A DNA stretch of 64,000 nt from assembly GCF_011440375.1 (NCBI RefSeq), contig NZ_JAAOIR010000001.1, forward strand, positions 868,001-932,000. Direction: 5' to 3'. The stretch comes from Halorubellus sp. JP-L1. Lineage in GTDB: Archaea; Halobacteriota; Halobacteria; Halobacteriales; Natrialbaceae. How positions within the stretch are numbered: the first letter of the stretch is position 1; each line of letters begins with the position of its first letter. Under the pieces are notes generated by a model that saw only the letters and a list, made by a program, of their open reading frames with translations, did not search any database and was not told the origin of the DNA. This document shows positions 1 through 64,000 of the stretch, piece by piece. A program made the position numbers and the translations under genes.

Positions 1-957
1 CGCGGCGTCCGCGTCGGCGGGGTCGGCCGCCGCCGGCTCCGCGTCGTTCTCGACGCTGGACGCCGTCTCGGACCCCTCGACCGTCGCGTCTGCGTCGGTC
101 GAAACCGCGTCGGTCGAGTCCGCGTCGGTCGCTGCTGCACTCGACTCGTCGTCGGCGCTCGCAGCGGATTCGGGTGCGTCCGCCGTGACCGCGCCTTCGT
201 CAGTCGTGGTCACGGCAGCGACGGCGTCGCCGAGGTCCGTGGCGATGTCGGCGTACGTGTGCGTGCCGTCGCCGGCGTCGCTCGGCGAGCGGTCGTACGC
301 GTCGACCTCCTCGCGGTCGCCCGCGACGACTTCCGCGGCGTCCACCGCGAGATCGTACAGGCCCGCGAGGTACGCGGGCGTCGTCCCGTAGTGGTCGAGT
401 GCGAGCGCCGAGCCGGACGCTGCCGCAGCGGGGACGTCGCGCGCGTCGAGCGCGGCCTCGAGGTCGTCGCCGGTCGCGTCCAGTTCGGCCGCGGCGGCGA
501 GCGTCCCGACGCGGTCGACGGTGTGCTCTGCGGTCCGGACCACCCAGCGGTCGCGCGTGTCCGCGTCGACCGTGTTGATGCTCTCCGGGCGGATGCTCGT
601 GAACACGCGGTCGGAGTCCTCCGGCGAGAACGTCCGCGCCTTGCCCGTCACCGCGACGAACGCCGGCGGGTCGAGGCGTTCGAGCGCCGCCATCTCGTCG
701 GGCTGGTACTGGCCGGCGTACACGACGAACGCGCCCGTCGGGTCGACGATCCGCGCCCGCAGGACGTCGTCGTTCACGTCCTCGATCTCGGTGAGGACGC
801 CGACGACGAACAGGCGGTTCGCGCGAGCGCCCGTCGGCGTAACGACGTAGTTCGGCGCGCGCTCCTCCTCGCCCTCCTGGTAGTCGAGGTTCGCGTCGTC
901 GAACTCCGCCGCGAACACGCGGTACGCGGTCTCGCGGTTGCCGGGGAGCTCCGTCAT
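1..957 (-). CDS. RPA-associated protein, 3' end outside the window
   Basis: The minus-strand frame starts at the ATG at 957-955 and stays open to the window edge (319 codons visible). The translation begins MTELPGNRETAYRVFAAEFD and reads through an OB-fold-like region (residues about 25-130, with RIVDPTGAFVVYAG) to a low-complexity, Ala/Asp/Ser-rich region. This matches the haloarchaeal RPA-associated protein family (COG3390), which is encoded directly after RPA and is thought to act with it in DNA replication and repair. Its ATG overlaps the stop of the upstream rpa gene in an ATGA, so the two are almost certainly co-transcribed. A phosphoesterase gene often follows in other haloarchaea but would lie outside the window. 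Confidence 0.85.
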   Translation of the reverse strand, partial: MTELPGNRETAYRVFAAEFDDANLDYQEGEEERAPNYVVTPTGARANRLFVVGVLTEIEDVNDDVLRARIVDPTGAFVVYAGQYQPDEMAALERLDPPAFVAVTGKARTFSPEDSDRVFTSIRPESINTVDADTRDRWVVRTAEHTVDRVGTLAAAAELDATGDDLEAALDARDVPAAAASGSALALDHYGTTPAYLAGLYDLAVDAAEVVAGDREEVDAYDRSPSDAGDGTHTYADIATDLGDAVAAVTTTDEGAVTADAPESAASADDESSAAATDADSTDAVSTDADATVEGSETASSVENDAEPAAADPADADAA

Positions 958-2231
958 GCTCTCACCTCCTCGAGGAAGGCACGGGCGCGTTCGGCGGGGT
1001 CGTCCTCCACGCGCTCGAACGTGCTCGCGTCCAGGTTCCCGCCGTACTCGTCGACCGACAGGTGCCCGCGCACGCGGAACTCGGGGCCGACGATCTCCTC
1101 GCGGATGTCGTCCGCGACGACCTCCTGGTCCATCGCCTCCCGCGCCTGCTCCTTCGCGTCCTCCAAGGTGCCGCCGTACACGCGCTCGCTGAGGTCGCGG
1201 TCGAGCACGACCGTCGTCGTCGCGGTGCCGTCGTCGAGGATCGCCTTCACGCGCATGTCGTCCTCCGCGTCGACCTCCCCGTGACTCCGGCACTGGCCGT
1301 TCTGGACGACGCGATTGCACTCCGGACAGCGCTGGATGAGCCCGGAGCCGTCCCGGACCTCGATCACGTTCCCGGAGACCTCGACGTCGTACACGCCACC
1401 GCCCGTGACGGCGTCGAAGATGCTGTCCGCGGCGACTGCGTCGCCGACCTCGATCTCACGGTCGAGTTCCGTGACCGTCGAGAACTCGCTCACGTTCAGT
1501 TCGGGGACGCCGCGATACTCGCGGACGTACCCGTTCTCGATGCGGACGTTCCCGCCGGCTTCGATGGCCGCGTTCGCCGTCCAGTCCGTGAACGGCAACC
1601 GTCCGGTCTCGTCGGCGAGCACGCCGCTGAGGATGTCCGTCTCGCCGTCCCGGCCGTCGATGGTTCGGCGCTCGACCTCCTCGATCGTCACCTCGACGTT
1701 CCGGCCGCGGTCGCCCGGCGACAGCTCGCGGACGGTGCGGTCCCCGCCGACGTCGTAGGGGACCTCGAGCGCGTCGTCGAGGACGCTGACGCTCGTCGAC
1801 TCCCCGAGGTTCAGTTCGGGTTCGCCCTCCCACTCGCGGACGCCCGCGTTCCCGACCTGGAGCGTCTGCCCGGTCTCCAGCCCGAAGTCGTTCCACGCCG
1901 TGAAGTCGATCGTCCCCGTCTCGTCGGCGAACTCGCCCTCGTAGATCGTCTGCGTGTCGCCCTGGTACTGGATGGAGCGCCGACCGACAACGAGCACGCG
2001 ACCCGTCAGCGTGACCGACCCGCTCTCTGTCGTGACGTCCGCGACGTCCATCGCCGTCGGGCCAGAGCTCCCGCCACCGCTCGACCCGTCGCCGTACTTC
2101 CGGCGAAGGCTCTGCACGGCCTCGTCCATCGGCACGCTGTACGACACCAGATTCTCCAGGTCCTCTTTGACCTCCTGTTTGTCGACACCGAGGTCGGAGG
2201 AGAGCTCCTCGGCGCGGTCTTCGAGACTCAT
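954..2231 (-). CDS. rpa: Replication protein A (single-stranded DNA-binding, three OB folds plus zinc finger)
   Basis: This 425-residue protein binds single-stranded DNA during replication, repair and recombination. It has a short helical N-terminus (1-45), a Gly/Ser linker, and three OB-fold regions at roughly 60-155, 165-260 and 270-410. The third carries a zinc-finger motif with C302, C305, C314 and H317, typical of the archaeal RPA that pairs with an RPA-associated protein. The start is the ATG at 2231, with a TATA-like ATTTATAT centred 27 nt upstream, so the mRNA is probably leaderless. The next gene overlaps its stop by 4 nt. Length and domain order fit the family well. Confidence 0.92.
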   Translation of the reverse strand: MSLEDRAEELSSDLGVDKQEVKEDLENLVSYSVPMDEAVQSLRRKYGDGSSGGGSSGPTAMDVADVTTESGSVTLTGRVLVVGRRSIQYQGDTQTIYEGEFADETGTIDFTAWNDFGLETGQTLQVGNAGVREWEGEPELNLGESTSVSVLDDALEVPYDVGGDRTVRELSPGDRGRNVEVTIEEVERRTIDGRDGETDILSGVLADETGRLPFTDWTANAAIEAGGNVRIENGYVREYRGVPELNVSEFSTVTELDREIEVGDAVAADSIFDAVTGGGVYDVEVSGNVIEVRDGSGLIQRCPECNRVVQNGQCRSHGEVDAEDDMRVKAILDDGTATTTVVLDRDLSERVYGGTLEDAKEQAREAMDQEVVADDIREEIVGPEFRVRGHLSVDEYGGNLDASTFERVEDDPAERARAFLEEVRA

Positions 2232-2254
2232 GCACGCGCTTTCGCCCCATTCGG

Positions 2255-2262
2255 ATATAAAT
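2255..2262 (-). promoter_or_regulatory. TATA-like element of the rpa operon
   Basis: ATTTATAT on the minus strand is centred about 27 nt upstream of the rpa ATG. This is the spacing expected for a leaderless archaeal transcript. Confidence 0.6.
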
Positions 2263-2366
2263 GGTTCGTGGCTGGCGTCCCTCTCGAGCGGCGGCCCTTC
2301 GCGAGACGCATGGCGGTCGTGGAGCGCACCGAAACCCTCCTACGACCGCCCCGCGAACGCTGGGGC

Positions 2367-3044
2367 ATGAACGTGGTGGTGAACGCGGCGACGAGCGTCG
2401 ACGGCAAGCTCTCGAGTCGGGAGCGCCGGCAGGTCGCGATCTCCGGCGACGACGACTTCGAGCGCGTCGACGCGCTCCGCGCGGATGCGGACGCGGTGAT
2501 GGTGGGCGTCGGGACGGTGCTCGCGGACGACCCGAGTCTCACCGTGAGGTCCGACGAGCGCGTCGCGGCGCGCGAGGGCCGCGGCGAGTCCGCGCAGCCG
2601 GCGCGCGTCGTCGCGGACTCGCGCGCTCGAACGCCGCCGGACGCGGCGGTGGTCGACGACAGCGCGCAGACGTACGTCCTCGTCGGCGCGGACGCGCCCG
2701 GCGACCGTCGCGCGCGCCTCGGGACCGACACAACCGAGGTCGTGGAGGCGGGCGGCGAGCGCGTCGACCTCGCCGCGGGCCTCGACGCGCTCGAATCCCG
2801 CGGCGTCTCCGAACTCATGGTCGAGGGCGGCGGCGAACTCGTCTTTTCGCTGTTCGACGCCGGCCTCGTCGACGAACTCACCGTCTACGTCGGGTCGAAG
2901 GTGATCGGCGGCCGGGACGCCCCGACGCTCGCGGACGGCGACGGCTTCCGCGAACCCGACTTCGTCGACCTCGAACTCGAGGACGTCGACCGCGTCGACG
3001 ACGGCGTCCTCCTCGCGTACGACGTCGAGGACGCAAACGAGTGA
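2367..3044 (+). CDS. arfC: 2,5-diamino-6-(ribosylamino)-4(3H)-pyrimidinone 5'-phosphate reductase
   Basis: This 225-residue protein of the RibD C-terminal/dihydrofolate reductase-like fold is close to the usual archaeal length. The family reduces the ribosyl side chain of the pyrimidinone intermediate to the ribityl form with NAD(P)H, in riboflavin and F420 precursor synthesis. Visible family features are the N-terminal NAATSVDGKL substrate-site motif, DALRADADAVMVGVGTVLADDPSL (positions about 31-54), and ELMVEGGGEL near residue 155. The ATG at 2367 is chosen because the family starts directly before this N-terminal strand; the frame is open upstream but antisense to rpa. No operon partner is adjacent. 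Confidence 0.85.
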   Translation: MNVVVNAATSVDGKLSSRERRQVAISGDDDFERVDALRADADAVMVGVGTVLADDPSLTVRSDERVAAREGRGESAQPARVVADSRARTPPDAAVVDDSAQTYVLVGADAPGDRRARLGTDTTEVVEAGGERVDLAAGLDALESRGVSELMVEGGGELVFSLFDAGLVDELTVYVGSKVIGGRDAPTLADGDGFREPDFVDLELEDVDRVDDGVLLAYDVEDANE

Positions 3045-3113
3045 GCTGACGGAGTCGTTGCGGGGACGACCGTCGCTCGGCGACGCGAAGCGAACGGAGA
3101 AGTCTGGAGGGCG

Positions 3114-3401
3114 CTAGTGCTGGTGGCCGGTCGCTTCGCCGAACGTGACGCCGAAGCGCTCCTCGAAGAGCGCCATCGTCTCCTGCTCGATCGCGTCGAG
3201 TTCGGGGTTGTCGCCCTCGTCGTGGTGCACGAGGTGGTGCGCGCGTGACGCGAACGACAGGAGCGTGATGTCGCCGACGACCTCCGACGGCGACTGGCCC
3301 TGTTCCGCGAGGACGTCCACGAGCCCGCTCGGGAGCTCGACCTCGTCCGCGTCCTCGTCCGTCTCGATACTGACCGTGATAGTTTCGACGTCGTCTGCCA
3401 T
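3114..3401 (-). CDS. Conserved small acidic haloarchaeal protein
   Basis: This 95-residue acidic protein has an N-terminal beta-rich segment (ETITVSIETDEDADEVELP) followed by a helical region with a His cluster (SRAHHLVHHDEGDN, about 53-66) and a C-terminal HQH. It looks like a small conserved haloarchaeal family (I associate it with DUF7545, not certain). No catalytic motif is visible and no function can be given. It is convergent with the reductase gene (69 bp apart) and faces away from the trxR-like gene. The His clusters could bind metal, but that is speculation. Confidence 0.65.
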   Translation of the reverse strand: MADDVETITVSIETDEDADEVELPSGLVDVLAEQGQSPSEVVGDITLLSFASRAHHLVHHDEGDNPELDAIEQETMALFEERFGVTFGEATGHQH

Positions 3402-3433
3402 ACCCGATGGAGGACGACCAGCCTGAAAACCCT

Positions 3434-3540
3434 ACTGACTCCGCGAGCAGACTACCGACTCCGCAAGCGTACGGCCGCCTCCAGGCGGCCGTTTCTCACA
3501 CCGACTCCGCAAGCATACAGCCGCCTCCAGGCGGCCGTTC
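3434..3540. repeat. Tandem repeat with two hairpins, probable terminator of the reductase gene
   Basis: CCGACTCCGCAAGC occurs twice (3455-3468 and 3501-3514), with a diverged third copy near 3436. Each of the two good copies is followed by a G+C hairpin, GCCGCC-TCCA-GGCGGC (arms within 3471-3492 and 3520-3535). The hairpins sit just past the stop codon of the minus-strand thioredoxin reductase gene. They look like a duplicated transcription terminator or 3'-end processing structure. Confidence 0.55.
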
Positions 3541-3565
3541 CTGTAACGTGAACCGCTTTGCGCCG

Positions 3566-4930
3566 TCAGTCGTCGGCCCGTGCGGTCGCGTCGGCGTCGG
3601 CGTCGGCGTCGGCTTTGGTGCGGGCGCGTTCGAGGTCCTCGAGGAACTCGTCGGCGTCGAGCGCGGCCTTGCATCCCATGCCGGCGGCGGTGACGGCTTG
3701 CTGGTAGTGGTAGTCGACGACGTCGCCGGCGCCGTAGATGCCGGGGACGCCCGTCTTCGTCTGGCCGCCGCCGAAGCCGCCTTCGGTCTTCAGGTAGCCG
3801 TCGGCGTCCATCTCCGCGCCGGTTCCTTCGAGGTACTCCGTGTTCGGCGTGTGACCGATGGCGTAGAACACCGCGCCGACGTCCATCTCGTACGCTTCGA
3901 CGGTGTCGTCGCCCGCGTCGAGTTTCTCCTTCGGGTGGCCGTCGGGGTGGGAGACGAGCGTGACGTGGTCGACGCCCCCTTCCTGCGACCCGTGGATCTC
4001 GGTGAGTTCGGTGTTCTTGAGGATCTCGATCTCGCCCTCGTCGACCTTGTCCATGACGCGGTCGATCCAGATGTCCTCGGCGCGGAACTCCTCGCGACGG
4101 TGCGCGATGTACACCGTGTCCGCGAACTTCGTGAGGAAGTTCGCCTCCTCCATCGCGGCGTCGCCGCCGCCGACGACGAGCATGTCCTCGTCGCGGAAGA
4201 ACGCGCCGTCGCAGGTCGCGCACGTCGACAGCCCGTACCCCATCATCTCGTCCTCGCCGGGGACGCCGAGCGTTCGCGCGGACGCACCGGAGGCGGCGAT
4301 GACGGAGTCGGCGGTGTAGACGTCGCCGTTGCTCATCTCGACGCGATGGGGCGTCCCGTTCTCGGGGTCGCCCGCGACGACGTCCTCGATGATGCCGTTC
4401 TTCGTGTCGGTACCGAACTTCGTCGCCTGCTCTTTCATGTTGTTGATGAGGTCGGGGCCGGAGATGCCCTCCGGGAACCCCGGGTAGTTCTCGACGTCCG
4501 TCGTCAGCGTGAGTTGGCCGCCGGGTTCGTCGCCCTCGATCACGAGCGGGTCGTTGTTCGACCGCGCCGCGTAGATCGCTGCCGTCAGGCCCGCGATGCC
4601 CGTGCCCGCGACGATCATCTTCCGGTGCTCCTCGACGTCCTCGTCGTCGCTCCCACCATCCGTCACGAGTCCGAGTTTCTCGTCGAGCTTCCCCTCCTGG
4701 TCGAGGGCGCTCGTCTCGTCCCACCCGCCGATGAGTTCGTCGTCGATGAACACTTCGGGCGCGGTCTGACGGCCGTCGGCGCGCTCGACCATCTCCTCGA
4801 ACGCGTCCTCGTCGCCGGTGACGTTGATCGTCTCGTACTCGACGCCCTTCTCGTCGAGCAGATCCTTGGCTTTCTCGCAGTACCCACAGTTCTCCTTCGT
4901 GTAGACCTCCACGCGGGGCGAATCTGTCAT
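3566..4930 (-). CDS. Glutaredoxin-thioredoxin reductase fusion (FAD/NAD(P)H disulfide reductase)
   Basis: This 454-residue protein has two parts. Residues 1-90 form a glutaredoxin fold with an active-site CGYC at 15-18 and the substrate-site TAPEVFID near 56-63. Residues about 105-430 form a thioredoxin-reductase-type flavoenzyme with FAD motif GTGIAG (109-114), redox CATC (237-240), NAD(P)H motif GGGDAA (254-259) followed by HRR, and the second FAD motif GIYGAGDV. The tail is a low-complexity Ala/Asp run. The enzyme should pass electrons from NAD(P)H through FAD and CATC, possibly to its own glutaredoxin domain. GTGIAG departs from the usual GxGPAG. It appears monocistronic, with hairpins downstream. 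Confidence 0.88.
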   Translation of the reverse strand: MTDSPRVEVYTKENCGYCEKAKDLLDEKGVEYETINVTGDEDAFEEMVERADGRQTAPEVFIDDELIGGWDETSALDQEGKLDEKLGLVTDGGSDDEDVEEHRKMIVAGTGIAGLTAAIYAARSNNDPLVIEGDEPGGQLTLTTDVENYPGFPEGISGPDLINNMKEQATKFGTDTKNGIIEDVVAGDPENGTPHRVEMSNGDVYTADSVIAASGASARTLGVPGEDEMMGYGLSTCATCDGAFFRDEDMLVVGGGDAAMEEANFLTKFADTVYIAHRREEFRAEDIWIDRVMDKVDEGEIEILKNTELTEIHGSQEGGVDHVTLVSHPDGHPKEKLDAGDDTVEAYEMDVGAVFYAIGHTPNTEYLEGTGAEMDADGYLKTEGGFGGGQTKTGVPGIYGAGDVVDYHYQQAVTAAGMGCKAALDADEFLEDLERARTKADADADADATARADD

Positions 4931-5066
4931 GTACGTCGTCCTACTCGCCGGACCGCTTTTACGATTGTGCTCGACTGCGCGTCTACCGCACCCCCGTCAA
5001 TTATACGCATCCGTAGTCGAACGGAGCCCCTGGCGTCGACCAGCGGACGGTCCCGGTCGGGTACCG

Positions 5067-5945
5067 TCAGTGGTCGAGTTCCAGTATCTCCACGTTCGCG
5101 TTCACCAATATCGAAGCCGACTCGTCGCCCACGTCGACGCCGAGTTCCGCGACGAGTGGATCCGTCTTCCGGATCACCGGAGCGTCGAACGTACACCACT
5201 CGAACTCCCAGAACGGCGTCTCCCGGAACGGGACGCCCGAGTCCGCGACCAGCGACTGGATCCGGGGGCGATTCGAGAGGACCAGCCCGACCGGCGCTCG
5301 GATTCCTGCGGGACACGCCGAGCAGCGCCCGACGACCGGAACCGCGTCGGGGTGCGTCGCGGCCGACGGCTCGACCTCGGTCGACATCGAGTGCGCACAG
5401 AACGGACAGACGCCGTCGTCCGCCAGCCCGATGTACGACCGAGTCCGTTGGGCGAACGCGTCCGCGAACGCCGCTGGCGCGTACGTCTCCACGGCCGCCG
5501 GGGGGAAGTCGAACCGCGTCAGGCGTCGTTCGCAGTCGGGACAGCGAACGACGCCCTCGCCCGCTCGATACCCGATATCGACCCCGTCGGACCCGCAGGC
5601 GCCACACCGCGAGTCGATCCGCTGGAACTGGCGGTTCGCGCCGAGTTCCAGCGAGCTCGACGCGATCACGTTCGCCGCTCGCAGCCCCGCCTGGTCGAGC
5701 AGATACCCTTCGTCGGTCTTCCGAACGTACTCGCCGACGAGTTGCCGGAGGTGGTAGTTGAACTGCCCGCTGTCGTCGACCGAGACCCGTTCGAACAACG
5801 CCGTGTAGTCGAGCGGGGTCTCGTCCGTGGCGAGCGCGTCCACGATCTCCAGGCGCGTCGCGTTCGCGAGTCGCCCGAACGAGTCGCCGTCGTTCGCGCC
5901 CCCGGAGCGCTCGTTCCCGTCCGGATTCTCGCCCTCTCGCCCCAT
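5067..5945 (-). CDS. Winged-helix regulator with zinc-ribbon C-terminal half (copy 1)
   Basis: This 292-residue protein has an N-terminal ArsR-like winged helix (about 22-95; FGRLANATRLEIVDALA, then DSGQFNYHLRQLVGEYV). The C-terminal half has four CxxC pairs (C114/C117, C135/C138, C180/C183, C208/C211), suggesting two zinc ribbons. It resembles the haloarchaeal HTH family I know as DUF7351. A paralog with the same layout lies at 8264-9172, on the other side of the GNAT/IMPase/HAD operon. The start is the ATG at 5945; upstream frame extension would run into the divergent gene. It probably binds DNA, with zinc or a small ligand sensed by the C-terminal part. Confidence 0.8.
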   Translation of the reverse strand: MGREGENPDGNERSGGANDGDSFGRLANATRLEIVDALATDETPLDYTALFERVSVDDSGQFNYHLRQLVGEYVRKTDEGYLLDQAGLRAANVIASSSLELGANRQFQRIDSRCGACGSDGVDIGYRAGEGVVRCPDCERRLTRFDFPPAAVETYAPAAFADAFAQRTRSYIGLADDGVCPFCAHSMSTEVEPSAATHPDAVPVVGRCSACPAGIRAPVGLVLSNRPRIQSLVADSGVPFRETPFWEFEWCTFDAPVIRKTDPLVAELGVDVGDESASILVNANVEILELDH

Positions 5946-6087
5946 ACGGGGACGCACACGACAGACTGTCTTAGAAGCCCTCCTTTGGTGGCGAACGGCG
6001 AGAATCGGCTCGTTGCAGCGAGCGGGGGAAGCCAATTTCTCCAAATCAACTTGCCGCGTCGCCGAGCACGTTCTATCGAAGACAGAC

Positions 6088-6708
6088 ATGCCAGGCCACA
6101 TCTTCCTCGAGGGGACGGACGTCGTCCTGCGAGTGATCGAACAGTGCGACCGCGACTTCGACGTCCTCGGTCGCGTCCGGAACGAGCCGACGTTCCGGCA
6201 CGACCTCCGGATCGACGGGCCGTGGACGCGGTCGAGCGTTCGCGAGTTCGTCGAGTCGGTCGCCGCGGACGATTCCAGCGTCAATCTCTTCGTCTGCCCG
6301 TGCGGCGAGGAACGGCACCGAGACGGACGCGAAACAGCACGCACGACAGCGGAGGGAGCCACGGCCGATTCCGGGCCGGAGACGCCGATCGCTGGAGCGG
6401 TGAACCTGTTCGACGTCGACGGGACGTCGGGGACGCTCAGCTACTGGCTCTTCGAGGCGTACAGGGGGACCGGGTACGCGACCGAGGCGGTGTCGCTGCT
6501 CCTCGACCACGCGTTCGACGAGCGCGGACTTCGCCGGGTGGAAGCCGAGGTGGTCGACGGGAACGACGCCTCCGAACGCCTCCTCGACCGGCTCGGGTTC
6601 GACCACGAAGGCACCGCTCGCGACGCCCGGTTCGCGCGCGCCGAGTTCGTGGACGCGCACCGGTTCGGCTTGCTGGCACCCGAGTGGAGCGGCGCGGGGG
6701 CAGCATGA
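6088..6708 (+). CDS. GNAT family N-acetyltransferase (RimJ/RimL-like)
   Basis: This 206-residue acyl-CoA-dependent acetyltransferase has the GNAT core at roughly 100-190. LSYWLFEAYRGTGYATEAVS contains the acetyl-CoA pyrophosphate loop (RGTGYA), and RRVEAEVVDGNDASERLLDRLGF is typical of the RimJ/RimL branch. A polar insertion near residues 75-95 is unusual and is probably a loop. The start is the ATG at 6088, after GACAG. Its stop overlaps the next gene in an ATGA, making it the first gene of a three-gene operon. The substrate is unknown. The sugar-phosphate-type hydrolases downstream suggest a small metabolite rather than a ribosomal protein, but this is inference. Confidence 0.82.
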   Translation: MPGHIFLEGTDVVLRVIEQCDRDFDVLGRVRNEPTFRHDLRIDGPWTRSSVREFVESVAADDSSVNLFVCPCGEERHRDGRETARTTAEGATADSGPETPIAGAVNLFDVDGTSGTLSYWLFEAYRGTGYATEAVSLLLDHAFDERGLRRVEAEVVDGNDASERLLDRLGFDHEGTARDARFARAEFVDAHRFGLLAPEWSGAGAA

Positions 6709-7526
6709 CGCGAACGGAACCCGGAGCCGAGTCGAGGCTCGACGACGTCCCGATCGCTCGACTCGAATCGGTCGCGACCGAGGCGGTTCGAGCGGGCGGC
6801 GACCGCCTCGCTGAACTCTTCGGAACCGACACGACGGCGGAGTTCCTCGCGCACGACGTCAAGTCCGCCGCCGACCGCGCGTCAGAGGACGCGATGCTCT
6901 CCGTCGTCCGCGACGCGTTCCCGACGCACGAGATATACGCGGAGGAGTCCGGGCGACACGGCGACCACTCCCGGTTCGAGTGGATCGTCGACCCGCTCGA
7001 CGGGACGAACAACTTCGAAGCCGGACTCCCGACGTTCACCGCGGCCGCCACGGTCCTCTCGGACGACCGTCCCGTGGTCGGCGCGATTTACGTCCCCGCG
7101 ACGGACGACACCTACGTCGCGAGCGTCACGGACGGGGTCCGATGGGACGGTCGGCAGGTATCGGTGACGGATTCGGGGCGTCGCCTCGACCCGGCCGCGG
7201 CCACCGTCGCGTCCGTGATCGGACACGACGTCAAGCGCGACGAACGCCGCCGCGACGCGGCCGCGTCGATCGACCGGCTCGTGGAGGCCCGGTGCAAGCG
7301 ACGACTGGAGAGCTGGTGCCCGACGCTTCACTGGGCGCTGCTCGCTCGCGGCCGGCTCGACGGCATCTACTGCTATCACCCCGACCGCGAGGAGCAGCGC
7401 CTCGGCGAGCTGTTCGCGGCGGAGGCCGGGCTGTGCACGGCCGCCAGCGGGGACGCGTACGTCGCGGCGACGACGCCGGAACTGAAAGCGCGCTTGCTCG
7501 ACTGCGTCTCGGAGGGCCGCGCATGA
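6705..7526 (+). CDS. Inositol monophosphatase family phosphatase
   Basis: This 273-residue, Mg-dependent phosphatase belongs to the IMPase/FBPase-like superfamily. Metal-binding residues are visible in AEESG (E80/E81) and in WIVDPLDGTNNF (D96, D99), the family signature. The second signature (usually WDxAAG) is replaced by HPDREEQRLG before AEAG, which keeps the aspartate. Candidate substrates are inositol phosphates, fructose-1,6-bisphosphate or a related sugar phosphate. It overlaps the GNAT gene upstream and the HAD gene downstream by ATGA, so expression of the three is coupled. Confidence 0.85.
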   Translation: MTRTEPGAESRLDDVPIARLESVATEAVRAGGDRLAELFGTDTTAEFLAHDVKSAADRASEDAMLSVVRDAFPTHEIYAEESGRHGDHSRFEWIVDPLDGTNNFEAGLPTFTAAATVLSDDRPVVGAIYVPATDDTYVASVTDGVRWDGRQVSVTDSGRRLDPAAATVASVIGHDVKRDERRRDAAASIDRLVEARCKRRLESWCPTLHWALLARGRLDGIYCYHPDREEQRLGELFAAEAGLCTAASGDAYVAATTPELKARLLDCVSEGRA

Positions 7527-8221
7527 CGGCCCGATCTTCCCAGCGGCAGTACGAGGCGGTCGTCTTCGACCTCGACAGGACCCTCGTCGAGCACGTCCAG
7601 GACGCCGCGGCCCTGTTCGAGGCCGCGTGTGCCGACGTCGGCATCGAGCCGTTCTGTCGCCCCGAGACGCTGGAACTCGCCGCCGACGTCGTCCGGGAAG
7701 GAGCCGCCGAGCTGGACGCCGAGAGCTACGAACGCCGCGTGTTCGCGACCGCGGCGGCGGCCACCGGGTCCGACGTGCCCGCGAGCGACCTCGTCCGGGC
7801 GTACAACGACGTCCTGGACAACCACGCGGTCGCCCTCCGTCCCGGGGCCGAGGCCGCGGTCGAAGCGGCGACCGACCTCGCCACCGCCGTCGTGACGAAC
7901 GGCCCGGAGGACACGCACGCGAAGAAGCTCCGAGCGGTCGACCTGACCGACCGGTTCGACGCGGTCGTCTACGGGAGCGACGTGCCGCGAGTGAAACCGG
8001 CGAGCGATCCGTTCGAACTGGCCCTCGCCCGCCTGGACGTCGACCCCGGTTCGGTCCTCAAAGTCGGCGACTCGCTCTCGAAGGACGTCGACGGCGCGAA
8101 CGAACTCGGCATCGACACCGCGTGGGTCCCCTTCGGCGACGGACGCCGGGGCGCGAACGACCCTGAGCCGACGTACACGCTGTCATCGCTCGCGGACCTC
8201 CCGGAGATCCTCTCGTCGTGA
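7523..8221 (+). CDS. HAD superfamily hydrolase
   Basis: This 232-residue HAD hydrolase has all four motifs: DLDRT with nucleophile D16 and D18, TNG at 125-127, K158 in RVKPASDP, and GDSLSKDVDGA (D183, D188) for Mg binding. A helical cap lies between motifs 1 and 2 (about 25-105), as in phosphoglycolate phosphatase-type enzymes. It is the last gene of the GNAT-IMPase-HAD operon (ATGA overlap). Two phosphatases of different folds plus an acetyltransferase in one operon suggest turnover of a phosphorylated metabolite. Its identity cannot be read from sequence. Confidence 0.87.
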   Translation: MTARSSQRQYEAVVFDLDRTLVEHVQDAAALFEAACADVGIEPFCRPETLELAADVVREGAAELDAESYERRVFATAAAATGSDVPASDLVRAYNDVLDNHAVALRPGAEAAVEAATDLATAVVTNGPEDTHAKKLRAVDLTDRFDAVVYGSDVPRVKPASDPFELALARLDVDPGSVLKVGDSLSKDVDGANELGIDTAWVPFGDGRRGANDPEPTYTLSSLADLPEILSS

Positions 8222-8263
8222 CTGCAGCGGTGCTGCACTCGTCGTGACCGCGGCGGCGACCCG

Positions 8264-9172
8264 CTACCGGCGTTTCTCCTCCACTCGCGTCGCGGTGACG
8301 TCCAGGTCGTCGTCTATCTCCGCGACGAGCACGTCGTCGTCGAGCGGCACGCGAACGGTGAACCGCCACGGGTCGGTGCCACGTACCTCCGTCGTCGCGT
8401 CCGTGACTGCCCACCGGAGCTCCCACTTCGGGATCGCGGACAGGTCCACCCCGTGGTCGTGATAGAACGCGATCGTCGCCGGATGATAGAGGAGGACCTG
8501 CGAGACAGGGAGGTAGTGGAACCCGGTGCAGTTCGTGCATCGGAGGATGGCGTAGGCGTCGAGGTCGCGAGTGTCGTGGAGAGAGGGCAGGGACCCGTCT
8601 CCGGCGTGGACTTCCACGGCGACCGCGTTCGCACACCACGGGCACTGACCGGCGGTCATGGCGTCGAGGACGGTTCGACTCCGCCGGTGGACGGTCCGGA
8701 GTCGTTCCTTGGGCGTCTCGTCGACGAGCCCCTGCGCCGGAACGTAGATGTCCGCGTAGTTCGCGTCGCAGGACCAGCAGCGGACGCGGAACAGCGTCTC
8801 GTAGAGGTGCGCCTCGACCGGGTCACCGCAGCGATGACAGTCCGTGCCGGTCGGGAAGCGGTCGATCGAGAGGTCGGCGTCGCTAGTGAGGAGTCCGGCG
8901 ACGAGCGCCCGGTACAGCACCATCCCCGGCCACCGCAGGCGATAGCCGGCGTCGCCTTTCGCGACGTAGTTCCCGAGGAGCTTCGTGAGGTGATAGTTGA
9001 ACCGCCCGGAGTCCCGGACGTCCACGCGCGACTTCAGGTCCGCGTACGTGAGGTGCGGGATGCCCGCGTCCGGCGAGACGGTCGCGTGCCCGAGTTCCTC
9101 GACGATCCGGACTCGGGTCTCGTCCGCGAGGAGCGAGAACGCCGTCTCGTGGTCGAATCCCTCGTCGCTCAT
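8264..9172 (-). CDS. Winged-helix regulator with zinc-ribbon C-terminal half (copy 2)
   Basis: This 302-residue protein has the same architecture as the product of 5067-5945. A winged helix spans about 8-85 (FSLLADETRVRIVEELG; DSGRFNYHLTKLLGNYV), and four CxxC pairs follow (C112/C115, C132/C135, C177/C180, C212/C215). It is convergent with the HAD gene, so the two paralogs bracket the GNAT-IMPase-HAD operon, one diverging from its start and one facing its end. It is likely a DNA-binding regulator, perhaps of that operon or of its sibling. The ligand and target are not visible. Confidence 0.8.
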   Translation of the reverse strand: MSDEGFDHETAFSLLADETRVRIVEELGHATVSPDAGIPHLTYADLKSRVDVRDSGRFNYHLTKLLGNYVAKGDAGYRLRWPGMVLYRALVAGLLTSDADLSIDRFPTGTDCHRCGDPVEAHLYETLFRVRCWSCDANYADIYVPAQGLVDETPKERLRTVHRRSRTVLDAMTAGQCPWCANAVAVEVHAGDGSLPSLHDTRDLDAYAILRCTNCTGFHYLPVSQVLLYHPATIAFYHDHGVDLSAIPKWELRWAVTDATTEVRGTDPWRFTVRVPLDDDVLVAEIDDDLDVTATRVEEKRR

Positions 9173-9210
9173 CGGTGCGTGGTGGTCGACATCGTCCTGT
9201 GTCGGATCCG

Positions 9211-9261
9211 TCTCGATACCGCGTCAGTCTCGATACCGCGTCAGTCTCGGGACCGCGTCAG
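9211..9261. repeat. 17-bp tandem repeat, three copies
   Basis: The unit TCTCGATACCGCGTCAG lies at 9211-9227 and 9228-9244, with a third copy (one GGGA for GATA change region) at 9245-9261. The last copy contains the stop codon of the minus-strand TIM-barrel gene (TCA at 9258-9260). The array therefore reaches from the intergenic gap into the coding end. Confidence 0.85.
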
Positions 9262-10085
9262 TCCCGTCGTTCCGCGTCTGTCTCGAAGTCGCGTTCGTCT
9301 CGGTGTTCCGCGACGTACGTCGTAAGTCTGTCGAGGCTCCGTTCGAGGGCGCGGCGGTCGCCGGTGATCACTTCGGCACAGAGGCGGCCGGTCCACGTCG
9401 GGCCGAGCGCGCCGAGGACCGAGCGGAAGTCGACGGTTCCGACGCCGAGCGGGAGGTGTTCGTCGCTCGGACCGCGCGTGTCGTTGAGGTGCACGTGCTC
9501 GATTCGATCGCGGTGGTCGGCGACGAACTCGGCGAGTCTCTCGTCCCCGTGTCCCGACACCCGCGCGTGCCCGGTGTCGACGACCAGTCCGGCGGGCGTC
9601 CCGTCGACGACGCGCGCGAGTCCGTCGAGCGTGAACGGCCCGGACTGGACGTTCTCGACGCAGACGTCGACGCCGAGTCGATCGCCGTACGCGTGGAGTT
9701 CGGTGAGCGACTCGAGGACGCCGTCGACGATCGTCGGCTCGTCGTACGCGTCCCCCATCGCGGCGTGGGACGGGTGGACGACCGCCGCCTCCGCGTCGAG
9801 GGCGGCCGCGGCATCGAGACAGGCCCTGTGCGTCTCCAGACAGCCGCGCCGTTGCGCGTCGAATGGAGACCAGACCGGCACGGTGAACGGGAGGTGCGCG
9901 ACCAGCCCGACGCCGTCCGCGTCGTCGAGCGCGGCCCCGAGCGTCGCGTCGACGCGCTCGGGGCGTGCGCGCCCGTCGAAGAGGACTTCGACGAAGTCGC
10001 ACTCCGCCTGGGACGCGATCTCGACCGCGTCGTCGAACGACACGCCGTACCCCTCGGGCACGCTGAGTCCAGTTCGGACTTGCAT
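9258..10085 (-). CDS. Sugar phosphate isomerase/epimerase family TIM-barrel protein
   Basis: This 275-residue protein belongs to the xylose isomerase-like/AP endonuclease 2 TIM-barrel superfamily. Likely metal-ligand segments are EVLFDGR near the N-terminus, AAVVHPSHA (about 98-106), VCVENVQSG (about 137-145), LVVDTGHARVSGHG (about 166-180) and IEHVHLNDTRG (about 195-205). These are the metal-binding His/Glu/Asp positions typical of the fold. The substrate is unknown. The start is the ATG at 10085; one base separates it from the stop of purA, so it is probably co-transcribed downstream of purA. Its last residues and stop fall in the 17-bp tandem repeat. Confidence 0.8.
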   Translation of the reverse strand: MQVRTGLSVPEGYGVSFDDAVEIASQAECDFVEVLFDGRARPERVDATLGAALDDADGVGLVAHLPFTVPVWSPFDAQRRGCLETHRACLDAAAALDAEAAVVHPSHAAMGDAYDEPTIVDGVLESLTELHAYGDRLGVDVCVENVQSGPFTLDGLARVVDGTPAGLVVDTGHARVSGHGDERLAEFVADHRDRIEHVHLNDTRGPSDEHLPLGVGTVDFRSVLGALGPTWTGRLCAEVITGDRRALERSLDRLTTYVAEHRDERDFETDAERRD

Positions 10086-10086
10086 C

Positions 10087-11421
10087 TCAGGCCTCCAGTT
10101 CGCGCTCTCGTCCCTGCACGAGGGGGTTCTCTCGGACGATCGTCGCCTCGCGACCCGGGCCCACGCCGAGCGCGTAGATCGGCACGTCCAGTTCGTCGGC
10201 GACGTACTCCGCGTACGCCCTGGCGTTCTCGGGCAGCGCCCCGTAGCCCCCCTCGGCCACGGCAATCCAGTCCCGGTCGTCCCACGTCTCGAACCGCTCG
10301 AAACGGGGTTCGCAGCGGGTCCACTCGTCGGGCGAGGACGGAACGGTCTCGACGCGTTCGCCGTCTAGCTCGTACGCGTCGCAGACCACGAGTTCGTCGA
10401 GGCCCGCGAGCACGTCGAGGTGACTGAGCGTGATCGCGGTGAACCCGTTGACGCGAGCCGCGTGCCGCAACATCGGGAGGTCCAGCCAGCCGATCCGTCG
10501 CGGTCGCCCGGTGACCGTGCCGAACTCGCCCGCTCGCTCTCGGATCTCCGCGGCGACCTCGCCCTCGAACTCCGTCGGCATCGGGCCGGCCCCGACCCGG
10601 GAGAGATACGCCTTCACGACGCCGATTATCTCGCCATCAGCCACCGCCTGCGGCGGGACCCCCGAGCCGACGACCGCACCGCCCGCGGTCGGGTTCGACG
10701 ACGTCACGAACGGGTACCCGCCGTGGTCGCGGTCGAGGTGCGTTCCCTGCGCGCCCTCGAAGAGGACGGCGGCGTCCTCGCGCTCGGCGAGGAACGAGCT
10801 CGCGTCCACGACGAGGCCCTCGCGGTCGAGTCGCCGACCGTACGCGCGGAACTCCTCGAACAGCCCCTCCACGTCGAACTCGTCGCCGGTCTCGACGTCG
10901 TACGCGGCCTCGACGTACGCGCGCTTCCGCGAGACCACGTGCTCGAGGCGCGTTCGCAGCGCCTCCGCGTCCAGCAACTCGCCGACCCGGATTCCGTGAC
11001 GCCCGGCCTTGTCAGCGTACGCGGGCCCGATGCCGTTCCCCGTCGTCCCGACGGCGGTCGTCTCCTCGTCCCTCGCGGCCTCCTCCACGTCGTCGAGGAC
11101 GCGATGGTACGGGAGGACGACGTGCGCCCGGTCGGAGACGAGAACGTCCGGGTCCAGTCCCCGCTCGCGGAGGGCGTCGATCTCGGTGAACAGCGTGTCG
11201 AGGCCCACGACGCAGCCGTTGCCGACGACGCCCGTCTTCCCGCGGACGACGCCGCTCGGAACGAGGCGGAGCGCGTACTCCTCCCCGCCGACGGTGATCG
11301 TGTGCCCCGCGTTGTTCCCGCCCTGGAATCGAACCACGACGTCGGCGCCCTCGCCGAAGATATCGGTCATCCGTCCCTTCCCCTCGTCCCCGAACTGGGA
11401 ACCGATCACTGTCGCGTTCAC
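10087..11421 (-). CDS. purA: Adenylosuccinate synthetase
   Basis: This 444-residue enzyme catalyses GTP-dependent condensation of IMP with aspartate, the first committed step from IMP to AMP. Signatures are SQFGDEGKG (GDEGKG at 11-16, the phosphate loop), GGNNAGHT (34-41), the conserved GTTGNGIGPAYADKAGRHGIRV block near 123-145, FEGAQGTHLDRDHGGYPFVTSSNPT (about 218-242), and GRPRRIGWLDLPMLRHA (about 305-321). The start is a GTG at 11421, giving MNATVIGSQ, with a TATA-like GGTTAATG about 26 nt upstream, so it is probably leaderless. Length and motifs are ordinary for the family. Confidence 0.96.
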   Translation of the reverse strand: MNATVIGSQFGDEGKGRMTDIFGEGADVVVRFQGGNNAGHTITVGGEEYALRLVPSGVVRGKTGVVGNGCVVGLDTLFTEIDALRERGLDPDVLVSDRAHVVLPYHRVLDDVEEAARDEETTAVGTTGNGIGPAYADKAGRHGIRVGELLDAEALRTRLEHVVSRKRAYVEAAYDVETGDEFDVEGLFEEFRAYGRRLDREGLVVDASSFLAEREDAAVLFEGAQGTHLDRDHGGYPFVTSSNPTAGGAVVGSGVPPQAVADGEIIGVVKAYLSRVGAGPMPTEFEGEVAAEIRERAGEFGTVTGRPRRIGWLDLPMLRHAARVNGFTAITLSHLDVLAGLDELVVCDAYELDGERVETVPSSPDEWTRCEPRFERFETWDDRDWIAVAEGGYGALPENARAYAEYVADELDVPIYALGVGPGREATIVRENPLVQGRERELEA

Positions 11422-11444
11422 GGGACAGTCGACGGCAGGACGCT

Positions 11445-11452
11445 CATTAACC
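11445..11452 (-). promoter_or_regulatory. TATA-like element of purA
   Basis: GGTTAATG on the minus strand is centred about 26-27 nt upstream of the GTG start of purA. This supports both that start and a leaderless transcript. Confidence 0.5.
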
Positions 11453-11512
11453 GTTCTGTGAAGCGCGGTTCACAGCGACGGGGCGGAACCGGCACTCGAA
11501 TCCGTCGAGCGC

Positions 11513-12484
11513 TCAGAGCAGGCCGCTCGCGAGGACGTAGCGGACGCCCGCGGCGACGAGCGCCGCACCGCTGAGTGCGAGGACGGGCACGGAGACCACC
11601 GGGTCCTTGCGGGTCGTCCACGCCGCCCACGCGACGGGTGCGAGGAGGCCGACGCCGATCGCGACGTCGGGGAGCCGGTAGACGGTGCCGACCGCGTCCG
11701 GGAGGAGGTACATCGAGAACGTCCCGGCGAGGACGGGCCCGCCGACGGCCAGCAGCGCCGCCGTCCGGAGGTCGTCGCGTGCGAGGACGCTCGCGAGCGC
11801 GAGGCCGAGCAGTCCGACGGCGCTCGACGCGACGAGGAGCTCCCACGCCGACGGCCACGCCGGCCGTTCGCCGTAACAGCCGATGTCGGCGAAGACGGCG
11901 TGCGTGACGCCCGTGTACTGCCAGTTCGACGTGTACTCGAGGACGGTGCCGTCCTGGGCGAGCACGTAGTTCGCGTCGGGGCCGCGTTCGGCGTCGGTCG
12001 CGTCGCCGTACTGCTCTATCTCCCAGTCGACGGCGTCCTCTGGCGCGGCGGCTGCGCTCGGGTCATCGCCCTCGCGGACAGACGCAGCCGGGCTCTCGCC
12101 GCCCGTGAACGAGCCGTTCCGGTCGTACCTGTACGCGCGGTCGTCCGCTGTGAGGAGCCACCAGCCGTCCTCCGAGGGGACGAGTGCGGTCGCACGGAGC
12201 TCCTCGTCGTCGCCGGTCGCGTTCGCCGGCGGTTCGAGTTCGTACCGCGCGAGTTCGCGCCAGTCGGCGTCGTACCGGGCGACGACCGGCGGCGACCCAC
12301 CGTCGGTCTCACCGCCGCGGAGGACGAGCCATTGGCCGCGGACGTTCTGGTCGAGGTCCGCACCCTGGGGGCCGCCGCAGCCGTACCCGAGCCGTCCGGG
12401 GAACGCGGCGGGGACGGCCACGGCGAGGCTCACGATCGCGAGGACGGCGAGGAGGGCGGGGAGGCGGGACTCGGAGGGCAGCAT
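11513..12484 (-). CDS. Membrane-anchored protein with extracytoplasmic domain and four C-terminal membrane helices
   Basis: I do not recognise this 323-residue protein. It has an N-terminal hydrophobic segment (about 8-28, LLAVLAIVSLAVAVPAAF), then a soluble region (about 30-195) with Tyr/Trp-rich strands such as VVARYDADWRELARYEL and DRAYRYDRNGSFTGG. These read like beta-propeller or WD-type repeats. About four hydrophobic helices then span 200-322. The soluble part is probably extracellular. The start is the ATG at 12484, favoured because the preceding in-frame residues (PGPRRR) do not resemble a haloarchaeal N-terminus. An upstream ATG about 45 nt away is possible. Confidence 0.6.
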   Translation of the reverse strand: MLPSESRLPALLAVLAIVSLAVAVPAAFPGRLGYGCGGPQGADLDQNVRGQWLVLRGGETDGGSPPVVARYDADWRELARYELEPPANATGDDEELRATALVPSEDGWWLLTADDRAYRYDRNGSFTGGESPAASVREGDDPSAAAAPEDAVDWEIEQYGDATDAERGPDANYVLAQDGTVLEYTSNWQYTGVTHAVFADIGCYGERPAWPSAWELLVASSAVGLLGLALASVLARDDLRTAALLAVGGPVLAGTFSMYLLPDAVGTVYRLPDVAIGVGLLAPVAWAAWTTRKDPVVSVPVLALSGAALVAAGVRYVLASGLL

Positions 12485-12571
12485 GTAGCCACGGCGTCGC
12501 GGGCCTGGCGCGTAAGCCTTGTCCTGCATCGAGGCGACGCGCTTACGTCCCGGCCGGTCGACGCTCGGGGT

Positions 12572-12856
12572 ATGCCCGCGGACCTCGAGGAGAAGACCGA
12601 CCGCTACCACGACCTGCTCGCCGAAGCCGTCGACGAGGTCGAGGTGTGCGCGCCCGAGGACACGCCGATGGGCGAGGCCGCCCTGGAGTGCCTGGAGATG
12701 GCGACCTCGTACCTCGACGACGGCGAGCACTTCCGCGCGAACGACGACCCCGTGAACGCGCTCGCCGCGTTCTCCTACGGGCACGCGTGGCTCGACGCGG
12801 GCGCCCGCGTCGGCCTGTTCGACGTCCCGCGCGACGGCCACCTGTTCACGCAGTGA
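12572..12856 (+). CDS. DUF357 family small helical protein
   Basis: This 94-residue, mostly helical protein matches the archaeal DUF357 family: LEEKTDRYHDLLAEAVDEVE, then AALECLEMATSYLDDGEHF and NALAAFSYGHAWLDAGARVGLF. The family is TPR-like in appearance and has no established function. The start is the ATG at 12572. It is divergent from the membrane protein gene, and the short gap between them (87 bp) must hold both promoters. Confidence 0.8.
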   Translation: MPADLEEKTDRYHDLLAEAVDEVEVCAPEDTPMGEAALECLEMATSYLDDGEHFRANDDPVNALAAFSYGHAWLDAGARVGLFDVPRDGHLFTQ

Positions 12857-12920
12857 GCGAGCCGCTGCGCTGGCTGGTGCGCGACGAATCGATGAAGTAC
12901 CTATCGTGCGAACGTAACGC

Positions 12921-13667
12921 ATGGCACGAACAGTGACGGCTCGGGACGGAGACGACCGCAGGGTGGCCGACGGCGTCTACCGGTTCGGGACCCGGCGCAT
13001 CAACTGGTACGTCCTCGAGGCCGACGACGGCCTGACCCTCGTCGACGCCGGCCTCCCCGCTCACTGGCCGCAACTCGAGGACTGGCTCGTAGTGCACGAC
13101 TACGGGTTCGAGGACGTCGCCGCGCTCGCGTTGACCCACGGCGACCCCGACCACGTCGGGTTCGCGAGACGCCTGGCCGACGAGGGCGTCCCGGTCTACC
13201 TGCATCCCGACGACCGCCATCACCTGCGGAACCCCTCCGACGGAGCGCCGGGCTGGTTCTATCGGAACCTCTGGCGGCCCGCATTCCTCCGGTACGCCGC
13301 CGAATTGGTCCGCGACGGCATCACGTCGATCGACCCCGTCGCGGAGTTCGAACCGATCTCGGACGGCGACGTGCTGCCCGTTCCCGGCGAACCGCGCGTG
13401 CTGTTCGCGCCGGGGCACACGCCCGGGTCCTGCGCGCTCTACGTCGAGGACCGCGACGTCCTGTTCTGTGGAGACGTGCTGGCCACGCGGAACATCTTCA
13501 CCGGGCGAGAGAGCGGCCCGCAACTGCTCGGCGCGGCCGACGAGGACCACGAGGCCGCCAGGGCGTCGCTCGACCGACTCGCCGGTCTCGGCACGGTCAC
13601 GCTCCTGCCGGGGCACGGGAATCCGATGGAGGGCGACGTGGACGCGATCATCGACCGGGCGCGCTGA
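12921..13667 (+). CDS. Metallo-beta-lactamase fold hydrolase
   Basis: This 248-residue MBL-fold hydrolase has the metal motif THGDPDH at 72-78 (the THxDxDH variant, with D75 where many members have His), FAPGHTPGSCALYVE near 158-172, LFCGDVLATR near 178-187 and the final LLPGHGNPME near 228-237. This is the glyoxalase II/YflN-like subgroup, but the true substrate cannot be told. The start is the ATG at 12921. It follows the DUF357 gene by 64 bp on the same strand and may or may not be co-transcribed. Confidence 0.86.
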   Translation: MARTVTARDGDDRRVADGVYRFGTRRINWYVLEADDGLTLVDAGLPAHWPQLEDWLVVHDYGFEDVAALALTHGDPDHVGFARRLADEGVPVYLHPDDRHHLRNPSDGAPGWFYRNLWRPAFLRYAAELVRDGITSIDPVAEFEPISDGDVLPVPGEPRVLFAPGHTPGSCALYVEDRDVLFCGDVLATRNIFTGRESGPQLLGAADEDHEAARASLDRLAGLGTVTLLPGHGNPMEGDVDAIIDRAR

Positions 13668-13736
13668 CGGCGCACCCTCGCACGCGTCCCGGACCGGCCT
13701 CGCGCGCCCTCGACGTCACACATCGCGCGCACGACG

Positions 13737-15008
13737 TCAGTCCGCGAGGTCGCCGTCGAGTGCGTCGTCGAGGTCGCCATCGAGGACGCGTTCGGCGACG
13801 GACTCGAGGACCCCGCGGGCGTCCCTGGCCTCGTCTAGGTCGACGTGCTCGTCGACGGTGTGTGCTTGCGAGAGGCTGCCGGGCCCCCAGACGACCGCGG
13901 GGATGCCGTCGGCGACGAACTCGCGGGCGTCGGTCGCGGCCTCCAGCCCCCACGGATCGCGCGGCGCACGGTCGCCGGTGCAGTCGCGGACGAGTTCGGC
14001 GAACGCGTGGTCGCTCGGGATGCTCGCGGAGCGATAGTACTGCACGGTCTCCACGTCGGCGTCGACGCCGTCCTCGCGCGCGGCAGCGTCCAGGACGGCC
14101 TCGACCTCGGCGTCGACGGCCTCGATGGACTCCGCGGGAAGCACCCGCCGGTCGAGCAGGAACTCGACGCCATCGGGCACGACCGCCATGTTCCCGTCCG
14201 TGCCGCCCTCGACGCTCGTGACGGTCGCGTACCCGCGACCGACGAGGTCGTCCACGCGCTCGCGCACCTCGGCGTCGTACGCGTCGAACCGGTCGAACAG
14301 CGCGCGGGCGCCGTCGAGCGCGTTCCGGCCCTCGTCCGGGTGGCTCGCGTGCGCGGACTCGCCGCGGACGGTGACGCGGTACGTGACGACGCCCTTCGCG
14401 CTCGTCGCCACGCGCAACTCGGTGGGTTCGAGCACGATCGCGCAGTCGCCGCCGTACCCCTCGTCGACGAGCGTTCGCGTCCCCGGCAGTCCGGTCTCCT
14501 CGCCCGCGGCGGCGTGCACGACGAGCGCACCGTCGAGATCGCCGGACTCGAAGCGCGGCGCCAGCTCGAGCGCCGTCGCGAGCGCGACCGCCACGCCCGT
14601 CTTCATGTCGGCGCTCCCGCGACCGTACAGCACGTCCCCGCCGCCTCGAACGTCCCCGCCGCCTTCCGCCGAGACGATCTCGCCAGCGTAGGGGTCGTGC
14701 GTCCACGCGCCCCGGTCGCCCGCGGGCACGACGTCCGTGTGCCCGTTCAGGACGAGGGTCGGACCGCCAGCGTCGTCGGCGCCGTCGTGGTCGCCGACGA
14801 CGGCGACCGCGTTCGGTCGCTCCGGCGCCTCCGGCGTCGGCACCAGCTCGGCGTCGAGGCCGTGGTGCTCGCACCAGTCGACGACGTACTCGGCGACCGC
14901 ACGCTCCTCGCCCGGCGGGTTCTCGCTCGGGATGCGAACGAGTTCCCGCGCGAGGCCCGCGACGTCGTCGGGGTACTCGCCGCCACTCGCTCCGGGTTCG
15001 CCCGTCAT
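13737..15008 (-). CDS. M20 family metallopeptidase (ArgE/DapE-type deacylase)
   Basis: This 423-residue zinc amidohydrolase has metal and catalytic motifs NGHTDVVPAGD (about 83-93), GRGSADMKTG (about 123-132), AAGEETGLPG (about 157-166) and the C-terminal HTVDEH. A lid/dimerisation domain sits between (about 195-310). The family includes acetylornithine deacetylase and succinyl-diaminopimelate desuccinylase, and the sequence does not settle which. Its ATG overlaps the stop of the PLP-enzyme gene upstream (ATGA), so it may act in the same amino-acid pathway. The C-terminus is a short Asp/Ala/Leu repeat (DGDLDDALDGDLAD). Confidence 0.85.
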   Translation of the reverse strand: MTGEPGASGGEYPDDVAGLARELVRIPSENPPGEERAVAEYVVDWCEHHGLDAELVPTPEAPERPNAVAVVGDHDGADDAGGPTLVLNGHTDVVPAGDRGAWTHDPYAGEIVSAEGGGDVRGGGDVLYGRGSADMKTGVAVALATALELAPRFESGDLDGALVVHAAAGEETGLPGTRTLVDEGYGGDCAIVLEPTELRVATSAKGVVTYRVTVRGESAHASHPDEGRNALDGARALFDRFDAYDAEVRERVDDLVGRGYATVTSVEGGTDGNMAVVPDGVEFLLDRRVLPAESIEAVDAEVEAVLDAAAREDGVDADVETVQYYRSASIPSDHAFAELVRDCTGDRAPRDPWGLEAATDAREFVADGIPAVVWGPGSLSQAHTVDEHVDLDEARDARGVLESVAERVLDGDLDDALDGDLAD

Positions 15009-16171
15009 CGCTCGTCGAACGCCGCGGCGATGGCGTGCTCGACGTCCGCGACGAGGTCGTCGGGGTGCTCGGTGCCGACGCTCAGGCGCACGAGCGTCTC
15101 CGGGATGCCCGCGTTCGCGAGCGCCTCCGACGAGAGGTCCTGGTGAGTCATCGTCGCCGGGACCTCCACGAGGCTCTCGACTCCACCGAGGCTCTCCGCG
15201 AGCGTGATGAGTTCGAGGCCGGCAGCGAACTCGGTGACGGTGTCGACGTCGCCGTCGAGTTCGAACGCGACCATCGCGCCGAAGTCGTCCATCTGCTCGG
15301 CGGCGACGTCGTGGTTCTCGTGGGACTCGAGGCCCGGATAGTACACCTCGGTGACGTGCTCGTTCCCGACGAGCGCGTCGACGACGGCGCGCGCGTTCGC
15401 GCAATGGCGCTCCATCCGGGTCGAGAGCGTCTTCATCCCCCGGAGGACGAGGAAGCAATCGAACGGACTCGGGATGGCGCCCCGGCGGTACTGGACGTAC
15501 TCCAGTTCCTCGGCCAGGTCGGCGTCGTTCGTCGCGACCGCACCCGCGATGGCGTCCGAGTGCCCGCACTGGTACTTCGTGAGCGACTCCACGGCGAGGT
15601 CCGCGCCCAGTTCGAGCGGCCGCTGGAGGTACGGCGACGCGAACGTGTTGTCGATGGAGAGCTTCGCGTCGTACTCGTGCGCGACCTCGGCCGCGCCCGC
15701 GACGTCCCCGACGTTCAGCATCGGGTTCGTCGGCGACTCGAAGTGCACGAGCGCGGTCTCCTCGCGCATCGCGTCCGCGATGGCGTCGACGTCCGTGATC
15801 GGGACCTGCGTCAGCTCGACGCCGTACTCGCTGTAGACGTCCGTCAGGAGGTCGTGGGTCTCCGCGTACAGGTTGTTCGCTGCGACGACGTGGTCGCCCG
15901 CGGAGAGCGTCGCCGTGAACACGGCGTCGATGGCGCCCATCCCGGACGCGAACGCGCTCGCGTGCTCGCCGCCCTCGAAGTTCGCGAACGACTCCTCGAG
16001 CGCCGTCCGCGTCGGCATCGCGTCCCGCGAGTACCGGAACCCGGCCTTCGTCTCCGTCGGCGACGCGTACTCGTACGTCGAGTTCGCGTAGATCGGCGGC
16101 ATGAGCGCCCCATACGGGTCCCTGCGTTCGTGAGAGTGTACCTCCCGCGTCTCGAAGCGGTGGTCGTCCAT
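15005..16171 (-). CDS. Cystathionine gamma-synthase/lyase family PLP enzyme
   Basis: This 388-residue protein belongs to the trans-sulfuration PLP family. Visible features are ALMPPIYANSTYEYASP near the N-terminus, the SGMGAIDAVF cofactor segment (about 76-85), FESPTNPMLNV (about 143-153), the SIDNTFASPYLQRPL block (about 171-185) and the Schiff-base lysine in SLTKYQCGHSD (about 195-205). It could act as cystathionine gamma-synthase, gamma-lyase or an O-acylhomoserine sulfhydrylase; paralog assignments in haloarchaea are not reliable from sequence alone. The ATG at 16171 (MDDHRFETREVH) fits family starts better than the ATG 15 nt upstream. It is operonic with the M20 gene. Confidence 0.88.
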   Translation of the reverse strand: MDDHRFETREVHSHERRDPYGALMPPIYANSTYEYASPTETKAGFRYSRDAMPTRTALEESFANFEGGEHASAFASGMGAIDAVFTATLSAGDHVVAANNLYAETHDLLTDVYSEYGVELTQVPITDVDAIADAMREETALVHFESPTNPMLNVGDVAGAAEVAHEYDAKLSIDNTFASPYLQRPLELGADLAVESLTKYQCGHSDAIAGAVATNDADLAEELEYVQYRRGAIPSPFDCFLVLRGMKTLSTRMERHCANARAVVDALVGNEHVTEVYYPGLESHENHDVAAEQMDDFGAMVAFELDGDVDTVTEFAAGLELITLAESLGGVESLVEVPATMTHQDLSSEALANAGIPETLVRLSVGTEHPDDLVADVEHAIAAAFDER

Positions 16172-16367
16172 GCACAATCCTCTCACGAGGAGCGCTAATA
16201 ACTACCGCCAGAACCGGCAACCGCTCGCGACCCTCGACGCGTCGAGCATGCCCGCGGTCGTGCTCCAGGGAACGGCCGAGAGTGATCGTGGAGACGGTCG
16301 ACGGTTCTCCGCCCGAATCGCCCGCCGTCGTTAGAGTCATGTGGTGGGGGCGAGTCGAGGGGAACGA

Positions 16368-16658
16368 ATGGAGGGCGTCCTGTGGTACGTGTTGACCGGC
16401 ACGCGAGGCGGTGAGAACCGCATTCGCCTGCTCGCGACCATCGACGACCGACCACGGAACGCCAACCAGCTCGCCGAGGCTCTCGACCTCGACTACAAGA
16501 CCGTCCGGCATCACCTCGACGTGCTCGTGGACAACGACGTCGTGAAGAAGAGCGGCGACGACTACGGCGCCGTCTACCTCCCGACCCAGCAGTCCCGGGA
16601 TCACTGGCACGTCGTCGAGGAGGTCGCGACGGAGGTCGACGTGGAGGTGGACGCATGA
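16368..16658 (+). CDS. Small winged-helix transcriptional regulator
   Basis: This 96-residue single-domain winged-helix protein has GENRIRLLATIDDRPRNANQ then LAEALDLDYKTVRHHLDVLVDNDVVKK as helix-turn-helix, and DDYGAVYLPT as the wing. It is an ArsR/MarR-like haloarchaeal type with no effector domain. The start is the ATG at 16368, with GAGGGGA just upstream as a possible ribosome-binding site. A GTG at 16341 would add nine residues. The gene lies 127 bp before a small membrane protein gene on the same strand, a pairing I recall from other haloarchaea. Confidence 0.78.
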   Translation: MEGVLWYVLTGTRGGENRIRLLATIDDRPRNANQLAEALDLDYKTVRHHLDVLVDNDVVKKSGDDYGAVYLPTQQSRDHWHVVEEVATEVDVEVDA

Positions 16659-16752
16659 ACGACTCGAGAACGCACCGCGAGGTCGTCCGTCGAGGCGCTC
16701 GCACAACGAAATCGACGAAGAGGGGAGAGACTGTGGCCGAAATTGGGAAAGA

Positions 16753-16758
16753 GTATAT
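16753..16758 (+). promoter_or_regulatory. TATA-like element of the small membrane protein gene
   Basis: GTATAT is centred about 30 nt before the ATG at 16786. It suggests a leaderless transcript separate from the winged-helix gene. Confidence 0.45.
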
Positions 16759-16785
16759 CCACGACAGTACGGTATGGTGGTGTAG

Positions 16786-17175
16786 ATGAGTCTCTGGGTG
16801 CCCGTCGCGCAAGTCGCGGGTGAGATGCGGCTCCTGACGACTGTGGCGCAAGTCGCGGGTGAGATGCGGCTCTGGGTAACCGTGGCGCAAGTTGCAGCGG
16901 GCGTGAACGTCGTCCTGCTGCTGGCGCTGACGTACGTGTGGGGGCGGAACTACCTGAAGTTCCGTTCGAAGCATACGCTCGGGCTACTCGTCTTCGCGAG
17001 CCTCCTGCTCCTGGAGAACGTCGCCGTGGTGTACTACTACCTGCTCGATCCGATGCTCTCGGCGTGGTGGCACGACGACAGCCTCGTCCCCCAGGTCGTC
17101 TGGCAGTGGCAGCTCGCGCTCCACGTCGTGGAGGCCGTCGGCCTCGCGTTCCTGACGTGGGTGACGTGGGACTGA
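16786..17175 (+). CDS. Small membrane protein with a tandemly repeated N-terminus
   Basis: This 129-residue membrane protein has about three hydrophobic helices (roughly 30-48, 63-85 and 103-126). The first 30 residues repeat a 13-residue unit, PVAQVAGEMRLLT then TVAQVAGEMRLWV, merging into TVAQVAAGVNVVLLL, the start of helix 1. The native N-terminus of the ancestral protein was probably the last copy, with two upstream copies added by DNA duplication. An internal ATG in the second repeat (16864) could also serve as start. Function is unknown; it is adjacent to a small winged-helix regulator. Confidence 0.7.
   Translation: MSLWVPVAQVAGEMRLLTTVAQVAGEMRLWVTVAQVAAGVNVVLLLALTYVWGRNYLKFRSKHTLGLLVFASLLLLENVAVVYYYLLDPMLSAWWHDDSLVPQVVWQWQLALHVVEAVGLAFLTWVTWD
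16804..16908. repeat. 39-bp in-frame tandem repeat in the membrane protein gene
   Basis: Copies begin at 16804, 16843 and 16882 (period 39 bp = 13 codons), each starting GTSGCGCAAGT. The first two are nearly identical through GCGGCTC. The third diverges after GCGCAAGT. Because the unit is a whole number of codons, copy number can change without frameshift. Confidence 0.85.
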
Positions 17176-17229
17176 CCGCTCGCGACCACACTCCCTAGCG
17201 CGGCCTCGTTCTCGCGTTCTCGCTGGCCC

Positions 17230-17299
17230 GATGGCGTCGTTGGTGACTTGATGGCGTCGTTGGTGGCTCAATGGCGTCGTTGGTGGCTCGATGGCGTAC
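17230..17299. repeat. 20-bp intergenic tandem repeat, three and a half copies
   Basis: The unit GATGGCGTCGTTGGTGGCTC repeats at 17230-17249, 17250-17269 and 17270-17289, with a half copy after it. It sits in the 370-bp gap between the small membrane protein and the surface protein. I see no gene in that gap. The rest is G+C-rich up to an A+T-richer promoter near 17510. Confidence 0.85.
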
Positions 17300-17517
17300 T
17301 CGCCGATCGAGATCAGGCTTGCGCACCGGTATCTCGATCTCCTCCGGTAGCGCGAATTTGGACCCGGAGGCCCCCGGCCTGGCACCGGCTAGTTTATAAG
17401 CCAGCCGTGGTCCACTGGTCGCAGCCTCGTTCCAGCGCCTCCGGCGCCCAAACGCGGGACGGGGGTGACTTTCGGGAGAGATTTGGGTGAGAGGCGGGCC
17501 GTAGTTCGGAATATCCT

Positions 17518-17524
17518 CTTTAAG
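17518..17524 (+). promoter_or_regulatory. TATA-like element of the surface protein gene
   Basis: CTTTAAG is centred about 25 nt upstream of the ATG at 17546. It supports that start over the longer open frame. Confidence 0.5.
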
Positions 17525-17545
17525 TGGGTCGTGGTTGCAGGAAGT

Positions 17546-19960
17546 ATGCGGTCACGCATACCCGTGCTACTGGTCGTCTGCATGTTCGCGATCTCCGGGG
17601 TCGCGACGGCGACGGCTGTGAGTACGCCAGCAGTCGACGCACAGGACGCGACGAACGACGCGACGCAAGCGATGGTGCAGTTCTCCGGCGGCACCACCGG
17701 CGGGACGACGGTCACGGTCGACCAGGTGACGCTCGACGAGGGCGGCTTCGTGACGATCCACGACAGCTCGCTCGGCGACGGCGACGTGCTCGGGAGCGTC
17801 CGCGGCACGAGCGAGTACCTCGAGCAGGGAACCCACGAGAACGTCACCGTGACGCTCGACGAACCCCTGAGCGGGGACGACACGCTGTTCGCGATGGCGC
17901 ACCGGGACACGAACGGCGACCGCGCGTACGAGTTCGTCTCCTCGAACGGCGAGGTCGACGGCCCGTACACGACCGACGGCGACATCGTGATGGCGTCCGC
18001 GAACGTCACGGTGTCCGCGAGCGTCTCCGCGACCGACATCCCGACCAACGGCGGCGCCATCGTCGTCGACCGCGTCGAACTCTCCGAGGGCGGCTTCGTG
18101 ACGATCCACGACGCCTCCGTCACCGAGGGTGCGGTGTTCGACAGCATCCGTGGCACGAGCGCGTACCTCGAGGCCGGCGTGCACGAGAACGTCCGCATCA
18201 ACCTCCAGAGCGCGGTGACGCGGAACGCCACGCTCGTTCCGATGGCCCACATGGACACGAACGGGAACCAGGAGTACGACTTCGCGACGAGCGAAGGCAG
18301 TGCAGACGGGCCGTACGCGAACGCCGACGGCTCGGCGGTCGTCGATACGATGTCCGTCGTGCAGACGGACACCGCGGCCGCGACGTTCGCGAACCAGACC
18401 ACCGGCGGCGAGCGCGTCGTCGTGGAGGACGTGTTCGTCCCCAAGGGTGGCTTCGTGACGGTCCACGACGCGAGCCTCCTGGACGGCGCGGTCTTCGATA
18501 GCGTCGCCGGCACGAGCGCGAAGCTCTCGCCGGGCTACCACGCAGAGGTCGAGGTCCTCCTGAACGAGTCCATCGAGAACGACTCGACGCTCGTCGCGAT
18601 GCCGCACGAGGACTCCAACCGCAACGACCAGTACGACTTCGTGACGAGCGACGGCGCGGACGACGGGCCGTACACCGACGACGGTAGCGCGGTGGTCGAC
18701 GCCGGGACGGTCTCGGTCAGCGCGACCGTCTCGATGGCCGACCAGTCCAGCGACGGCCGGACGGTCGTCGTCGAGGACGTCGACCTGAGCGAAGGCGGGT
18801 TCGTGACGATCCACGACAGTTCCCTCTTCGCGGGCGAGACGTTCGGGAGCGCGATCGGTACGAGCGAGTACCTCGAAGCCGGTCACCACGAGGCAGTGAC
18901 GGTGACGCTCGACGAGTCCGTCCGGTCGACGGCGACGCTCGTCCCGATGGCGCACCGCGACACGAACGAGAACGAGCAGTACGACTTCCTCACGAGCGAG
19001 GGCAGCGACGACGGCCCATACGTCGCGAACGGCAGCGCGGTCGTCGACACGGCTCGCGTGAGCGTGCAGGCGGTCCTCGAGACGAGCGACCAGGAGACGA
19101 ACGGGTCGACGGTGACGATCGACTCGGTGACGCTCCACGAAGGCGGGTTCGTGACGATCCACGACGCGTCCGTCACCGAGGGTGCGGTGTTCGAGAGCGT
19201 CCGCGGCACGAGCGAGTACCTCGGGCCGGGCACGCACGAGAACGTCACGGTCGAGCTCGACTCGGCGCTGAGCGAGAACGCGACGATCGTGCCGATGGTG
19301 CACCGCGACACGAACGAGAACGAGCAGTACGACTTCCTCACAAGCGAGGGCGCTGAAGACGGCCCGTACGTCGCCGCTGGCGGTGCGGTCGTGACGACGT
19401 CGCAGGTCACGGTCACGCCGGAGGCGACCGTGTCCTTCGGTGCGCAGGAGTCCGACGGCCAGACGGTCGTCGTCGACTCGGTGACGCTGAACAAGGGCGG
19501 GTTCGTGACGATCCACGACGCGTCCCTCCAGGACGGTGCGGTGTTCGAGAGCGTCCGCGGCACGAGCACGTACCTGGAGGCGGGCACGCACGAGGACGTC
19601 GAAGTCACGCTCGACTCGCCGGTCGAGGAGGACACGACGCTCGTCGCGATGCCGCACCAGGACACGAACGCGAATCAGGCGTACGACTTCGTCTCCAGTG
19701 AGGGCGCGAACGACGGGCCCTACGTCGCCGATGGCGGCGCCGTCGTTGCCGCCGGTCAGGTGACGTTCAGCGTCGAGATGGAGACTGGGATGGACGAGGG
19801 GACGTCGACGAACGACGAAGCGACGACGAGCGCGGAGACGACCGACGAGACCGCGATGGACGACGGTGCCGACGGTGACGCGGGCGGCTCGCCCGGGTTC
19901 GGCGTCGTGGTGGCCGTGCTGGCGCTTTTGGGCGCCGCGTTCCTCGCACGCCGTCGCTGA
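17546..19960 (+). CDS. Secreted surface protein: six DUF7282-like repeats and PGF-CTERM anchor
   Basis: This 804-residue protein has a signal peptide (about 1-32, MRSRIPVLLVVCMFAISGVA), then six repeats of about 115-120 residues. Each contains GGFVTIHD or GGFVTVHD, a GTS(E/A)YL loop, HENVTV-type strand, then DTNxNxxYDF and DGPY. I know this repeat as DUF7282. A Thr/Glu/Asp-rich linker follows, then a C-terminal PGF-CTERM signal (SPGFGVVVAVLALLGAAF plus Arg cluster), marking processing and lipid anchoring by archaeosortase A. It is probably N-glycosylated and exposed on the cell surface. The DNx(D/N) Asp/Asn-rich loops could bind calcium, which is inference. Confidence 0.88.
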   Translation: MRSRIPVLLVVCMFAISGVATATAVSTPAVDAQDATNDATQAMVQFSGGTTGGTTVTVDQVTLDEGGFVTIHDSSLGDGDVLGSVRGTSEYLEQGTHENVTVTLDEPLSGDDTLFAMAHRDTNGDRAYEFVSSNGEVDGPYTTDGDIVMASANVTVSASVSATDIPTNGGAIVVDRVELSEGGFVTIHDASVTEGAVFDSIRGTSAYLEAGVHENVRINLQSAVTRNATLVPMAHMDTNGNQEYDFATSEGSADGPYANADGSAVVDTMSVVQTDTAAATFANQTTGGERVVVEDVFVPKGGFVTVHDASLLDGAVFDSVAGTSAKLSPGYHAEVEVLLNESIENDSTLVAMPHEDSNRNDQYDFVTSDGADDGPYTDDGSAVVDAGTVSVSATVSMADQSSDGRTVVVEDVDLSEGGFVTIHDSSLFAGETFGSAIGTSEYLEAGHHEAVTVTLDESVRSTATLVPMAHRDTNENEQYDFLTSEGSDDGPYVANGSAVVDTARVSVQAVLETSDQETNGSTVTIDSVTLHEGGFVTIHDASVTEGAVFESVRGTSEYLGPGTHENVTVELDSALSENATIVPMVHRDTNENEQYDFLTSEGAEDGPYVAAGGAVVTTSQVTVTPEATVSFGAQESDGQTVVVDSVTLNKGGFVTIHDASLQDGAVFESVRGTSTYLEAGTHEDVEVTLDSPVEEDTTLVAMPHQDTNANQAYDFVSSEGANDGPYVADGGAVVAAGQVTFSVEMETGMDEGTSTNDEATTSAETTDETAMDDGADGDAGGSPGFGVVVAVLALLGAAFLARRR

Positions 19961-20068
19961 CCACGACCGTATCCGATCGGTCTCCACACCGAATCCTACT
20001 TGAACGTTTCGCGCTCCGCCAACGGATTCAAGTATACATGGACTACCGTATTTAAAGAAGGCGAAACT

Positions 20069-20076
20069 TTTATATA
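20069..20076 (+). promoter_or_regulatory. BRE/TATA of the first tfb gene
   Basis: GCGAAAC followed by TTTTATATA resembles a strong archaeal BRE plus TATA box. Transcription would start near 20100, giving a leader of about 70 nt before the ATG at 20170. The in-frame ATG at 20092 lies upstream of the expected start site. Confidence 0.65.
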
Positions 20077-20169
20077 GTTATCGCACTTACTATGGGTGAG
20101 GAACAGTCCTGCAGGGCTCGTCTATCTTCTCGCCCCGCAGTCGACCGCAACCCGATTCGAGGAACACAC

Positions 20170-21159
20170 ATGACCGACACCACAACCACGACGGAACGAC
20201 ACAGTACAGCCCGCACGGATGAGACGACAGTCGACGAGACGACCGAGAGCGTCGACGAGCGAACGTGCCCCGAGTGCGGCGGTTCGCTCCAGAGCCACGA
20301 GGCCCGCGGCGAGACCGTCTGCGGCGACTGTGGACTCGTCGTCGAGGAGGACGCCGTCGACCGCGGTCCCGAATGGCGTGCGTTCAACGCGAGCGAGAAG
20401 GACGAGAAGTCCCGCGTCGGCGCGCCCACGACGAAGATGATGCACGACGACGGGCTGTCGACGAACATCGGCTGGCAGAACAAGGACGCCTACGGCAACA
20501 GCCTCTCGTCCAACCAGCGCCAGAAGATGCAGCGCCTGCGCACCTGGAACGAGCGCTTCCGCACGCGCGACTCGAAGGAACGCAACCTCAAGCAGGCCCT
20601 CGGCGAGATCGACCGCATGGCGTCCTCGCTGGGGCTCCCGAAGAACGTCCGCGAGACCGCCAGCGTCATCTACCGGCGCGCGCTCGACGAGGACCTGCTC
20701 CCCGGTCGGAGCATCGAGGGCGTCGCGACCGCGAGCCTCTACGCCGCCGCCCGCCAGGCCGGCACCCCCCGCAGCCTCGACGAGATCGCGCTCGTCTCGC
20801 GCGTCGACAAGATGGAGCTGACGCGGACGTACCGGTACGTCGTCCGCGAACTCAACCTCGAGATCCAGCCCGCGGACCCCGCCCAGTACGTGCCGCGGTT
20901 CGCGAGCGAACTCGGCCTCAGCGACGAGGGCGAGCGACGCGCGCGCCAGCTGCTCGACGACGCACGGACCGCGGGCCTACACTCCGGGAAGTCCCCGGTC
21001 GGTCTCGCCGCCGCCGCGGTGTACGCGGCCGCGCTCCTCGTTAACGAGAAGGTCACGCAGAGCGAGGTCGGCGACGTCGCGAACGTCAGCGAGGTCACCA
21101 TCCGCAACCGCTACAAGGAACTCCTGGACGCCTCGGACGCGGGGCTGGCGGCCGCCTGA
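20170..21159 (+). CDS. tfb: Transcription initiation factor TFB (canonical paralog)
   Basis: This 329-residue protein recruits RNA polymerase to TBP-TATA complexes. It has a Thr/Glu-rich N-terminus (1-30), a zinc ribbon (C33, C36, C51, C54), the B-reader/linker region with RVGAPTTKMMHDDGLSTNIGW, and two cyclin repeats (about 125-215 and 220-315). The last has the VSEVTIRNRYKELLD helix. Length and motif conservation mark it as an ordinary haloarchaeal TFB, in contrast with the shortened paralog at 63036. It starts after a 70-nt leader. Haloarchaea carry several TFBs with partly specialised promoter sets. Confidence 0.95.
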   Translation: MTDTTTTTERHSTARTDETTVDETTESVDERTCPECGGSLQSHEARGETVCGDCGLVVEEDAVDRGPEWRAFNASEKDEKSRVGAPTTKMMHDDGLSTNIGWQNKDAYGNSLSSNQRQKMQRLRTWNERFRTRDSKERNLKQALGEIDRMASSLGLPKNVRETASVIYRRALDEDLLPGRSIEGVATASLYAAARQAGTPRSLDEIALVSRVDKMELTRTYRYVVRELNLEIQPADPAQYVPRFASELGLSDEGERRARQLLDDARTAGLHSGKSPVGLAAAAVYAAALLVNEKVTQSEVGDVANVSEVTIRNRYKELLDASDAGLAAA

Positions 21160-21273
21160 ACTGGAGCACGTTCGCAGTGGGCGCGTGACTGTCGACGGCG
21201 ACGTCGCGAGCGGTGATCGGAGCGCGGTCGCGGGCGGCAAAGTTTTTCATGCCCGGTAGTGTTAGAGAGTGGC

Positions 21274-21453
21274 ATGGTCGAGACGTACGTGAGACTTCTC
21301 TGCCCGGAGTGCGCGAAGGACTGGGAGACCGCCCCCGACGACCTCCCCGGTGCCGGCGACACGTTCCACTGTCCGAACTGTCACGCGAGCCGGCCGACGG
21401 CCGAGTTCATGCGCACCGACCACGACCTCTCCACGCTCAAGCAACTCGGCTGA
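21274..21453 (+). CDS. Small zinc-ribbon protein
   Basis: This 59-residue protein has two knuckles, LCPECAKDWE (C10, C13 by count) and FHCPNCHASR (C33, C36), forming one probable zinc ribbon, plus a helical tail (TAEFMRTDHDLSTLKQLG). I recall a haloarchaeal family of this shape (DUF7836) but its role is unknown. The start is the ATG at 21274 after AGAGAGTGGC. A shorter-range ATG upstream is less likely. It lies between tfb and the aIF2-beta gene, with which it is convergent. Confidence 0.75.
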   Translation: MVETYVRLLCPECAKDWETAPDDLPGAGDTFHCPNCHASRPTAEFMRTDHDLSTLKQLG

Positions 21454-21504
21454 CCGACTCCGCGGTCTCGTTCTCGAGAGAACGCAGAAAGACAGTCCGT
21501 CCCT

Positions 21505-21909
21505 TCAGGTGCCCGTCGCCGACTGCGCGCCGCAGGCCTCGCAGCGGATGAGGAGCACGCCGTCCTCGCGCTCGAACACGGTGTCCGGCAGCCCGCACTC
21601 CGAGCAGCGCACGAACCCCTCGACGTAGTCGTCGACGGCCTCCTCGATGCGGACCACGCGGAACTCGCCCTTGAGGCGAGCGCGCCCGCTCTCGTCGATG
21701 TGCCCGCTCGTCCCCAGCTCGTTCTGGAGGAACTGCATCACGTGGTCTTCGTCGCGATTCAGGCGGTCGACCGTCGCCTGGAAGTTCTCGTACACCGTGA
21801 GCTTGCCCTCCTGACGGATCTCGGGGTCGGGAACGTCGAACCGGTCGCTAGCCGCCTCGATGTCGGGCGTCTCCGAAAGCGCTCGCTCGAGGTTCTCGTC
21901 GTAGTCCAT
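21505..21909 (-). CDS. eif2b: Translation initiation factor aIF2 subunit beta
   Basis: This 134-residue beta subunit belongs to the aIF2 heterotrimer that brings initiator tRNA to the ribosome. It has an N-terminal helix, the central alpha/beta domain (about 30-90; DEDHVMQFLQNELGTSGHIDE), and the C-terminal zinc-binding domain (CSECGLPDTV and CEACGAQS, about 100-128). Length and motifs are standard. The start is the ATG at 21909, with MDYDENLERAL matching homologs; the upstream in-frame residues are not part of the family. Confidence 0.94.
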   Translation of the reverse strand: MDYDENLERALSETPDIEAASDRFDVPDPEIRQEGKLTVYENFQATVDRLNRDEDHVMQFLQNELGTSGHIDESGRARLKGEFRVVRIEEAVDDYVEGFVRCSECGLPDTVFEREDGVLLIRCEACGAQSATGT

Positions 21910-22306
21910 ACCCTCACTACGAGACGAGCGAGCCAAAAATCTTCATACTCCCACCACGACTTCCGACCGCGCGCGAACGACGCCCGCCATCCTGCGCGCG
22001 ACGAACGCACGAACCGACCCCGGCGCAGACCGGTAGGGACCGCGTACTGTGCGGTTAGTCCCTCCTACTGGGGCGTCCGCCGACCCGGCTCTCGATCCGA
22101 CTCGCGAAGACCCTCTCGCCATTGCCACTGGCACGGACCAGTGGCCTCGCGCGCCCGATTCGATTCCAGAACCGATGGGCCTAAATTCAATCTATTCGAG
22201 ATTTTCACATGGCCGCTACCCGCGATATCACCGGGTATTCAAGAGAGGTGTGTTAACGCGACACGGGATAATAATATAACCCTGGGGCCGATAGATGGTT
22301 TTGGTT
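21910..22306. other. Intergenic gap with an imperfect hairpin and the downstream promoter
   Basis: This 397-bp gap has no convincing gene. An inverted repeat AGGGAC...GTCCCT (22035-22040 with 22058-22063, plus CGC/GCG pairing inside) lies in its middle. From about 22180 the sequence becomes A+T-richer, with an ATAATATA element at 22270-22277 upstream of the next gene. Confidence 0.5.
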
Positions 22307-22546
22307 ATGAAGAAGCAGGAGCTCATTCACCTTCACGGCCTTCTTGCCGAGGTATCCGGACAGTACGACACATGGAGCGACGGCGACCTCGACCTCGAGG
22401 AATACGAATCCCTCGGGATCCGACCAACCTCCATTCACAAATCCAAAACCGATCACAAGGCGGCGGTGTTTGCACTCGCAGGTGGCATCACGTCCGACAT
22501 GAGTGACGAGCCGGAGACGGAAACGGTCGCTCCGACCGCCGACTGA
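22307..22546 (+). CDS. UPF0058 family protein
   Basis: This 79-residue helical protein begins MKKQELIHLHGLLAEVSGQY, with RPTSIHKSKTDHKAAVFALA in the centre, the hallmark of the archaeal UPF0058 family. Function is unknown. The ATG at 22307 fits homologs; an in-frame ATG at 22295 would add MVLV. A TATA-like ATAATATA about 33 nt upstream is consistent with a short leader. The C-terminal tail is acidic and variable. Confidence 0.85.
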   Translation: MKKQELIHLHGLLAEVSGQYDTWSDGDLDLEEYESLGIRPTSIHKSKTDHKAAVFALAGGITSDMSDEPETETVAPTAD

Positions 22547-22786
22547 GGATCACAGTCGCGTTCTGCGCTACTCACGTCGACCAGCCTCGGCCATCTCCTG
22601 CGCGCGCCAGCGCGACCGCTCACTACGCATCACTGGCGCGGCCGCGCGCGAGGTCCAGCGTCTCGAAGACGCAACCTATCTCGCATTAATCGGTTGCTAC
22701 GACTCGTTCGCGGACAAACACAGTTGGGCTCCGCTTCGGACGCGGAGGGCGGGTGTTCGATGCAGGACGTCGTCGCGCGCGGTCGG

Positions 22787-23389
22787 TTACTCGATCAGGT
22801 CCTCGAACTCGGGGAGGACGTCCTCGCCGCCACCGTCGTCCGCGTCGGTCGTCGTGGATCCGCCGTCCGCGAGGTCGGTGGAGACGTCGTCGACGACGGA
22901 CTCTTCCGTGGTCGTGCTCGAGACATCGTCGTCGTCCGACGCCTCCTCGTCGCTCGAGGACTCCTCGTCGGTGCTCGAGGACTCCTCGTCGGTGCTCGAG
23001 GACTCCTCGTCGGTGCTCGAGGACTCCTCGTCGCTCGACGAGTCGTCGTCGTCCTCGACGACCTCGACGGAGAGCACCTCCAGGGGGATGTTCTCGAGCT
23101 GGCCGCCGATCTCCTTCCGGGCGATCCGGGAGGCGTGCTCCTCGCGCTCGACGTTGAACACCTTCAGCTCGAGTTCGAGCGCGACGAGGCTCTCGTCGGC
23201 GGCGAGGAACGCCGGGTCGAGGTCCTCGTGGCAGTGCGGGCAGACGCGTTCGCCCATGTTGATCTCGACGTAGTTGAGGTCGGGGTTCAGCATCTCGCCG
23301 GTCTTCGAGATCGCGATCCGTACCGCCTCGTCGGCCGTCGACACGTCGTACACGGGTACCGCCGCTTCGACGACGACTCTGCAGTCCAT
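22787..23389 (-). CDS. UPF0212/DUF555 family protein with an expanded acidic Ser tail
   Basis: This 200-residue protein has a conserved core (about 1-112) starting MDCRVVVEAAVPVYDV, with ISKTGEMLNPDLNYVEIN, a zinc-knuckle-like CPHCHEDLDPAF and NVEREEHASRIARKEIG. This identifies the archaeal DUF555 family, whose function is unknown. Homologs usually end near the LENIPLEV segment. Here about 85 extra residues follow, made of a SSSTDEE-type repeat encoded by a 21-bp tandem repeat and then an acidic Ser/Thr/Asp region. The 240 bp between this gene and UPF0058 show no other gene. Confidence 0.85.
   Translation of the reverse strand: MDCRVVVEAAVPVYDVSTADEAVRIAISKTGEMLNPDLNYVEINMGERVCPHCHEDLDPAFLAADESLVALELELKVFNVEREEHASRIARKEIGGQLENIPLEVLSVEVVEDDDDSSSDEESSSTDEESSSTDEESSSTDEESSSDEEASDDDDVSSTTTEESVVDDVSTDLADGGSTTTDADDGGGEDVLPEFEDLIE
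22953..23033. repeat. 21-bp coding tandem repeat
   Basis: The unit CTCGAGGACTCCTCGTCGGTG begins at 22953, 22974, 22995 and (partial) 23016. It encodes the ESSSTDE-type repeat in the tail of the DUF555 protein. The 21-bp period preserves the frame. Confidence 0.9.
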
Positions 23390-23564
23390 AGCTAGGTGTG
23401 CGTACACCTGCCACCGGTATCAAGGTTGGCGTTGACCCGGGCGGTATCGCGTGACGGCGGGCGGTTCCGGCCTCGGATCGGGCACGTTCAAGTGGGCGCG
23501 GGCGACGGCCGCACCTGGCCGAGGGACCGAAAGCCCGATACACGGACGGCCCCCTCCGACTGGT

Positions 23565-24461
23565 ATGCACTCCGGGCGCATCCCACTCGCGGACCTCGCC
23601 GGCGGCGTCGACCTCGCCGCGACGCTCGAGAGCGGCCAGTCGTACCTCTGGCGGCGCGAGGACGGCGGCGCGTACGCGGGCGACGTGACGACGGACCGCC
23701 AGTTCGACGCCTACCCGTGGTACTACGCGGTGCCCGACGGCGAGGTGGTGCGGGTCCGGAAGACCGACGACGCGCTCGTCTGGGAGGCCACGGTCGACGC
23801 GCACGACCGCCTCGTACGCCTGCTTCGGCTCGACGACGACCTGGACGGCATCTTCGCCGACGCCCCGGACCTCCCGCTCGTCGACGACGCGCTCGCCGCG
23901 TTCCCCGGGCTCCGGCTCGTCCGCGACCCGCCCTTCGGCTGCCTGATCTCCTTTATCTGCTCGACGCAGATGCGCGTCGAACGCATCCACGAGATGGTGA
24001 GCGGTCTCGCCCGCGCCTACGGCGACTCCGTCCAATTCCGTGGCGATACGTACCACGCGTTCCCGAAGCCAGCGCAACTCGCCGCGACCACGGAAGCCGA
24101 GTTGCGCGACCTCGGACTGGGCTATCGCGCACCGTACGTGAAGCGGACCGCGGAGATGGTCGCCGACGGCACCGCCCACCCCGCCGACGCCCGCGGCCGC
24201 GAGTACGAGGCCGCCCGCGAGTACCTCACGCGGTTCGTCGGCGTCGGCGACAAGGTCGCGGACTGCGTCCTCCTGTTCTCGCTCGACTACCTCGAAGCCA
24301 TCCCGCTCGACACGTGGATGCAGACCGTCGTCGCCGACCACTACCCCGACTGCGAGAAGGGGAACTACGCGGAGACGTCGCGCGCGCTCCGCGAGCGCTT
24401 CGGCGGCCAGTACGCCGGCTACGTCCAGACGTACGTCTTCCACCACCTCCGGACCGCCTGA
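23565..24461 (+). CDS. ogg: 8-oxoguanine DNA glycosylase/lyase (OGG, HhH-GPD)
   Basis: This 298-residue base-excision repair enzyme removes oxidised guanine. Its N-terminal OGG domain (about 10-115) carries LESGQSYLWRR, close to the SGQxFRW-type motif. The HhH-GPD domain (about 120-298) contains FVGVGDKVADCVLLFSLDYL, with catalytic K230, and IPLDTWM with D249. These correspond to the Lys and Asp of human OGG1. The start is the ATG at 23565 (MHSGRIPLADL). It is monocistronic by position. Confidence 0.92.
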   Translation: MHSGRIPLADLAGGVDLAATLESGQSYLWRREDGGAYAGDVTTDRQFDAYPWYYAVPDGEVVRVRKTDDALVWEATVDAHDRLVRLLRLDDDLDGIFADAPDLPLVDDALAAFPGLRLVRDPPFGCLISFICSTQMRVERIHEMVSGLARAYGDSVQFRGDTYHAFPKPAQLAATTEAELRDLGLGYRAPYVKRTAEMVADGTAHPADARGREYEAAREYLTRFVGVGDKVADCVLLFSLDYLEAIPLDTWMQTVVADHYPDCEKGNYAETSRALRERFGGQYAGYVQTYVFHHLRTA

Positions 24462-24486
24462 CTGCGGACGACCCTCGACGGGCGGG

Positions 24487-25716
24487 TCACTCCTCGGCGC
24501 CGCGTTCGCTCGACATCGCCTCGATGCGCGGGACGACGGCGTCCTCGATCACGTCCGAGTACTGCATCAGCGTCGTGCCGAGAACGCTCATCACGAGCAC
24601 GTACCCGACGGCGAACGCGTAGATCGTGTTCGCGACGTCCTCGGGGAGCGTCGTGCCGGCGCCCGAGAGCGCGAGCGTGGCGATGATGAGCGTGAACTCG
24701 CCGCGCGTCGTCATCCCGAGTCCGACGCGCGTCGAGCGTTTCACGTCCAGGTCGTAGATCCGACCGCCGATGTACCCGCTCGCGAGCTTCGTCGGGGTCG
24801 TCACGACCACGGCGAGCGCGATCAGCCAGAGGACGTCACCGAAGAGCAACGGGTCAGTGACGAGCCCGATCCAGAAGAAGAAGATCGCGGCGAACACGTC
24901 CCGGAGCGGTTCGAGGATCGACTCGATGTCGTGGACGTGAGTGGTCGAGGAGAACGCCATCCCGACGAAGAACGCCGTCACCGCTTCGCTCACGCCGAGC
25001 GCCAGCCCGAGACCGGCGACGGGGACGGTGATACCGATGGCGCGCAGAACGAGGAACTCCTTGGAGCCAGTGTCGAGGACGCGCTCGAAGAACGGCGTGC
25101 CGTAGTGGACGGCCACGAGCAGTACGACGATGAAGCCGACCGCTATCCCCATCGACTGGAGTGCGTCCCCGATGTCGCCGCCGCCGAGCAGGAGCGCCGA
25201 CGCGACGACGAGGTAGACGGCGATGACGAGGTCCTCGTAGACGAGCGTGCCGAGCATGGGGCTGGCCTCGTCGTTCGCGACCCACCCGAGGTCGATGAGG
25301 GACTTCGAGATGATCGCCGACGACGAGATGTAGACCGCGCCAGCGACCAGGAACGCCGGGAGAGCCGCCCGGAACACGACGTACCCGAGGACGAGGCCGA
25401 CGCCGAAGTTCACGACGAAGTCGACGGTTCCCGCCTTCCCGATGCGGTCTCGACTCTCGAGGAGCCGCTGGAGGTTGAACTCGAGGCCGAGGAACAGGAG
25501 GAGGAGGACGATCCCGAGCTCCGCGCCGAGCGCGACGAACTCGGTCTCCGCGAGCGAGTACGCCGTGAGTCGCCCACTCACGTACGGGTTGAGGAGCATT
25601 CCGGCGGCGATGTAGAACGGGATGACGGACTGTCTGACGCGGCTCGCGACGGCGCCGACGACGGCGACCGTCGCGAACAGCACGCCGAGTTCCAGGAGGG
25701 CGAATTCACTCGCCAC
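24487..25716 (-). CDS. Kef/CPA2-type cation:proton antiporter
   Basis: This 409-residue membrane protein has about 12 hydrophobic helices of the Na+/H+ exchanger (CPA2) fold. Typical segments are LGLEFNLQRLLESR (helix 3-4 region), SSSAIISKSLIDLG, GTLVYEDLVIAVYLV with the ED ion-binding acidic pair region, and TTRGEFTLIIATLALS near the C-terminus. It lacks the cytosolic RCK domain found in KefB/KefC. That role is supplied by the gene just upstream. The start is a GTG at 25716. It probably exchanges K+ (or Na+) for protons across the cell membrane. Confidence 0.88.
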   Translation of the reverse strand: MASEFALLELGVLFATVAVVGAVASRVRQSVIPFYIAAGMLLNPYVSGRLTAYSLAETEFVALGAELGIVLLLLFLGLEFNLQRLLESRDRIGKAGTVDFVVNFGVGLVLGYVVFRAALPAFLVAGAVYISSSAIISKSLIDLGWVANDEASPMLGTLVYEDLVIAVYLVVASALLLGGGDIGDALQSMGIAVGFIVVLLVAVHYGTPFFERVLDTGSKEFLVLRAIGITVPVAGLGLALGVSEAVTAFFVGMAFSSTTHVHDIESILEPLRDVFAAIFFFWIGLVTDPLLFGDVLWLIALAVVVTTPTKLASGYIGGRIYDLDVKRSTRVGLGMTTRGEFTLIIATLALSGAGTTLPEDVANTIYAFAVGYVLVMSVLGTTLMQYSDVIEDAVVPRIEAMSSERGAEE

Positions 25717-25739
25717 GAACGATCACGTGGAGGCCCCCA

Positions 25740-26237
25740 TCAGTTCTCGACGGTACCGCTGGTCACGAGCTCGTCGAAGTCGTCGACGTCTCCCTGTGCA
25801 CCGATGACGACGAGCGTGTCCCCGGCGTCGATCGTCGAATCCGGCCCCGGTGACGGGACGAGGTCGCCCTCGCGCTGAATCGCGACGACGGAGACGCCCG
25901 TGCGTTCCCGGATCCGGGCTTCGGCGAGCGTCTGCCCGACGAGTTCGGCGTCCGCGTCGACCGTGTACCACTCGAGGAGCGTGCCGTCGGCGAGCATGGT
26001 CTCGACGCGGTCGCTCTCGACGGGCTGGAAGTGCGCGCCCTCGAGGATGGAGCCGACGGTGCGCGCGAGGCGATCGGAGAGTTCGAGGACCTTGTTCGCG
26101 TCGGCGTCGGGGTGGTCCTTCCGGAACACCTCGCGCTTCCCGGTGTTGTGGACGACGACGACGAGTCGTTCCCCGCCACCGAGTTCCACCTCGAACTTCT
26201 TGCCGACCCCCGGAAGGTCGGTCTCGTAGACGGTCAT
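25740..26237 (-). CDS. TrkA-C-type regulatory subunit of the cation:proton antiporter
   Basis: This 165-residue soluble protein has an N-terminal domain (about 1-75, TVYETDLPGVGKKFEVEL) and a C-terminal RCK_C/TrkA-C domain (about 80-163, LVGQTLAEARIRERTGVSVVAI and IDAGDTLVVIGAQGDVDDF). This is the layout of KhtT, which gates the KhtU K+/H+ antiporter. The gene directly precedes the antiporter with a 23-bp gap, so the two form a KhtTU-like system, probably opened by a nucleotide or pH signal. Confidence 0.87.
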   Translation of the reverse strand: MTVYETDLPGVGKKFEVELGGGERLVVVVHNTGKREVFRKDHPDADANKVLELSDRLARTVGSILEGAHFQPVESDRVETMLADGTLLEWYTVDADAELVGQTLAEARIRERTGVSVVAIQREGDLVPSPGPDSTIDAGDTLVVIGAQGDVDDFDELVTSGTVEN

Positions 26238-26334
26238 ATCGATTCATTCGGACGGGGTAGTATGAATCTGGTGCGAGTTCGGCACCGGCGCCGCGTCGCG
26301 AACCCTTAATGTCGGCGGGGTTCGAGGTCGACGT

Positions 26335-27342
26335 ATGGAACTCGGTACGGGCCTTTTCACCTGTCAGTCGCGGCCGGACGACGACCGCTCGATGGACGAG
26401 CTCTACGACGAGATGCTGACCGTCGCGGGCGCCGCCGAGGACGCGGGCCTGGACTCGGTGTGGGTCTCGGAGCATCACTTCTTGGAGGACGGCTACCTGT
26501 CGGGGACGATGCCGAGCCTGGGCGCGCTCGCCGCGGCGACGGAGGAGATCGAGATCGGGACGTGCATCGCGCTCGCGCCGCTGTACGACGGCGTGCGGCT
26601 CGCGGAGGACGTCGCGACCGTGGACAACATCGCGGGCGACCGCGTGACCCTCGGGTTGGCGATCGGGTCGAATCCGGCGGAGTTCGACGCGTTCGGCGTC
26701 CCGATCGAGGAGCGCGCGGAGCGCCTCGCCGACCAGGTCGCGCTCCTGAAGGCGGCGTGGAGCGAGGGCCCGTTGGAGTACGACGCGGAGTTCCACGACG
26801 TCGACTCGGACGTGAACGTGACGCCGAAGCCGGTCGGGAACGACGTCCCGATCATGCTCGGCGGCGGCGCGAAGCCCGCGGTGCGGCGTGCGGCCCGCGA
26901 GGCCGACGGCTGGTGCGCGCCCTCGAAGTTCTCCATCGGCGGCGTGAAGAAGCGCGTCGAGGACATCGAGAACGTCCGCGAGCACGAGGGCGTCGACGGC
27001 GAGTTCACGAACTACGTCCTCCAGCACGGCTGGGTCGGCGACTCGAAGGAGGAGGCCTGGGAGACGATGAAGGACGGCTACTTCTACATCCAGCGGCGGT
27101 ACGCGGAGATCTTCGGCGGCGAGCCCGTCGACGAACTCGACGACGAACGCAAGCGGGAGCTCAAGGAGCAGGCGATCTACGGGACGCCCGAGCAGGTCGT
27201 CGAGGAACTGGAGACGTACCGGGAGGCGCTGGGCGACGACGTCCACTTCATCTTCCGCACGTACCACCCCGGCGTCGGGACCGACGAGATGATCGAGTGC
27301 ATCGACCGCCTCGGGAGCGAGGTCGCGCCCGAACTCCGATAA
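26335..27342 (+). CDS. LLM-class (luciferase-like) flavin-dependent oxidoreductase
   Basis: This 335-residue TIM-barrel protein of the bacterial luciferase-like superfamily uses FMN or F420. Typical parts are AEDAGLDSVWVSEHHFLEDGY (about 34-54), EIGTCIALAPLYDGVRLAEDVATVDNIAGDRVTLGLAIGSNPAEFDAFG (about 75-125) and the C-terminal YGTPEQVVEELETYREALG. The start is the ATG at 26335, with CTTAATG about 27 nt upstream indicating a leaderless transcript. The substrate is not visible; the haloarchaeal lineage makes F420 as likely as FMN. Confidence 0.87.
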   Translation: MELGTGLFTCQSRPDDDRSMDELYDEMLTVAGAAEDAGLDSVWVSEHHFLEDGYLSGTMPSLGALAAATEEIEIGTCIALAPLYDGVRLAEDVATVDNIAGDRVTLGLAIGSNPAEFDAFGVPIEERAERLADQVALLKAAWSEGPLEYDAEFHDVDSDVNVTPKPVGNDVPIMLGGGAKPAVRRAAREADGWCAPSKFSIGGVKKRVEDIENVREHEGVDGEFTNYVLQHGWVGDSKEEAWETMKDGYFYIQRRYAEIFGGEPVDELDDERKRELKEQAIYGTPEQVVEELETYREALGDDVHFIFRTYHPGVGTDEMIECIDRLGSEVAPELR

Positions 27343-27375
27343 CTTCTTCCTCGCCGCTGTCGTTCGCCTGCGTCC

Positions 27376-27945
27376 ATGACTGATGCCGACGAGCGGGACG
27401 TTCGACCGATGGTCCTGGGGGTCGTCTGGCGCGACCCGCAGACGGTCGAGGCGGGCGAGCGCGACCGTGCTGGTGAGCGCGACCGTGCTGGTGAGCGCGA
27501 CCGCACTGGTGACGAGCACGGGAGGCGCGAGTTGCTCGTCTCGCGCCTCGGTCCGTTCGAGGACGACGGCGAAGTGTTCCATCGGCCGCCGGGCGGCGGC
27601 GTCGAGTTCGGGGAGACGACCACCGAGGCCGTCGTTCGCGAGTACGACGAGGAACTCGATGCGACGGTGACCGTCGAGGGGTTCGCGGGCGTCGTCGAGA
27701 ACCGCTTCGAGTTCTGCGGCGAGCGCAACCACGAGCTCTGCTTCGTGTACGAGGTCGCGTTCACGGACGACGACCGGTACGCGAGACGGTCGATGCACGG
27801 CGTCGAGCACGACACCGACGTCACGTACGAGACCGAGTGGGCGACGCTCGACGACCTCGAAGCGCGCGCGGAACCTCTCTACCCTCCGGGACTGCGCGAC
27901 GTCCTCGAAAGCGACCGGTCACGCGTCGCGCCACCGGCGGAGTGA
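27376..27945 (+). CDS. NUDIX hydrolase with a repeat insertion
   Basis: This 189-residue protein has a Nudix box at about 73-95 (GGGVEFGETTTEAVVREYDEEL), fitting Gx5Ex7REUxEExGU, and a surrounding alpha/beta core. Residues about 28-50 carry a tandem ERDRAG repeat encoded by an 18-bp DNA repeat, inserted between the first strand (VLGVVWRDPQTVEAG) and the rest. Such a basic/acidic loop is not part of the family core. The gene starts 34 bp after the LLM gene and may be co-transcribed. The substrate (a nucleoside diphosphate derivative) is unknown. Confidence 0.85.
   Translation: MTDADERDVRPMVLGVVWRDPQTVEAGERDRAGERDRAGERDRTGDEHGRRELLVSRLGPFEDDGEVFHRPPGGGVEFGETTTEAVVREYDEELDATVTVEGFAGVVENRFEFCGERNHELCFVYEVAFTDDDRYARRSMHGVEHDTDVTYETEWATLDDLEARAEPLYPPGLRDVLESDRSRVAPPAE
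27461..27514. repeat. 18-bp coding tandem repeat in the NUDIX gene
   Basis: GCGACCGTGCTGGTGAGC occurs at 27461-27478 and 27479-27496, and in diverged form at 27497-27514. The period preserves the reading frame and encodes DRAGER units. Confidence 0.9.
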
Positions 27946-28048
27946 GATCGCCTGCGGCCATCGTTGCTCTGGGTCGTCGGTCAAGGTCGCGAGCCGGTCT
28001 GGGTGCCGCGACAGCGGGGTTCTTGTCGCTCGCCGCGGTAGCGTCGGT

Positions 28049-28603
28049 ATGGGATTCCACACGTTCCCCGTGGAGCGCGCCGACGCGCTCGAGGACCCGT
28101 CTCGCTACCGGTACTGTTCGCGCGAGGAGCTCGTCGCCGCGCTCGCGCTCGACGGCTCGGAGACGGTCGCGGACCTCGGTTCCGGTACCGGGTTCTACAC
28201 GGACGACGTCGCGCCGTTCGCGGGGTCAGTGTACGCGGTCGACGTCCAGTCGGAGATGCACGACGCGTACCGCGAGAAGGGCGTGCCGGCGAACGTCCAG
28301 ACGGTGACGGCCGCGGTCGACGACCTGCCGTTCGGCGACGGCGAGCTGGACGCTGCGTTCTCGACGATGACGCACCACGAGTACGCGAGCGAGGCCGCGT
28401 TCGCGGAGCTGCGACGCGTGCTCGCATCGGGCGCGCGCCTGGTGACGGTCGACTGGTCGGCGACCGGCATCGGGGAGGACGGGCCGCCGACCGACGAGCG
28501 GTACGCGCTCGAGGACGCCGCGTACGCACTCGAGACGGCGGGGTTCGAGGTGGTTGCCGGGAGCGAACGACCGGAGACGTACCGACTGGTCGCGTCGGCC
28601 TGA
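28049..28603 (+). CDS. Class I SAM-dependent methyltransferase
   Basis: This 184-residue protein is a Rossmann-fold methyltransferase. Motif I is VADLGSGTGFYTDDVAPFA (about 43-61), the acidic residue after strand 2 is in VYAVDVQSEM, and motif post-I/IV is DDLPFGDGELDAAFSTMTHHEY (about 92-113). The C-terminal strands GARLVTVDWSATG and GFEVVAGSERPETYRLVAS complete the fold. It is of the small UbiE-like type, with unknown substrate. The start is the ATG at 28049 (MGFHTFPVERADAL). No operon partner is obvious. Confidence 0.85.
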   Translation: MGFHTFPVERADALEDPSRYRYCSREELVAALALDGSETVADLGSGTGFYTDDVAPFAGSVYAVDVQSEMHDAYREKGVPANVQTVTAAVDDLPFGDGELDAAFSTMTHHEYASEAAFAELRRVLASGARLVTVDWSATGIGEDGPPTDERYALEDAAYALETAGFEVVAGSERPETYRLVASA

Positions 28604-28763
28604 CCGAGCGCCTGAGCTGTCCCGCCAAGCGTCGTTTCCCGGGGCAAAACTGGACGGTCGGGCACCACCCTTGGACAGCATTAAACAATATGGGTTCTTC
28701 TGGAGGATGTGGTGTTCATTCAGGGTGAGCCTTAACTGCGTGAGTTAGTCACACACAACCACG

Positions 28764-28907
28764 ATGGTACGAACGGACGCGTACACGCCGAACGGGGCCG
28801 AGTACGAGTGCGTGCGCTGCGGCGCGCGCCTCGAGAGCGAAGCGGACTCCTGCGACGACCCGTTCTGCGACGGGACGCCGCGGAACATCGCCGTCGCCAG
28901 AGAGTAG
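28764..28907 (+). CDS. Tiny rubrerythrin-like zinc protein (copy 1)
   Basis: This 47-residue protein, MVRTDAYTPNGAEYECVRCG then ARLESEADSCDDPFCDGTPR, has four cysteines (CVRC and CDDPFC) that would form a single zinc or iron knuckle like the rubredoxin-type part of rubrerythrin. I recall a haloarchaeal family of this size (DUF7129). The start is the ATG at 28764, with CCTTAACTG about 28 nt upstream as a possible TATA. A closely related gene follows at 29052. Function is unknown. Confidence 0.72.
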   Translation: MVRTDAYTPNGAEYECVRCGARLESEADSCDDPFCDGTPRNIAVARE

Positions 28908-29051
28908 TCGGCAGAGAGTAGTCGCCACTCGACGCCGACAGTCGATCCGACCCCAGTGCGCGCACCGGTCGCCCGGACACAGCGCTAGGTGTCGAGATGT
29001 CGCACCGAAACAGGATTTATTACCGTGGATATCAATAGCTATCCTGGAAAG

Positions 29052-29198
29052 ATGGGCGAACGTACCAAGGCTCCCGACGAGACGGTACAGGCGTTCGAAT
29101 GCTCGCGCTGCGGGGAGCGCCTCGACGGCCCCGACGACGACTGCTCGGACCCGCTGTGCGAAGGCGACCCCCGCAGCGTCGCCACCGGGCGAGAGTAG
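29052..29198 (+). CDS. Tiny rubrerythrin-like zinc protein (copy 2)
   Basis: This 48-residue paralog of the gene at 28764 reads MGERTKAPDETVQAFECSRC then GERLDGPDDDCSDPLCEGDP. It keeps the same cysteine spacing (CSRC...CSDPLC) and the RS(V/I)A(T/V)xRE ending. An A+T-rich stretch with TTTATTA at about 29013 lies 35 nt upstream. The two genes are 144 bp apart with separate promoters, suggesting a local duplication followed by divergence. Confidence 0.72.
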   Translation: MGERTKAPDETVQAFECSRCGERLDGPDDDCSDPLCEGDPRSVATGRE

Positions 29199-29240
29199 CG
29201 GCCGCCAGCGCGACCCAGCTCGACGAGGGAGTCCGCGTCG

Positions 29241-29696
29241 TCAGAAGTCCGGGAGGTCGTCGGGCTCCTCGTAGTCGCCCTCCCAGTCGATGTACTCTGC
29301 CTTGAGGACGTCGCAGACGACCTGGCCGAGTTCCGTCAGGGACGCGTTGATGCTCGAGGCCACGCCCCACGAGTCGATATCCGGGTGATAGTTCCGCTCC
29401 TTCCAGTCCTCCGGGATGCCCGGCGCGTGATAGCCGACGCGCTCCGCGTACGAGTCCCAGAAGAAGTCGAACTCGCCGAGCAACCCGAGATCCTCGACGA
29501 TCGCGTACTCGTCGTCGTCCATCCCGGTGTCGTCGCTCCACTCGTCGAACGCGCGCTCCCACGCCCCGTCCTCGAGGAACCCCTCGATCTCGTCGCGCCG
29601 ATAGTCCGTGTCGCCGACGACTTCGGCGTCCTCGTACTCGTTCGGGTCGTGGGACTCCAGCTCTGGCGGCTCGGGGACGTCCACGTCGAGACTCAT
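29241..29696 (-). CDS. Conserved acidic haloarchaeal protein of unknown function
   Basis: This 151-residue, very acidic protein has aromatic-rich segments (YRRDEIEGFLEDGAWERAFDEW, LGEFDFFWDSYAERVGYHAP and DIDSWGVASSINASLTELGQ). It ends in a Trp/Tyr/Asp-rich tail. No signal peptide, membrane segment or known motif is visible. Predicted secondary structure is mostly helical. It is convergent with the tiny zinc protein gene and divergent from the DUF5779-like gene. I do not recognise it. Confidence 0.7.
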   Translation of the reverse strand: MSLDVDVPEPPELESHDPNEYEDAEVVGDTDYRRDEIEGFLEDGAWERAFDEWSDDTGMDDDEYAIVEDLGLLGEFDFFWDSYAERVGYHAPGIPEDWKERNYHPDIDSWGVASSINASLTELGQVVCDVLKAEYIDWEGDYEEPDDLPDF

Positions 29697-29867
29697 AGTG
29701 GGGACGACGGCGACGGCGGCGATAAACCTGTTCCACGAGCGACCGGCGTCGGTCGCGTACTCGCCTGCACGACCGGCCGACGACGGTCGTTCTCACGGAC
29801 GAAATCGGGCGGTTCCGGCGTTCGCGTGGACGGAACTGTTTAGTTCCGGCCCACCAAGGAGTGGCGT

Positions 29868-30167
29868 ATGAGCGACTTCGACCTCGACCTGCGGGCCGTC
29901 GAGGACCACCTCGAAGACGAGGAAGCGGAGGGTGAGATGGCGGGCAGCATCCGATTGGGCGTCCTCGACGGGACGACGCCCAGCCGCGAGTGGCACGACG
30001 CCGTCATGTCCGGGAACGTCCTCGTGCTCGACGTCCAGGGCGACGTGAACGAACTCGCCGCCGGATTCGCGCGAGACGTCCGCGAGGACGACGGCGAACT
30101 CGTCCACTTCCGGGGGTTCCTCATCGTCGCACCGCCGGGCATCGAGATCGACACGAGCGACCTCTGA
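29868..30167 (+). CDS. DUF5779-like small protein
   Basis: This 99-residue alpha/beta protein has a central hydrophobic core (WHDAVMSGNVLVLDVQGDVN, then ELAAGFARDVREDDGELVHF and LIVAPPGIEIDTSDL). It resembles the haloarchaeal DUF5779 family, function unknown. AAGGAG lies 8-9 nt before the ATG as a clear ribosome-binding site, and a TTTAGT element is about 28 nt upstream, so the transcript could be leaderless or have a short leader. Confidence 0.75.
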   Translation: MSDFDLDLRAVEDHLEDEEAEGEMAGSIRLGVLDGTTPSREWHDAVMSGNVLVLDVQGDVNELAAGFARDVREDDGELVHFRGFLIVAPPGIEIDTSDL

Positions 30168-30293
30168 ACGCCAGACGGCTTCCCGAGCGCAGACCGCCAC
30201 GAGACGCCCGCCGCCGCTGACGGCACCGCGACGCGGACCCCCTCGACGACTGCGCCGCCCGCGACCGCGGCCGCGTCCGCCGCTTTCCGTCGT

Positions 30294-30300
30294 ATTATAT
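30294..30300 (+). promoter_or_regulatory. TATA-like element of the MFS transporter gene
   Basis: ATTATAT is centred 27 nt upstream of the GTG start at 30324. This supports the GTG as the first codon of a leaderless mRNA. Confidence 0.55.
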
Positions 30301-30323
30301 CGTCGGCCCCGAACGTCAACGCA

Positions 30324-31535
30324 GTGAGCGATAGCTATCGAGTCCGCGGCGTCGACGTGCGAACGATCGCGCTCGTCGCCGGGATGTTCGTCCTGTCGGC
30401 TGCCGCTGGCGCGTACGAGATCGCGCCCGCGAGCGTGATTCCGCTCGTCCGCGACGGCCTCCAGATCGGACCGACGGCGGCGGGCTGGCTCGTGAGCGTG
30501 ATGTACCTGACCGCGGTCGTCCTGAGCGTCCCCGTCGGCGTCGCGCTCGACCGGTTCGACGTCCGGAACGCCGTCACCGCCGCCGCGCTCGCGCTCCTCG
30601 TCGCCGGCGTCTGGGGGTGGGTCGCGGCCACCGAGGGGTCGTACTGGTCGCTGTTCGCGTCCCGCGCGCTCGGCGGGTTCGCGTACGTCGTGTTCTGGAA
30701 CGCGGGCGCTGACGTCGTCGGGCAGGCCGTCGACGCCGACGTCCGCGCGACCGCCGTGAGCGCGTTCACCGCGAGCGCGCCCGTCGGGTTCGCGTTCGGC
30801 CAGTTCGGTTCCCCGCTCGTCGCCGACGCTTTCGGGTGGCCGGCGATCTTCCCGTTCTTCGCGACCGTCGCCGTCCTCGGCATGGCGACGTTCCTCGCCG
30901 CGACCGCCGGCGAGTCGTTCCGCGACGTCGTCGAGACGCCACCCGCGTCGCGCGCGCAGTTCCGGAGCGTGTTCGCGAACCGCGCGGTCTGGACGCTCGC
31001 CACGCTGTCCTTCCTCGCGTTCTCGCTGTACCTCTTCCTCAACACGTGGCTCCCGAGCTACCTGGAGAACCAGCTCGACGTCTCGCTTGCGCTCGCCGGC
31101 GCCCTCACCGCGCTGTTCCCCGCGGTCGGCGTCGTCGCACGCACCGGCGGTGGCGTCCTCTCCGACCGCTTCTTCGGCGGCGCCCGACGCCCCGTCGTCG
31201 TCCTCTCGTTCCTCGGGACGACGCCCGCGCTCGTCGGGTTCGTCGCGATCGCAGAGGTCCCCGCGGTCGTCGCGTTCACCGTCGTCTCCGGGTTCACGAT
31301 CCAGCTCTCGCTCGGCCTCCTGTTCACGTACGTGACCGAAGTCGTCCCCGAGGAGGTGACGACGACCGCCATCTCGACGATGACGAGCGTCGGCCTGTTC
31401 GGCGCGTTCCTCGCCCCCATCGTCGCCGGGGAACTCATCGAGCGCTCGGGCTACCAGGCGGCGTTCCTCGCGGGTCTGGTGGTCGCGCTCGCCGGTGTCG
31501 TCCTGGCGTGGCGCGCGCCCGACGTCGAAGTATAA
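30324..31535 (+). CDS. Major facilitator superfamily transporter
   Basis: This 403-residue membrane protein has about 12 transmembrane helices in two halves of six. The loop between helices 2 and 3 (VGVALDRFDVRNAVT) and the equivalent LSDRFFGGARRPVVV in the second half match the MFS GxLaDrxGrr signature. The substrate is unknown. Most MFS permeases export drugs or import small metabolites. Translation starts with GTG at 30324 (MSDSYRVRGVDV). It is convergent with the VOC gene, with only 34 bp between stops. Confidence 0.87.
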   Translation: MSDSYRVRGVDVRTIALVAGMFVLSAAAGAYEIAPASVIPLVRDGLQIGPTAAGWLVSVMYLTAVVLSVPVGVALDRFDVRNAVTAAALALLVAGVWGWVAATEGSYWSLFASRALGGFAYVVFWNAGADVVGQAVDADVRATAVSAFTASAPVGFAFGQFGSPLVADAFGWPAIFPFFATVAVLGMATFLAATAGESFRDVVETPPASRAQFRSVFANRAVWTLATLSFLAFSLYLFLNTWLPSYLENQLDVSLALAGALTALFPAVGVVARTGGGVLSDRFFGGARRPVVVLSFLGTTPALVGFVAIAEVPAVVAFTVVSGFTIQLSLGLLFTYVTEVVPEEVTTTAISTMTSVGLFGAFLAPIVAGELIERSGYQAAFLAGLVVALAGVVLAWRAPDVEV

Positions 31536-31569
31536 TCCGGTGCGTGGTCGAGCGAGACCGGTCTGTGGA

Positions 31570-32301
31570 TCACTCGGCGTGGAACGTCAGGACGTGCCCG
31601 TCCGGGTCGTGGACGCGAACGGCGCCGCAGGACCCAGCGGCGTCGTCGAGTTCCTCTCGGTCGGTGACGCGGTCCGCGACCGCGTCGACCGCCTCGCTGG
31701 GGTCGTCGGTCGCGAACCCGAGGTCGACGTGGACGCCGCCGCGAGCGTCCGCGAGCCCGAGGTGTGGTTCCCAGAGTTCGAGCGCCATCGGGCCGTGCAT
31801 GCGGACGCGCTTCCGGCCCGCTCCCTCGTCGACGGTCTCGAACCCGAGGTCGGCGTAGAACGACTCCGCGCGCTGGAGGGCCGCGACCTCGAGGACGACC
31901 TCGAACACGCCGTCGACGCCGGGACCGTCGACGGCCTGCTGGCCGAGTTCCACGCAGTTCCCGTCCGGGTCGTAGAGATAGAGGGACCGCGCGTCCCCGA
32001 ACACGTGTTCGTCGAGGTCGAAACCCGCCGCCTCGAGGTTCTCCCACCACTCGTCGTACTCCTCGGAGGGGATCGACATCGCGTAGTGCGTGTGCAGGCC
32101 GCCGCGCGGGACCGCGTTCGGCCGACGGAGCACGAGCGCGGTGTCGCCGGCTGCGAACGCGGCCTGCTCGCCGGCGCGCGCGAGCGACGCGGGCAGGTCG
32201 GCGTCCTCGAGCGCACCCATCGACAGCGTCTCCGCGTAGAATTCGCTCGCCACCGGCACCTCCTTCACTTCCAGCGCCAGCCACGACAACCCCGAGAGCA
32301 T
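31570..32301 (-). CDS. Double VOC-domain (glyoxalase/dioxygenase-like) protein
   Basis: This 243-residue protein has two vicinal oxygen chelate domains (about 3-115 and 128-242). The first has LSWLALEVKEVPVASEFY and SLYLYDPDGNCVEL. The second has FEVVLEVAALQRAESFYADL and VRVHDPDGHVLTFHAE. The DPDGN/H...E pattern supplies metal ligands. The family includes catechol 2,3-dioxygenases and glyoxalases, so the reaction cannot be assigned. The start is the ATG at 32301 (MLSGLSWLALEV). Confidence 0.85.
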   Translation of the reverse strand: MLSGLSWLALEVKEVPVASEFYAETLSMGALEDADLPASLARAGEQAAFAAGDTALVLRRPNAVPRGGLHTHYAMSIPSEEYDEWWENLEAAGFDLDEHVFGDARSLYLYDPDGNCVELGQQAVDGPGVDGVFEVVLEVAALQRAESFYADLGFETVDEGAGRKRVRMHGPMALELWEPHLGLADARGGVHVDLGFATDDPSEAVDAVADRVTDREELDDAAGSCGAVRVHDPDGHVLTFHAE

Positions 32302-32406
32302 ACGTCGACTTCGAGCGACGACGGCAAGAAAGTTCGGCGCATCACATCGAGTCGGTCGAACCTCTGGAACACTCCAGGTCGCCGCGGCGAAACGCCTAAC
32401 TGCGAC

Positions 32407-32424
32407 TGCATACAACCGTATGCA
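32407..32424. promoter_or_regulatory. Perfect palindrome at the start of the VapBC operon, probable operator
   Basis: TGCATACAACCGTATGCA has 7-bp perfectly complementary arms around AACC. It lies between a weak TATA-like CTAACT (about 32396-32401) and the antitoxin start, covering the first candidate ATG at 32420. Its position suits autorepression by the antitoxin, as in other VapBC operons. Confidence 0.6.
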
Positions 32425-32425
32425 T

Positions 32426-32662
32426 ATGTCGAAAAGCATCCGTCTATCCGAGGACGCCTACGAGCGGCTTGCGGCCCATAAACGCGAGGGGGAGACGTTT
32501 TCGGACGTCGTGCTCCGGCTCGCCGGGGAACGGTCGCTCCTCGAACTCGCAGGCATCCTGGACGACGACGACGCCGACGCGATGCGCGCCGCCGTCGACG
32601 AGCGACGCGAACGCCGTAGCGACGAACTCGAAGACGTCGCCGACGAGATGCGGGAGGCCTAG
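32426..32662 (+). CDS. VapB-like antitoxin (UPF0330 family)
   Basis: This 78-residue protein begins MSKSIRLSEDAYERLAAHKR, a ribbon-helix-helix-type DNA-binding N-terminus (about 1-40) typical of UPF0330/VapB antitoxins. It is followed by an acidic helical tail (LELAGILDDDDADAMRAAVD to the end) that should wrap the toxin. The ATG at 32426 fits family starts; an in-frame ATG at 32420 adds two residues and lies inside the palindrome. The toxin gene begins three bases after its stop. Confidence 0.83.
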   Translation: MSKSIRLSEDAYERLAAHKREGETFSDVVLRLAGERSLLELAGILDDDDADAMRAAVDERRERRSDELEDVADEMREA

Positions 32663-32665
32663 GAC

Positions 32666-33055
32666 GTGCTCCTCGATACGTCGTTCCTCATCGACCTCAT
32701 GAACGGCGACGAAGGCGCCGTCGAGAAGGCTCGCGAACTGGAGTCAAATCTCGTCCAGCAGCGGCTCTCGGCGATGACGCTGTTCGAGCTGTACTACGGA
32801 GCCGCCCGCTCGAACCAGCCCGGATCTGAACGGGAGAAAATAGAGAACGTGCTCGCCTCGAAACCGATCCAACCAGCCGACTCGGCCGTAATGCGGAAAG
32901 CCGGTCGACTCTCGGGGGAACTCATGAACGACGGTAACGCCGTCGGCGACGGTGACGTCATCATCGCAGCAACGGCCGCCGTCCTCGAAGAACCCGTTCT
33001 GACGCGGAACGTCGACGACTTCGAACGACTCGACGTCGAACTCGAAACGTACTGA
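32666..33055 (+). CDS. vapC: VapC-type PIN-domain toxin RNase
   Basis: This 129-residue PIN-domain endoribonuclease has the acidic catalytic residues D4 (LLDTSFLIDL), E41 (LFELYYGAAR), D97 (GDGDVIIAATA) and D117 (RNVDDF). This is the complete set for an active Mg-dependent VapC toxin, which usually cleaves a tRNA or rRNA. Translation starts with GTG at 32666, three bases after the antitoxin stop. Codon use and composition look like the neighbours, so there is no obvious sign of recent transfer. Confidence 0.88.
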   Translation: MLLDTSFLIDLMNGDEGAVEKARELESNLVQQRLSAMTLFELYYGAARSNQPGSEREKIENVLASKPIQPADSAVMRKAGRLSGELMNDGNAVGDGDVIIAATAAVLEEPVLTRNVDDFERLDVELETY

Positions 33056-33134
33056 GGCCAGCGTTCGACTTCTCGGACGAAGACGTTCGGAGCGGAGGCC
33101 GTCCGGGGCTCGTCGACGGAGTCACTCGATTCGC

Positions 33135-34286
33135 TCAGTTCTCGAACGCTTCGCGGAGTTCCTCGTCGACCTCCCAGGTGCCGTCGCCCTTGCCGCGGAG
33201 GAGTTCGATGCTGGCGCGGAACAGCGACACCTGCGTGTCGAACAGCGAGTAGAGGGGGGCGAGCGGGCCGAGGCTGTCCCGCGAGCCGAGTGCGACGAAT
33301 CCGGCGAGTGCGGCGAGGACGCCGACGCCGGCGAGGACGTGGACGGACGCGGCGGCGGCGCCGACGAGGAGGACGTCGAGCATGACGAGCCACGGGGAGA
33401 CGATCATGAACCACCAGTTGAACGGGAGGACGACCGTCCCGTAGTTGCCGTGCTTGCCGAGGGCGTCGCGGTGCTGGGCGAGCAGCCGGATGAGGCCCAT
33501 GCCGCGGCGGTCCTTCTGCGTGCGGCGCTTCCGGAACGCGGAGTGACTCGCCTCCTTGTAGCGGACCGCGGGGTCGAACACGACCCTGTTCTCGGGGCCC
33601 TGCCGACGGATCCGGAGCGCGAGTTCGGTGTCGTCCGCGAGCGAGTTCGGGTCGATCGGCGTGATGGCGTCGTTTTCGAAGGCGGAGAACGGCCCGTGGA
33701 AGATGAACGTCGAGTCGAGGTGGCTCTCGAGCGTCTGGATGTGACTCTGGACGCCGCGGTAGCCGGATTCGACCTCGCTCCCCCCGAGGACTTCGACGTT
33801 CGTGCCCGTGACGGCGGCGACGTCGTCGTCCGCGAGGTTCGCCGCGGCCTCCCTGAGGACGTCCTCGGGGAGCAGCGAGTCGCAGTCGGTCTTCACCACC
33901 ATCTCGTGCTCGGCGGCCGCGTACGCGTCGTTCAGCGCCGGTGCGAGCCCGCGTCGCTCGGTCTCCTCGATGAGGTTCAACTCGGGGTGCTCGCGGTCCG
34001 CGAAGAACTCCCGGATGATCTCGGGCGTCTCGTCCTCCGAGGAGTCGACGACCACGAGTTCGACCTTCTCCATCGGGTAGGAAAGCGCCATGACGTCCTC
34101 GAGTTTCTGCTCGACGATCCCGGACTCGTTGTACGTCGGGAGGACGATGCTCACCTCGGGCTCGGCGGCTTCCTTCGCCGCCGGGGATCCCGACGGGCGG
34201 ACGATAGCGTAGAGGACGCCGAACGCGACGTAGGGCGCGAGCGTCAGCGCGACCGCCACCGCGGCAGCGAAGACGAGCCAGTTCAT
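33135..34286 (-). CDS. Family 2 glycosyltransferase with membrane helices
   Basis: This 383-residue protein has an N-terminal membrane helix (about 3-25), a GT-A catalytic domain (about 45-260) with VSIVLPTYNESGIVE, VVVDSSEDET, the DxD-type KTDCDSLLPED and the DDTELALRIRRQG acceptor/catalytic segment, then two or three membrane helices (about 290-350). It should use a nucleotide sugar to extend a lipid-linked or extracellular glycan. It is convergent with vapC and followed upstream by the sugar dehydrogenase gene, so it belongs to the glycosylation cluster. The start is the ATG at 34286. Confidence 0.86.
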   Translation of the reverse strand: MNWLVFAAAVAVALTLAPYVAFGVLYAIVRPSGSPAAKEAAEPEVSIVLPTYNESGIVEQKLEDVMALSYPMEKVELVVVDSSEDETPEIIREFFADREHPELNLIEETERRGLAPALNDAYAAAEHEMVVKTDCDSLLPEDVLREAAANLADDDVAAVTGTNVEVLGGSEVESGYRGVQSHIQTLESHLDSTFIFHGPFSAFENDAITPIDPNSLADDTELALRIRRQGPENRVVFDPAVRYKEASHSAFRKRRTQKDRRGMGLIRLLAQHRDALGKHGNYGTVVLPFNWWFMIVSPWLVMLDVLLVGAAAASVHVLAGVGVLAALAGFVALGSRDSLGPLAPLYSLFDTQVSLFRASIELLRGKGDGTWEVDEELREAFEN

Positions 34287-34380
34287 ACCCCTCGATTCCC
34301 CGGCGGGGGGCAAAACGATGACGGCATCCGGTCCGACGGCGCGACCGTCTCACACGTCGATGGTGGCGAACCCGGTCGGG

Positions 34381-35721
34381 TCACTCGCCTTCGAGGAGGA
34401 GGCCTTCGCCGCGGCTGTCCGCCGTGGGGTCGTCGCCGAGGTCGCCGAGCGCGACGACGTCGGCGGCGACGTCGTCGGGCATCGCGTTCCGGGCGTCGAA
34501 CACGACGTCGGCGGCGTCGCCGATGGCGTGGAGGTCGAACGCGGCGTGGTCGACGAGGAGCACGACGACGTCCGCGCGCTCGCTGTCGGCGGGCGTCACG
34601 TCGCGGACGAGTTCCCGGGGGACGTCGCTCGCGTCGACGTAGGGGTCGGCGACGACGACCGCTGCCTCCTCGGGGAGGGCCGAGAGGACGTCGAGCGCGG
34701 GCGAGTTCCGGACGTCGCCGACGTCTGGCTTGTACGACGCGCCGAGTGCGAGGACGCTGGCGTCCGCGGGGTCGACGCCGCGAGCGCGGAGGAGGCGTTC
34801 GACGCGCTCGGCGACCAGCGCCGGCATGTCGTCGTTCACGGTCTGTGCGCCCTCGACGAGCGAGAGCTCGGTGCCGTCGCGTCGCGCGCGCCAGGCGAGG
34901 AACTGCGGGTCGATGGGCGTGCAGTGCCCGCCGACGCCCGGGCCGGGGCGGAACGGCTGGAAGCCGAAGGGCTTCGTCGCCGCGGCGTCGATCGCCTCCC
35001 AGAGGTCCGCGTCCATGCCTTCGACGAGCGAGACGAGTTCGTTCACGAGCCCGATGTTCACCATCCGGTACGTGTTCTCGAGGGTCTTCGTCAGCTCCGC
35101 GGTCTGCGTCGACGACACCGGGTACGTCTCGGAGACGACCGCGTCGAACAGGGCCTCGGCGATTGCTCTGGATCGGTCGCTGTCGGCACCGACGACGAGC
35201 GGGATGTCGCCGAACGCGTACTCGCCACCGGGGTTGAGGCGCTCGGGGACCATCGCGAAACGGGTCGGGGCGTCCCTGGCGTCGTCGACGATCGGTGCGA
35301 CGACCTCTCGGGTCGCGCCCGGGTAGACGGTGCTGCTCACGACGACGAGCGTCTCGCCCGGCCCGGACTGCTCGGCGACGGTGCGAGAGGCGGCCTCGAT
35401 CGCGGACATGTCCGGGGCGTCGTCCATCCCGGTCGGGACCGCGAGCACGTACGCGTCGCAGTCCGCGAGCACGCTCGGGTCGTCCGACGGCTCGAACCCG
35501 GACTCGAGCCCGCGCTGGAGTTCCTCGTCCGTGACGTCGTCGACGTAGCTCAAGCCCGCCTGGAGCTCGCGGACCCGATACTGGTCGACGTCGAACCCGC
35601 GGACCGCGAACCCCGCGTCCACGAACGCGAGACTCAGCGGCAGCCCGACGTACCCGAGGCCGAGCACGCCGACCGTCGCCGACCGGTCGGCGATGGCTTC
35701 GTGCAGCGAGCCAGTCGTCAT
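34381..35721 (-). CDS. Nucleotide-sugar dehydrogenase (UDP-sugar 6-dehydrogenase/WecC family)
   Basis: This 446-residue NAD-dependent four-electron dehydrogenase makes a UDP-uronic acid. It has the Rossmann motif VGVLGLGYVGLPLSLAF (about 17-33), a central substrate domain with VPERLNPGGEYAF (about 160-172), the catalytic cysteine in PGVGGHCTPIDPQFL (about 258-272), and a C-terminal domain with LALGASYKPDVGDVRNSPALD. The sequence cannot separate UDP-glucose from UDP-N-acetylmannosamine dehydrogenase. In a glycosylation cluster, either would supply a uronic acid, common in haloarchaeal N-glycans. It follows the epimerase gene with a 37-bp gap. Confidence 0.88.
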   Translation of the reverse strand: MTTGSLHEAIADRSATVGVLGLGYVGLPLSLAFVDAGFAVRGFDVDQYRVRELQAGLSYVDDVTDEELQRGLESGFEPSDDPSVLADCDAYVLAVPTGMDDAPDMSAIEAASRTVAEQSGPGETLVVVSSTVYPGATREVVAPIVDDARDAPTRFAMVPERLNPGGEYAFGDIPLVVGADSDRSRAIAEALFDAVVSETYPVSSTQTAELTKTLENTYRMVNIGLVNELVSLVEGMDADLWEAIDAAATKPFGFQPFRPGPGVGGHCTPIDPQFLAWRARRDGTELSLVEGAQTVNDDMPALVAERVERLLRARGVDPADASVLALGASYKPDVGDVRNSPALDVLSALPEEAAVVVADPYVDASDVPRELVRDVTPADSERADVVVLLVDHAAFDLHAIGDAADVVFDARNAMPDDVAADVVALGDLGDDPTADSRGEGLLLEGE

Positions 35722-35758
35722 GCCGGCACCTCCGTCTCCGTGCGGGAGGGTTCAGTCG

Positions 35759-36739
35759 TCATGCGGACACCTCGGTCTCTTCAGGTCGCTCCGCGACGAC
35801 GTCCGCGAGGATGCGGTCGAGGTCGCCGTCGGGCGCCCACCCGATCGTCTCGCGGAGCCGGGAGACGTCCGGTTCGCGGTCCCGTGGCTCCTCGAAGTCG
35901 TCGCCGAACGCCGTCTCGAACGGCACGTGCTCGATGCGGGAGTCCGAGTCCGTGACGTCGAGGACGCGCTCGGCGAGTTCGTTGATGCTCACGGGGTTCG
36001 CCGAGCCGACGTTGACGACCTTCCCCATCGCGTCGGGCGTCGTCATGAGGTCGTGGACGACCCGGACGGTGTCCGCGACGTGCGTGAAGCTCCGCGTCTG
36101 CGTGCCGTCGCCGTACACCGTGATGGGGTCGCCCGCGAGCGCCTGTTCGACGAACGTCGGGACGACCATCCCGTAGTCGCCGATCTGTCTGGGGCCGACG
36201 GTGTTGAAGAACCGGCCGACGACGACCGGAAGGTCGTTCTCCGCGTGGTGGGCGAGCGCGTAGAACTCGTCCATCGCCTTCGCGTTCGCGTACCCCCACC
36301 GCGGGACGGTCGTGGGGCCGAGCACGCGGTCGTCGTCCTCGCCGAACGGCACCGCTGTGGACTTCCCGTACACCTCCGAGGAGGACGCGACGAAGACGGG
36401 CGTTCCGTCCTCCGCGGCCGCGTCCAGGACGTTCTCCGTCCCCTGGACGTTCGTCCGTAGCGACCGGAGCGGTTCGTCGACGACGAGTTCGACGCCGACC
36501 GCGGCCGCGAGGTGGTAGACGACGTCCGCGTCCGCCACCGCCTCGCGGACCGCGGCGGCGTTCCGGACGTCCAGCTCGTCGACGGTGACGCGTGCCTCGT
36601 CGGTCAGTCCCGCGACGTTCCCGCGATCGCCCGTCGAGAAGTCGTCGACGAGGTGCAGGTCGTGCTCGGTCTCCGCGAGCACGTGCTCGGCCAGATGCGA
36701 CCCGATGAAGCCACTGCCGCCGGTAACGAGGACCTCCAT
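35759..36739 (-). CDS. NAD-dependent nucleotide-sugar epimerase/dehydratase
   Basis: This 326-residue extended short-chain dehydrogenase has the NAD motif LVTGGSGFIGSHLAE (4-18), LVDDFSTGDRGN (about 34-45), the serine region VFVASSSEVYGKS (about 113-125) and catalytic WGYANAKAMDEFY (about 148-160, YxxxK), with later GRFFNTVGPRQ. It resembles UDP-glucose 4-epimerase and UDP-glucuronate decarboxylase. It is the first gene of a minus-strand run (epimerase, sugar dehydrogenase, glycosyltransferase) and diverges from an AglJ-like gene. Confidence 0.88.
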   Translation of the reverse strand: MEVLVTGGSGFIGSHLAEHVLAETEHDLHLVDDFSTGDRGNVAGLTDEARVTVDELDVRNAAAVREAVADADVVYHLAAAVGVELVVDEPLRSLRTNVQGTENVLDAAAEDGTPVFVASSSEVYGKSTAVPFGEDDDRVLGPTTVPRWGYANAKAMDEFYALAHHAENDLPVVVGRFFNTVGPRQIGDYGMVVPTFVEQALAGDPITVYGDGTQTRSFTHVADTVRVVHDLMTTPDAMGKVVNVGSANPVSINELAERVLDVTDSDSRIEHVPFETAFGDDFEEPRDREPDVSRLRETIGWAPDGDLDRILADVVAERPEETEVSA

Positions 36740-36977
36740 TTCGAGACACACTCCGCGAGAAACCCGCAAAGTAATGGAGAATCTACCGCACGGAACACGT
36801 CGTCCGTCGCCGCCTATGCAGCGACTACTCGACTGGAACGGGCCACTACCGACGGTCCGGCCGAGGGTCCGTTTCCGCAGGACGAGTCCACTCCGCCTGC
36901 CAGCGCCCGACCCGTCTTGGACCGTCTGCGAGAACGCTAGGGGTTTTTCCCGCTGTGGCGAGGATGACCGAGAGAGA

Positions 36978-38048
36978 ATGGGCGAGTACGACGACGTCTG
37001 CGTGCTGGTGCCGACGTACAACGAGGCCGAGACCGTCGAGGAGGTCGTCACCGGCATGCGCGAGGAGGGATTCGACCACGTGCTCGTCGTCGACGGTCAC
37101 TCGACGGACGGGACGCGAGCGCTCGCGCGCGACGCCGGCGCGGAAGTCATCACGCAGACGGAGGGCGGCCGCGGCTCCGGGAAGGGCCAGGCCGTCCGCG
37201 ACGGCGTCGCGTACACGGACCGCCCGTACATCCTCATGCTGGACGGCGACGGCACGTACCGGCCCGAGGACGCCCACGCGATGGTCGAACCCGTCATCGA
37301 GGGACGCGCCGACCACGTCGTCGGCGACCGGTTCGCGGACATGGAGGCCGGCGCGATGCCGAAACTCAACCAGTTCGGGAACGGCATGATCAATCACGGG
37401 TTCGCGGCCATCCACGGCCAGCACCTCGCGGACATCCTCTCGGGCTACCGCGCGTTCACGCGCGAGTCGTTCCGCGAAATGAACCTGAACGCGGACGGCT
37501 TCGGGATCGAGACCGAGATGGCGGTCGAAGCCCGCCGGAACGGTCAGCGCGTCCAGGTCGTCGACGTCTCGTACATCTCCCGCCCCGACGCCAGCGAGTC
37601 CAACCTCCGGCCGTTCCGCGACGGCGGCGTCATCCTCCTCACGCTCTACCTCCGCGCGAAGACCCACAACCCCCTCTTCTACTTCGGGTCCGTTGGCGGG
37701 GTCTTCGCGCTCCTCGGGACGGTCATCGGGTTCTACGTCCTCTACGACTGGTTCGTCAACCGGATCTCTCACGAGGTGCTCGCGCCCGCTGGCGGATTCA
37801 TCTTCATCCTCGGCGTCCAGTTCCTCATCTTCGGCGTCCTCGCCGACCTCCTCGTCTCGCTTCACGAGGAGCAACGCCAGCGCCTCGAACGCATCGCGCG
37901 CCGAGACCCGAGCGAGACCCGGCGACCGGGAGCGCACGAACACGACGTCGACGATGCACTCCGCGACGACGCGCCCGAGGAGAGACCCGCGAGCACCACC
38001 GACGGAAGCACCGCGAAACCGTCCGAGAATCGGCCGAACGACGACTAA
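36978..38048 (+). CDS. AglJ-like dolichol-phosphate hexosyltransferase
   Basis: This 356-residue GT2 enzyme of the dolichyl-phosphate-sugar synthase type has CVLVPTYNEAETVEEVV (about 8-24), VVDGHSTDGT (about 36-45), MLDGDGTY with the DxD-like metal site (about 88-95), and SGYRAFTRESFREMNLNADGFGIETEM (about 150-176). Two or three membrane helices follow (about 220-300), then an acidic disordered tail. AglJ adds the first sugar to dolichol phosphate for N-glycosylation in Haloferax, and the overall layout matches. The ATG at 36978 follows AGAGAGA. Confidence 0.85.
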   Translation: MGEYDDVCVLVPTYNEAETVEEVVTGMREEGFDHVLVVDGHSTDGTRALARDAGAEVITQTEGGRGSGKGQAVRDGVAYTDRPYILMLDGDGTYRPEDAHAMVEPVIEGRADHVVGDRFADMEAGAMPKLNQFGNGMINHGFAAIHGQHLADILSGYRAFTRESFREMNLNADGFGIETEMAVEARRNGQRVQVVDVSYISRPDASESNLRPFRDGGVILLTLYLRAKTHNPLFYFGSVGGVFALLGTVIGFYVLYDWFVNRISHEVLAPAGGFIFILGVQFLIFGVLADLLVSLHEEQRQRLERIARRDPSETRRPGAHEHDVDDALRDDAPEERPASTTDGSTAKPSENRPNDD

Positions 38049-38086
38049 CGCGTTCCGCGAGCCGAACCGACTGTCGTGGGACCAAG

Positions 38087-38938
38087 TCAGTCCTCGAGGC
38101 TGAGCGAGAGCGTGTGCGCTTGCAACTCGTTCGTCCACGTCGTCGCGTCCGTCTGGATCTCACCGACGTACCCTTCGACGGGGAGTTCGTCGAGTTCCGA
38201 CGCCGGTGTTCCAACGAGTACGAGCCGGGCTGCGTCTGCGACGTCGACGCCCTCGAACGCGATACTCGTCCCCGTGTCGCCGCCGCCGAACCAACGGAAG
38301 GTCCCGTGAGTATCCTCTGTTGCGAACCCGGTGTCCGTGAGGAATCGCGGTTCCGTTTCGGGGTTACCGACGTCGTAGACCGCGAGCGTCTCCCACTCGG
38401 TCTCGACGCGAATCTCGTAGCATCTGAACGATTTGATACTCGTCCAGCTTTCGGCGCTGTTCTGCTCCGCTGCCCCCCATTCGAGGCGGACGGCGTACGT
38501 CGCGGGTGCGACCGTCCGCCTGAACACCACCTTCCGGAACCCGGCGGCGCGGACCTCGACCTCGACCGTCCGTTCCGTGAGGGCTTCGAGTTCGAACGTG
38601 ATCGTCTGCTGGACGGTCGACTCTCCTGCCACGGTCACGGATTCGGCCGTCTGGACCTCCCGGTCGAACAAGAGGAGGATCTCCCCGTCGAACACGCCCT
38701 CGGTCCGGTTCTCGACGCGTACCGTCACCTGCTCGGTCGTCCCGATACCGAGCTTGGCGGGCGGGTCGACCGTCGACACCTCGACTGCAGGATCGGGCCG
38801 CCCCGTGGTCGTCCCGGTGTCCACGTCCGGTTCCTCGGACCGCGTCCCGTCCTGCGTCGTCGACGCGCCGTCCGCGAGTCGAAGGCAGCCGCCGACCGAC
38901 AGTGAGCCGAGGCTCGCGAGGATCGCCCGTCGATTCAT
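38087..38938 (-). CDS. Tat-exported lipoprotein of unknown function
   Basis: This 283-residue protein has a twin-arginine signal peptide with lipobox (MNRRAILASLGSLSVGGC; RR at 3-4, lipid cysteine C18). A Thr/Ser-rich linker and beta-strand-rich domains follow. Residues about 55-140 resemble an Ig-like/CARDB fold (VTVRVENRTEGVFDGEILLL), and the C-terminal part has several Trp/Tyr strands. It is probably anchored on the outer face of the membrane. No enzymatic motif is visible. The start is the ATG at 38938, which sets up the signal peptide. It is convergent with the AglJ-like gene. Confidence 0.75.
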   Translation of the reverse strand: MNRRAILASLGSLSVGGCLRLADGASTTQDGTRSEEPDVDTGTTTGRPDPAVEVSTVDPPAKLGIGTTEQVTVRVENRTEGVFDGEILLLFDREVQTAESVTVAGESTVQQTITFELEALTERTVEVEVRAAGFRKVVFRRTVAPATYAVRLEWGAAEQNSAESWTSIKSFRCYEIRVETEWETLAVYDVGNPETEPRFLTDTGFATEDTHGTFRWFGGGDTGTSIAFEGVDVADAARLVLVGTPASELDELPVEGYVGEIQTDATTWTNELQAHTLSLSLED

Positions 38939-39056
38939 CACGTCCCCTTCTGCGGTCGACTTCCGTAACTGTTCTGGGGCCGACACGACACGCGAGGCGG
39001 AAACCGCCGGTAGAATGGATCACGAGTCGCGTCGCACGGCCGTCGGGGTTCGTCGG

Positions 39057-39383
39057 TCAGAACGGGAGGACGCGCCGGACGCGATCGAGGACGCTCGCGC
39101 CCTGCTGTCGTCGTCGCTCGAACGCCGGATGGAGCGCGTTCAGGAGGTCCTGTTCGTCCTCGAAGCGGGACTGCTCGCAGTCCGCGAGCACCTCCTCGAG
39201 GCGAACGGTGTGCCCCCGCGTGTCGAACGGGACCTCCACGTGCCCCACCGTCTCGCGCATCTCGTCGGCGGTCGCAGGATACGACACGTCGTAGCCGTCC
39301 AGGCGGTCGTCGACCGCGGCGATCCCGAACGCCACGACCGCCGGTTCCTCGTCGTCGTCGTCGGCAGGCGGCCGCATACCCAT
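39057..39383 (-). CDS. DUF5789-like small protein
   Basis: This 108-residue protein contains AVVAFGIAAVDDRLDGYDVS followed by YPATADEMRETVGHVEVP, RLEEVLADCEQSRFEDEQDL and LNALHPAFERRRQQGASVLD. The YPAT-DE(M/L) segment and length resemble the haloarchaeal DUF5789 family, unknown function. Two in-frame ATGs (39383 and 39377) are possible starts. The upstream GGTGGGG fits the second about as well. It sits between the lipoprotein gene and the ribbon-helix-helix gene. Confidence 0.65.
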   Translation of the reverse strand: MGMRPPADDDDEEPAVVAFGIAAVDDRLDGYDVSYPATADEMRETVGHVEVPFDTRGHTVRLEEVLADCEQSRFEDEQDLLNALHPAFERRRQQGASVLDRVRRVLPF

Positions 39384-39538
39384 ACCCCACCCTATCGCAC
39401 GAACCAAGAAGAAACTGTCCACCCGTCGCCGACGGCTCCCACAGCCATGATCCAGCCCCGCCCGCGCGACCGAACCGCTTCGAGACCGCGCGACCCGCGG
39501 ACGCAAACCCCTTCACCCTCCGCGTCCTCACCCAAGCC

Positions 39539-39748
39539 ATGACCGACTACACCACCGTCTCCATCCCCAAGGACCTCGCCGACCGCGTCGACGAGACCAT
39601 CGAAGGCACGAGCTTCTCCTCCACGAGCGACCTCGTACGATTCCTCCTGCGAAGCATCGTCATCCAGCACGAGCAGTCCGGCGGGCTCACCGAGTCCGAG
39701 TTCGAGGAGATCGCCGAACAGCTCCAGGACCTCGGCTACCTCGATTAG
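39539..39748 (+). CDS. Ribbon-helix-helix regulator (CopG-like)
   Basis: This 69-residue ribbon-helix-helix DNA-binding protein has a beta strand TTVSIPKDLADRVDETI, then helices TSDLVRFLLRSIVIQHEQ and a helical acidic tail. The frame is short and complete. It ends 60 bp from the end of the convergent lut genes and might be an independent regulator. No toxin gene is adjacent, so it is not an obvious antitoxin. Confidence 0.8.
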   Translation: MTDYTTVSIPKDLADRVDETIEGTSFSSTSDLVRFLLRSIVIQHEQSGGLTESEFEEIAEQLQDLGYLD

Positions 39749-39808
39749 CTCTGGATCCGCGGATCTGCAGGACGCGACGGGATGCAGTGTCCGGTCGCCC
39801 GCGACGGT

Positions 39809-41998
39809 TCAGCGAGGTGCGACGAGTTCGATCGGGTGCGGGGCGGGGCGGTCGAGGAGCGATTCCAGCTGGTCGACGCAGGACGTGCCGCTGGCGACGA
39901 CCTGGGTGGCGTCTGCGAAGTCCTCGGCGAGCGGTTCGCCGACGTCGACGCTGAGGTCGTAGTACTGTTCCTTGTACCCGAAGCTCCCCGCCATCCCGCA
40001 GCACTCGACGTCGCTCGTCTGGACGGTCGCGCCGAGTGTCTCGAGGACGGCGACGGTGTGCGCTTCGAGGCCGAGGGTGCGTTGCTGGCAGTGACTGTGG
40101 TAGGCGACGTCGCCGTCGAGTTCGGCGAGCACGTCCGCGCTGGCGCCGTTGTCGAGTCGGCCGTAGACGTACTCGCAGACCTCGTAGCTCGCGTCGGCGA
40201 GCGTGTCGGCGGCGTCGGCGTCGAGGAGACGTTCGTAGTCGTGGGCGAACATCGCGAGGTCGCTCGGTTCGACGACGACGACGTCGCGGCCGGCGTCGAC
40301 GTGCGGGGCGAGCGCGTCGCTGACGGCTTCGGCCTGCGAGCGCGCGGTCTCGATCATGCCCTGCGAGAGCGGCGCGCGCCCGGAGCCGGGGACGGCGGGG
40401 ACGCGGACGTGGACGTCGAGCGCCTCGAGCGCGCGGACGGCGGCCTTGCCGCGCTCGGGCGTGACGTGGTTCGTGTACGTGTCCGGGTAGAGGACCGCGC
40501 TCCGTGCGGCCTCGCCCTCGGGGACTGCGGGGCCGCCGCGGGCGTCGAACCAGTCGACGAGCGTCTCGCGCCGGAACGCCGGGAGGTCGCGGCGGCGGTC
40601 GACGCCGAGCACGCGCTCCATCGCGGCGCGAGCGGGCCGGGTGTCGGCGATCCAGTTCGAGACGGGCGCGAACGCGCTCCCGAGTCGCGCCAGCGCGTCG
40701 ACGTTCCCGAAGAACCGCTTCTGGAGGTCCAGACCAGCGGGTTCCTCGTCGGGCGTGAGGCCCTCGACGAGCGCGTCGAACTCGCCGGAGTCCGCGCCGC
40801 GATTGATGCGGTCGCGGACGACCGTGTTGATCCACGGGATGTCGATCTTCACCGGGCAGGCGTTCACGCACCGCGTACAGCCCGTGCAGAGGTCGTTGAA
40901 CTCCGCGGCGGCGTCCTCGCCCTCGACGCCGGCCTCCCAGCCGGTCGCGATGCCGCCCGTGTACGTCTCGCCGCCGAAGGCGTGCCCGCCGACCTGCTGG
41001 AAGTTCGCGCACGAGTTCGAGCACGCACCGCAGCGCACGCAGTACAGGGTCTCGCGGAGGTCGTCGTCCTCGCGCATGTCCATGCGGCCGTTGTCGAGCA
41101 GGACGAGGTGGAAGTCGCGGGCGTCCGCGGGAACGAACTCGTCGGCGTCGAAGTCCGGGATCGGCGTGTCGACGGGCGGCGTGAGCACGGAGACGTACTG
41201 ACTGATCGCCTGCCCGGTCGCAGCCCTCGAGAGCAGTCGGACGAACGGCTCGAGGTCCGCGACGGAGGGAACGAGCTTCTCGACGCCCGCGACCGCGACG
41301 TGCGTCTCCGGGGTCGCCGCACACTTCCGAGCGTTCCCCTCGTTCGTCACGAGCGCGATCGATCCCGAGTCGGCGGCGACGAAGTTCGCGCCCGTCATCC
41401 CGACGTCCGCCTCCCGGATCCTGTCGCCGAGGTAGTCGCGGACGAACGCCGTCATGTCCGCGGCGGACTCCAGGGGCTCGGCGGGCTCGAAGTGGTCGTT
41501 GAGGAGGTCCGCGATCTCCTCGCGGGACTTGTGCATCGCGGGCCCGACCAGATGGCTCGGGGACTCCTCGGCGAGCTGGACGACGAACTCGCCGAGGTCG
41601 GTCTCGTAGACGTCCACGCCCGCGTCGGCGAGCGCGTCGTTCACGTCTATCTCCTCGGTCGTCATCGACTTCGACTTCACGAGCGTCTCCGCCCCCGCGT
41701 CCGCGCAGACGGACTCGACGTACGCGTTCGCGTCCGCGGCGTCGTCGGCGACGTACACCGTTCCGCCGTTCGCCTCCACCGCCTCGGTGACCCGCTCGAC
41801 GAGGTCGGGGACGTTCGCGATCGCGTCCTCCTTGATCGCTCTCGCGCGCGACCGGAGGTCCTCGTACTCGGCGAGGTCCTCGGTCGCGGCGACCCGGCCC
41901 GCGTTCAGGTTCCGTGCCTGCGCCTCGATGTTCGGCCCCTCGGTGTCGAGGAGCGCACGAATCTTCGCCGCCGTCTCGCGCCTGGATTCCGAACTCAT
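39809..41998 (-). CDS. LutB-LutA fusion iron-sulfur protein (lactate oxidation)
   Basis: This 729-residue protein joins a LutB-like half (about 1-440) to a LutA-like half (about 470-729). The LutB half has a LUD domain (about 40-300; VTEAVEANGGTVYVADDAAD, GPAMHKSREEIADLLNDHF, GMTGANFVAADSGSIALVTN) and two 4Fe-4S motifs, CVRCGACSNSC and CTGCTRCVNACP. The LutA half has the CCG-type motifs HCQQRTLG and VECCGMAGSFG. In Bacillus these are separate subunits of an L-lactate dehydrogenase. Its ATG overlaps the LutC stop (ATGA). The two genes form the operon. Confidence 0.87.
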   Translation of the reverse strand: MSSESRRETAAKIRALLDTEGPNIEAQARNLNAGRVAATEDLAEYEDLRSRARAIKEDAIANVPDLVERVTEAVEANGGTVYVADDAADANAYVESVCADAGAETLVKSKSMTTEEIDVNDALADAGVDVYETDLGEFVVQLAEESPSHLVGPAMHKSREEIADLLNDHFEPAEPLESAADMTAFVRDYLGDRIREADVGMTGANFVAADSGSIALVTNEGNARKCAATPETHVAVAGVEKLVPSVADLEPFVRLLSRAATGQAISQYVSVLTPPVDTPIPDFDADEFVPADARDFHLVLLDNGRMDMREDDDLRETLYCVRCGACSNSCANFQQVGGHAFGGETYTGGIATGWEAGVEGEDAAAEFNDLCTGCTRCVNACPVKIDIPWINTVVRDRINRGADSGEFDALVEGLTPDEEPAGLDLQKRFFGNVDALARLGSAFAPVSNWIADTRPARAAMERVLGVDRRRDLPAFRRETLVDWFDARGGPAVPEGEAARSAVLYPDTYTNHVTPERGKAAVRALEALDVHVRVPAVPGSGRAPLSQGMIETARSQAEAVSDALAPHVDAGRDVVVVEPSDLAMFAHDYERLLDADAADTLADASYEVCEYVYGRLDNGASADVLAELDGDVAYHSHCQQRTLGLEAHTVAVLETLGATVQTSDVECCGMAGSFGYKEQYYDLSVDVGEPLAEDFADATQVVASGTSCVDQLESLLDRPAPHPIELVAPR

Positions 41999-42582
41999 GA
42001 GTCGATGACGACGACGTGTACTTCCGTGGGGCCGTGGACGCCCTCGACGAGCGCACCCATGTCCGCGGTCGCGCTCACGCCCGTCGCGACCACGTGCGAG
42101 TCGCGGCCGGCACCCGCCGCGTTCGCGTCCGGGTCGTCTCCGTCGGCGGTGGCGTCGTCGTCACCGTCGGCGTCCGCGTCGACCCTAGCCGCGACCTCGT
42201 CGTCGAGCCACGCCGTCGCCGTCGACACGTCCCCGACGACGTCATCGGCGCGAACGACCGCGACGTGCCGGTCCGGGTACAGCGAGACGAGTTCGTCGGC
42301 GTCGGCCGTCGACCGAACCAGCACCGACCCCGTCTCGGCGACGCCGAGGCGCCCGGGCGTGACGCCCGTCCGCGCCGCCTGCAGCGCCGCGGGCGCGAAC
42401 TCCCGCTCGACCGCCGCGGGAAGCGATACATCGACGTGCAACGCGACGCCGACCGCAGGCGGTTCGATAGCGCGCTCGATCGCGGCGGTCGCCTCGTCGA
42501 TACCGACGGTCTCGTGCGTCACGCCCGCGTCGTCGAGCGACGTCCGGAACGCATCCAAGTGGTCGATAGCTGAATCAGTCAT
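41995..42582 (-). CDS. LUD-domain protein, LutC-like
   Basis: This 195-residue LUD-domain protein completes the lactate oxidation complex with the LutB-LutA fusion. The domain covers most of the sequence. GRLGVAETGSVLVRSTADAD (about 76-95) and HVVATGVSATADMGALVEGVHGPTEVHVVVID at the C-terminus match the fold, with an Asp/Ala-rich loop (about 135-155) as a local insertion. The start is the ATG at 42582. It is the first gene of the operon; the catalytic iron-sulfur chemistry is in the partner. Confidence 0.84.
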   Translation of the reverse strand: MTDSAIDHLDAFRTSLDDAGVTHETVGIDEATAAIERAIEPPAVGVALHVDVSLPAAVEREFAPAALQAARTGVTPGRLGVAETGSVLVRSTADADELVSLYPDRHVAVVRADDVVGDVSTATAWLDDEVAARVDADADGDDDATADGDDPDANAAGAGRDSHVVATGVSATADMGALVEGVHGPTEVHVVVIDS

Positions 42583-42920
42583 GGTTGTAATCTATCGCGG
42601 ACGCCCGCCCCAGCGGCCGCCCTACTGCGAGGGATTCTATAGGTCATACCGCGGTCGGCACGTTGTATCTTCGGGTCCGACAGCGCACTCGCGGAATCCG
42701 AGTTCGGACGCCCCCGATCGAACCGCTCCGGTGGAACGAACCGATCGCGACCGAACTATTTGGTCGCCGATGAGCAACTCGCCGTTCGAGGGGCCCCGCA
42801 GTTCGTGGGGCCCCGCAGTTCGTGGGGCCCCGCAGTTCGTGCTCCCCGGCGTTGCTCCGGGACACTCTGTCGCGCAGCCAGAGACTCCCGTACGGCACCA
42901 CCGTCGCTCGGATGCCACCC
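42583..42920. pseudogene. Frameshifted remnant of the giant pilus-locus gene plus a GGGGCCCC repeat
   Basis: This gap has no intact gene. Its minus strand encodes VPYGSLWLRDRVSRSNAGEHEL, compared with MPYGSLGAGDRVSEKPG plus HEL in the giant protein (residues 964-988). Further on, in another frame, it encodes NGELLIG, compared with NEELLIG at 1023-1029. The order and strand are the same, and 17 nt (TGCCGTACGGGAGTCTC) are identical. Three 17-bp GGGGCCCCGCAGTTCGT units separate the two parts. I read this as a degenerate duplicate of the segment just upstream of the metallo-beta-lactamase domain. The stretch 42583-42640 shows nothing further. Confidence 0.6.
42790..42840. repeat. 17-bp tandem repeat with an internal GGGGCCCC palindrome, three copies
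   Basis: GGGGCCCCGCAGTTCGT occurs perfectly at 42790-42806, 42807-42823 and 42824-42840. Each unit holds the palindrome GGGGCCCC. The array lies inside the remnant described above, and the 51-nt length is what shifts and pads its reading frame. Confidence 0.9.
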
Positions 42921-43796
42921 TCAGACGTCGGTCGCGAGGACGGCCCCGTTTGCAGTGTCGACCTCGATCACCGGCCCCGACGACGTTCTCACCAAGAGGC
43001 GACCGTCGAGGAACCAGATGGACGTCACGCGGCCGGACTCATCCGGGAGTGAGTCCATCCACCAGTCGACCTCGCAGTCCCGCGTGAGACGCAGCACGTT
43101 CCCCTCCACACGCCTATTCTCGATATCGGATTCCCCAACGAGAGCCACGAGTCCGTCGTCGTGCGGGAATGCCGACGAAATCCCTGCAGGTAACTCGAGC
43201 ATCCCTGCTTCCTCGTTCGATATCCGGCCCTCGTAGTCGACCTCGAAGGCAGTTCCCGGCACCCGGCGCACTCCAGACCGGCGGTCCCCGCCCGACGACT
43301 CATCAGCTCGACCGGCGGAACCGGAGTGGCTCGGCTCTTCAGTGGCCGCACGTTTCTCGGCTATCTCTGCCCGAGTGATCTCCGTCTCGCTGAGCGTGAG
43401 CGCTTCGTCGTACTCCAGAACGATGCACGCCTGGAGGTCGGATTCGGGTAGTAACCCGTCCCCACGAACGTGTTCCGCCCAGGACCGATGCAGGAAGTCG
43501 AGCCCGACGTATCCAACCGACTGGGCGGTGTCAGGGTCGCTGAGGGCCAGTTCCGGTCCTTCGACCGCCGCGTTCAGCACTGCCGTCGAGTAGTGGTCGC
43601 CAACTGTCTCGCTCACGTCGAACCCCGCATCTGAAACAGTCACCGAAATATAATACCGGGCCTCCGGATCGTAGCGGCCGAGATACGGGACGATCGAGTT
43701 CAGGAAGTCGAACGACCCACATTCGGCAGTCCAGAACCGCCTGAAGTCACCGTGAGTTTGCTCAAGCCACCCCAGAGTGCGTACCTCTATCCGCAT
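42921..43796 (-). CDS. Unknown protein, possible partner of the C-terminal hydrolase domain
   Basis: I do not recognise this 291-residue soluble protein. Its N-terminal region (about 1-110) is aromatic and alpha/beta (GDFRRFWTAECGSFDFLNSI, YYISVTVSDAGFDV). A polar linker follows (about 140-175). The C-terminal half is a strand-rich region like one or two beta-propeller blades (GRVTSIWFLDGRLLVRTSSG then PVIEVDTANGAVLATDV). There is no signal peptide or membrane segment, so it is probably cytoplasmic. Its start lies 35 nt inside the end of the giant gene, so translation is coupled. Immediately after its stop comes the remnant. The placement suits an immunity or chaperone protein, which is inference. 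Confidence 0.7.
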   Translation of the reverse strand: MRIEVRTLGWLEQTHGDFRRFWTAECGSFDFLNSIVPYLGRYDPEARYYISVTVSDAGFDVSETVGDHYSTAVLNAAVEGPELALSDPDTAQSVGYVGLDFLHRSWAEHVRGDGLLPESDLQACIVLEYDEALTLSETEITRAEIAEKRAATEEPSHSGSAGRADESSGGDRRSGVRRVPGTAFEVDYEGRISNEEAGMLELPAGISSAFPHDDGLVALVGESDIENRRVEGNVLRLTRDCEVDWWMDSLPDESGRVTSIWFLDGRLLVRTSSGPVIEVDTANGAVLATDV

Positions 43797-46700
43797 ACTT
43801 CACTCTGCTCGGCCATACTACTTGATGCTGGTCCTGAACGAGATAGATCGCCTCCTCGTCGTCTCCGCAGGGATACGGGAGCCTTTCCCGGAGTGCACTC
43901 GGCGCCGTCTCGCCATCCATCGGTCCGACAACCGGACCGAAGACGCCAGTGACGAACGTGACGTCTTCGTGAACGGCCGTCCAATAGACGGGAATGTCCG
44001 CTACTTCCGCCCTGTCGAAGACGCCACAATCCGGTGCGAACTCTTGATTACGGCGTCTCCTGTTACTGTTCGAGATGACGATGCTCTTGGGCGTGGTCGC
44101 AGCAAGTAATTCCTCACTGACGACCGTTTCGCCCTCCGCGCTCGTCCCGTGATGCGATGCTTGGAGTACGTCTACGTCCGCCAGATACTGCTCCTCAACC
44201 AGAGCTTGCTCCTGGTCTTGACGTATGTCTCCAGTCGTCAAGACGGTGAAATCCTCGTAGATCACTTTCATGACGACCGATTTCTCGTCGACGTCACCCG
44301 TACCTTCCGGCCTGAGTACTCTTGCAGTGGCGTCCCCGAAACGTATCGAGTCCCCCGCTCGGAGGATTTCCGTGGACGCCTCCCCATCGAGCGCTTCGGC
44401 AATGTCCGCTTCAGTACCGCTCCCGGTCGACGACCCCGAGAAGTGCACGTTCTCGATATCGAAGTCGTTCTCCTCGTCCTCGAGTAGGTCGTCTATCAGG
44501 TTCAGGTGATCCGAGTGATTGTGCGAGACGACGAGGTGATCGATGGTGTGATCCTCACCGTCCATCTCCGCTGCGAGAGTGTTCGAGAGGTCGTCCTCGT
44601 ACCGGGCGGGAGCGTTCGCGCCGGCATCGACGAGCATCGTTTCCGTTTCTCCGTCTTTCGATTGGTACTCGAAGAGTACGCTATCCCCTTTCCCCAGATC
44701 AATGAACGTTACGTCGAAGTGCTCGTCTGGACAGCCGTCCGTTTCATCCTCGTCGTCGTCGTCCGCTGGTCGGACGCGCACCTGTTCGACGTCGCTGAAC
44801 ACGTGCTTGCCAGCGTCACCGGCCACGTTGACGCTGGCGCGGACCTTGTTGTCGTCGTCCTCGTCCGGGAGGTCGCACGCGCTCGTCTCGAAGTCGTCGT
44901 CATCGCCGAACGCGAGGTCGATCATGTCGTCGCCGTCGCCACTGAGTGCACCGATGAGGAGTTCCTCGTTACTGGCGGTGGTGCCGCCGTCGTTCGGGAT
45001 GTTCGCGCACTTCGAGGGATCTTGCTTCTCCGGACTGAACCCGGGGCCGACGTACGGCCACGTCACCGAGCACTCCGTCAGCTCGTGCTTCGTCGCACCG
45101 GGCTTCTCGCTGACCCGGTCACCAGCGCCGAGACTCCCGTACGGCATCACCGTCCCACCCGGTGTCGCGAGCACGACCGACGTCATGCTCGAGAAGTTGA
45201 CCGCTTCGACCCGACCGACCCGATGCCGGAGCCCGTTGATCTCGAGATGCACGGGCTGGGGTTGCCGGACGTACGTCGTCGCACTTTCAGCACTCGGCCC
45301 GCCAGTGCGCGCACTCGCCGCGAACCGCGCGTACTCGCCATTCACGCGGACGTTCACGTTGTTCACGGAGACGTACCAGAAGCTCGGCCACGGCACGACC
45401 GGCGCGCCCGGATTCGGGAGCAATGCATTGTTCCGGGCCGCCATCGACGCGTGGAACGTGTTCTCCGGATCACTGACGGTCTCACCCCGTGGCCGCACCT
45501 CCGGAACCGTATTCCGCGTCACCGGTGACAGACTCAGGTACGACGGCGCGGTCTCGACGCGGAACGTCACGTCGTCGTACACGTCTGAGTTCCCGATCTC
45601 GCCGGGCGGCGACGTTCCGACCAGGTCCGGCGCATCCTCGAGCGCGCCGTTCGCGAACTGGAGCCCATCCGTGAGCGCGTTCTCCGTTCCCTCGACCGAA
45701 TCGGAGAGATTCTGGTTCACGTTCCCGCGAGCGTCGTTCCGGCGGCTCTCGACCTCGTCCATCCACCGACGCATCTGGCGAACGTACACGAGCCGTAACT
45801 CCGCGCGAGCCTTCTCCGTGATCGTGTCGTAGCCCGTCCGCGAATCCCGGTACACGATCGCGTCCCGCCGGTCCCTGAGTCGCTGTTTGAGCGTCGAGAA
45901 CACGTCGTCGTCCGTCGCCATGTCCATCCGAGAGACCTCCATCGTCGCCCAATCCGCGGTCGAACTGTTCACGCGGTCGTTCGTCTCCGTGATCTCTGCC
46001 CGCAGCCAATCCCTGACCTCCCCGCGCTCCCCGTCCTCGAACAGCTCACTGGGACCGAGGACGATCTTGTCGTCGTCGTTGACGACCTTCGACCGCAGGG
46101 CCCCCTCGCCGTGAACGTCCTCCGGCGAGATGTCCTCCAGCTCCGACTCGACGGAACTCGCGCCTCCGACCGAAAGGACCGTCGTGAGCGCTCGCTCAGG
46201 GACGTCGTCGAAGTACCGCGGTGGCCGGCCGTCTGCGTCCGAAGGCCCACCCTCGTAGATGTTCGACACGCCCTTGTCGGCGATGATGGACCGCTCGCTG
46301 TGGTTTGCCTTCGTGGTGACCTCCACCTCGTACGTGACCGAGGACGTCGACTCCCGCGTCTCGGTCGGGCCCAGGTCCTCCGGGCCGTCGTACTCCCACA
46401 CCTTCGTCCGCTTGTACGACTTCTCCACCGTGACCGCGACCGTGTGGAGGTCCTGCCACGAACTGTCCGCGCTACCGTCCATCCTCGAGCGCTTCTCGAC
46501 GGAGATGGACTTGTCCGTCCGGACCTTGTTGTCGCTGTCGACGCTCCAGTTCTCCGAATCCTCGAACGACGGCGTGGTGACGGTGGGGTTCTCACTTCCG
46601 CTCGAGGACGTCCTGACGTCAGATCCGATGTCGACCTCGTACGTCCGGTCGATGATGTTGTCGAGAACGTCCGTCTCGAAGTTCGAGTCCGGCATCTCCA

Positions 46701-48036
46701 TCTCGTTGTCGCCGGAGACGGCGTCCTTGTCGCTGTTCGGTGGTTCCTGACTGTCACCAGCTCCGTCCTCCGACCAATCCTGATCGTTCTGTTTCCACTC
46801 GTAGCTCCGACTGAGCACCCAGTTGTAGGACGGGTTCGAGAAGTTGCGGATGTGGACCGTCGTTTGCTTGTTCAACTGGTCGCGTGCCTCTCCAGCCATC
46901 CCGCCACCCCCGATCTCATCGAGGAGTTCGGTGAGGCTCTTGCGTTCGCCGCTGGGGCCGCCGACGATGAACTGGGTCGCTCGGCACAGGTCCTTCGGGC
47001 TCGACTCGACGTACCTGTCCTTCATCTTCTTCTTCAGGTCGAAGAGCTTCCCGCCGGTGCGCGCGAACAGGCAAGTCCAGGCACCGGCCATCGCGTTCCT
47101 CGCACCTTCGTCGCTCGTCCCGAAGACGTTCTTCTGAACGCCGTAGACGGCATCGTTCGCGAAGATCTCCGCCTCGTAGTTCTCGACCATGCTCGGGAAG
47201 TCCGCTTCGGCATCCTTGACTGGGGCAAACGTCGATTCCTTGTTTACCCGCTCGTAGTACGCCTTCGCGTAGGCGAGCGGGTATATCCGGGCCGCGAACT
47301 GGCGTCCGAACCCGTTCATGCCGTCCGCCTCGAAGAACCCCATGTCGAGTCGCTTCTCGTACTTCACGGTCCGGTTGTGGAGTGCGAACGCGGTGCTCGG
47401 GACCGTGAGCGAGATCTCTCGCGTCCGCGTGTCCTTCGTCCCATCCTCCCTGATTGCGGTGACGGAGACGTCCTCGACCGTCACCTCGACCTCGCCCGTC
47501 TCCACGTCGTCCTCGTCGGACTCGATTCCGGCGGTGAGTTCCACGCGATCGATCGCGGCCTCGAGTTCCTCCTGCGAGTAACTGACGTCCGGCGTCGAAC
47601 TCACGGTCCGGACGTCGCCCTGGAACGTCTGCCCGGTCGAAGCCAGCTGCTCCTGCACGGCGAGGTAGATTCGGAGCTTGACGTACCGCCGGAAGACGTG
47701 CCGGTCGTACTCGTACGAATCATCGTCCATCCCAGCGGACCCGGCGTCGAACGCTTCGCCGGCTGGACCGTCGGAGGGCTCCGTCACCGGCTTCCTGGCT
47801 GCCTTCTTCAACGCCTGCTTCGCAGCACTCTGAACGGCCGTTCTAGAGAGGGCCTCGGTCTGTCGGAGCGCCTCCGCCGTCGACGTGGACTGTTCGGCCG
47901 TCGACTCCGGCTGGGTTTGCTTGACGGCGACGACCGCGACGCTACTCACAAGGAGCAGGACGCCGATGATGGCGAACGGCACGCGCGCGCTGTCGTCCGA
48001 TGCGATAGTGATGGTGTTCCGGCGGCGTTTACTCAT
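43762..48036 (-). CDS. Giant pilus-locus membrane protein (DUF7286-like) with a C-terminal ComEC-like MBL domain
   Basis: This 1424-residue protein has a basic N-terminus (MSKRRRNTIT), one membrane helix (about 19-40, VPFAIIGVLLLVSSVAVVAV) and a long extracytoplasmic region (about 45-1030) with coiled-coil-like helices and beta segments. It resembles the large protein I know as DUF7286 in this haloarchaeal locus. After an acidic linker (about 1030-1105) comes a metallo-beta-lactamase domain with DLGKGDS (1113-1119), LVDAGAN, HNHSDH (1172-1177), VLTTGDI and SHHGTS (1294-1299). These are the ComEC/Rec2 hydrolase motifs. The gene runs without interruption, overlaps the next gene by 35 nt and follows the pilin-like genes. 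The exported hydrolase could act on nucleic acid; that is inference. Confidence 0.85.
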   Translation of the reverse strand: MSKRRRNTITIASDDSARVPFAIIGVLLLVSSVAVVAVKQTQPESTAEQSTSTAEALRQTEALSRTAVQSAAKQALKKAARKPVTEPSDGPAGEAFDAGSAGMDDDSYEYDRHVFRRYVKLRIYLAVQEQLASTGQTFQGDVRTVSSTPDVSYSQEELEAAIDRVELTAGIESDEDDVETGEVEVTVEDVSVTAIREDGTKDTRTREISLTVPSTAFALHNRTVKYEKRLDMGFFEADGMNGFGRQFAARIYPLAYAKAYYERVNKESTFAPVKDAEADFPSMVENYEAEIFANDAVYGVQKNVFGTSDEGARNAMAGAWTCLFARTGGKLFDLKKKMKDRYVESSPKDLCRATQFIVGGPSGERKSLTELLDEIGGGGMAGEARDQLNKQTTVHIRNFSNPSYNWVLSRSYEWKQNDQDWSEDGAGDSQEPPNSDKDAVSGDNEMEMPDSNFETDVLDNIIDRTYEVDIGSDVRTSSSGSENPTVTTPSFEDSENWSVDSDNKVRTDKSISVEKRSRMDGSADSSWQDLHTVAVTVEKSYKRTKVWEYDGPEDLGPTETRESTSSVTYEVEVTTKANHSERSIIADKGVSNIYEGGPSDADGRPPRYFDDVPERALTTVLSVGGASSVESELEDISPEDVHGEGALRSKVVNDDDKIVLGPSELFEDGERGEVRDWLRAEITETNDRVNSSTADWATMEVSRMDMATDDDVFSTLKQRLRDRRDAIVYRDSRTGYDTITEKARAELRLVYVRQMRRWMDEVESRRNDARGNVNQNLSDSVEGTENALTDGLQFANGALEDAPDLVGTSPPGEIGNSDVYDDVTFRVETAPSYLSLSPVTRNTVPEVRPRGETVSDPENTFHASMAARNNALLPNPGAPVVPWPSFWYVSVNNVNVRVNGEYARFAASARTGGPSAESATTYVRQPQPVHLEINGLRHRVGRVEAVNFSSMTSVVLATPGGTVMPYGSLGAGDRVSEKPGATKHELTECSVTWPYVGPGFSPEKQDPSKCANIPNDGGTTASNEELLIGALSGDGDDMIDLAFGDDDDFETSACDLPDEDDDNKVRASVNVAGDAGKHVFSDVEQVRVRPADDDDEDETDGCPDEHFDVTFIDLGKGDSVLFEYQSKDGETETMLVDAGANAPARYEDDLSNTLAAEMDGEDHTIDHLVVSHNHSDHLNLIDDLLEDEENDFDIENVHFSGSSTGSGTEADIAEALDGEASTEILRAGDSIRFGDATARVLRPEGTGDVDEKSVVMKVIYEDFTVLTTGDIRQDQEQALVEEQYLADVDVLQASHHGTSAEGETVVSEELLAATTPKSIVISNSNRRRRNQEFAPDCGVFDRAEVADIPVYWTAVHEDVTFVTGVFGPVVGPMDGETAPSALRERLPYPCGDDEEAIYLVQDQHQVVWPSRVKYADRGTHSGVA

Positions 48037-48085
48037 GTGTCGGTGAGGGAAGTCGGTAGTCCTGTTGGAGTCGTTCGCATGCTGT

Positions 48086-49045
48086 TCACCACGTTCGGAC
48101 GACGACGACGACGTGTCCGGTCTGAATGGCGTCCGCGAGCGTCTGCCCGGTCACGGTATCCATCTCGTCGAAGTACTTGTCGTCGAGCTCTTCGAGGACG
48201 ATCTCTTCGAGCTCGTCGACGACCTCCTCGTTCGCTTGCGCTGCGTCTGCGACGTCGCGCTCGTACACTGGTGCACCGTACGGCCCAGTCGAATACTTGA
48301 AACTGCTCGTCTCGGGGTACGACTGCAGGATATTTCGCATCCGTTTGTACCGGTATCGGGCGAGTGACCCCTGGAAGCCGCGTTTCTCGATGGCGAGCTG
48401 CGTGGCTGTCGGTGGGAACTGCCCGTCGACGATGGTTTCGGCGACGAGGGTGGCGACGGCCCGTTTCCCACCTCGATCGTACGCTCGCTCGATGCGGGCG
48501 TCGGTCAGCCGGTCCATGCCGCTGTCGACGCGGATCGTCGTGGTACTGACGTCGGCGTCGCCGGGCGGGGTGGGCCCCGCTTCGATGCGACCTTGGATGT
48601 CCGACCGGTTGTACGGCCGCCAGAGTGCAACGACGTGCGCGTTCTCGTTCGTGCCGGTGACGCGCTCGTTTACGCCCGCTTCGACGGCTTCGACGTACGG
48701 CTCGCTCCCCTCGTTGAGGGGAGTGCGGTCGCCAGGGGTGTCGAACGTAACGCTTCGGACGGTGGCGTCCGCCACGAGTTCGACTGCAGTGCCGTGATTC
48801 CGTCGGCTGTACTCGTAGTACTCCTCGTCCTCGAACTGGTCACTGTTCTCGAGCGACTCGAGCGAGTACTCGGCGGTGATGGTGGTCGCGGAGAGCGTCT
48901 GTGCGAGTTCGTCGGGGTTTCGGGTCTCAGTGGGTTGATCGTCCTCGCCGAGGAAGACGACCATCGTCGCGATCGATGCGGTGACGAGGAGGAGTGCGAG
49001 TGCGACGTCGACGACCGTACTCACCGCTCTGTTCTCGGGTCTCAT
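48086..49045 (-). CDS. Pilin-like membrane protein (DUF7284-like)
   Basis: This 319-residue protein has an archaeal pilin-like N-terminus (MRPENRAVSTVVDVALALLL, hydrophobic helix about 11-32) and a long, acidic extracytoplasmic part. The later part has helices rich in charge (RIERAYDRGGKRAVATLVAE, EEVVDELEEIVLEELDDKYF). It fits the family I recall as DUF7284, encoded between DUF7285- and DUF7286-like genes. Its ATG at 49045 overlaps the stop of the upstream gene (ATGA), which excludes the GTG nine bases further up. It may be a minor pilin or a structural part of the machine. Confidence 0.78.
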   Translation of the reverse strand: MRPENRAVSTVVDVALALLLVTASIATMVVFLGEDDQPTETRNPDELAQTLSATTITAEYSLESLENSDQFEDEEYYEYSRRNHGTAVELVADATVRSVTFDTPGDRTPLNEGSEPYVEAVEAGVNERVTGTNENAHVVALWRPYNRSDIQGRIEAGPTPPGDADVSTTTIRVDSGMDRLTDARIERAYDRGGKRAVATLVAETIVDGQFPPTATQLAIEKRGFQGSLARYRYKRMRNILQSYPETSSFKYSTGPYGAPVYERDVADAAQANEEVVDELEEIVLEELDDKYFDEMDTVTGQTLADAIQTGHVVVVVRTW

Positions 49046-49518
49046 TTGCGCCACACCACCACGTTGAGGCGGGCGCTCCGCACCCGCCCGTCGTCGGTCT
49101 GATAGGGGATCGAGCGGCTCGCGAAGTCCGCAACGCCGACGAGGTCGGAGACGGTTACCGAACTCGCATCGTCACTCGACCCGTACAGCGCTTCCTCCTC
49201 TTGCTCCCAGCCGCTGTCTTCGAGGACAGTGACGTTCACGTACACGTTGTACTGGGTCGGGATTGCGGAGTCCGGGAGGGTCGTGGCCGCAAGTTCGCCC
49301 TCCGTGTAGACCGAGTCCTCACCGATAGTGTGCCAGACGTTCTGGAGCGTCGGTTCGCTCACGTCCCGATCCGTTCGCGTGTCCATCACGTCCGTGAAGA
49401 ACCCGCCGTAGACGCCGATCGCGAGTGCGATCGTCGAGATGGCGATGAGTGCGGCGAGCGGTTCGGTCTGGCCGCGGGTCGTTCCGTCAGGCGAGTACGA
49501 GAATGACAGAGTAATCAC
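49042..49518 (-). CDS. Pilin-like membrane protein (DUF7285-like)
   Basis: This 158-residue protein has RGQTEPLAALIAISTIALAI (about 15-34), which looks like a pilin/class III signal followed by one hydrophobic helix. An extracytoplasmic beta-rich domain follows (about 50-158, QYNVYVNVTVLEDSGW and RVRSARLNVVVWRK). I associate it with DUF7285. Translation starts with GTG at 49518, which overlaps the upstream gene's end by 32 nt; no ATG is available in frame. It is part of the five-gene operon starting at 49975. Confidence 0.75.
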   Translation of the reverse strand: MITLSFSYSPDGTTRGQTEPLAALIAISTIALAIGVYGGFFTDVMDTRTDRDVSEPTLQNVWHTIGEDSVYTEGELAATTLPDSAIPTQYNVYVNVTVLEDSGWEQEEEALYGSSDDASSVTVSDLVGVADFASRSIPYQTDDGRVRSARLNVVVWRK

Positions 49519-49975
49519 CCCAAGTTACCTTGCGTACTTCGAGCGTCCCGCTCGCGGACGTGAACACGCGTCCGTCCGCATCGCGGACGTGGCCCTGTGC
49601 GGCCTCGACGGCGGCCTCGAACGCGGCCTGGTCTGCGAAGACGTCCTTCGGCGAATCGCCGTGGACGACGGCGGCCAGATCCTCGTCCGGCCAGGCCGGT
49701 GCCATGGTCCCGAACCGGACGAGTGCGCGGGACGTCCCACCGTCGTTCTTCAGGACGACGGTGTCTCGGTTCACCCAGTAGCGGTCGGCGTCGTGTTCGT
49801 ATCGAGCGGTGCCGCCGTACGGTTGTGCGCCGACCTTGTCGATCGTGTTCGCGACGCCGTTCGCGTTCGGTGGTGGCGTCGAGGGGATCGAGAGCGCCAG
49901 CCCCATCGCTGCGATACTGAAGATGGCGACGCCGATGAAGACGTACCATCCGTCGGCGGGCGCCTCGAAGTCCAT
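49487..49975 (-). CDS. Pilin-like membrane protein (DUF7283-like)
   Basis: This 162-residue protein starts MDFEAPADGWYVFIGVAIFS, with one N-terminal membrane helix (about 10-32), PSTPPPNANGVANTIDKVG, then a small extracytoplasmic domain that ends in a hydrophobic strand (VTWGDYSVILVLA). It fits what I recall as DUF7283. It is the first gene of the operon DUF7283-DUF7285-DUF7284-DUF7286/MBL-partner. A TTTAAA element (50000-50005) is centred 27 nt upstream of the ATG. The domain could be a minor pilin or assembly factor. Confidence 0.76.
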   Translation of the reverse strand: MDFEAPADGWYVFIGVAIFSIAAMGLALSIPSTPPPNANGVANTIDKVGAQPYGGTARYEHDADRYWVNRDTVVLKNDGGTSRALVRFGTMAPAWPDEDLAAVVHGDSPKDVFADQAAFEAAVEAAQGHVRDADGRVFTSASGTLEVRKVTWGDYSVILVLA

Positions 49976-49996
49976 GAGTGATTTCTACGCCCGCAA

Positions 49997-50005
49997 TTAT
50001 TTAAA
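49997..50005 (-). promoter_or_regulatory. TATA-like element of the pilin-like/giant protein operon
   Basis: The minus-strand TTTAAATAA (plus strand TTATTTAAA) has TTTAAA centred 27 nt upstream of the ATG at 49975. It lies in the 120-bp gap after the PilC-like gene, so the structural genes are transcribed apart from the ATPase operon. Confidence 0.6.
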
Positions 50006-50095
50006 CTTACATACTATCTTTCCCAGATAATAATAAGTGGGCCGCGGGTGGCGCTCGGCTGTGACGGGTCCGGGACGAGCAGACGAGACGCCCGG

Positions 50096-51895
50096 TCAAC
50101 CGATGAGGCCGTTCGTGAGGAGGAACGTCCCCGTGAACAACAGCATCGCGGTGAACAGCGCCTTCCCGACTGCGCACCCGACGAGCGTCCGGTCGAGTCC
50201 GTGCTTGAGACCGACCGAGAGCGTCGTCAAGATGACGGACATCATGAGGACGTACGCGCCGACGACGATGGCCAGGCTCTCCGTCGGGAACGCCACAGTG
50301 GCTTGCGAACTCGCCGCGCCCGCCGAGTTCGCCGCCTGCCCCGCCGCGTCCACGCTCCCGGATGCGACCTCCGCACTACCCGACATCGACAGGCTCGCAC
50401 CTTGACTCCGCGATTCGATGACCTTACTCAGTGCGATGGTCGCACCGGCGATGATCGGCCCGAAGAACGACGCCGTCTGATCGAGCGTTCCCGTCACCAT
50501 CGAGAGCTGTCGTTTCGCCTCCCGCTCGACCTCCTGGAGTTCCTCCAGGTGGTCCGCCATCGCGACCACCGCCCGGCCCGCTGGCTTCCCCTCGTTCGAC
50601 GCGATAGACAGCAGCGCTGCCGTCCCGTTCGCTCGCGGACTCGGAACGTCGTTGAGCGCGCCGTACGCTCCGTTGAACGCCTCGTCGACGTCGACGTGCA
50701 GTCGACGTTGCACGCCCGCAGCCTGCTCGAACAGGTCGCCGGTCTCGGCCGGGACCTTGTCCGCGGCCTGCTCTAGGCCCGCTTCGACCGATTCGCCCTC
50801 CGACACCTGTCGGCCGACGAGGTAGAGCGCGTCCACGAGGTGCTTCTCGATGGCGCGAACGTGATCGCCGACCGACTTGATCGGCTTGAAGTAGAGGTAG
50901 AGTGCGACTCCCGGCCCGATCCCCAGTGCCACGATCGGTGCCAGGTACCCGACGGCGAACGCCTGCACGCTCGCGAACGCGGCCGCTGCGGACCCGCCGG
51001 CGGCGAGCGCGATGAGCGCGAGGTTCTGATTCACGTCCGGATGGGAGCGAGTGACTTGCGGCGGCGGGAACGCAGCGGGTCGCCGCTGCAGTAACCACAC
51101 GCTCGTCACCACGAGCATCGTCGGCAGGAGGACGTCGTAGAGCAGGACGTACGCGCCGATACCCGGCCGGATGTCCGCCATACGCATCGCGGGGAGGAGC
51201 GCGACGAGCGCCAGCGGGAGCATCACGCCGAACGCGTAGAGCGCAGTCGTCGGGCCACGGATCTGCTCGGTGAAGTCCGCCATCTGCTCGCGAGTCCCGG
51301 TGAGCACGGCGTGCAGCGACCGTTCGAGCGTCCGGCCGCGTTCGCCCTCCGGTGCGTCTTCGGCGGTGGAGAGCAAGTGCGCGGACCGGCGAAGTGCCGG
51401 GAACTCCTCCGCCCATTCGTCCGCGAACGAGAGCAGTCCGGATTCGGCCGTGCCGAGGGACTGATCGATGTGCGCCTGCAGGCTCTTCGCGAGCGGCCCG
51501 TACCCCGTCTCCGCCGCGAACCGAATCGCCGTCTCAGTCGAGGGCTGGATCTGCATCCGGAGGACCGCCCGCCCGATGAGGTCGGGCGTCTCACCGAGCG
51601 CTCGCGTTCGCCGGAACGCGGCGAGGAGACGCGGGAACGAGTGAACGACCTGGATCGCGCCGAGAGCGGCAATGAACGAGAACAGGAACACGCCCCAGAG
51701 GGGAATCGGGAGCGCCAGCAGCGGAAGGACCACCAGCAGCGTCACGATGCCGGCACCGTAGCCGCTCCGGACGACGGTTCTCGCGTCCACGGGCGACTCG
51801 ACGAACGCCAGCGATTCGATCAGCTCCTGGCTCGCTTCGACCTCGTATGGGTACAGTTTCGCGAGGAACCGGACGGTGCGCTCCGTTCCGGACAT
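50096..51895 (-). CDS. PilC/TadC-type (type II secretion system F) membrane protein
   Basis: This 599-residue integral membrane protein forms the platform that couples the PilB ATPase to pilin extraction. It has two T2SSF domains (about 60-200 and about 380-520) and about eight to nine membrane helices, including YGAGIVTLLVVLPLLALPIP, LVALLPAMRMA and SLAIVVGAYVLMMSVILTTL. SGTRxxxMADF-like cytoplasmic loops are visible. The gene starts three bases after the PilB stop, so the two are coupled. Length is typical for the double-domain archaeal form. Confidence 0.88.
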   Translation of the reverse strand: MSGTERTVRFLAKLYPYEVEASQELIESLAFVESPVDARTVVRSGYGAGIVTLLVVLPLLALPIPLWGVFLFSFIAALGAIQVVHSFPRLLAAFRRTRALGETPDLIGRAVLRMQIQPSTETAIRFAAETGYGPLAKSLQAHIDQSLGTAESGLLSFADEWAEEFPALRRSAHLLSTAEDAPEGERGRTLERSLHAVLTGTREQMADFTEQIRGPTTALYAFGVMLPLALVALLPAMRMADIRPGIGAYVLLYDVLLPTMLVVTSVWLLQRRPAAFPPPQVTRSHPDVNQNLALIALAAGGSAAAAFASVQAFAVGYLAPIVALGIGPGVALYLYFKPIKSVGDHVRAIEKHLVDALYLVGRQVSEGESVEAGLEQAADKVPAETGDLFEQAAGVQRRLHVDVDEAFNGAYGALNDVPSPRANGTAALLSIASNEGKPAGRAVVAMADHLEELQEVEREAKRQLSMVTGTLDQTASFFGPIIAGATIALSKVIESRSQGASLSMSGSAEVASGSVDAAGQAANSAGAASSQATVAFPTESLAIVVGAYVLMMSVILTTLSVGLKHGLDRTLVGCAVGKALFTAMLLFTGTFLLTNGLIG

Positions 51896-51898
51896 CGG

Positions 51899-53830
51899 TC
51901 ACTGACCTCGCGTCGCGTACGCGGCAGCGACCTCGGACGGAGCGGTCCGCCTGTCCGCGGCGATGTCCTCGAGTTCCGCGGCGCGTTCGGCGACGTCGGC
52001 GCGGAGGTCCGCGTACGACTCCGCCGGACCCGTCAACCGGTTCAGGAACCGGCTCTTCCCGCGGTCCACGCGGTCCGTCGACACCGCCTGGTCACCGTCG
52101 ATCTCGTAGAGCGGCGCGAACCGGATACCGTCGTCGTCCACGATCACCTCCTCGATCGCGGAAAGCCGTCGTTTCCGGCCGTCGGGCGTCCTGTACGCTT
52201 GCACGGTCACGACGAGGTCGGTCGCGCCGAACGACGACGGCTCGACGCCGAGGTCGGAGACGACGCGTTCGTACACGTCCTCCGCGCCGTCCCCGTGAAT
52301 CGTCCCGAGCACCGCGTTCGCGTTCGCACCGACGCGCATCGCCTCGTACAGCACCTCCGCTTCCTCGCCGCGGATCTCGCCGACGACGAGCGCCCCGTCA
52401 CCGAGCCGGAGCGCCGTCCGGAGTGCATCCGCCGCAGTGATCTCCGGACCGTCTCCCGTCCCCGTCCGGAGCGCCTGCACGTCCCGATCGACGTTCTGGA
52501 GTTGCGTGACCGGCAGTTCGGGCGTGTCCTCGATGACGACCGTTCGCGTATCCGGCGTCAGCTCGTACAGGAGCGTTCCGAGCAGCGTCGTCTTCCCCGC
52601 ACCACGAGTCCCCGCGATGAGTGCCGCGGCGTTCCGCTGGATCGCCACCGACAGGAACGCCGCCGCTTCCGACGGCATCGTTCCGTTCGCGACGAGCTCG
52701 GGGAGCGTGAACCGGTCCTCGGCCTGTTCGCGGAAGGCGAACGCCGTCCCTTCGGCGACCGGGGATTTCACGCCCGCGACGCGGACGCCGGTCCCACGGT
52801 CCAGCGTCGCCGTCGCGTCGACGGTCGGCTGCGCGCGAGAGAACGCACGCCCGCTTATCTTCCGGATGCGGGACGCGAGCGCACCGCCACCCTCCGGCGT
52901 CAGGTGAACGTTCGTCGTCATCGACTGCCCGTCGACCACGACCCGGAGCGGGTTCTCGCCGACGGGGGACGTCACGTACACGTCCGTGACTCGCGGATCC
53001 GCGAAGAGGTCCTCGAGGATGCCGTACCCTTGCGTGTGCTTCGAGACGACCGCAGCGAGGCGCGGTTCCACCGATTCGTCCGTCACGTACTCCAGCGCGC
53101 GAGACGCCGCCCGCTCACCCGTCACTTTCCCGTTCGCGATCGCTTCGTAGCATTCGAGCAGGAGCGTCCGTTGTTTCGCCGACAGCGACGTGTCCACGAC
53201 GTCGACCGCGTACAGCGGAACGCTGTTCGGGCGTTCGTACACGCGGGCTTCGCTCCCGGTGTCGAGGGACTCCATGTCCTCGAGCCTCGCACCGTCGTCG
53301 ATGGATTGCCGGACGAAGTAGTGCCCGACGCTCAACCCGACCCCGGGGTCGAGTGCGGCTTCGAGGCTCTCGATGCCGTCCGCCGCACGCGTCAGCCCGG
53401 ACTGGCGACCGATCTCAGCGATCGGCCCGACGCGCGTCTCGATCCGTTCCGCGACGGCGAGCGGGTCGACTTGCACGAGCTCCGCGAGCCGTTCGTCGCG
53501 GTTCTCGACGAGCCGGTGGAATTCGGCAGCGGCGGAGAGCACCCGCACGCCATCGCCAGCGTATCGATGCTGGAGGCCCTGTGACTCGACGAAGATGCGC
53601 TCGATGGACCGCTCGGTCATCCCCGAGATGGCCGTTCGGCGACAGGCGTCCGCGGTCGCGAGGTCGCCGTCGCAATCGCTCGCGTCCACGTGCGCCGTCG
53701 TGCCGTCTATGGAGACCGTGCACGCACAGTCCGCGGCCGAATCGGACGACCCGAACCAGTCCGCGACCGCGTTCAGGCCCAAGCGTTCGAGCATCGACGA
53801 ATCGTCAGAAGCGTTCTCTTCCTCGCTCAT
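51899..53830 (-). CDS. PilB/GspE-type secretion ATPase
   Basis: This 643-residue hexameric ATPase powers pilus or secretion subunit assembly. An N-terminal region (about 1-110) has scattered cysteines (DCACTV, DASDCDGD, DACRRTAI). Then come an N2 domain (about 200-370) and the RecA-like core with Walker A GTRGAGKTT (407-415), VVIEDTPELPVTQLQNV (Asp box, about 435-451), Walker B-like ALVVGEIRGEEAEVLYEAM (about 480-498) and the His box LGTIHGDGAEDVYERV. It is the third gene of the operon DUF7310-DUF7311-PilB-PilC. The motifs are intact. Confidence 0.9.
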   Translation of the reverse strand: MSEEENASDDSSMLERLGLNAVADWFGSSDSAADCACTVSIDGTTAHVDASDCDGDLATADACRRTAISGMTERSIERIFVESQGLQHRYAGDGVRVLSAAAEFHRLVENRDERLAELVQVDPLAVAERIETRVGPIAEIGRQSGLTRAADGIESLEAALDPGVGLSVGHYFVRQSIDDGARLEDMESLDTGSEARVYERPNSVPLYAVDVVDTSLSAKQRTLLLECYEAIANGKVTGERAASRALEYVTDESVEPRLAAVVSKHTQGYGILEDLFADPRVTDVYVTSPVGENPLRVVVDGQSMTTNVHLTPEGGGALASRIRKISGRAFSRAQPTVDATATLDRGTGVRVAGVKSPVAEGTAFAFREQAEDRFTLPELVANGTMPSEAAAFLSVAIQRNAAALIAGTRGAGKTTLLGTLLYELTPDTRTVVIEDTPELPVTQLQNVDRDVQALRTGTGDGPEITAADALRTALRLGDGALVVGEIRGEEAEVLYEAMRVGANANAVLGTIHGDGAEDVYERVVSDLGVEPSSFGATDLVVTVQAYRTPDGRKRRLSAIEEVIVDDDGIRFAPLYEIDGDQAVSTDRVDRGKSRFLNRLTGPAESYADLRADVAERAAELEDIAADRRTAPSEVAAAYATRGQ

Positions 53831-53839
53831 GGATGTCGA

Positions 53840-54298
53840 TCAGAGGCGTTCGATGACGACGACCGGATAGCCCTCGTCGGGGTGGCGTTCCAGCGTCAAC
53901 CGGAACCGGTGTTCGCCGGTTATCTGTCCGTACTCGATGCTCCCGTAGTCCGGGCCGACCAGCGGCGCTTCGACGTGAACGACCTTCGTCTGCCGGCCGT
54001 CGACGCTGTACCTGATGACGGTGTGGTTCGTCGCGACCGGTTCGATGGTGAACGACGAGACCGGGTCGAGGGTCAGGCCGTCGGTCGGGAGCGACACCGA
54101 GACGAGTCGACGCGGGCCGGTCACTCCCTCCGGCGGTGCGTCCTCGGCGACGTACAGGGACTTCGCCGCGTGTTCGATCTCGGCGGCCGTCGCTTCCGCC
54201 TGTTGGTCGCCGCGCGCTCCGGCGGCCTGGTCGATGGCCGGCACTGCGACCGCGAACAGCGCGACCGTGATGAGGACGGCGAGGATCGTCCGGATCAC
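53840..54298 (-). CDS. Small membrane protein (DUF7311-like)
   Basis: This 152-residue protein has one N-terminal membrane helix (about 3-22, RTILAVLITVALFAVAVPAI) and a beta-rich extracytoplasmic domain (about 55-152). I associate it with DUF7311, found beside pilB in haloarchaea. It starts with GTG at 54298, overlapping the stop of the coiled-coil gene (GTGA). It may be a pilin-like or assembly protein. Its gene sits directly before pilB. Confidence 0.75.
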   Translation of the reverse strand: MIRTILAVLITVALFAVAVPAIDQAAGARGDQQAEATAAEIEHAAKSLYVAEDAPPEGVTGPRRLVSVSLPTDGLTLDPVSSFTIEPVATNHTVIRYSVDGRQTKVVHVEAPLVGPDYGSIEYGQITGEHRFRLTLERHPDEGYPVVVIERL

Positions 54299-55164
54299 GA
54301 CAGTGACGAGCGAAGCGACCCGAAGAAGCCACCGTCGTCGTCGTCGGCGTCGGCGTCCGTGGTCGTGCCGTCTTCGGGAGCGTCGTCGCGTTCCGCGTCC
54401 TCTCCGAACCGCTGTTCGATGGTTCGGTCGTCCGCACCCTCCCGTTGGTCGTCACGCGACCGGTCGCCTGCGACGTCGCGGTGCCCGTTCGAACCGTCGA
54501 CGGAGCTGTTCGCGGTCGCGTCCGGGGGCTGCTGTCCACCGGTGGATCCGTTCGCGGGTCCGCGTTCGGGGCGACGGGGCGAGGCCGCGTCGTCGGCGCG
54601 GTCGTTCCGCGTCCGCCGACCACCTTCGTCTGGACCGGTGTTCGACGCGTGGGGAGGCTGGCTGGGCGATGTGGCGTTCCCCGACCCCGCACTGCGTGCG
54701 TTCGCGTCGTCCTCCGGGAAGAGGTCGTCCACGGTGTCCGACACGGACGACCCAGCGGTCGACGGCGAACGGGACCGCGACGCGTCCGGCGTTCGGTTGG
54801 CGTCGGTCGACCGGTCGCCTGCGCTCTCGTTCGACGGTTCTCGACGGTCGCCGTCGCTGCCCGGTGCCCCCTCAAGTTCGGCGAGTCGGTCCTCCAGGCG
54901 GTCGACGGTCGCGAGCGCCGCACTCGCCTGGTCCGCCACGTCGTCGTTCACCGACTGGACGTTCGACACGTACCCGCCGAGAGCCTGCGACCGACCTTCG
55001 AGCTTCGCCAGGCGATCCTCGACCTCGGCCAGGCGTTCCTCGACCTCCTCGAACTGGTCGGCCAACGCAGCCACGTCCGCGAGTTCGTCCAGTTCGTAGT
55101 CGCCGTCGACGACGGTCCGTTCGACGGCGGTTAATCGTTCTTCTATGCGGTCGATATCGGTCAT
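54295..55164 (-). CDS. Coiled-coil protein with disordered tail (DUF7310-like)
   Basis: This 289-residue protein has a strong N-terminal coiled coil (about 1-100; IDRIEERLTAVERTVVDGDY, FEEVEERLAEVEDRLAKLEG, VDRLEDRLAELEG). A long hydrophilic Ser/Asp/Arg/Gly-rich region (about 105-270) follows, and the protein ends in GGFFGSLRSSLS. No membrane segment is visible. I associate it with DUF7310. It is the first gene of the ATPase operon. A TTTAAA element is centred 27 nt upstream of its ATG. A cytoplasmic scaffold is plausible but unproven. Confidence 0.75.
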   Translation of the reverse strand: MTDIDRIEERLTAVERTVVDGDYELDELADVAALADQFEEVEERLAEVEDRLAKLEGRSQALGGYVSNVQSVNDDVADQASAALATVDRLEDRLAELEGAPGSDGDRREPSNESAGDRSTDANRTPDASRSRSPSTAGSSVSDTVDDLFPEDDANARSAGSGNATSPSQPPHASNTGPDEGGRRTRNDRADDAASPRRPERGPANGSTGGQQPPDATANSSVDGSNGHRDVAGDRSRDDQREGADDRTIEQRFGEDAERDDAPEDGTTTDADADDDDGGFFGSLRSSLS

Positions 55165-55183
55165 GGTTCTATTTCTCAGCCCT

Positions 55184-55197
55184 TCGTATTTAAAGTC
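55184..55197 (-). promoter_or_regulatory. Promoter motif of the ATPase operon, shared with the pilin gene
   Basis: On the minus strand GACTTTAAATACGA lies with TTTAAA centred 27 nt upstream of the ATG at 55164. The same 14 bases occur in front of the pilin gene at the same distance from its ATG. Confidence 0.65.
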
Positions 55198-55303
55198 CAA
55201 CTCGTTCCGGCGTCGACGGTGCGAACGCGGCCACGCGGAACGAACAGCAAACCCCTGGAGGCAGCGAACCACTGATGGGATCGAGTCGACCGCAGCGGTT
55301 CCA

Positions 55304-56386
55304 TCAGACGTCCGCGTCGCTCGCGTTCGGATCGTCCCCGCCGTGGGGCGTATCGCGCCAGCGGATCTTCGCCGTGTGAACCGTCTCGGTCGCGTCGTCG
55401 ACGATGAGGACCTCGCCCGGTACGGTCGGCATCCGTTCGTCGAGCCCGCCGTCCATGTACGTCGGTTGCGCGGACCGGAGGGCGTCGAGGTCCGTCGTGG
55501 ACGTCAGTCGATGCGAGATGATGACGTCGGACTGCGAGATCGCTACCTCGGGGACGACGCTCGGCCGCTGCGTCGCCATCACGATACTCACGCCCGGTGC
55601 GCGCCCTCGCGTCAGGATCATCTCGAGGGCGGCCTCGGCGACGCCGTCGAAGAACGCGTGCGCCTCGTCCAGGAGCAACCACGGGAGTCGCTCTATCTCT
55701 TCGTCGATGCGCGCCCGATAGAGCGCTTCGCCGATACCGCGGCAGACCGCGTTCATCGGGGCGTGATCCAGGCCGGAGACGTCGACGACGGTCACCGCCG
55801 AGCTCGCGAGGTCGGCGGCGTCGAGACCGTCGGGGTCGAAGACGTCCCAGGCGTCAGCGAGGTCAAGGTGGTTCTTCGCCGCTCGCTCGTCGGCTTCCTT
55901 CGCGTCCGCCTGCGCGACGTGCTCGCGCATCCCCGCGATCGAGTCCGCGGACTGCGCGGCCTGCCAGACGAGACCGCCAGCGCCGCTCTCGGGCGCGAGG
56001 TCGAGGAGCGCGCACCACGAGCGCGGGTCGAGCGAGTTCGGCGTGACCGACGGGTTCGAAATCACGTCCGCGGGCACGGGGTTCGCGTCGTCCTCGGCGG
56101 GCTCCGCGAGCGTGGTGAACACGCCCATCGGGTCGACGACGACCGGCGCGACGCCGTAGCCGCGCGCGAGTTCCTCCGCGACGACGCCGAGCGTGAACGA
56201 CTTCCCGTATCCGCGCTTCCCGACGACGAGCGAGGCGTGCGGGCCGTCAAGGTCGAGGTGTAGCGGTGCGCCGCTACTCCCGTCGAGCGCCCGGTACGTC
56301 CCGAGGTACCCGGTCGGTCGGTCGTCGTCCTCGTCGTCACCGCGGCCAAGTACGAACGTCACACCCGATACTAAATTTCGCCCCAT
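55304..56386 (-). CDS. HerA/VirB4-like P-loop ATPase
   Basis: This 360-residue ATPase of the HerA-FtsK family has an N-terminal strand domain with ALDGSSGAPLHLDLDGPHAS, Walker A GKRGYGKS (56-63), Walker B WLLLDEAHAFFD (about 236-247) and the arginine/sensor region GVSIVMATQRPSVVPEVAIS (about 263-282). These ATPases pump DNA or work as secretion motors. It is divergent from the pilin and just upstream of the PilB operon, hinting at a role in the same machine. It starts with the ATG at 56386. Confidence 0.86.
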   Translation of the reverse strand: MGRNLVSGVTFVLGRGDDEDDDRPTGYLGTYRALDGSSGAPLHLDLDGPHASLVVGKRGYGKSFTLGVVAEELARGYGVAPVVVDPMGVFTTLAEPAEDDANPVPADVISNPSVTPNSLDPRSWCALLDLAPESGAGGLVWQAAQSADSIAGMREHVAQADAKEADERAAKNHLDLADAWDVFDPDGLDAADLASSAVTVVDVSGLDHAPMNAVCRGIGEALYRARIDEEIERLPWLLLDEAHAFFDGVAEAALEMILTRGRAPGVSIVMATQRPSVVPEVAISQSDVIISHRLTSTTDLDALRSAQPTYMDGGLDERMPTVPGEVLIVDDATETVHTAKIRWRDTPHGGDDPNASDADV

Positions 56387-56403
56387 TTCTATCTTTCCAT
56401 TAA

Positions 56404-56417
56404 GACTTTAAATACGA
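56404..56417 (+). promoter_or_regulatory. Shared divergent TTTAAA promoter of the pilin and HerA-like genes
   Basis: GACTTTAAATACGA contains the palindrome TTTAAA (56407-56412). It is centred 27 nt upstream of the pilin ATG (56437) and 24 nt upstream of the divergent ATPase ATG (56386). Only 50 bp separate the two starts, so one element probably serves both directions. Confidence 0.6.
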
Positions 56418-56436
56418 TGGCGAAACGAATCGAACT

Positions 56437-56904
56437 ATGCGGAAGACAAGCACCCTGCGCGAGGACGATCGAGCGATAGAAGGGCTCCCGATCCGCCTCA
56501 TCATCGCCCTGGTCGTCGGCGTCGCGAGCCTGACGCTGATGATGGGCATGCTCGGCGGCTTCGGCGGCGGCCTCCAGAAAGAGGAAGTCAGTGCGGAGTT
56601 GAGCGACGAAGTCGTCCAGCAGAGCAACGGCGACACCGTAACGGTCACTGTCGTGAACGAGAAAGGCGAGAAAGTCGAGGGCGCAACCGTCCTCATCAAG
56701 AGTGGGACGGCAACGGTCCCCGGGGGTTCGACGGACATATCGAATACTGGGACTGGGACGTTCGAGATAACGACGAGTACGATCAATAATATCGACTTGA
56801 ACAAACAGAACCAGGGGAAGATCATCATCGAGGTCATTCCGCCATCTGACGGGAATTACAAGAACGACGAGGACGACGGCGGCGTCGTCGTGCTCGACCC
56901 CTAA
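56437..56904 (+). CDS. Archaeal type IV pilin (DUF7382-like)
   Basis: This 155-residue protein has a class III signal peptide (DDRAIEGLPIRLIIALVVGV; cleavage probably before the hydrophobic helix, around residue 17-19), followed by the helix LIIALVVGVASLTLMMGMLG (about 21-40) that packs in the pilus core. The surface domain (about 55-155) is beta-rich and Thr/Lys/Asn-rich, and less acidic than its neighbours. It is the likely main subunit of the pilus assembled by the PilB/PilC genes nearby. A leaderless start follows a TTTAAATA box. Confidence 0.82.
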   Translation: MRKTSTLREDDRAIEGLPIRLIIALVVGVASLTLMMGMLGGFGGGLQKEEVSAELSDEVVQQSNGDTVTVTVVNEKGEKVEGATVLIKSGTATVPGGSTDISNTGTGTFEITTSTINNIDLNKQNQGKIIIEVIPPSDGNYKNDEDDGGVVVLDP

Positions 56905-56949
56905 GGGTTTCGCCAACCCCTTATTAACCCCTGAAGTTTTATCGTGAAA

Positions 56950-56956
56950 TTTATTA
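56950..56956 (+). promoter_or_regulatory. TATA-like element of the GLUG surface protein gene
   Basis: TTTATTA is centred 27 nt upstream of the ATG at 56980. The pilin and surface protein genes therefore have separate promoters. Confidence 0.5.
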
Positions 56957-56979
56957 GAATACTTCTTAGTGGTTGATAC

Positions 56980-59271
56980 ATGAAAGGCGAAAATTTACGG
57001 CGTTTGCGCGTCCTCTTTGTCGTCGTGCTCGTGACGGTGTCGATGGTGGCACCGGTCCTGGCGATGGAGACGGACCAGGCGAATCAACCGACAGAAAACC
57101 CGGCGCCGTCGGCAGCGACCCTTGACGCGGCGTTCGAGGCGATGGAGGGCTTCGGCACGGCGGACGACCCGTACGTCGTGACGAATCTCACGCAGCTGCA
57201 AGCGATGGACGAGGACCGTTCGGCGCACTACGCGCTCGGTAACGACATCGACGCAACCCCGACCGAAGAGTGGAACTACGGTGGCGGGTTCGAGCCTATC
57301 AGCACGACCAAAGACCCGTTCACCGGGTCGTTCGATGGCCGGAATCACACGATTACGGGGCTCTACATCGATCGACCCAGTGCCCGCTTCGTCGGTCTCA
57401 TCGCCAACACTGAGGGCTCCGGAACAGTTCTCGAGAACGTCCAGATCGTCGACGCGACGGTTACGGGCGAAGGGTACGTTGGCATCCTGGTTGGTTGGGG
57501 GGACGACTCCATCGAATACGTCGACGTCCAGGGACGAGTCGATGGGGAGGACTACGTGGGCGGCGTGGCCGGCTTCGCAAGCAGTATCCGCTACTCGTCG
57601 GCGAACGTTCACGCCGAGGGGACCGAGTACGTCGGCGGCCTCGTCGGTTCAGCGAGCGAAGTGATCGGAAGTTACGCGATCGGTTCGGTCACTGCGCAGA
57701 AGTGGTCCGGTGGGCTCGCAGGTTCCGTCGATCCGTACGAGGACGACGAAGTCGTTCGGAACTACGCGGCGGTCTCCGTCTCCGTGTCCGAGGAATACAG
57801 GGCCGGTGCATTCGCCGGACAGCAACGGGGCGAGTTCAAAGCCAACTACTGGAATCCGAGCGTCTCCGGACAGTCAGACGGCGCCGTCGACCTGGACGGA
57901 GACGAGGTCGTGACCGAACTCTCGGCGACGGAGATGCAGGGCGCGAACGCCCGCCAGAACATGCGCCTCCCGTGGGGTGACGTCTTCGTGGCGACCGACG
58001 AGTATCCCGTTCATCGCCTCCAGATCGAGTCCCTCGACCTCGAGCCGGGCACGAACCAGCTCGTCACTGGCAACGAGACCGCAGCGACGGTCACGCTCAC
58101 CCTGGAATCCGGTCGGACGGTCACCGCCACCGCGCCTGCCGAGTTCGAGACGAACAACTCGCTCGCCTCCACCAGCCAGGGCGCCATCGCCGCCGGCACC
58201 GACAACGGCACCGTCAACGTCACCGCGTCGCTCGCCGGCTTCAGCGACTCAGCGACCGTCGATATCGTTCATCCGGCCGACGTCGACGTCACGAGCGTCG
58301 ACGCCCCGACGGCCGTCCTGAACGACTCGACGGCCGCCATCGCGTTCGAAGCCAGGAACGAGGGTGGGGCGAGCGGTGTTCGAACGGTGTCGCTGAACGC
58401 CACCGACGGCTCGATCGCGGCCACGCAGGTCTCCGTCGATGGCTACGAGCGAGCGAACGCCTCGTTCGCTTGGACGCCCACCAAGACCGGCGACTACGAC
58501 CTCGCCGTCGGCAGCGCCGACGCCGGAACGGTAACCGTCGTCGACCGCGACAGCGTCACCCTCACCGGCGCGAACGCCCCCGAGAACGTCGCGGCGGGCG
58601 CATCCTACGAGGTCGAGCTCGCAATCGAGAACGACGCGGACGTCGCGGTCGCGGTTCCCGTCACGCACGTCGTCGACGGCGAGCGCGTCACCGAACAGGT
58701 CACCGCCGCGCCGGGGTCGACGACCGTGACGGTGTCGGCAATGGCCGACGCGGACGCCGGCACCTCGCGCACCCATGCGTTCTCGTCGGTCAACGGCACC
58801 GCGAACGCCACGACGAACGTCGTCGAACCGGCCAAGATCGGCATCGAATCGACGTCGGTTCCGTCCGCGATCGTCGCTGGCGAGTCCGGGTCGTTCTCGG
58901 TGACGGTCGCGAACACCGGTGGCGTCGCGACGACGACGCCCGTCACGGTCACGGTCGGCGGCGAGGTCGTCGTCGAGGAGTCGGTGACGCTCGACCCCGG
59001 CGCGTCCACGACCGTTTCGGGGTCGACAGCGGTCGAGTCCGCTGGGTCGGCCAGCGTCGAGATGACCGCCGGGAACGCGTCCCAGACCGCAGAACTCTCG
59101 GTCTCGGAACCACGGACCACCACGACGAGCGGTGACGGCGGAACCAGCGGCGGTTCGACGACCGCTGCGGACAGCAGCGACGACGGCGACTCGGGGTCGG
59201 GGGGGTCGCCCGGTTTCGGCATCGTCGTCGCCGCGCTGGCGCTGGTCGTCGTCGCGTTCCGTCGACGCTGA
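56980..59271 (+). CDS. Secreted PGF-CTERM surface protein with GLUG repeats and Ig-like domains
   Basis: This 763-residue protein has a signal peptide (about 1-29), then a right-handed-helix-like region (about 60-330) with GLUG-type motifs YVGILVGW, YVGGVAGF, YVGGLVGS and WSGGLAGS. A set of Ig-like beta domains (about 345-690) is rich in DNG and NxT/S glycosylation sites. A Ser/Thr/Gly linker follows, then a PGF-CTERM signal (GSPGFGIVVAALALVVVAF plus RRR). GLUG repeats occur in adhesins and surface-layer-type proteins. Next to pilin genes, it may be an adhesin. It starts with the ATG at 56980. Confidence 0.86.
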   Translation: MKGENLRRLRVLFVVVLVTVSMVAPVLAMETDQANQPTENPAPSAATLDAAFEAMEGFGTADDPYVVTNLTQLQAMDEDRSAHYALGNDIDATPTEEWNYGGGFEPISTTKDPFTGSFDGRNHTITGLYIDRPSARFVGLIANTEGSGTVLENVQIVDATVTGEGYVGILVGWGDDSIEYVDVQGRVDGEDYVGGVAGFASSIRYSSANVHAEGTEYVGGLVGSASEVIGSYAIGSVTAQKWSGGLAGSVDPYEDDEVVRNYAAVSVSVSEEYRAGAFAGQQRGEFKANYWNPSVSGQSDGAVDLDGDEVVTELSATEMQGANARQNMRLPWGDVFVATDEYPVHRLQIESLDLEPGTNQLVTGNETAATVTLTLESGRTVTATAPAEFETNNSLASTSQGAIAAGTDNGTVNVTASLAGFSDSATVDIVHPADVDVTSVDAPTAVLNDSTAAIAFEARNEGGASGVRTVSLNATDGSIAATQVSVDGYERANASFAWTPTKTGDYDLAVGSADAGTVTVVDRDSVTLTGANAPENVAAGASYEVELAIENDADVAVAVPVTHVVDGERVTEQVTAAPGSTTVTVSAMADADAGTSRTHAFSSVNGTANATTNVVEPAKIGIESTSVPSAIVAGESGSFSVTVANTGGVATTTPVTVTVGGEVVVEESVTLDPGASTTVSGSTAVESAGSASVEMTAGNASQTAELSVSEPRTTTTSGDGGTSGGSTTAADSSDDGDSGSGGSPGFGIVVAALALVVVAFRRR

Positions 59272-59336
59272 CTTCGGGTTCGACGCCACCACCACTCTGG
59301 TGTCGACCCGGGACCCTGTGATCAGCAACCCGATAG

Positions 59337-59346
59337 TTTTTTATTA
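59337..59346 (+). promoter_or_regulatory. TATA-like element of the two-gene membrane operon
   Basis: TTTTTTATTA is centred about 27 nt upstream of the ATG at 59368. A second A+T element, AATATATAC, is too close to the start (about 14 nt) to serve as TATA. Confidence 0.45.
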
Positions 59347-59367
59347 CAAAGAATATATACGTGGAAT

Positions 59368-60585
59368 ATGGTTTCGCTTCCCGTCGAGGTACTCGTGGGC
59401 ATCTCGCTCGGGTTGGTGCTGGGCGTCGTTCCAGCGTCTCTCGCTGGCCTCATCGGGTTCTCGCTCGAACAGTACGTGGACCGATCGCTCCCGCAGTTCG
59501 CAGCCGTCCTCCTGACGCTGCCGCTCGCCGGCGGGCTCGGGTACCTCGCGAGTATCGTGCAACGGAACGTCAACTACCTTCCGCGGTACGTCATCGCGTC
59601 GTTCGTCGTCGTGATGATCACCATCTACGCGAACAGCCAGGGCCAGAAGCTCGCCCATCGGATGCCGACGGACCTCGCGGACGCGTCCCGTAGCGAACGA
59701 ACGCTCTCCGAGGAAGCCGCTGACGACGTCGACGGCCTCGGACAGGTGACGATCCGCCCGACCGGCGACGTCGGGTCGCTCGACGGCTACCCGGCCGTCG
59801 GCCCGAAACTCGCCGCGTCGCTCTCGGAGACCGCGTGGCGGCTCCCCGCGGACCTCCCGCTCTCGGAGATCGAGACGCGGCTCGCGGACGACCTCCGGTC
59901 GACGCACGACCTGGCGGCGATCGCCGTCTCCGTCGACGCCCGCGGTCGAGCGACGATCGACGCGGCACCGCAGTCCAAGGACCTGGCGCGACGCGTTCCC
60001 GAAGGGCATCGCGCGGTGTCGGTCGCAGCGCTCGCGCCCACGAACCTCTCGCCGGGAGATCACGTGTCCGTCGACGCCGAATCGTCGAGCGTCGCCGGGA
60101 CCGTCGTCAGCGTCGGCGAGGTGGCGGCGTCTGGTCCGGAGCGACGGGTGACGGTCGCCGTCCCGACCGCCGACGCTCGCGTCCTCCTCGAGGCCGACGG
60201 GACGCTCGTCGTCGCGCACTCCAACGACACGAGTCACGAGTACGAGGCGCTCAGTTACCTGAAGCGCGCGGGCGAGACGGTGCGAGAGGTCACGCTGGAC
60301 GCGGGTCTCGTCGACGCCGTCGCGAACGAATCCGTCGACATGTACGCGCTCGCGGTGGAGGCCGACGTCGGCCGTGACGGCGTCGGCGGCTGGTCGTTCG
60401 ACCCGACCGGGGACGACCTCGTACCGGGCCGCGCGGCGTTCCTCGTCGGCGACGCGACCGCGATGGCGGCGTCCGAAACGGCCGATGAGACCGCGATGGC
60501 GGCGTCCGAAACGGCCGAGGAGACCGCGATGGAGGCGTCCGAAACGGCCGAGGAGACGACCGCCGAAGCGGGAGGTGAGGCATGA
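59368..60585 (+). CDS. Membrane protein with soluble TrkA-C-like region (first of a pair)
   Basis: This 405-residue protein has three or four N-terminal membrane helices (about 5-95, VEVLVGISLGLVLGVVPASL onwards). The long cytoplasmic region (about 110-365) has features of TrkA-C/RCK_C domains (SPGDHVSVDAESSSVAGTVV, EATGTLVVAH-like ADGTLVVAHSNDTSHEYEAL). It ends with a repeated ETAMAASETAEE-type tail. The fold assignment is tentative. Its stop overlaps the next gene in an ATGA. Function is unknown; RCK_C domains commonly bind nucleotides and gate transporters. Confidence 0.72.
   Translation: MVSLPVEVLVGISLGLVLGVVPASLAGLIGFSLEQYVDRSLPQFAAVLLTLPLAGGLGYLASIVQRNVNYLPRYVIASFVVVMITIYANSQGQKLAHRMPTDLADASRSERTLSEEAADDVDGLGQVTIRPTGDVGSLDGYPAVGPKLAASLSETAWRLPADLPLSEIETRLADDLRSTHDLAAIAVSVDARGRATIDAAPQSKDLARRVPEGHRAVSVAALAPTNLSPGDHVSVDAESSSVAGTVVSVGEVAASGPERRVTVAVPTADARVLLEADGTLVVAHSNDTSHEYEALSYLKRAGETVREVTLDAGLVDAVANESVDMYALAVEADVGRDGVGGWSFDPTGDDLVPGRAAFLVGDATAMAASETADETAMAASETAEETAMEASETAEETTAEAGGEA
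60460..60558. repeat. 33-bp coding tandem repeat, three copies
   Basis: The unit starting GCGATGGCGGCGTCCGAAAC lies at 60460-60492, 60493-60525 and 60526-60558, with only single-base changes. It encodes the AMAASETAEET units at the C-terminus of the first membrane protein. The period is 11 codons. Confidence 0.92.
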
Positions 60586-61775
60586 TCGCACCGGCCGCGA
60601 TCGTCTCCGACTGGACGATGGAGGCGCTGCTGCGCATCCTCGGGTTCGGTCTGTACGGGGCCGTAGTGACGCTCGGTATCGCGTTCATCTACCGCGCGTA
60701 CAGTACGCGGTCGATGCCGGCTGGTCCGGCGGTCTTCATCGGCGTGTCGTTCGTCGCCATCTCCCTGACCGCGCAGACGGTCCTGCAGACGTCCGTGATC
60801 GGTTCGACGCCGCTCCAGCACTACGCGTCGGCGTCGTACATCCTGGGAGTGTTCCTCGGCGTCGCGGTCGCGTCGGAGGCGGGGCGTCGCATCGGCGATC
60901 AGTTCGCGGCGGACGTGTACGGGATCGCGCGGTTCGAGACGAGAGACGAGGTCGGCGACCTCGTGGCGTCCGCCGGACTCGTCGTGACCGTGACGGTACC
61001 AGAGACCGTCGAGACGCTCGACGGGTATCGTGCGGTAGACGACGCCGAGCGTCGAGCGCTCTCGGGGAAGGAACTGCGGTTCCCGCATCGGTTGTCCGTC
61101 GGCGAGATAGCGGATCGGATGACGAGACGCATCGAGGACGACTTCGACGTGGATCACGTCGACGTCTCGGTGAACGAGGCGTACGACGTGGATCGGTTCG
61201 CGGTCGGGAATCGACCTGGTGGTATCGGGTCGACGCTCCCGCCGGGGACGGCCGCGGTCGCGGTGGAGAGCGATCCTGCTGGGGATGCGACGACGGGCGA
61301 CCCGATTGAGGTGTGGGCGGTCGGTGAGAGCGGGAATCGGCTGGTTGCGACGGGCGTGTTCCGGTCGAAGGACGGTGACGTGGCGACGGTCGTCGTGCCC
61401 GAGGACGACACGGTGGGGTTCGATAGCGACGAGACGTATCGGTTGGTGACGCGACCGGACACGATCGACGACGTGAGCGAGTTCGTCTCCGTCATCTGGG
61501 ACGCGCCGGAGACGGTGTCGTCGGTGACTGTCGAGGCGGACGGGCCACTGGAGGGCGAGTTCGTCAGTTGGCTCTCGGCGACGGTGCTGGTGCTCGTCCG
61601 CGATGGCGACGTCGTCGGGCTGCCGGCGGACAACGAGACGCTGGTGGCGGGCGACGACCTGTACCTCCTGGGGACGCCCCGGGAGCTTCGGTCGCTCACT
61701 GGGGAGCGAGCGGACGTGACCGAGAGGTCTCGGGCTGGGGCACCCGAGGAAGCGGACGAGCCGGCGAGCGCGTGA
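60582..61775 (+). CDS. Membrane protein with soluble TrkA-C-like region (second of a pair)
   Basis: This 397-residue protein has about three or four membrane helices in its first 100 residues (LLRILGFGLYGAVVTLGIAF onwards). A large soluble C-terminal part ends in LSATVLVLVRDGDVVGLPAD then NETLVAGDDLYLLGTPRELR, which is typical of RCK_C/TrkA-C. It overlaps the first protein's stop by ATGA, and the two probably form a complex. No full ion-channel or transporter domain is present in either, so a partner may be missing or they may be sensors. Confidence 0.72.
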   Translation: MIAPAAIVSDWTMEALLRILGFGLYGAVVTLGIAFIYRAYSTRSMPAGPAVFIGVSFVAISLTAQTVLQTSVIGSTPLQHYASASYILGVFLGVAVASEAGRRIGDQFAADVYGIARFETRDEVGDLVASAGLVVTVTVPETVETLDGYRAVDDAERRALSGKELRFPHRLSVGEIADRMTRRIEDDFDVDHVDVSVNEAYDVDRFAVGNRPGGIGSTLPPGTAAVAVESDPAGDATTGDPIEVWAVGESGNRLVATGVFRSKDGDVATVVVPEDDTVGFDSDETYRLVTRPDTIDDVSEFVSVIWDAPETVSSVTVEADGPLEGEFVSWLSATVLVLVRDGDVVGLPADNETLVAGDDLYLLGTPRELRSLTGERADVTERSRAGAPEEADEPASA

Positions 61776-61810
61776 GCGCGAGCGGGACGTCGCCGGACCG
61801 TCTGTAGAAT

Positions 61811-61818
61811 TTTATATA
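61811..61818 (+). promoter_or_regulatory. TATA-like element of the DUF7857-like/MinD operon
   Basis: TTTATATA is centred about 27 nt before the ATG at 61841. Confidence 0.55.
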
Positions 61819-61840
61819 CCAATAGCGTTCGAAAGATAGT

Positions 61841-62212
61841 ATGGTAGAGGTAACGGCGTCGACCGAGCGGCAGGACGACGTGACGTTCGTCTGGGCGACG
61901 GTTCGGAACACGCGTCGTACACCGCAGCGCGTCGCGATCGAGAACGCGCTCGATGGAGCGACGTGGCCGCCGGTTACCGGCCGGATGCGTGACCCGCGAT
62001 GGCAGAACGGGACGTGGGTCGAGACGATCGAGCCCGGGCGCTGTTGTGGCGTCGGGTTCTCGACGCCCGCCGTTCCCGATGCGGACCCGGTTCGCGTGGT
62101 GTCGACGGAGCGTGCCGAGGATTCGAGTTCGGAGACCGAGAACGCTGAGGCGGTGCTCGCGTCGCTCGACGAGTGGGCGCCGCCGAGTGCCGTCCTTCGA
62201 CGGGACAGATGA
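61841..62212 (+). CDS. Small beta-rich protein (DUF7857-like)
   Basis: This 123-residue protein has strands VTASTERQDDVTFVWATVRN and QRVAIENALDGATWPPVTGR, and a central PGRCCGVGFSTPA. Its acidic, helical C-terminus ends LDEWAPPSAVLRRD. I associate it with DUF7857, seen next to MinD-like genes in haloarchaeal pilus loci. No membrane segment is visible, and the two adjacent cysteines may matter. It overlaps the MinD-like gene in an ATGA. Function is unknown. Confidence 0.72.
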   Translation: MVEVTASTERQDDVTFVWATVRNTRRTPQRVAIENALDGATWPPVTGRMRDPRWQNGTWVETIEPGRCCGVGFSTPAVPDADPVRVVSTERAEDSSSETENAEAVLASLDEWAPPSAVLRRDR

Positions 62213-62901
62213 TCGTCGCTATCTCGGGCGGCAAGGGTGGGGTCGGGAAGACGACGGTCTCGCTGAATCTCGCTCGGGCGCTCGATGCCGTCGTCGTCGA
62301 CGGCGATCTGACGACGCCGGATCTGCCGCGTGGTCGCGGGCCGGACATGCACGACGTGCTCGCGGGGCGTGCTGGCCCGATGGAGGCCGTCGAGGAGTTC
62401 GATGACGTCCACGTCCTGCCGTGTGGGCGAACGTTGGACGGGGCGTCCGCGGCGGACGTCTCGAACCTGGAGAACGCGGTGTCGTTGCTCGACCGGCGGT
62501 TCGAGTACGTGCTCGTGGATTGTCCCGCTGGCCTCGCTCGGGACGTCGGTCACCAGTTGCGGTGTGCGGATGCGGCGGTGCTGGTGACGATGGCGAACCG
62601 GCCGGCGCTCTGGAACGCGCTGAAGACGCGCCAGCTCGCGATGGACGTGGAGACGCCGATCGCGTGCATCGTCGTGAACAAGGCGACGTCGGACGCTGCG
62701 GGCATCGTCGCGGATCGCGTGGAGGAACGCATCGGGACGCCGACGCACGTGCTCGAGGAGTACGACGCCATCTTCGAGAGTCAGGACGACGGACATCCCG
62801 TTCACCACGTGGCCCCGGACTGCGATGGGTTGGAGACGTTCGACGACGTCGCTGCCGAGGTCGTTCGGTGTGGCGAACACATCAGGTCGGCGTCCCGGTG
62901 A
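62209..62901 (+). CDS. MinD/ParA-like ATPase
   Basis: This 230-residue P-loop ATPase of the deviant Walker type has GKGGVGKTT at 8-16, signature switch DCPAGL (about 105-110, with Asp in the Walker B position) and VNKATSDAAG (about 150-160). It is shorter than chromosome-segregation ParA and resembles MinD proteins that position membrane machines such as pili. The C-terminus lacks an obvious amphipathic membrane helix. It shares an operon with the DUF7857-like gene. Confidence 0.86.
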   Translation: MIVAISGGKGGVGKTTVSLNLARALDAVVVDGDLTTPDLPRGRGPDMHDVLAGRAGPMEAVEEFDDVHVLPCGRTLDGASAADVSNLENAVSLLDRRFEYVLVDCPAGLARDVGHQLRCADAAVLVTMANRPALWNALKTRQLAMDVETPIACIVVNKATSDAAGIVADRVEERIGTPTHVLEEYDAIFESQDDGHPVHHVAPDCDGLETFDDVAAEVVRCGEHIRSASR

Positions 62902-62963
62902 TCGAGCGACCGTGTCCTCCTCGAAGCTGTAGCCTCGTCGCAACGTCCAGAACCGGCAGCAGA

Positions 62964-63035
62964 GGAGATATTAAATCTGTATATAGAATATAAAATTTAA
63001 TATTCCCCTGTACCGTTTTGAAGTTCATAATCTAC
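62964..63035. promoter_or_regulatory. A+T-rich promoter region of the second TFB gene
   Basis: An A+T-rich stretch carries several TATA-like elements (ATATTAAATC, GTATATAGAATATAAAAT, TTTAATATT). The last candidate lies about 35 nt upstream of the ATG at 63036. Transcription from several sites is possible, and the start cannot be fixed from sequence. Confidence 0.55.
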
Positions 63036-63911
63036 ATGCAACGCTCCGAGGTTGTCTGTCCCGAGTGCGAGGGGCGACTCCGAGACCACGGCAACGAACT
63101 CGTCTGTGACTCCTGCGGGATCGTCTCGGACGAACCGAACGTCGACCATGGGCCAGAATGGCGTCGCGGCGACGGGCGCGACGACGAGGACCGTCGCCGT
63201 ACCGGCGCACCGCGCCGACGGAACCGACACGACCGCGGGCTCTCCACCGAGATCGGGTACGGGTGCGGGAGCGACGTCAGCGGCGACCGACAACGGCAGT
63301 TCGTCCGGATGCGCAAGCAACACAAGCGAGCGCAGATCGCGTCGAAAGCCGAACGGAATCGCGTGTACGCGTACACGGAGATCGGACGCATCCGCTCGTC
63401 GCTCTCGCTCGCCGACAGCATCGAGGACCAGGCCTGTTCGCTGTTCGACTCGGCGCAGGACGCGGACCTGCTCTGTGGGCGGTCGCTCGAGGGGTTCGCT
63501 GCCGCGGTCGTCTACGCGACGTGCCGTAGTCGGTCGGTCGCCCGAACGATGGGCGAGATCGTCGCGGTGTCGCGCGCGGACCGCGACGAACTCAAAGCCG
63601 CGTACGACGCCCTCAATCAGGAACTCGGGCTCCCGATCGGGCCGATCGATCCCGTCGAGTACCTGCCGCGGTACGCGTCAGAGATCGGGGTCTGCAAGGA
63701 GGTCGAGCGGATCGCGCGCCAGTACGTCGTGTTGCTGATTGAGAGCGGTCGGATGGGCGGGAAGAACCCGAGCGGTGTCGCGGCCGCGTGCCTCTACAAA
63801 GCGGCGGCGGAGCGGGACGACGACGTGAACCAGCAGACGCTCGCGGACCTCGCTGACGTGTCTCGAATGACGATCTCAGCCACGGTCTCCGATCTGAAGG
63901 CGGTGGTGTGA
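63036..63911 (+). CDS. Divergent transcription factor TFB paralog
   Basis: This 291-residue TFB paralog is about 40 residues shorter than the canonical one at 20170. It keeps a zinc ribbon (C8, C11, C24, C27), a shortened Arg-rich linker (RRRTGAPRRRNRHDRGLSTE, the B-reader/linker region), and two cyclin repeats (about 100-190 and 195-285). It ends in LADVSRMTISATVSDLKAV. The recognition helix differs from the usual VSEVTIRNRYKE, implying altered DNA contacts. It sits between a MinD-like and a ParA-like gene in the pilus locus, so it may direct a dedicated promoter set. Confidence 0.88.
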   Translation: MQRSEVVCPECEGRLRDHGNELVCDSCGIVSDEPNVDHGPEWRRGDGRDDEDRRRTGAPRRRNRHDRGLSTEIGYGCGSDVSGDRQRQFVRMRKQHKRAQIASKAERNRVYAYTEIGRIRSSLSLADSIEDQACSLFDSAQDADLLCGRSLEGFAAAVVYATCRSRSVARTMGEIVAVSRADRDELKAAYDALNQELGLPIGPIDPVEYLPRYASEIGVCKEVERIARQYVVLLIESGRMGGKNPSGVAAACLYKAAAERDDDVNQQTLADLADVSRMTISATVSDLKAVV

Positions 63912-63957
63912 CCGTGTCCGATCCCGGTTCGAACCAGATCACTCACTCGACAGAATC

Positions 63958-64000
63958 ATGATCGCAATCGCGTGTGCGAAAGGCGGCAGTGGTAAAACGA
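63958..64000 (+). CDS. ParA/MinD-like ATPase, 5' end only
   Basis: The frame begins with the ATG at 63958 and runs to the window edge. The 14 visible residues, MIAIACAKGGSGKT, form the first strand and deviant Walker A loop of a ParA/MinD ATPase. It follows the TFB gene by 46 bp on the same strand and is distinct from the MinD-like gene at 62209. The rest of the protein is outside the window. Confidence 0.75.
   Translation, partial: MIAIACAKGGSGKT

What the first reader, a model, noticed from the sequence alone, without database searches (positions are those of the whole stretch)
42583..43796. Partner gene plus displaced remnant beside the hydrolase domain: a possible swappable-tip cassette
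After the hydrolase domain comes a small gene overlapping its stop by 35 nt. Directly after that gene is a frameshifted piece homologous to the giant protein's residues about 964-1029, the part just before the hydrolase domain. Toxin-tip systems (for example CdiA-CT/CdiI) show the same layout: carrier, tip, immunity gene, then an orphan copy of the junction left by earlier exchange. This could be an archaeal polymorphic-effector arrangement delivered by a pilus-like machine. Homology of the remnant is seen in sequence; effector and immunity roles are inference.
Basis: partly seen in the sequence, partly recalled or inferred. Interest (0 to 1): 0.82.

Follow-up and report, generated by a model that had tools for sequence, protein, structure and literature searches.

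The report
Swappable toxin tip on pilus-locus protein
A salt-loving archaeon carries, at the end of a giant protein from a pilus-like machine, an exchangeable enzyme tip with its own probable antidote gene and the scar of an earlier exchange, which suggests that such machines are armed with interchangeable weapons.

Summary
The layout is real and the polymorphic-toxin reading is well supported by comparison, though no activity has been tested. The giant gene (43762-48036, -) is a DUF7286 protein of a type-IV-pilus/Tad-like operon. Most relatives end near residue 1016; here a linker and a ComEC-type metallo-beta-lactamase (MBL) domain follow. Two Haloarculaceae-group genomes carry an unrelated tip at the same point with a partner gene. 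The same MBL tip with a relative of the 291-aa partner sits on unrelated secreted TSP3 carriers (Haloarcula taiwanensis plasmid pNYT1 and two more). Plasmids of Salinibaculum litoreum and Halostella pelagica hold an orphan cassette: DUF7286 junction, decayed MBL tip, partner genes, no carrier in the stretch examined. The partner's C-half belongs to a family found behind other toxin-like genes; its N-half goes with MBL tips (5 of 5 loci). The remnant is a 24/25-base copy of the junction found only at these two places in the genome; homology beyond about 25 residues is weak, and it starts at 42680. Most likely mechanism: a pilus-locus carrier displays an MBL nuclease toxin and the 291-aa protein is its cytoplasmic immunity. 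Delivery, toxicity and neutralisation are inferred. New variant of a known kind.

The parts
43762..48036 (-). Giant gene P0001, 1424 aa: DUF7286 carrier (residues 1-1016), linker (about 1017-1107), MBL tip (about 1108-1400)
   Evidence: Pfam DUF7286 E 6.5e-127 over residues 14-872; Lactamase_B_2 0.0002; ComEC/Rec2 TIGR00361 E 1.9e-14 over 1107-1344
44989..48036 (-). Carrier part, DUF7286, up to the point where most relatives stop
   Evidence: C-termini of relatives; one N-terminal hydrophobic stretch read from the sequence
44716..44988 (-). Acidic linker, part of the tip cassette (ACDLP...GCPDE pieces kept in the plasmid cassettes)
   Evidence: tblastn to L248/L252
43837..44715 (-). MBL tip; HNHSDH (H1172, H1174, D1176, H1177), TTGD and SHHG motifs kept; G+C 58% (43762-44730) against 67.9% for the window
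   Evidence: alignment A3; nearest solved structure ComEC MBL domain 9ic4 (sequence E 4e-48, Foldseek E 4e-16); composition
42921..43796 (-). Partner gene P0002, 291 aa, probable immunity protein; no export signal seen by eye
   Evidence: N-half: HMM built without P0002 hits residues 24-154, i-E 1.4e-12; C-half: HMM of small immunity-like proteins, E 3e-5
43332..43796 (-). P0002 N-half, family found with MBL tips
42924..43331 (-). P0002 C-half, all-beta domain shared with partners of other toxin-like tips
45130..45154 (-). Junction repeat, copy in the carrier gene (residues 961-969)
42881..42905 (-). Junction repeat, displaced copy
42680..42920 (-). Decayed junction remnant at the edge of the island
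42780..42841 (.). 17-bp tandem repeat, 3.6 copies, inside the remnant
48086..49054 (-). DUF7284 gene of the same operon
   Evidence: Pfam E 3.6e-79; conserved order
49042..49518 (-). DUF7285 gene
   Evidence: Pfam E 7.3e-26
49487..49975 (-). DUF7283 gene
   Evidence: Pfam E 4.5e-48
50096..51895 (-). Predicted TadC-like membrane platform protein (assigned by position and hydrophobicity; no Pfam match)
   Evidence: 52-56% identical homologue at the same place in several of the loci listed; no Pfam family
51899..53830 (-). VirB11/TadA-type secretion ATPase
   Evidence: T2SSE PF00437 E 5.4e-23

Best explanation
It is a polymorphic toxin-immunity cassette carried by a giant protein of a type-IV-pilus/Tad-like operon in a Halorubellus species. 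The DUF7286 carrier is anchored by its N-terminus and exposed or exported by the VirB11/TadC-type machine (inferred from the operon). Its C-terminus displays an exchangeable enzyme tip, here a ComEC-type MBL that most likely cuts nucleic acid inside a target cell (inferred from fold and motifs). The overlapping 291-aa gene makes a cytoplasmic immunity protein: its N-half is specific for MBL tips, its C-half is a generic domain shared with partners of other tips (specificity inferred from co-occurrence). Tips with their immunity genes move as cassettes between carriers by recombination at junction sequence; the piece behind P0002 is the decayed junction left by an earlier exchange.
For: Carrier constant, tip variable. 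Tip constant, carrier variable: MBL tip plus partner on TSP3/VWA carriers; four tips lie on one side of a 100/99-supported branch against 13 stand-alone MBLs (three tips 100/97 against 36 others). Two TSP3 carriers are 89% identical over the last 100 residues before the tip but 49% in the tip. Orphan cassettes with the DUF7286 junction. Partner's C-half family behind an eCIS_core-colicin D protein and other toxin-like tips, often in tandem; N-half with 5 of 5 MBL tips and none of the other-tip loci. Remnant. Lower G+C of tip and partner.
Against: No activity or neutralisation has been tested. Only two DUF7286 tip types come with a partner (MBL in the window; the second tip in G212 and G299). 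The third extension (G360, G411) has no partner gene directly behind it. The remnant is short and only its first block is significant alone. The MBL family is also common as stand-alone secreted lipoproteins in haloarchaea, so an MBL need not be toxic. Delivery by the pilus-like machine rests on operon membership. All tip branches in the trees are long.
Confidence: 0.75

Rival explanations
1. DNA-handling tip: the MBL is a ComEC-like nuclease that works with a pilus-like machine in DNA uptake or in degrading extracellular DNA, and P0002 is a chaperone or regulator.
For: Nearest solved relatives are ComEC MBL domains; type-IV-pilus-like machines take part in DNA uptake in bacteria (own knowledge).
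Against: The same carrier point bears an unrelated tip in G212/G299; the same tip sits on secreted TSP3 carriers; P0002's relatives sit behind a colicin-D protein and other toxin-like tips; orphan cassettes with arrays of partner genes. No ComEC membrane (Competence) domain was found.
Confidence: 0.1
2. Surface enzyme for adhesion or nutrition: the tip is a digestive or surface-modifying hydrolase fused by chance, and P0002 is a neighbour with no functional link.
For: Related stand-alone MBLs, mostly lipoproteins, occur in 113 of 125 genomes of the family; CbpE, a surface phosphorylcholine esterase, is a more distant structural match.
Against: P0002 homologues go with MBL tips on unrelated carriers in five loci; overlapping genes; orphan cassettes.
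Confidence: 0.08
3. The remnant is not an exchange scar but a duplication made when the island inserted next to the LUD gene; tip and partner are an effector-immunity pair all the same (this rival concerns the remnant only).
For: The remnant lies exactly at the island's edge, at window 42680; a tandem duplication of a DUF7286 3' end with a PQQ gene exists in G011.
Against: The same junction precedes an orphan MBL cassette on two plasmids, and an orphan tip with a repeated carrier junction exists in G360 (L207), so junction copies by exchange are known here.
Confidence: 0.3

Closest known systems
Polymorphic toxin systems (Zhang et al. 2012, PMC3482391)
   Same: Constant carrier, exchangeable C-terminal tip, adjacent immunity gene, orphan cassettes with junction sequence, tandem immunity genes
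   Different: Carrier is a pilus-locus protein (DUF7286), not listed there; MBL is not a toxin type in the text held of that paper (0 hits for lactamase or MBL); classical systems are described there as rare in archaea
Haloarchaeal polymorphic toxins (Makarova et al. 2019 mBio, not held; secreted multidomain carriers and DUF4157/eCIS carriers)
   Same: TSP3/VWA and eCIS_core carriers found here share the tips and the partner family
   Different: The window's carrier belongs to a VirB11/TadC operon; whether that paper covers DUF7286 could not be checked
CdiA-CT/CdiI contact-dependent inhibition
   Same: Order carrier, tip, immunity gene, displaced junction
   Different: No two-partner secretion domain, no CdiB, no filamentous haemagglutinin repeats
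ComEC/Rec2 MBL nuclease domain (9ic4)
   Same: Fold, HxHxDH-type motif, best sequence and fold match
   Different: No competence membrane domain; fused to DUF7286 instead
Kil, Tad-like apparatus of Myxococcus xanthus (PMC8460266)
   Same: A Tad-like machine required for contact-dependent killing
   Different: Bacterial; no polymorphic tip known; its authors leave open whether it secretes toxins
VARTIG modules of Thermococcales (PMC8416519)
   Same: Archaeal surface protein with recombining C-terminus and variable downstream genes
   Different: Ig domains, no enzyme tip, no pilus operon

Membership tests
Polymorphic toxin system | One carrier family bears different C-terminal domains in different genomes | tested here: met
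   MBL tip (window), unrelated tip in G212/G299, third extension in G360/G411, none in most
Polymorphic toxin system | One tip type occurs on different carrier families | tested here: met
   MBL tip on DUF7286 and on TSP3/VWA secreted proteins
Polymorphic toxin system | Immunity gene directly downstream, linked to the tip and not to the carrier | tested here: met
   P0002 N-half family behind 5 of 5 MBL tips on either carrier type
Polymorphic toxin system | Orphan tip/immunity cassettes with junction sequence | tested here: met
   CP046867.1 and CP040680.1; the remnant in the window itself holds no intact tip
Polymorphic toxin system | Tip is toxic inside cells and the partner neutralises it | not testable with these tools
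   needs expression assay
Polymorphic toxin system | Carrier is exported by a dedicated secretion route | tested here: inconclusive
   operon with secretion ATPase and predicted platform protein; export not tested
CDI (CdiA/CdiB/CdiI) | Two-partner secretion domain and CdiB partner | tested here: not met
   only DUF7286 and MBL matches in P0001; no such partner among the neighbouring genes scanned
eCIS/DUF4157 toxins | eCIS_core (DUF4157) domain in the carrier | tested here: not met
   absent in P0001; present in L195
ComEC/Rec2 competence protein | MBL domain | tested here: met
ComEC/Rec2 competence protein | Multi-pass competence membrane domain | tested here: not met
   no such Pfam match in P0001
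Archaeal type-IV-pilus/Tad-like operon | VirB11-type ATPase and TadC-type platform with surface proteins | tested here: met
   T2SSE match; the 599-aa neighbour has no Pfam match and is assigned by position; order kept in relatives

The most novel reading that the evidence does not exclude
A type-IV-pilus/Tad-like machine of haloarchaea carries a polymorphic effector: DUF7286 is a tip adaptor that receives toxin-immunity cassettes shared with other secreted toxins, and a ComEC-type nuclease is a new class of polymorphic toxin with its own immunity family (P0002 N-half).
Probability: 0.5. Interest if true: 0.85.

Novelty: new variant of a known kind. Interest (0 to 1): 0.74.

Why it matters
DUF7286 has no function on record and occurs in no paper of the library searched, yet its C-terminal region was found in 282 of 392 genomes of the order. 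If the carrier delivers toxins, a widespread archaeal pilus-like locus whose role is unknown would be a candidate weapon or kin-recognition device, and the ComEC-type MBL would join the list of polymorphic toxins. The pair is small and can be tested directly in a model haloarchaeon.

Tried and rejected
A profile of the DUF7286 C-terminus against the remnant: no hit. MBL tip alignment in viral contigs: nothing. MBL tip alignment in genome contigs returned mainly stand-alone MBLs and a few bacterial relatives, none recognised as a carrier tip. Pfam and NCBIfam name neither P0002 nor the second tip. P0002 folded alone gives a poor model (mean pLDDT 46), so its fold was not searched. The tandem copy in G011 (L064), at first taken for a parallel case, is a duplication of the 3' end together with a PQQ gene, without a tip. 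Direct inheritance within the genus was considered and rejected: H. salinus lacks this island at the LUD site and its one DUF7286 match belongs to another branch of the family. CDI membership rejected (no two-partner secretion parts).

Full report
Setting. The window lies at 868001-932000 of contig 1 of a 3.76-Mb genome. Its only genus mate in the set, G013, matches Halorubellus salinus GX3 (contig of the same length), so the organism is a Halorubellus. The gene of interest, P0001 (43762-48036, minus, 1424 aa), follows a secretion ATPase (T2SSE), a membrane protein that I take to be the TadC-like platform, and DUF7283, DUF7285 and DUF7284 genes; P0001 itself is DUF7286 over residues 14-872. 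Together this is an archaeal type-IV-pilus/Tad-like operon.

Observation. P0002 (42921-43796) overlaps the stop of P0001 by 35 nt. Behind it lies a second copy of a stretch of the carrier: 24 of 25 identical bases, found nowhere else in the genome even with three mismatches. The protein block TV-PYGSL---DRVS is beyond 2000 shuffles; the later block SN-ELLIG is only suggestive by itself, but the motif is also part of the junction in the plasmid cassettes (SELLLAGASGD). The remnant ends at 42680: from 42679 on the sequence aligns with the LUD gene and its upstream region in H. salinus, which lacks the island there.

Carrier without tip. In 59 DUF7286 loci of the same family, 56 end within 51 residues of the end of the alignment to P0001, whose most distal point is residue 1018; the other three belong to a distant branch aligned over 50-70 residues only. 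Of 16 further loci, 12 end there too. Hence residues from about 1017 on are an addition.

Same carrier, other tips. G212 and G299 are the carriers closest to P0001 together with G360 (43-45% identity). Both have the same operon neighbours (for G299 only the adjoining DUF7284 lies in the stretch held) and, after the same junction, an unrelated tip of about 350 residues, followed by a partner of 233-235 residues. A profile of small immunity-like proteins that contains neither recognises both partners strongly and P0002's C-half at E 3e-5. G360 and G411 bear a third extension without a partner directly behind.

Same tip, other carriers. Haloarcula taiwanensis plasmid pNYT1 (CP019156.1) has a secreted protein with dockerin, TSP3 and VWA domains, then the MBL tip, then a P0002 homologue. 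G264 has the same tip with two P0002 homologues in a row. These two carriers are 89% identical in the 100 residues before the tip but 49% in the tip. G198 has a 2524-aa TSP3 protein with an MBL tip followed by a 174-aa protein of the N-half family alone. Tips lie on one side of a 100/99 branch against stand-alone MBLs, with the caution that their branches are long. In 392 genomes of the order the three close tips stand far apart (E 1e-138 or less) from the next best, about 5e-42.

Orphan cassette. On the plasmid of Salinibaculum litoreum (CP046867.1) and its near-twin in Halostella pelagica (CP040680.1), a piece homologous to P0001 963-1060, the acidic linker and a frameshifted MBL tip stand without a carrier in the stretch examined (6 kb upstream in CP046867.1, 10 kb in CP040680.1), amid partner-type genes. 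This is the arrangement of which the remnant in the window appears to be a shorter, more decayed example.

Partner. The C-half profile finds 40 of 392 genomes. The genes in front of the hits include an eCIS_core-colicin D protein (a separate 97-aa gene lies between it and the array) and several secreted proteins with a shared C-terminal tip ending in (F/Y)EL or GGxQYxx; in L207 such a tip stands as an orphan with a repeated carrier junction. The N-half goes with MBL tips in 5 of 5 loci and with none of the other-tip loci. That the N-half gives specificity is my inference; four of the five loci were reached with queries that held P0002 itself, but G198 was reached through the MBL alone.

Tip. 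HMM and fold comparison put the MBL nearest to the ComEC MBL domain (9ic4; model mean pLDDT 69, pTM 0.76). The metal-binding motifs are intact. A nuclease is therefore the likeliest activity, with RNase J and CbpE as weaker matches. Its G+C content (58%) is far below the window's 67.9%, in line with recent arrival.

Mechanism, step by step. Shown by sequence: operon membership, added tip, linked partner, tip and carrier exchanged independently, orphan junctions. Inferred: surface display by the pilus-like machine; entry into a neighbour cell; nucleic-acid cleavage; neutralisation in the producer's cytoplasm by P0002, which has no export signal that I can see.

Known or new. Polymorphic toxins are well known in bacteria and described in some haloarchaea, mostly PVC/CIS-delivered (PMC3482391); a haloarchaeal contractile system with toxin-immunity pairs has been shown to work (PMC11566945). 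The passages read of a survey of archaeal type IV pili hold no mention of toxins (0 hits, PMC4858521). A Tad-like machine is required for contact killing in Myxococcus (PMC8460266). DUF7286 occurs in no held paper. The key review, Makarova et al. 2019 (mBio e00715-19), is not held, so earlier notice of this carrier cannot be excluded.

Noticed in passing
L143 (G360) and L145 (G411): A third DUF7286 extension of 457-485 residues, shared by the two, with no partner gene directly behind; the next gene is a MinD-like gene on the other strand.
   Followed up: partly
L207 6350-13472: Orphan 326-aa tip with a repeated junction of the 1645-aa secreted protein upstream, followed by an immunity-like gene: an orphan toxin module in G360, of the same genus group as Haloarcula taiwanensis.
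   Followed up: partly
L064 about 6800-9220: Tandem duplication of the DUF7286 3' end together with a PQQ-repeat gene in G011.
   Followed up: yes
L064, L140, L144: Secreted PQQ-repeat proteins with a TAT/lipobox-like start lie near DUF7286 genes, twice in tandem (L064, L144).
   Followed up: no
L195 6697-10050: eCIS_core plus colicin D protein followed by a 97-aa gene and four tandem genes of the P0002 C-half family.
   Followed up: partly
CP040680.1 and CP046867.1: Two differently named genera (Halostella pelagica, Salinibaculum litoreum) have plasmids of the same size (about 316 kb) that are 97% identical over the 4 kb compared.
   Followed up: no
window 62173-63911: MinD-like and TFIIB-like genes near the pilus-like operon; similar genes lie near DUF7286 in L143 and L145 (both) and L140 (TFIIB-like).
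   Followed up: no
L003-L031: Stand-alone ComEC-like MBL, mostly with a lipobox-like start, in 113 of 125 genomes of the family; role unknown.
   Followed up: partly
window 55304-56386: HerA/FtsK-like ATPase gene upstream of the pilus-like operon, judged by eye from its P-loop region.
   Followed up: no

What the first reader, a model, noticed from the sequence alone, without database searches (positions are those of the whole stretch)
43762..48036. Pilus-locus membrane protein fused to a ComEC-like metallo-beta-lactamase domain
The 1424-residue product has a short basic N-terminus, one membrane helix and about 1000 residues expected outside the cell. It ends in a hydrolase domain with DLGKGDS (1113-1119), HNHSDH (1172-1177) and SHHGTS (1294-1299), the motifs of the ComEC/Rec2 MBL domain, usually tied to DNA uptake. 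The fusion in a type IV pilus-like operon suggests a machine that presents or exports a nucleic-acid-acting hydrolase, or a competence-like apparatus. The motifs are seen directly; the role is inference.
Basis: partly seen in the sequence, partly recalled or inferred. Interest (0 to 1): 0.85.

Follow-up and report, generated by a model that had tools for sequence, protein, structure and literature searches.

The report
Pilus protein carrying a swappable toxin
A haloarchaeal pilus protein carries at its tail end a nuclease-like enzyme that, judging by its relatives, is an exchangeable toxin paired with a probable protective protein made by the next gene, which suggests that these archaea may use pili to attack neighbouring cells.

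Summary
The 1424-aa protein is a DUF7286 pilus-locus protein, complete to about residue 1010, followed by a ComEC-type metallo-beta-lactamase (MBL) domain. The competence reading fails: the genome has no ComEC channel domain. About 113 other DUF7286 C-termini were read. Nearly all stop within about 55 aa of a conserved junction; two carry an unrelated domain there (type B, faintly TNT/NADase-like) and two Haloarcula-group copies a third.

The gene overlapping P0001's end (P0002, 42921-43796) is the key. Its homologues sit directly behind the same MBL subfamily in five other loci, once as two tandem copies, and its C-terminal domain sits behind type B domains. Both domain-plus-partner cassettes occur on two unrelated carriers: DUF7286 pilus proteins and secreted vWA/TSP3 proteins. 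In the latter a 100-aa pre-toxin segment is 88-95% identical while the adjoining MBLs are 29-49% identical. None of 26 stand-alone haloarchaeal MBL genes has the partner.

This is the architecture of a polymorphic toxin with cognate immunity. New here are a type IV pilus-locus protein as carrier and a ComEC-type MBL as warhead. Toxicity, immunity and pilus delivery are inferred, not shown.

The parts
45007..48036 (-). P0001 residues 1-1010: DUF7286 carrier (pilin-like N-terminus, large exposed part, conserved '...TWPYVGPGF' junction near 1010)
   Evidence: PF23957 E 6.5e-127; relatives in the family end at about this point
44725..45006 (-). P0001 residues 1011-1104: acidic linker behind the junction
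   Evidence: A similar junction/linker ('VGPGFTPNKQDPS..NVPNGGG...ELLLAGASGD') lies at the end of contig G053:C3, apart from any called DUF7286 gene; the start of the same contig holds an MBL cassette
43867..44724 (-). P0001 residues 1105-1390: ComEC-type metallo-beta-lactamase domain, putative toxin
   Evidence: TIGR00361, PDB 9vc6/9ic4, AlphaFold/Foldseek; motifs at 1113, 1172, 1267, 1294
42921..43796 (-). P0002, 291 aa, no membrane segment: putative cognate immunity protein; overlaps the end of P0001
   Evidence: Homologues behind the MBL in L095, L096 (two), L097, L127, L161; its C-terminal domain behind type B domains
48086..49054 (-). DUF7284 pilin-like protein
   Evidence: PF23955 E 3.6e-79
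49042..49518 (-). DUF7285 pilin-like protein
   Evidence: PF23956 E 7.3e-26
49487..49975 (-). DUF7283 pilin-like protein
   Evidence: PF23954 E 4.5e-48
50096..51895 (-). Multi-pass membrane protein in the TadC position
   Evidence: Position and hydrophobic segments only; no Pfam hit; same position in L101, L162, L099
51899..53830 (-). TadA/VirB11-type secretion ATPase
   Evidence: PF00437 E 5.4e-23; TIGR03819 TadA family
53840..54298 (-). Small protein with an N-terminal hydrophobic segment, upstream of the ATPase gene
   Evidence: Look-alike in the same position in L101

Best explanation
P0001 is a haloarchaeal polymorphic toxin whose carrier is the large pilin-like protein DUF7286 of a Tad/type IV pilus-like system. 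Its C-terminal warhead is a metal-dependent ComEC-type MBL phosphodiesterase/nuclease. The overlapping gene P0002 makes the cytosolic immunity protein that protects the producer and its kin. Proposed mechanism: the pilus machinery carries DUF7286 to the cell surface or pilus tip; contact with a related cell lets the C-terminal domain, past the GPGF junction, enter that cell; there it cuts DNA or another phosphodiester unless P0002 is present. Shown here: domain identities, location at a shared junction, cassette swapping, partner linkage. Inferred: catalysis, toxicity, immunity, delivery by the pilus.
For: (1) DUF7286 C-termini are bimodal: about 113 others were read; nearly all stop within about 55 aa of the junction, while G058, G161 and two Haloarcula-group copies carry 368-514 aa more and P0001 about 410. 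(2) Different domains occupy the same place: MBL in P0001; type B in G058 (L162) and G161 (L255), 35% identical to each other. (3) The partner follows: P0002 homologues sit directly behind the MBL in five other loci, tandem in L096; its C-terminal domain sits behind type B in L162 (E 5e-20), L167 and L168, and more weakly in L255, L118, L120-L122, L124. (4) The same cassettes ride on an unrelated carrier: secreted vWA/TSP3/dockerin proteins (L095 = Haloarcula taiwanensis pNYT1; L097; L167). (5) C-terminal swapping: the 100-aa pre-toxin segment is 88-95% identical in L095, L096 and L127, the adjoining MBLs 29-49%. (6) The partner is found at 4 of 4 large MBL fusions and at 0 of 26 stand-alone MBL loci (1 in 27405 by random placement). 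(7) Partner-linked MBLs cluster apart from stand-alone haloarchaeal MBLs, with one long-branched planctomycete row among them. (8) G053 has a displaced cassette: junction and linker, broken MBL and partner genes; partner genes also occur without a toxin. (9) P0002 and its homologues lack membrane segments. (10) ComEC MBL domains are Mn-dependent nucleases (PMC8579336). (11) Haloarchaeal toxin/immunity pairs have been shown experimentally for another delivery system (PMC11566945).
Against: No toxicity, catalysis, binding or delivery data exist. Among the several hundred genomes examined the MBL-on-DUF7286 fusion itself occurs once. The L095 MBL has HNDTDH in place of HxHxDH, although Asp at that motif is usual in active ComEC domains. 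Two Haloarcula-group extensions (type C) lack a small partner gene behind them, so not every DUF7286 extension fits the toxin model. The type B link to NAD-cleaving toxins is below significance (PF14021 E 0.094). P0002 matches no known immunity family, and its AlphaFold model was unusable (pLDDT 45). That DUF7286 sits at the pilus tip is an analogy with TadG/PilY-like proteins. The C-terminal halves of P0002 homologues pair with more than one toxin type, which an adaptor would also do.
Confidence: 0.75

Rival explanations
1. Surface-displayed digestive or remodelling enzyme: the pilus presents an MBL phosphodiesterase that degrades extracellular DNA or surface polymers, for nutrition, biofilm release or defence, and P0002 is a chaperone or assembly factor.
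For: Stand-alone secreted MBLs of this superfamily are common in haloarchaea (262 of 391 genomes have a match), some fused to a thermonuclease homologous to a protein important for DNA metabolism in Haloferax (PMC3929857). The second-best PDB match is the surface phosphorylcholine esterase CbpE/Pce.
Against: P0002-type partners are absent from stand-alone MBL loci; the same carrier position bears unrelated domains with P0002-like partners; partner genes occur in tandem and as orphans; the pre-toxin is conserved while the MBL is swapped.
Confidence: 0.15
2. Competence-like DNA-uptake apparatus using a pilus with a ComEC-type nuclease.
For: ComEC MBL domains are thought to degrade the non-transforming strand in bacteria (PMC8579336); the gene lies in a pilus operon.
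Against: No ComEC channel domain PF03772 in the genome, while the same search finds it in 10 of 14 control genomes; the fusion is absent from relatives with the same pilus locus; the nearest MBL relatives are ends of secreted surface proteins.
Confidence: 0.03
3. Chance fusion or assembly artefact: two neighbouring genes joined by a lost stop codon, with no function for the joint protein.
For: The fusion occurs once in the sampled genomes; most related DUF7286 proteins have no domain there.
Against: The frame is open over 1424 aa with intact catalytic motifs and an overlapping partner gene; G058 and G161 show the same layout independently; G053 has a similar junction and linker on a contig with an MBL cassette.
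Confidence: 0.03

Closest known systems
Polymorphic toxin systems (Zhang et al. 2012, PMC3482391), including CdiA/CdiI
   Same: Variable C-terminal enzyme behind a conserved carrier and pre-toxin junction; partner gene directly downstream; tandem and orphan partner genes; displaced cassette; exchange between carriers.
   Different: Carrier is an archaeal pilus-locus protein (DUF7286). In the held text that paper does not mention pilus, pilin or lactamase, and says beta-propeller domains had not been found among immunity proteins.
Haloarchaeal contractile injection system toxin/immunity pairs (PMC11566945)
   Same: Haloarchaeal toxins with downstream immunity genes, toxic in Haloferax volcanii when expressed alone.
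   Different: Delivered by a contractile phage-tail-like machine; no pilus protein.
ComEC/Rec2 MBL domain (9ic4, 9vc6; PMC8579336)
   Same: MBL fold and metal-site motifs; best sequence and structure match.
   Different: No channel domain; fused to DUF7286; HNHSDH instead of the Asp-containing motif II; partner gene.
Haloarchaeal secreted COG2333 MBL proteins annotated 'ComEC/Rec2 family competence protein' (PMC3929857)
   Same: Extracellular ComEC-type MBL in haloarchaea.
   Different: Small stand-alone genes, no P0002-type partner; separate part of the MBL tree.
Archaeal PilB4-type / Tad-like pilus loci (PMC4858521)
   Same: VirB11-type ATPase, TadC-position protein and a set of pilin-like proteins.
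   Different: Toxins are not mentioned in that census.

Membership tests
Polymorphic toxin system | Unrelated C-terminal effector domains at one junction of a shared carrier | tested here: met
   MBL, type B and type C extensions behind the DUF7286 junction
Polymorphic toxin system | Same effector domain on different carriers | tested here: met
   MBL and type B on DUF7286 and on vWA/TSP3 proteins
Polymorphic toxin system | Partner gene directly downstream, matched to the effector | tested here: met
   Six MBL loci and at least four type B loci
Polymorphic toxin system | Conserved pre-toxin followed by a divergent toxin | tested here: met
   88-95% against 29-49% identity in L095, L096, L127
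Polymorphic toxin system | Toxin inhibits growth and partner neutralises it | not testable with these tools
   Needs expression experiments
Polymorphic toxin system | Secretion or surface exposure of the toxin | tested here: inconclusive
   One N-terminal membrane helix in a pilus operon; surface location not measured
ComEC/Rec2 competence protein | MBL domain of ComEC type | tested here: met
ComEC/Rec2 competence protein | Membrane channel (Competence) domain | tested here: not met
   One membrane helix only; no PF03772 in the genome
DUF7286 pilus-locus protein | DUF7286 next to DUF7283/7284/7285 and a TadA-type ATPase | tested here: met
TNT-type NADase toxin (type B extensions in relatives) | Significant match to PF14021 | tested here: inconclusive
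   E 0.094 in L167; none in G058/G161; no PDB match

The most novel reading that the evidence does not exclude
Haloarchaea have turned a Tad/type IV pilus into a contact-dependent toxin-delivery device: DUF7286 is a general carrier for swappable C-terminal toxins (a ComEC-type MBL nuclease, a TNT-like domain and others), protected by a new immunity family with a PQQ-like blade domain.
Probability: 0.45. Interest if true: 0.9.

Novelty: new variant of a known kind. Interest (0 to 1): 0.78.

Why it matters
Few mechanisms are known by which archaea attack one another. If the reading is right, a common haloarchaeal pilus system doubles as a weapon carrier, the ComEC-type MBL fold joins the list of toxin domains, and P0002 founds a new immunity family. 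It also gives DUF7286, DUF7283-7285 and many 'hypothetical' genes on haloarchaeal plasmids a testable role, and warns against reading 'ComEC/competence' annotations in archaea as DNA uptake.

Tried and rejected
Competence: no ComEC channel in the genome. Ordinary lineage-wide fusion: DUF7286 and MBL are separate genes in the relatives seen. Origin by fusing adjacent genes: in relatives the stand-alone MBL is not next to DUF7286. The genome-contig scan with the MBL alignment gave only bacterial ComEC-like genes; viral-contig scans with the partner and MBL alignments found no relatives. P0002 against Pfam, NCBIfam and PADLOC: nothing; its single-sequence AlphaFold model was too poor for a fold search. 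Type B domain against PDB profiles: nothing. PADLOC matches to RTasMBL/LmuA probably only reflect the shared MBL fold. The main paper on archaeal polymorphic toxins (Makarova et al. 2019, mBio e00715-19) is not held, so prior mention of haloarchaeal vWA/TSP3 or pilus-linked toxins cannot be excluded. No held paper mentions DUF7286.

Full report
WHAT IS THERE. The finding lies on the minus strand. The ORF 48036-43762 encodes 1424 aa. It matches Pfam DUF7286 (E 6.5e-127, residues 14-872), with a second DUF7286 stretch covering profile 896-983. Residues 1107-1344 match the ComEC/Rec2 model TIGR00361 (E 1.9e-14) and the solved ComEC 9vc6. The motifs are at the stated places, with a TTGD at 1267. 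A 17-row AlphaFold model of the domain (pTM 0.82) has the beta-lactamase-like domain of Moorella ComEC (9ic4) as best PDB match, followed by the surface phosphorylcholine esterase CbpE/Pce. Upstream in the same direction are DUF7284, DUF7285, DUF7283, a membrane protein in the TadC position and a TadA-type ATPase. This is a type IV pilus-like operon of the sort surveyed for archaea (PMC4858521).

THE FUSION IS AN EXCEPTION WITH A PATTERN. The genome has a second, ordinary DUF7286 gene, and its only hit to the MBL query is the fused domain. In the family and the class, DUF7286 and MBL matches lie in separate genes. I read the C-termini of about 113 other DUF7286 proteins. Nearly all stop within about 55 residues of a conserved 'TWxxxGPxF'-like junction. 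The exceptions are G058 (368 aa more), G161 (372 aa), and two Haloarcula-group copies, G300 and G458 (457 and 514 aa). G058 and G161 share an unrelated domain (type B, 35% identity); G300 and G458 share a third (type C). The position behind the junction therefore accepts different domains.

THE PARTNER GENE. P0002 (43796-42921) begins inside the end of P0001. It has no membrane segment and no family match. tblastn found relatives behind the nearest MBL relatives: L095 (26%, E 1.8e-10) and L096. L096 has two tandem copies. With a profile, partner genes also follow the MBL in L097, L161 and L127, and the C-terminal domain of the partner follows type B domains in L162, L167 and L168, with weaker cases in L255, L118, L120, L121, L122 and L124. 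L255's partner match is weak (E 0.07), but its layout and position agree with L162. The type B partners match PQQ-like blade repeats weakly. Among MBL loci, 4 of 4 large fusions have the partner (L065, L066, L067, L076) and 0 of 26 stand-alone genes do. If partners were placed at random among those 30 loci, the chance is 1 in 27405.

TWO CARRIERS, ONE SET OF CASSETTES. The nearest MBL relatives are not pilus proteins. L095 (Haloarcula taiwanensis plasmid pNYT1, neighbouring genes mostly 'hypothetical') is 1461 aa with a signal-like N-terminus, dockerin, TSP3 repeats, vWA and a C-terminal MBL. L097 is 2524 aa with TSP3 repeats and MBL. L167 is vWA/TSP3 with a type B end. L095, L096 and L127 share a 100-aa pre-MBL segment at 88-95% identity, but their MBLs are only 29-49% identical. 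In a tree of 56 MBL domains the partner-linked ones group together, apart from all stand-alone haloarchaeal rows (that split 100/97), with one long-branched planctomycete row among them. In G053, contig C3 starts with a broken MBL and partner genes, and the other end of the contig carries 'VGPGFTPNKQDPS...NVPNGGG...ELLLAGASGD', close to P0001's 'VGPGFSPEKQDPSKCANIPNDGG...ELLIGALSGD'. The pieces were read apart and not joined. They look like a displaced cassette of the window's type.

HOW IT PROBABLY WORKS. Variable C-terminal enzyme, fixed junction, matched downstream partner, tandem and orphan partners, displaced cassettes and sharing between carriers are the marks of polymorphic toxin systems (PMC3482391). 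On that reading the MBL domain is the toxin, most likely a metal-dependent nuclease or phosphodiesterase, since the ComEC domain has both activities (PMC8579336). P0002 is the immunity protein, and the pilus machinery brings the carrier to the surface or tip. The domain and cassette assignments rest on homology and gene linkage. Toxicity and neutralisation are inference, supported by precedent: haloarchaeal toxin/immunity pairs of a different delivery system were shown to work in H. volcanii (PMC11566945). Pilus delivery is the weakest step; DUF7286 could also simply display the enzyme.

WHAT DOES NOT FIT. Type C extensions have no small partner gene behind them. The TNT relation of type B is only a hint (E 0.094). 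P0002's fold is unknown. The L095 MBL carries HNDTDH; this resembles the Asp-containing motif of active ComEC domains.

COMPETENCE. The ComEC channel family PF03772 is absent from this genome and present in 10 of 14 control genomes. The common haloarchaeal 'ComEC' proteins are secreted MBLs without the channel, as noted before (PMC3929857).

NOVELTY. The logic is known; the carrier (a pilus-locus protein), the warhead (ComEC-type MBL) and the partner family were not found in the papers that could be read. The key review of archaeal polymorphic toxins (Makarova et al. 2019) was not available, so some of the vWA/TSP3 toxins may be described there. I therefore file it as a new variant of a known kind.

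Noticed in passing
L228 (G300:C3) and L232 (G458:C1): Second-type DUF7286 genes with a homologous 457-514 aa extension (type C) of unknown kind; no small gene behind, the next gene is a ParA/MinD-like ATPase on the other strand.
   Followed up: partly
L100 4986-8624 (G239): The sister-genome DUF7286 gene runs in frame into a DUF5791 domain; in the window genome (L099) the corresponding stretch appears to be read in another frame, so either a fusion or a sequencing frameshift.
   Followed up: no
L158, L159, L169, L170: Large ORFs next to partner-type genes are masked with N, so their C-terminal domains could not be read.
   Followed up: no
L096 10842-11834: A gene repeated at 3225-4217 of the same locus (probably a transposase) lies between two parts of a vWA/TSP3-MBL gene.
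   Followed up: no
L163, L164, L165, L171: Partner N-terminal-domain genes without an adjacent MBL or type B domain, in L164 and L171 as two nearby copies: possible orphan immunity genes.
   Followed up: partly
window 39809-42582: A LUD-domain gene and a 729-aa gene follow P0002 and look unrelated (lactate-utilisation type).
   Followed up: no
L098, L102: Two stand-alone secreted MBL genes are followed by a small gene containing 'DDGTYTAVVDSIEDGLA', which looks like a different, conserved partner.
   Followed up: no
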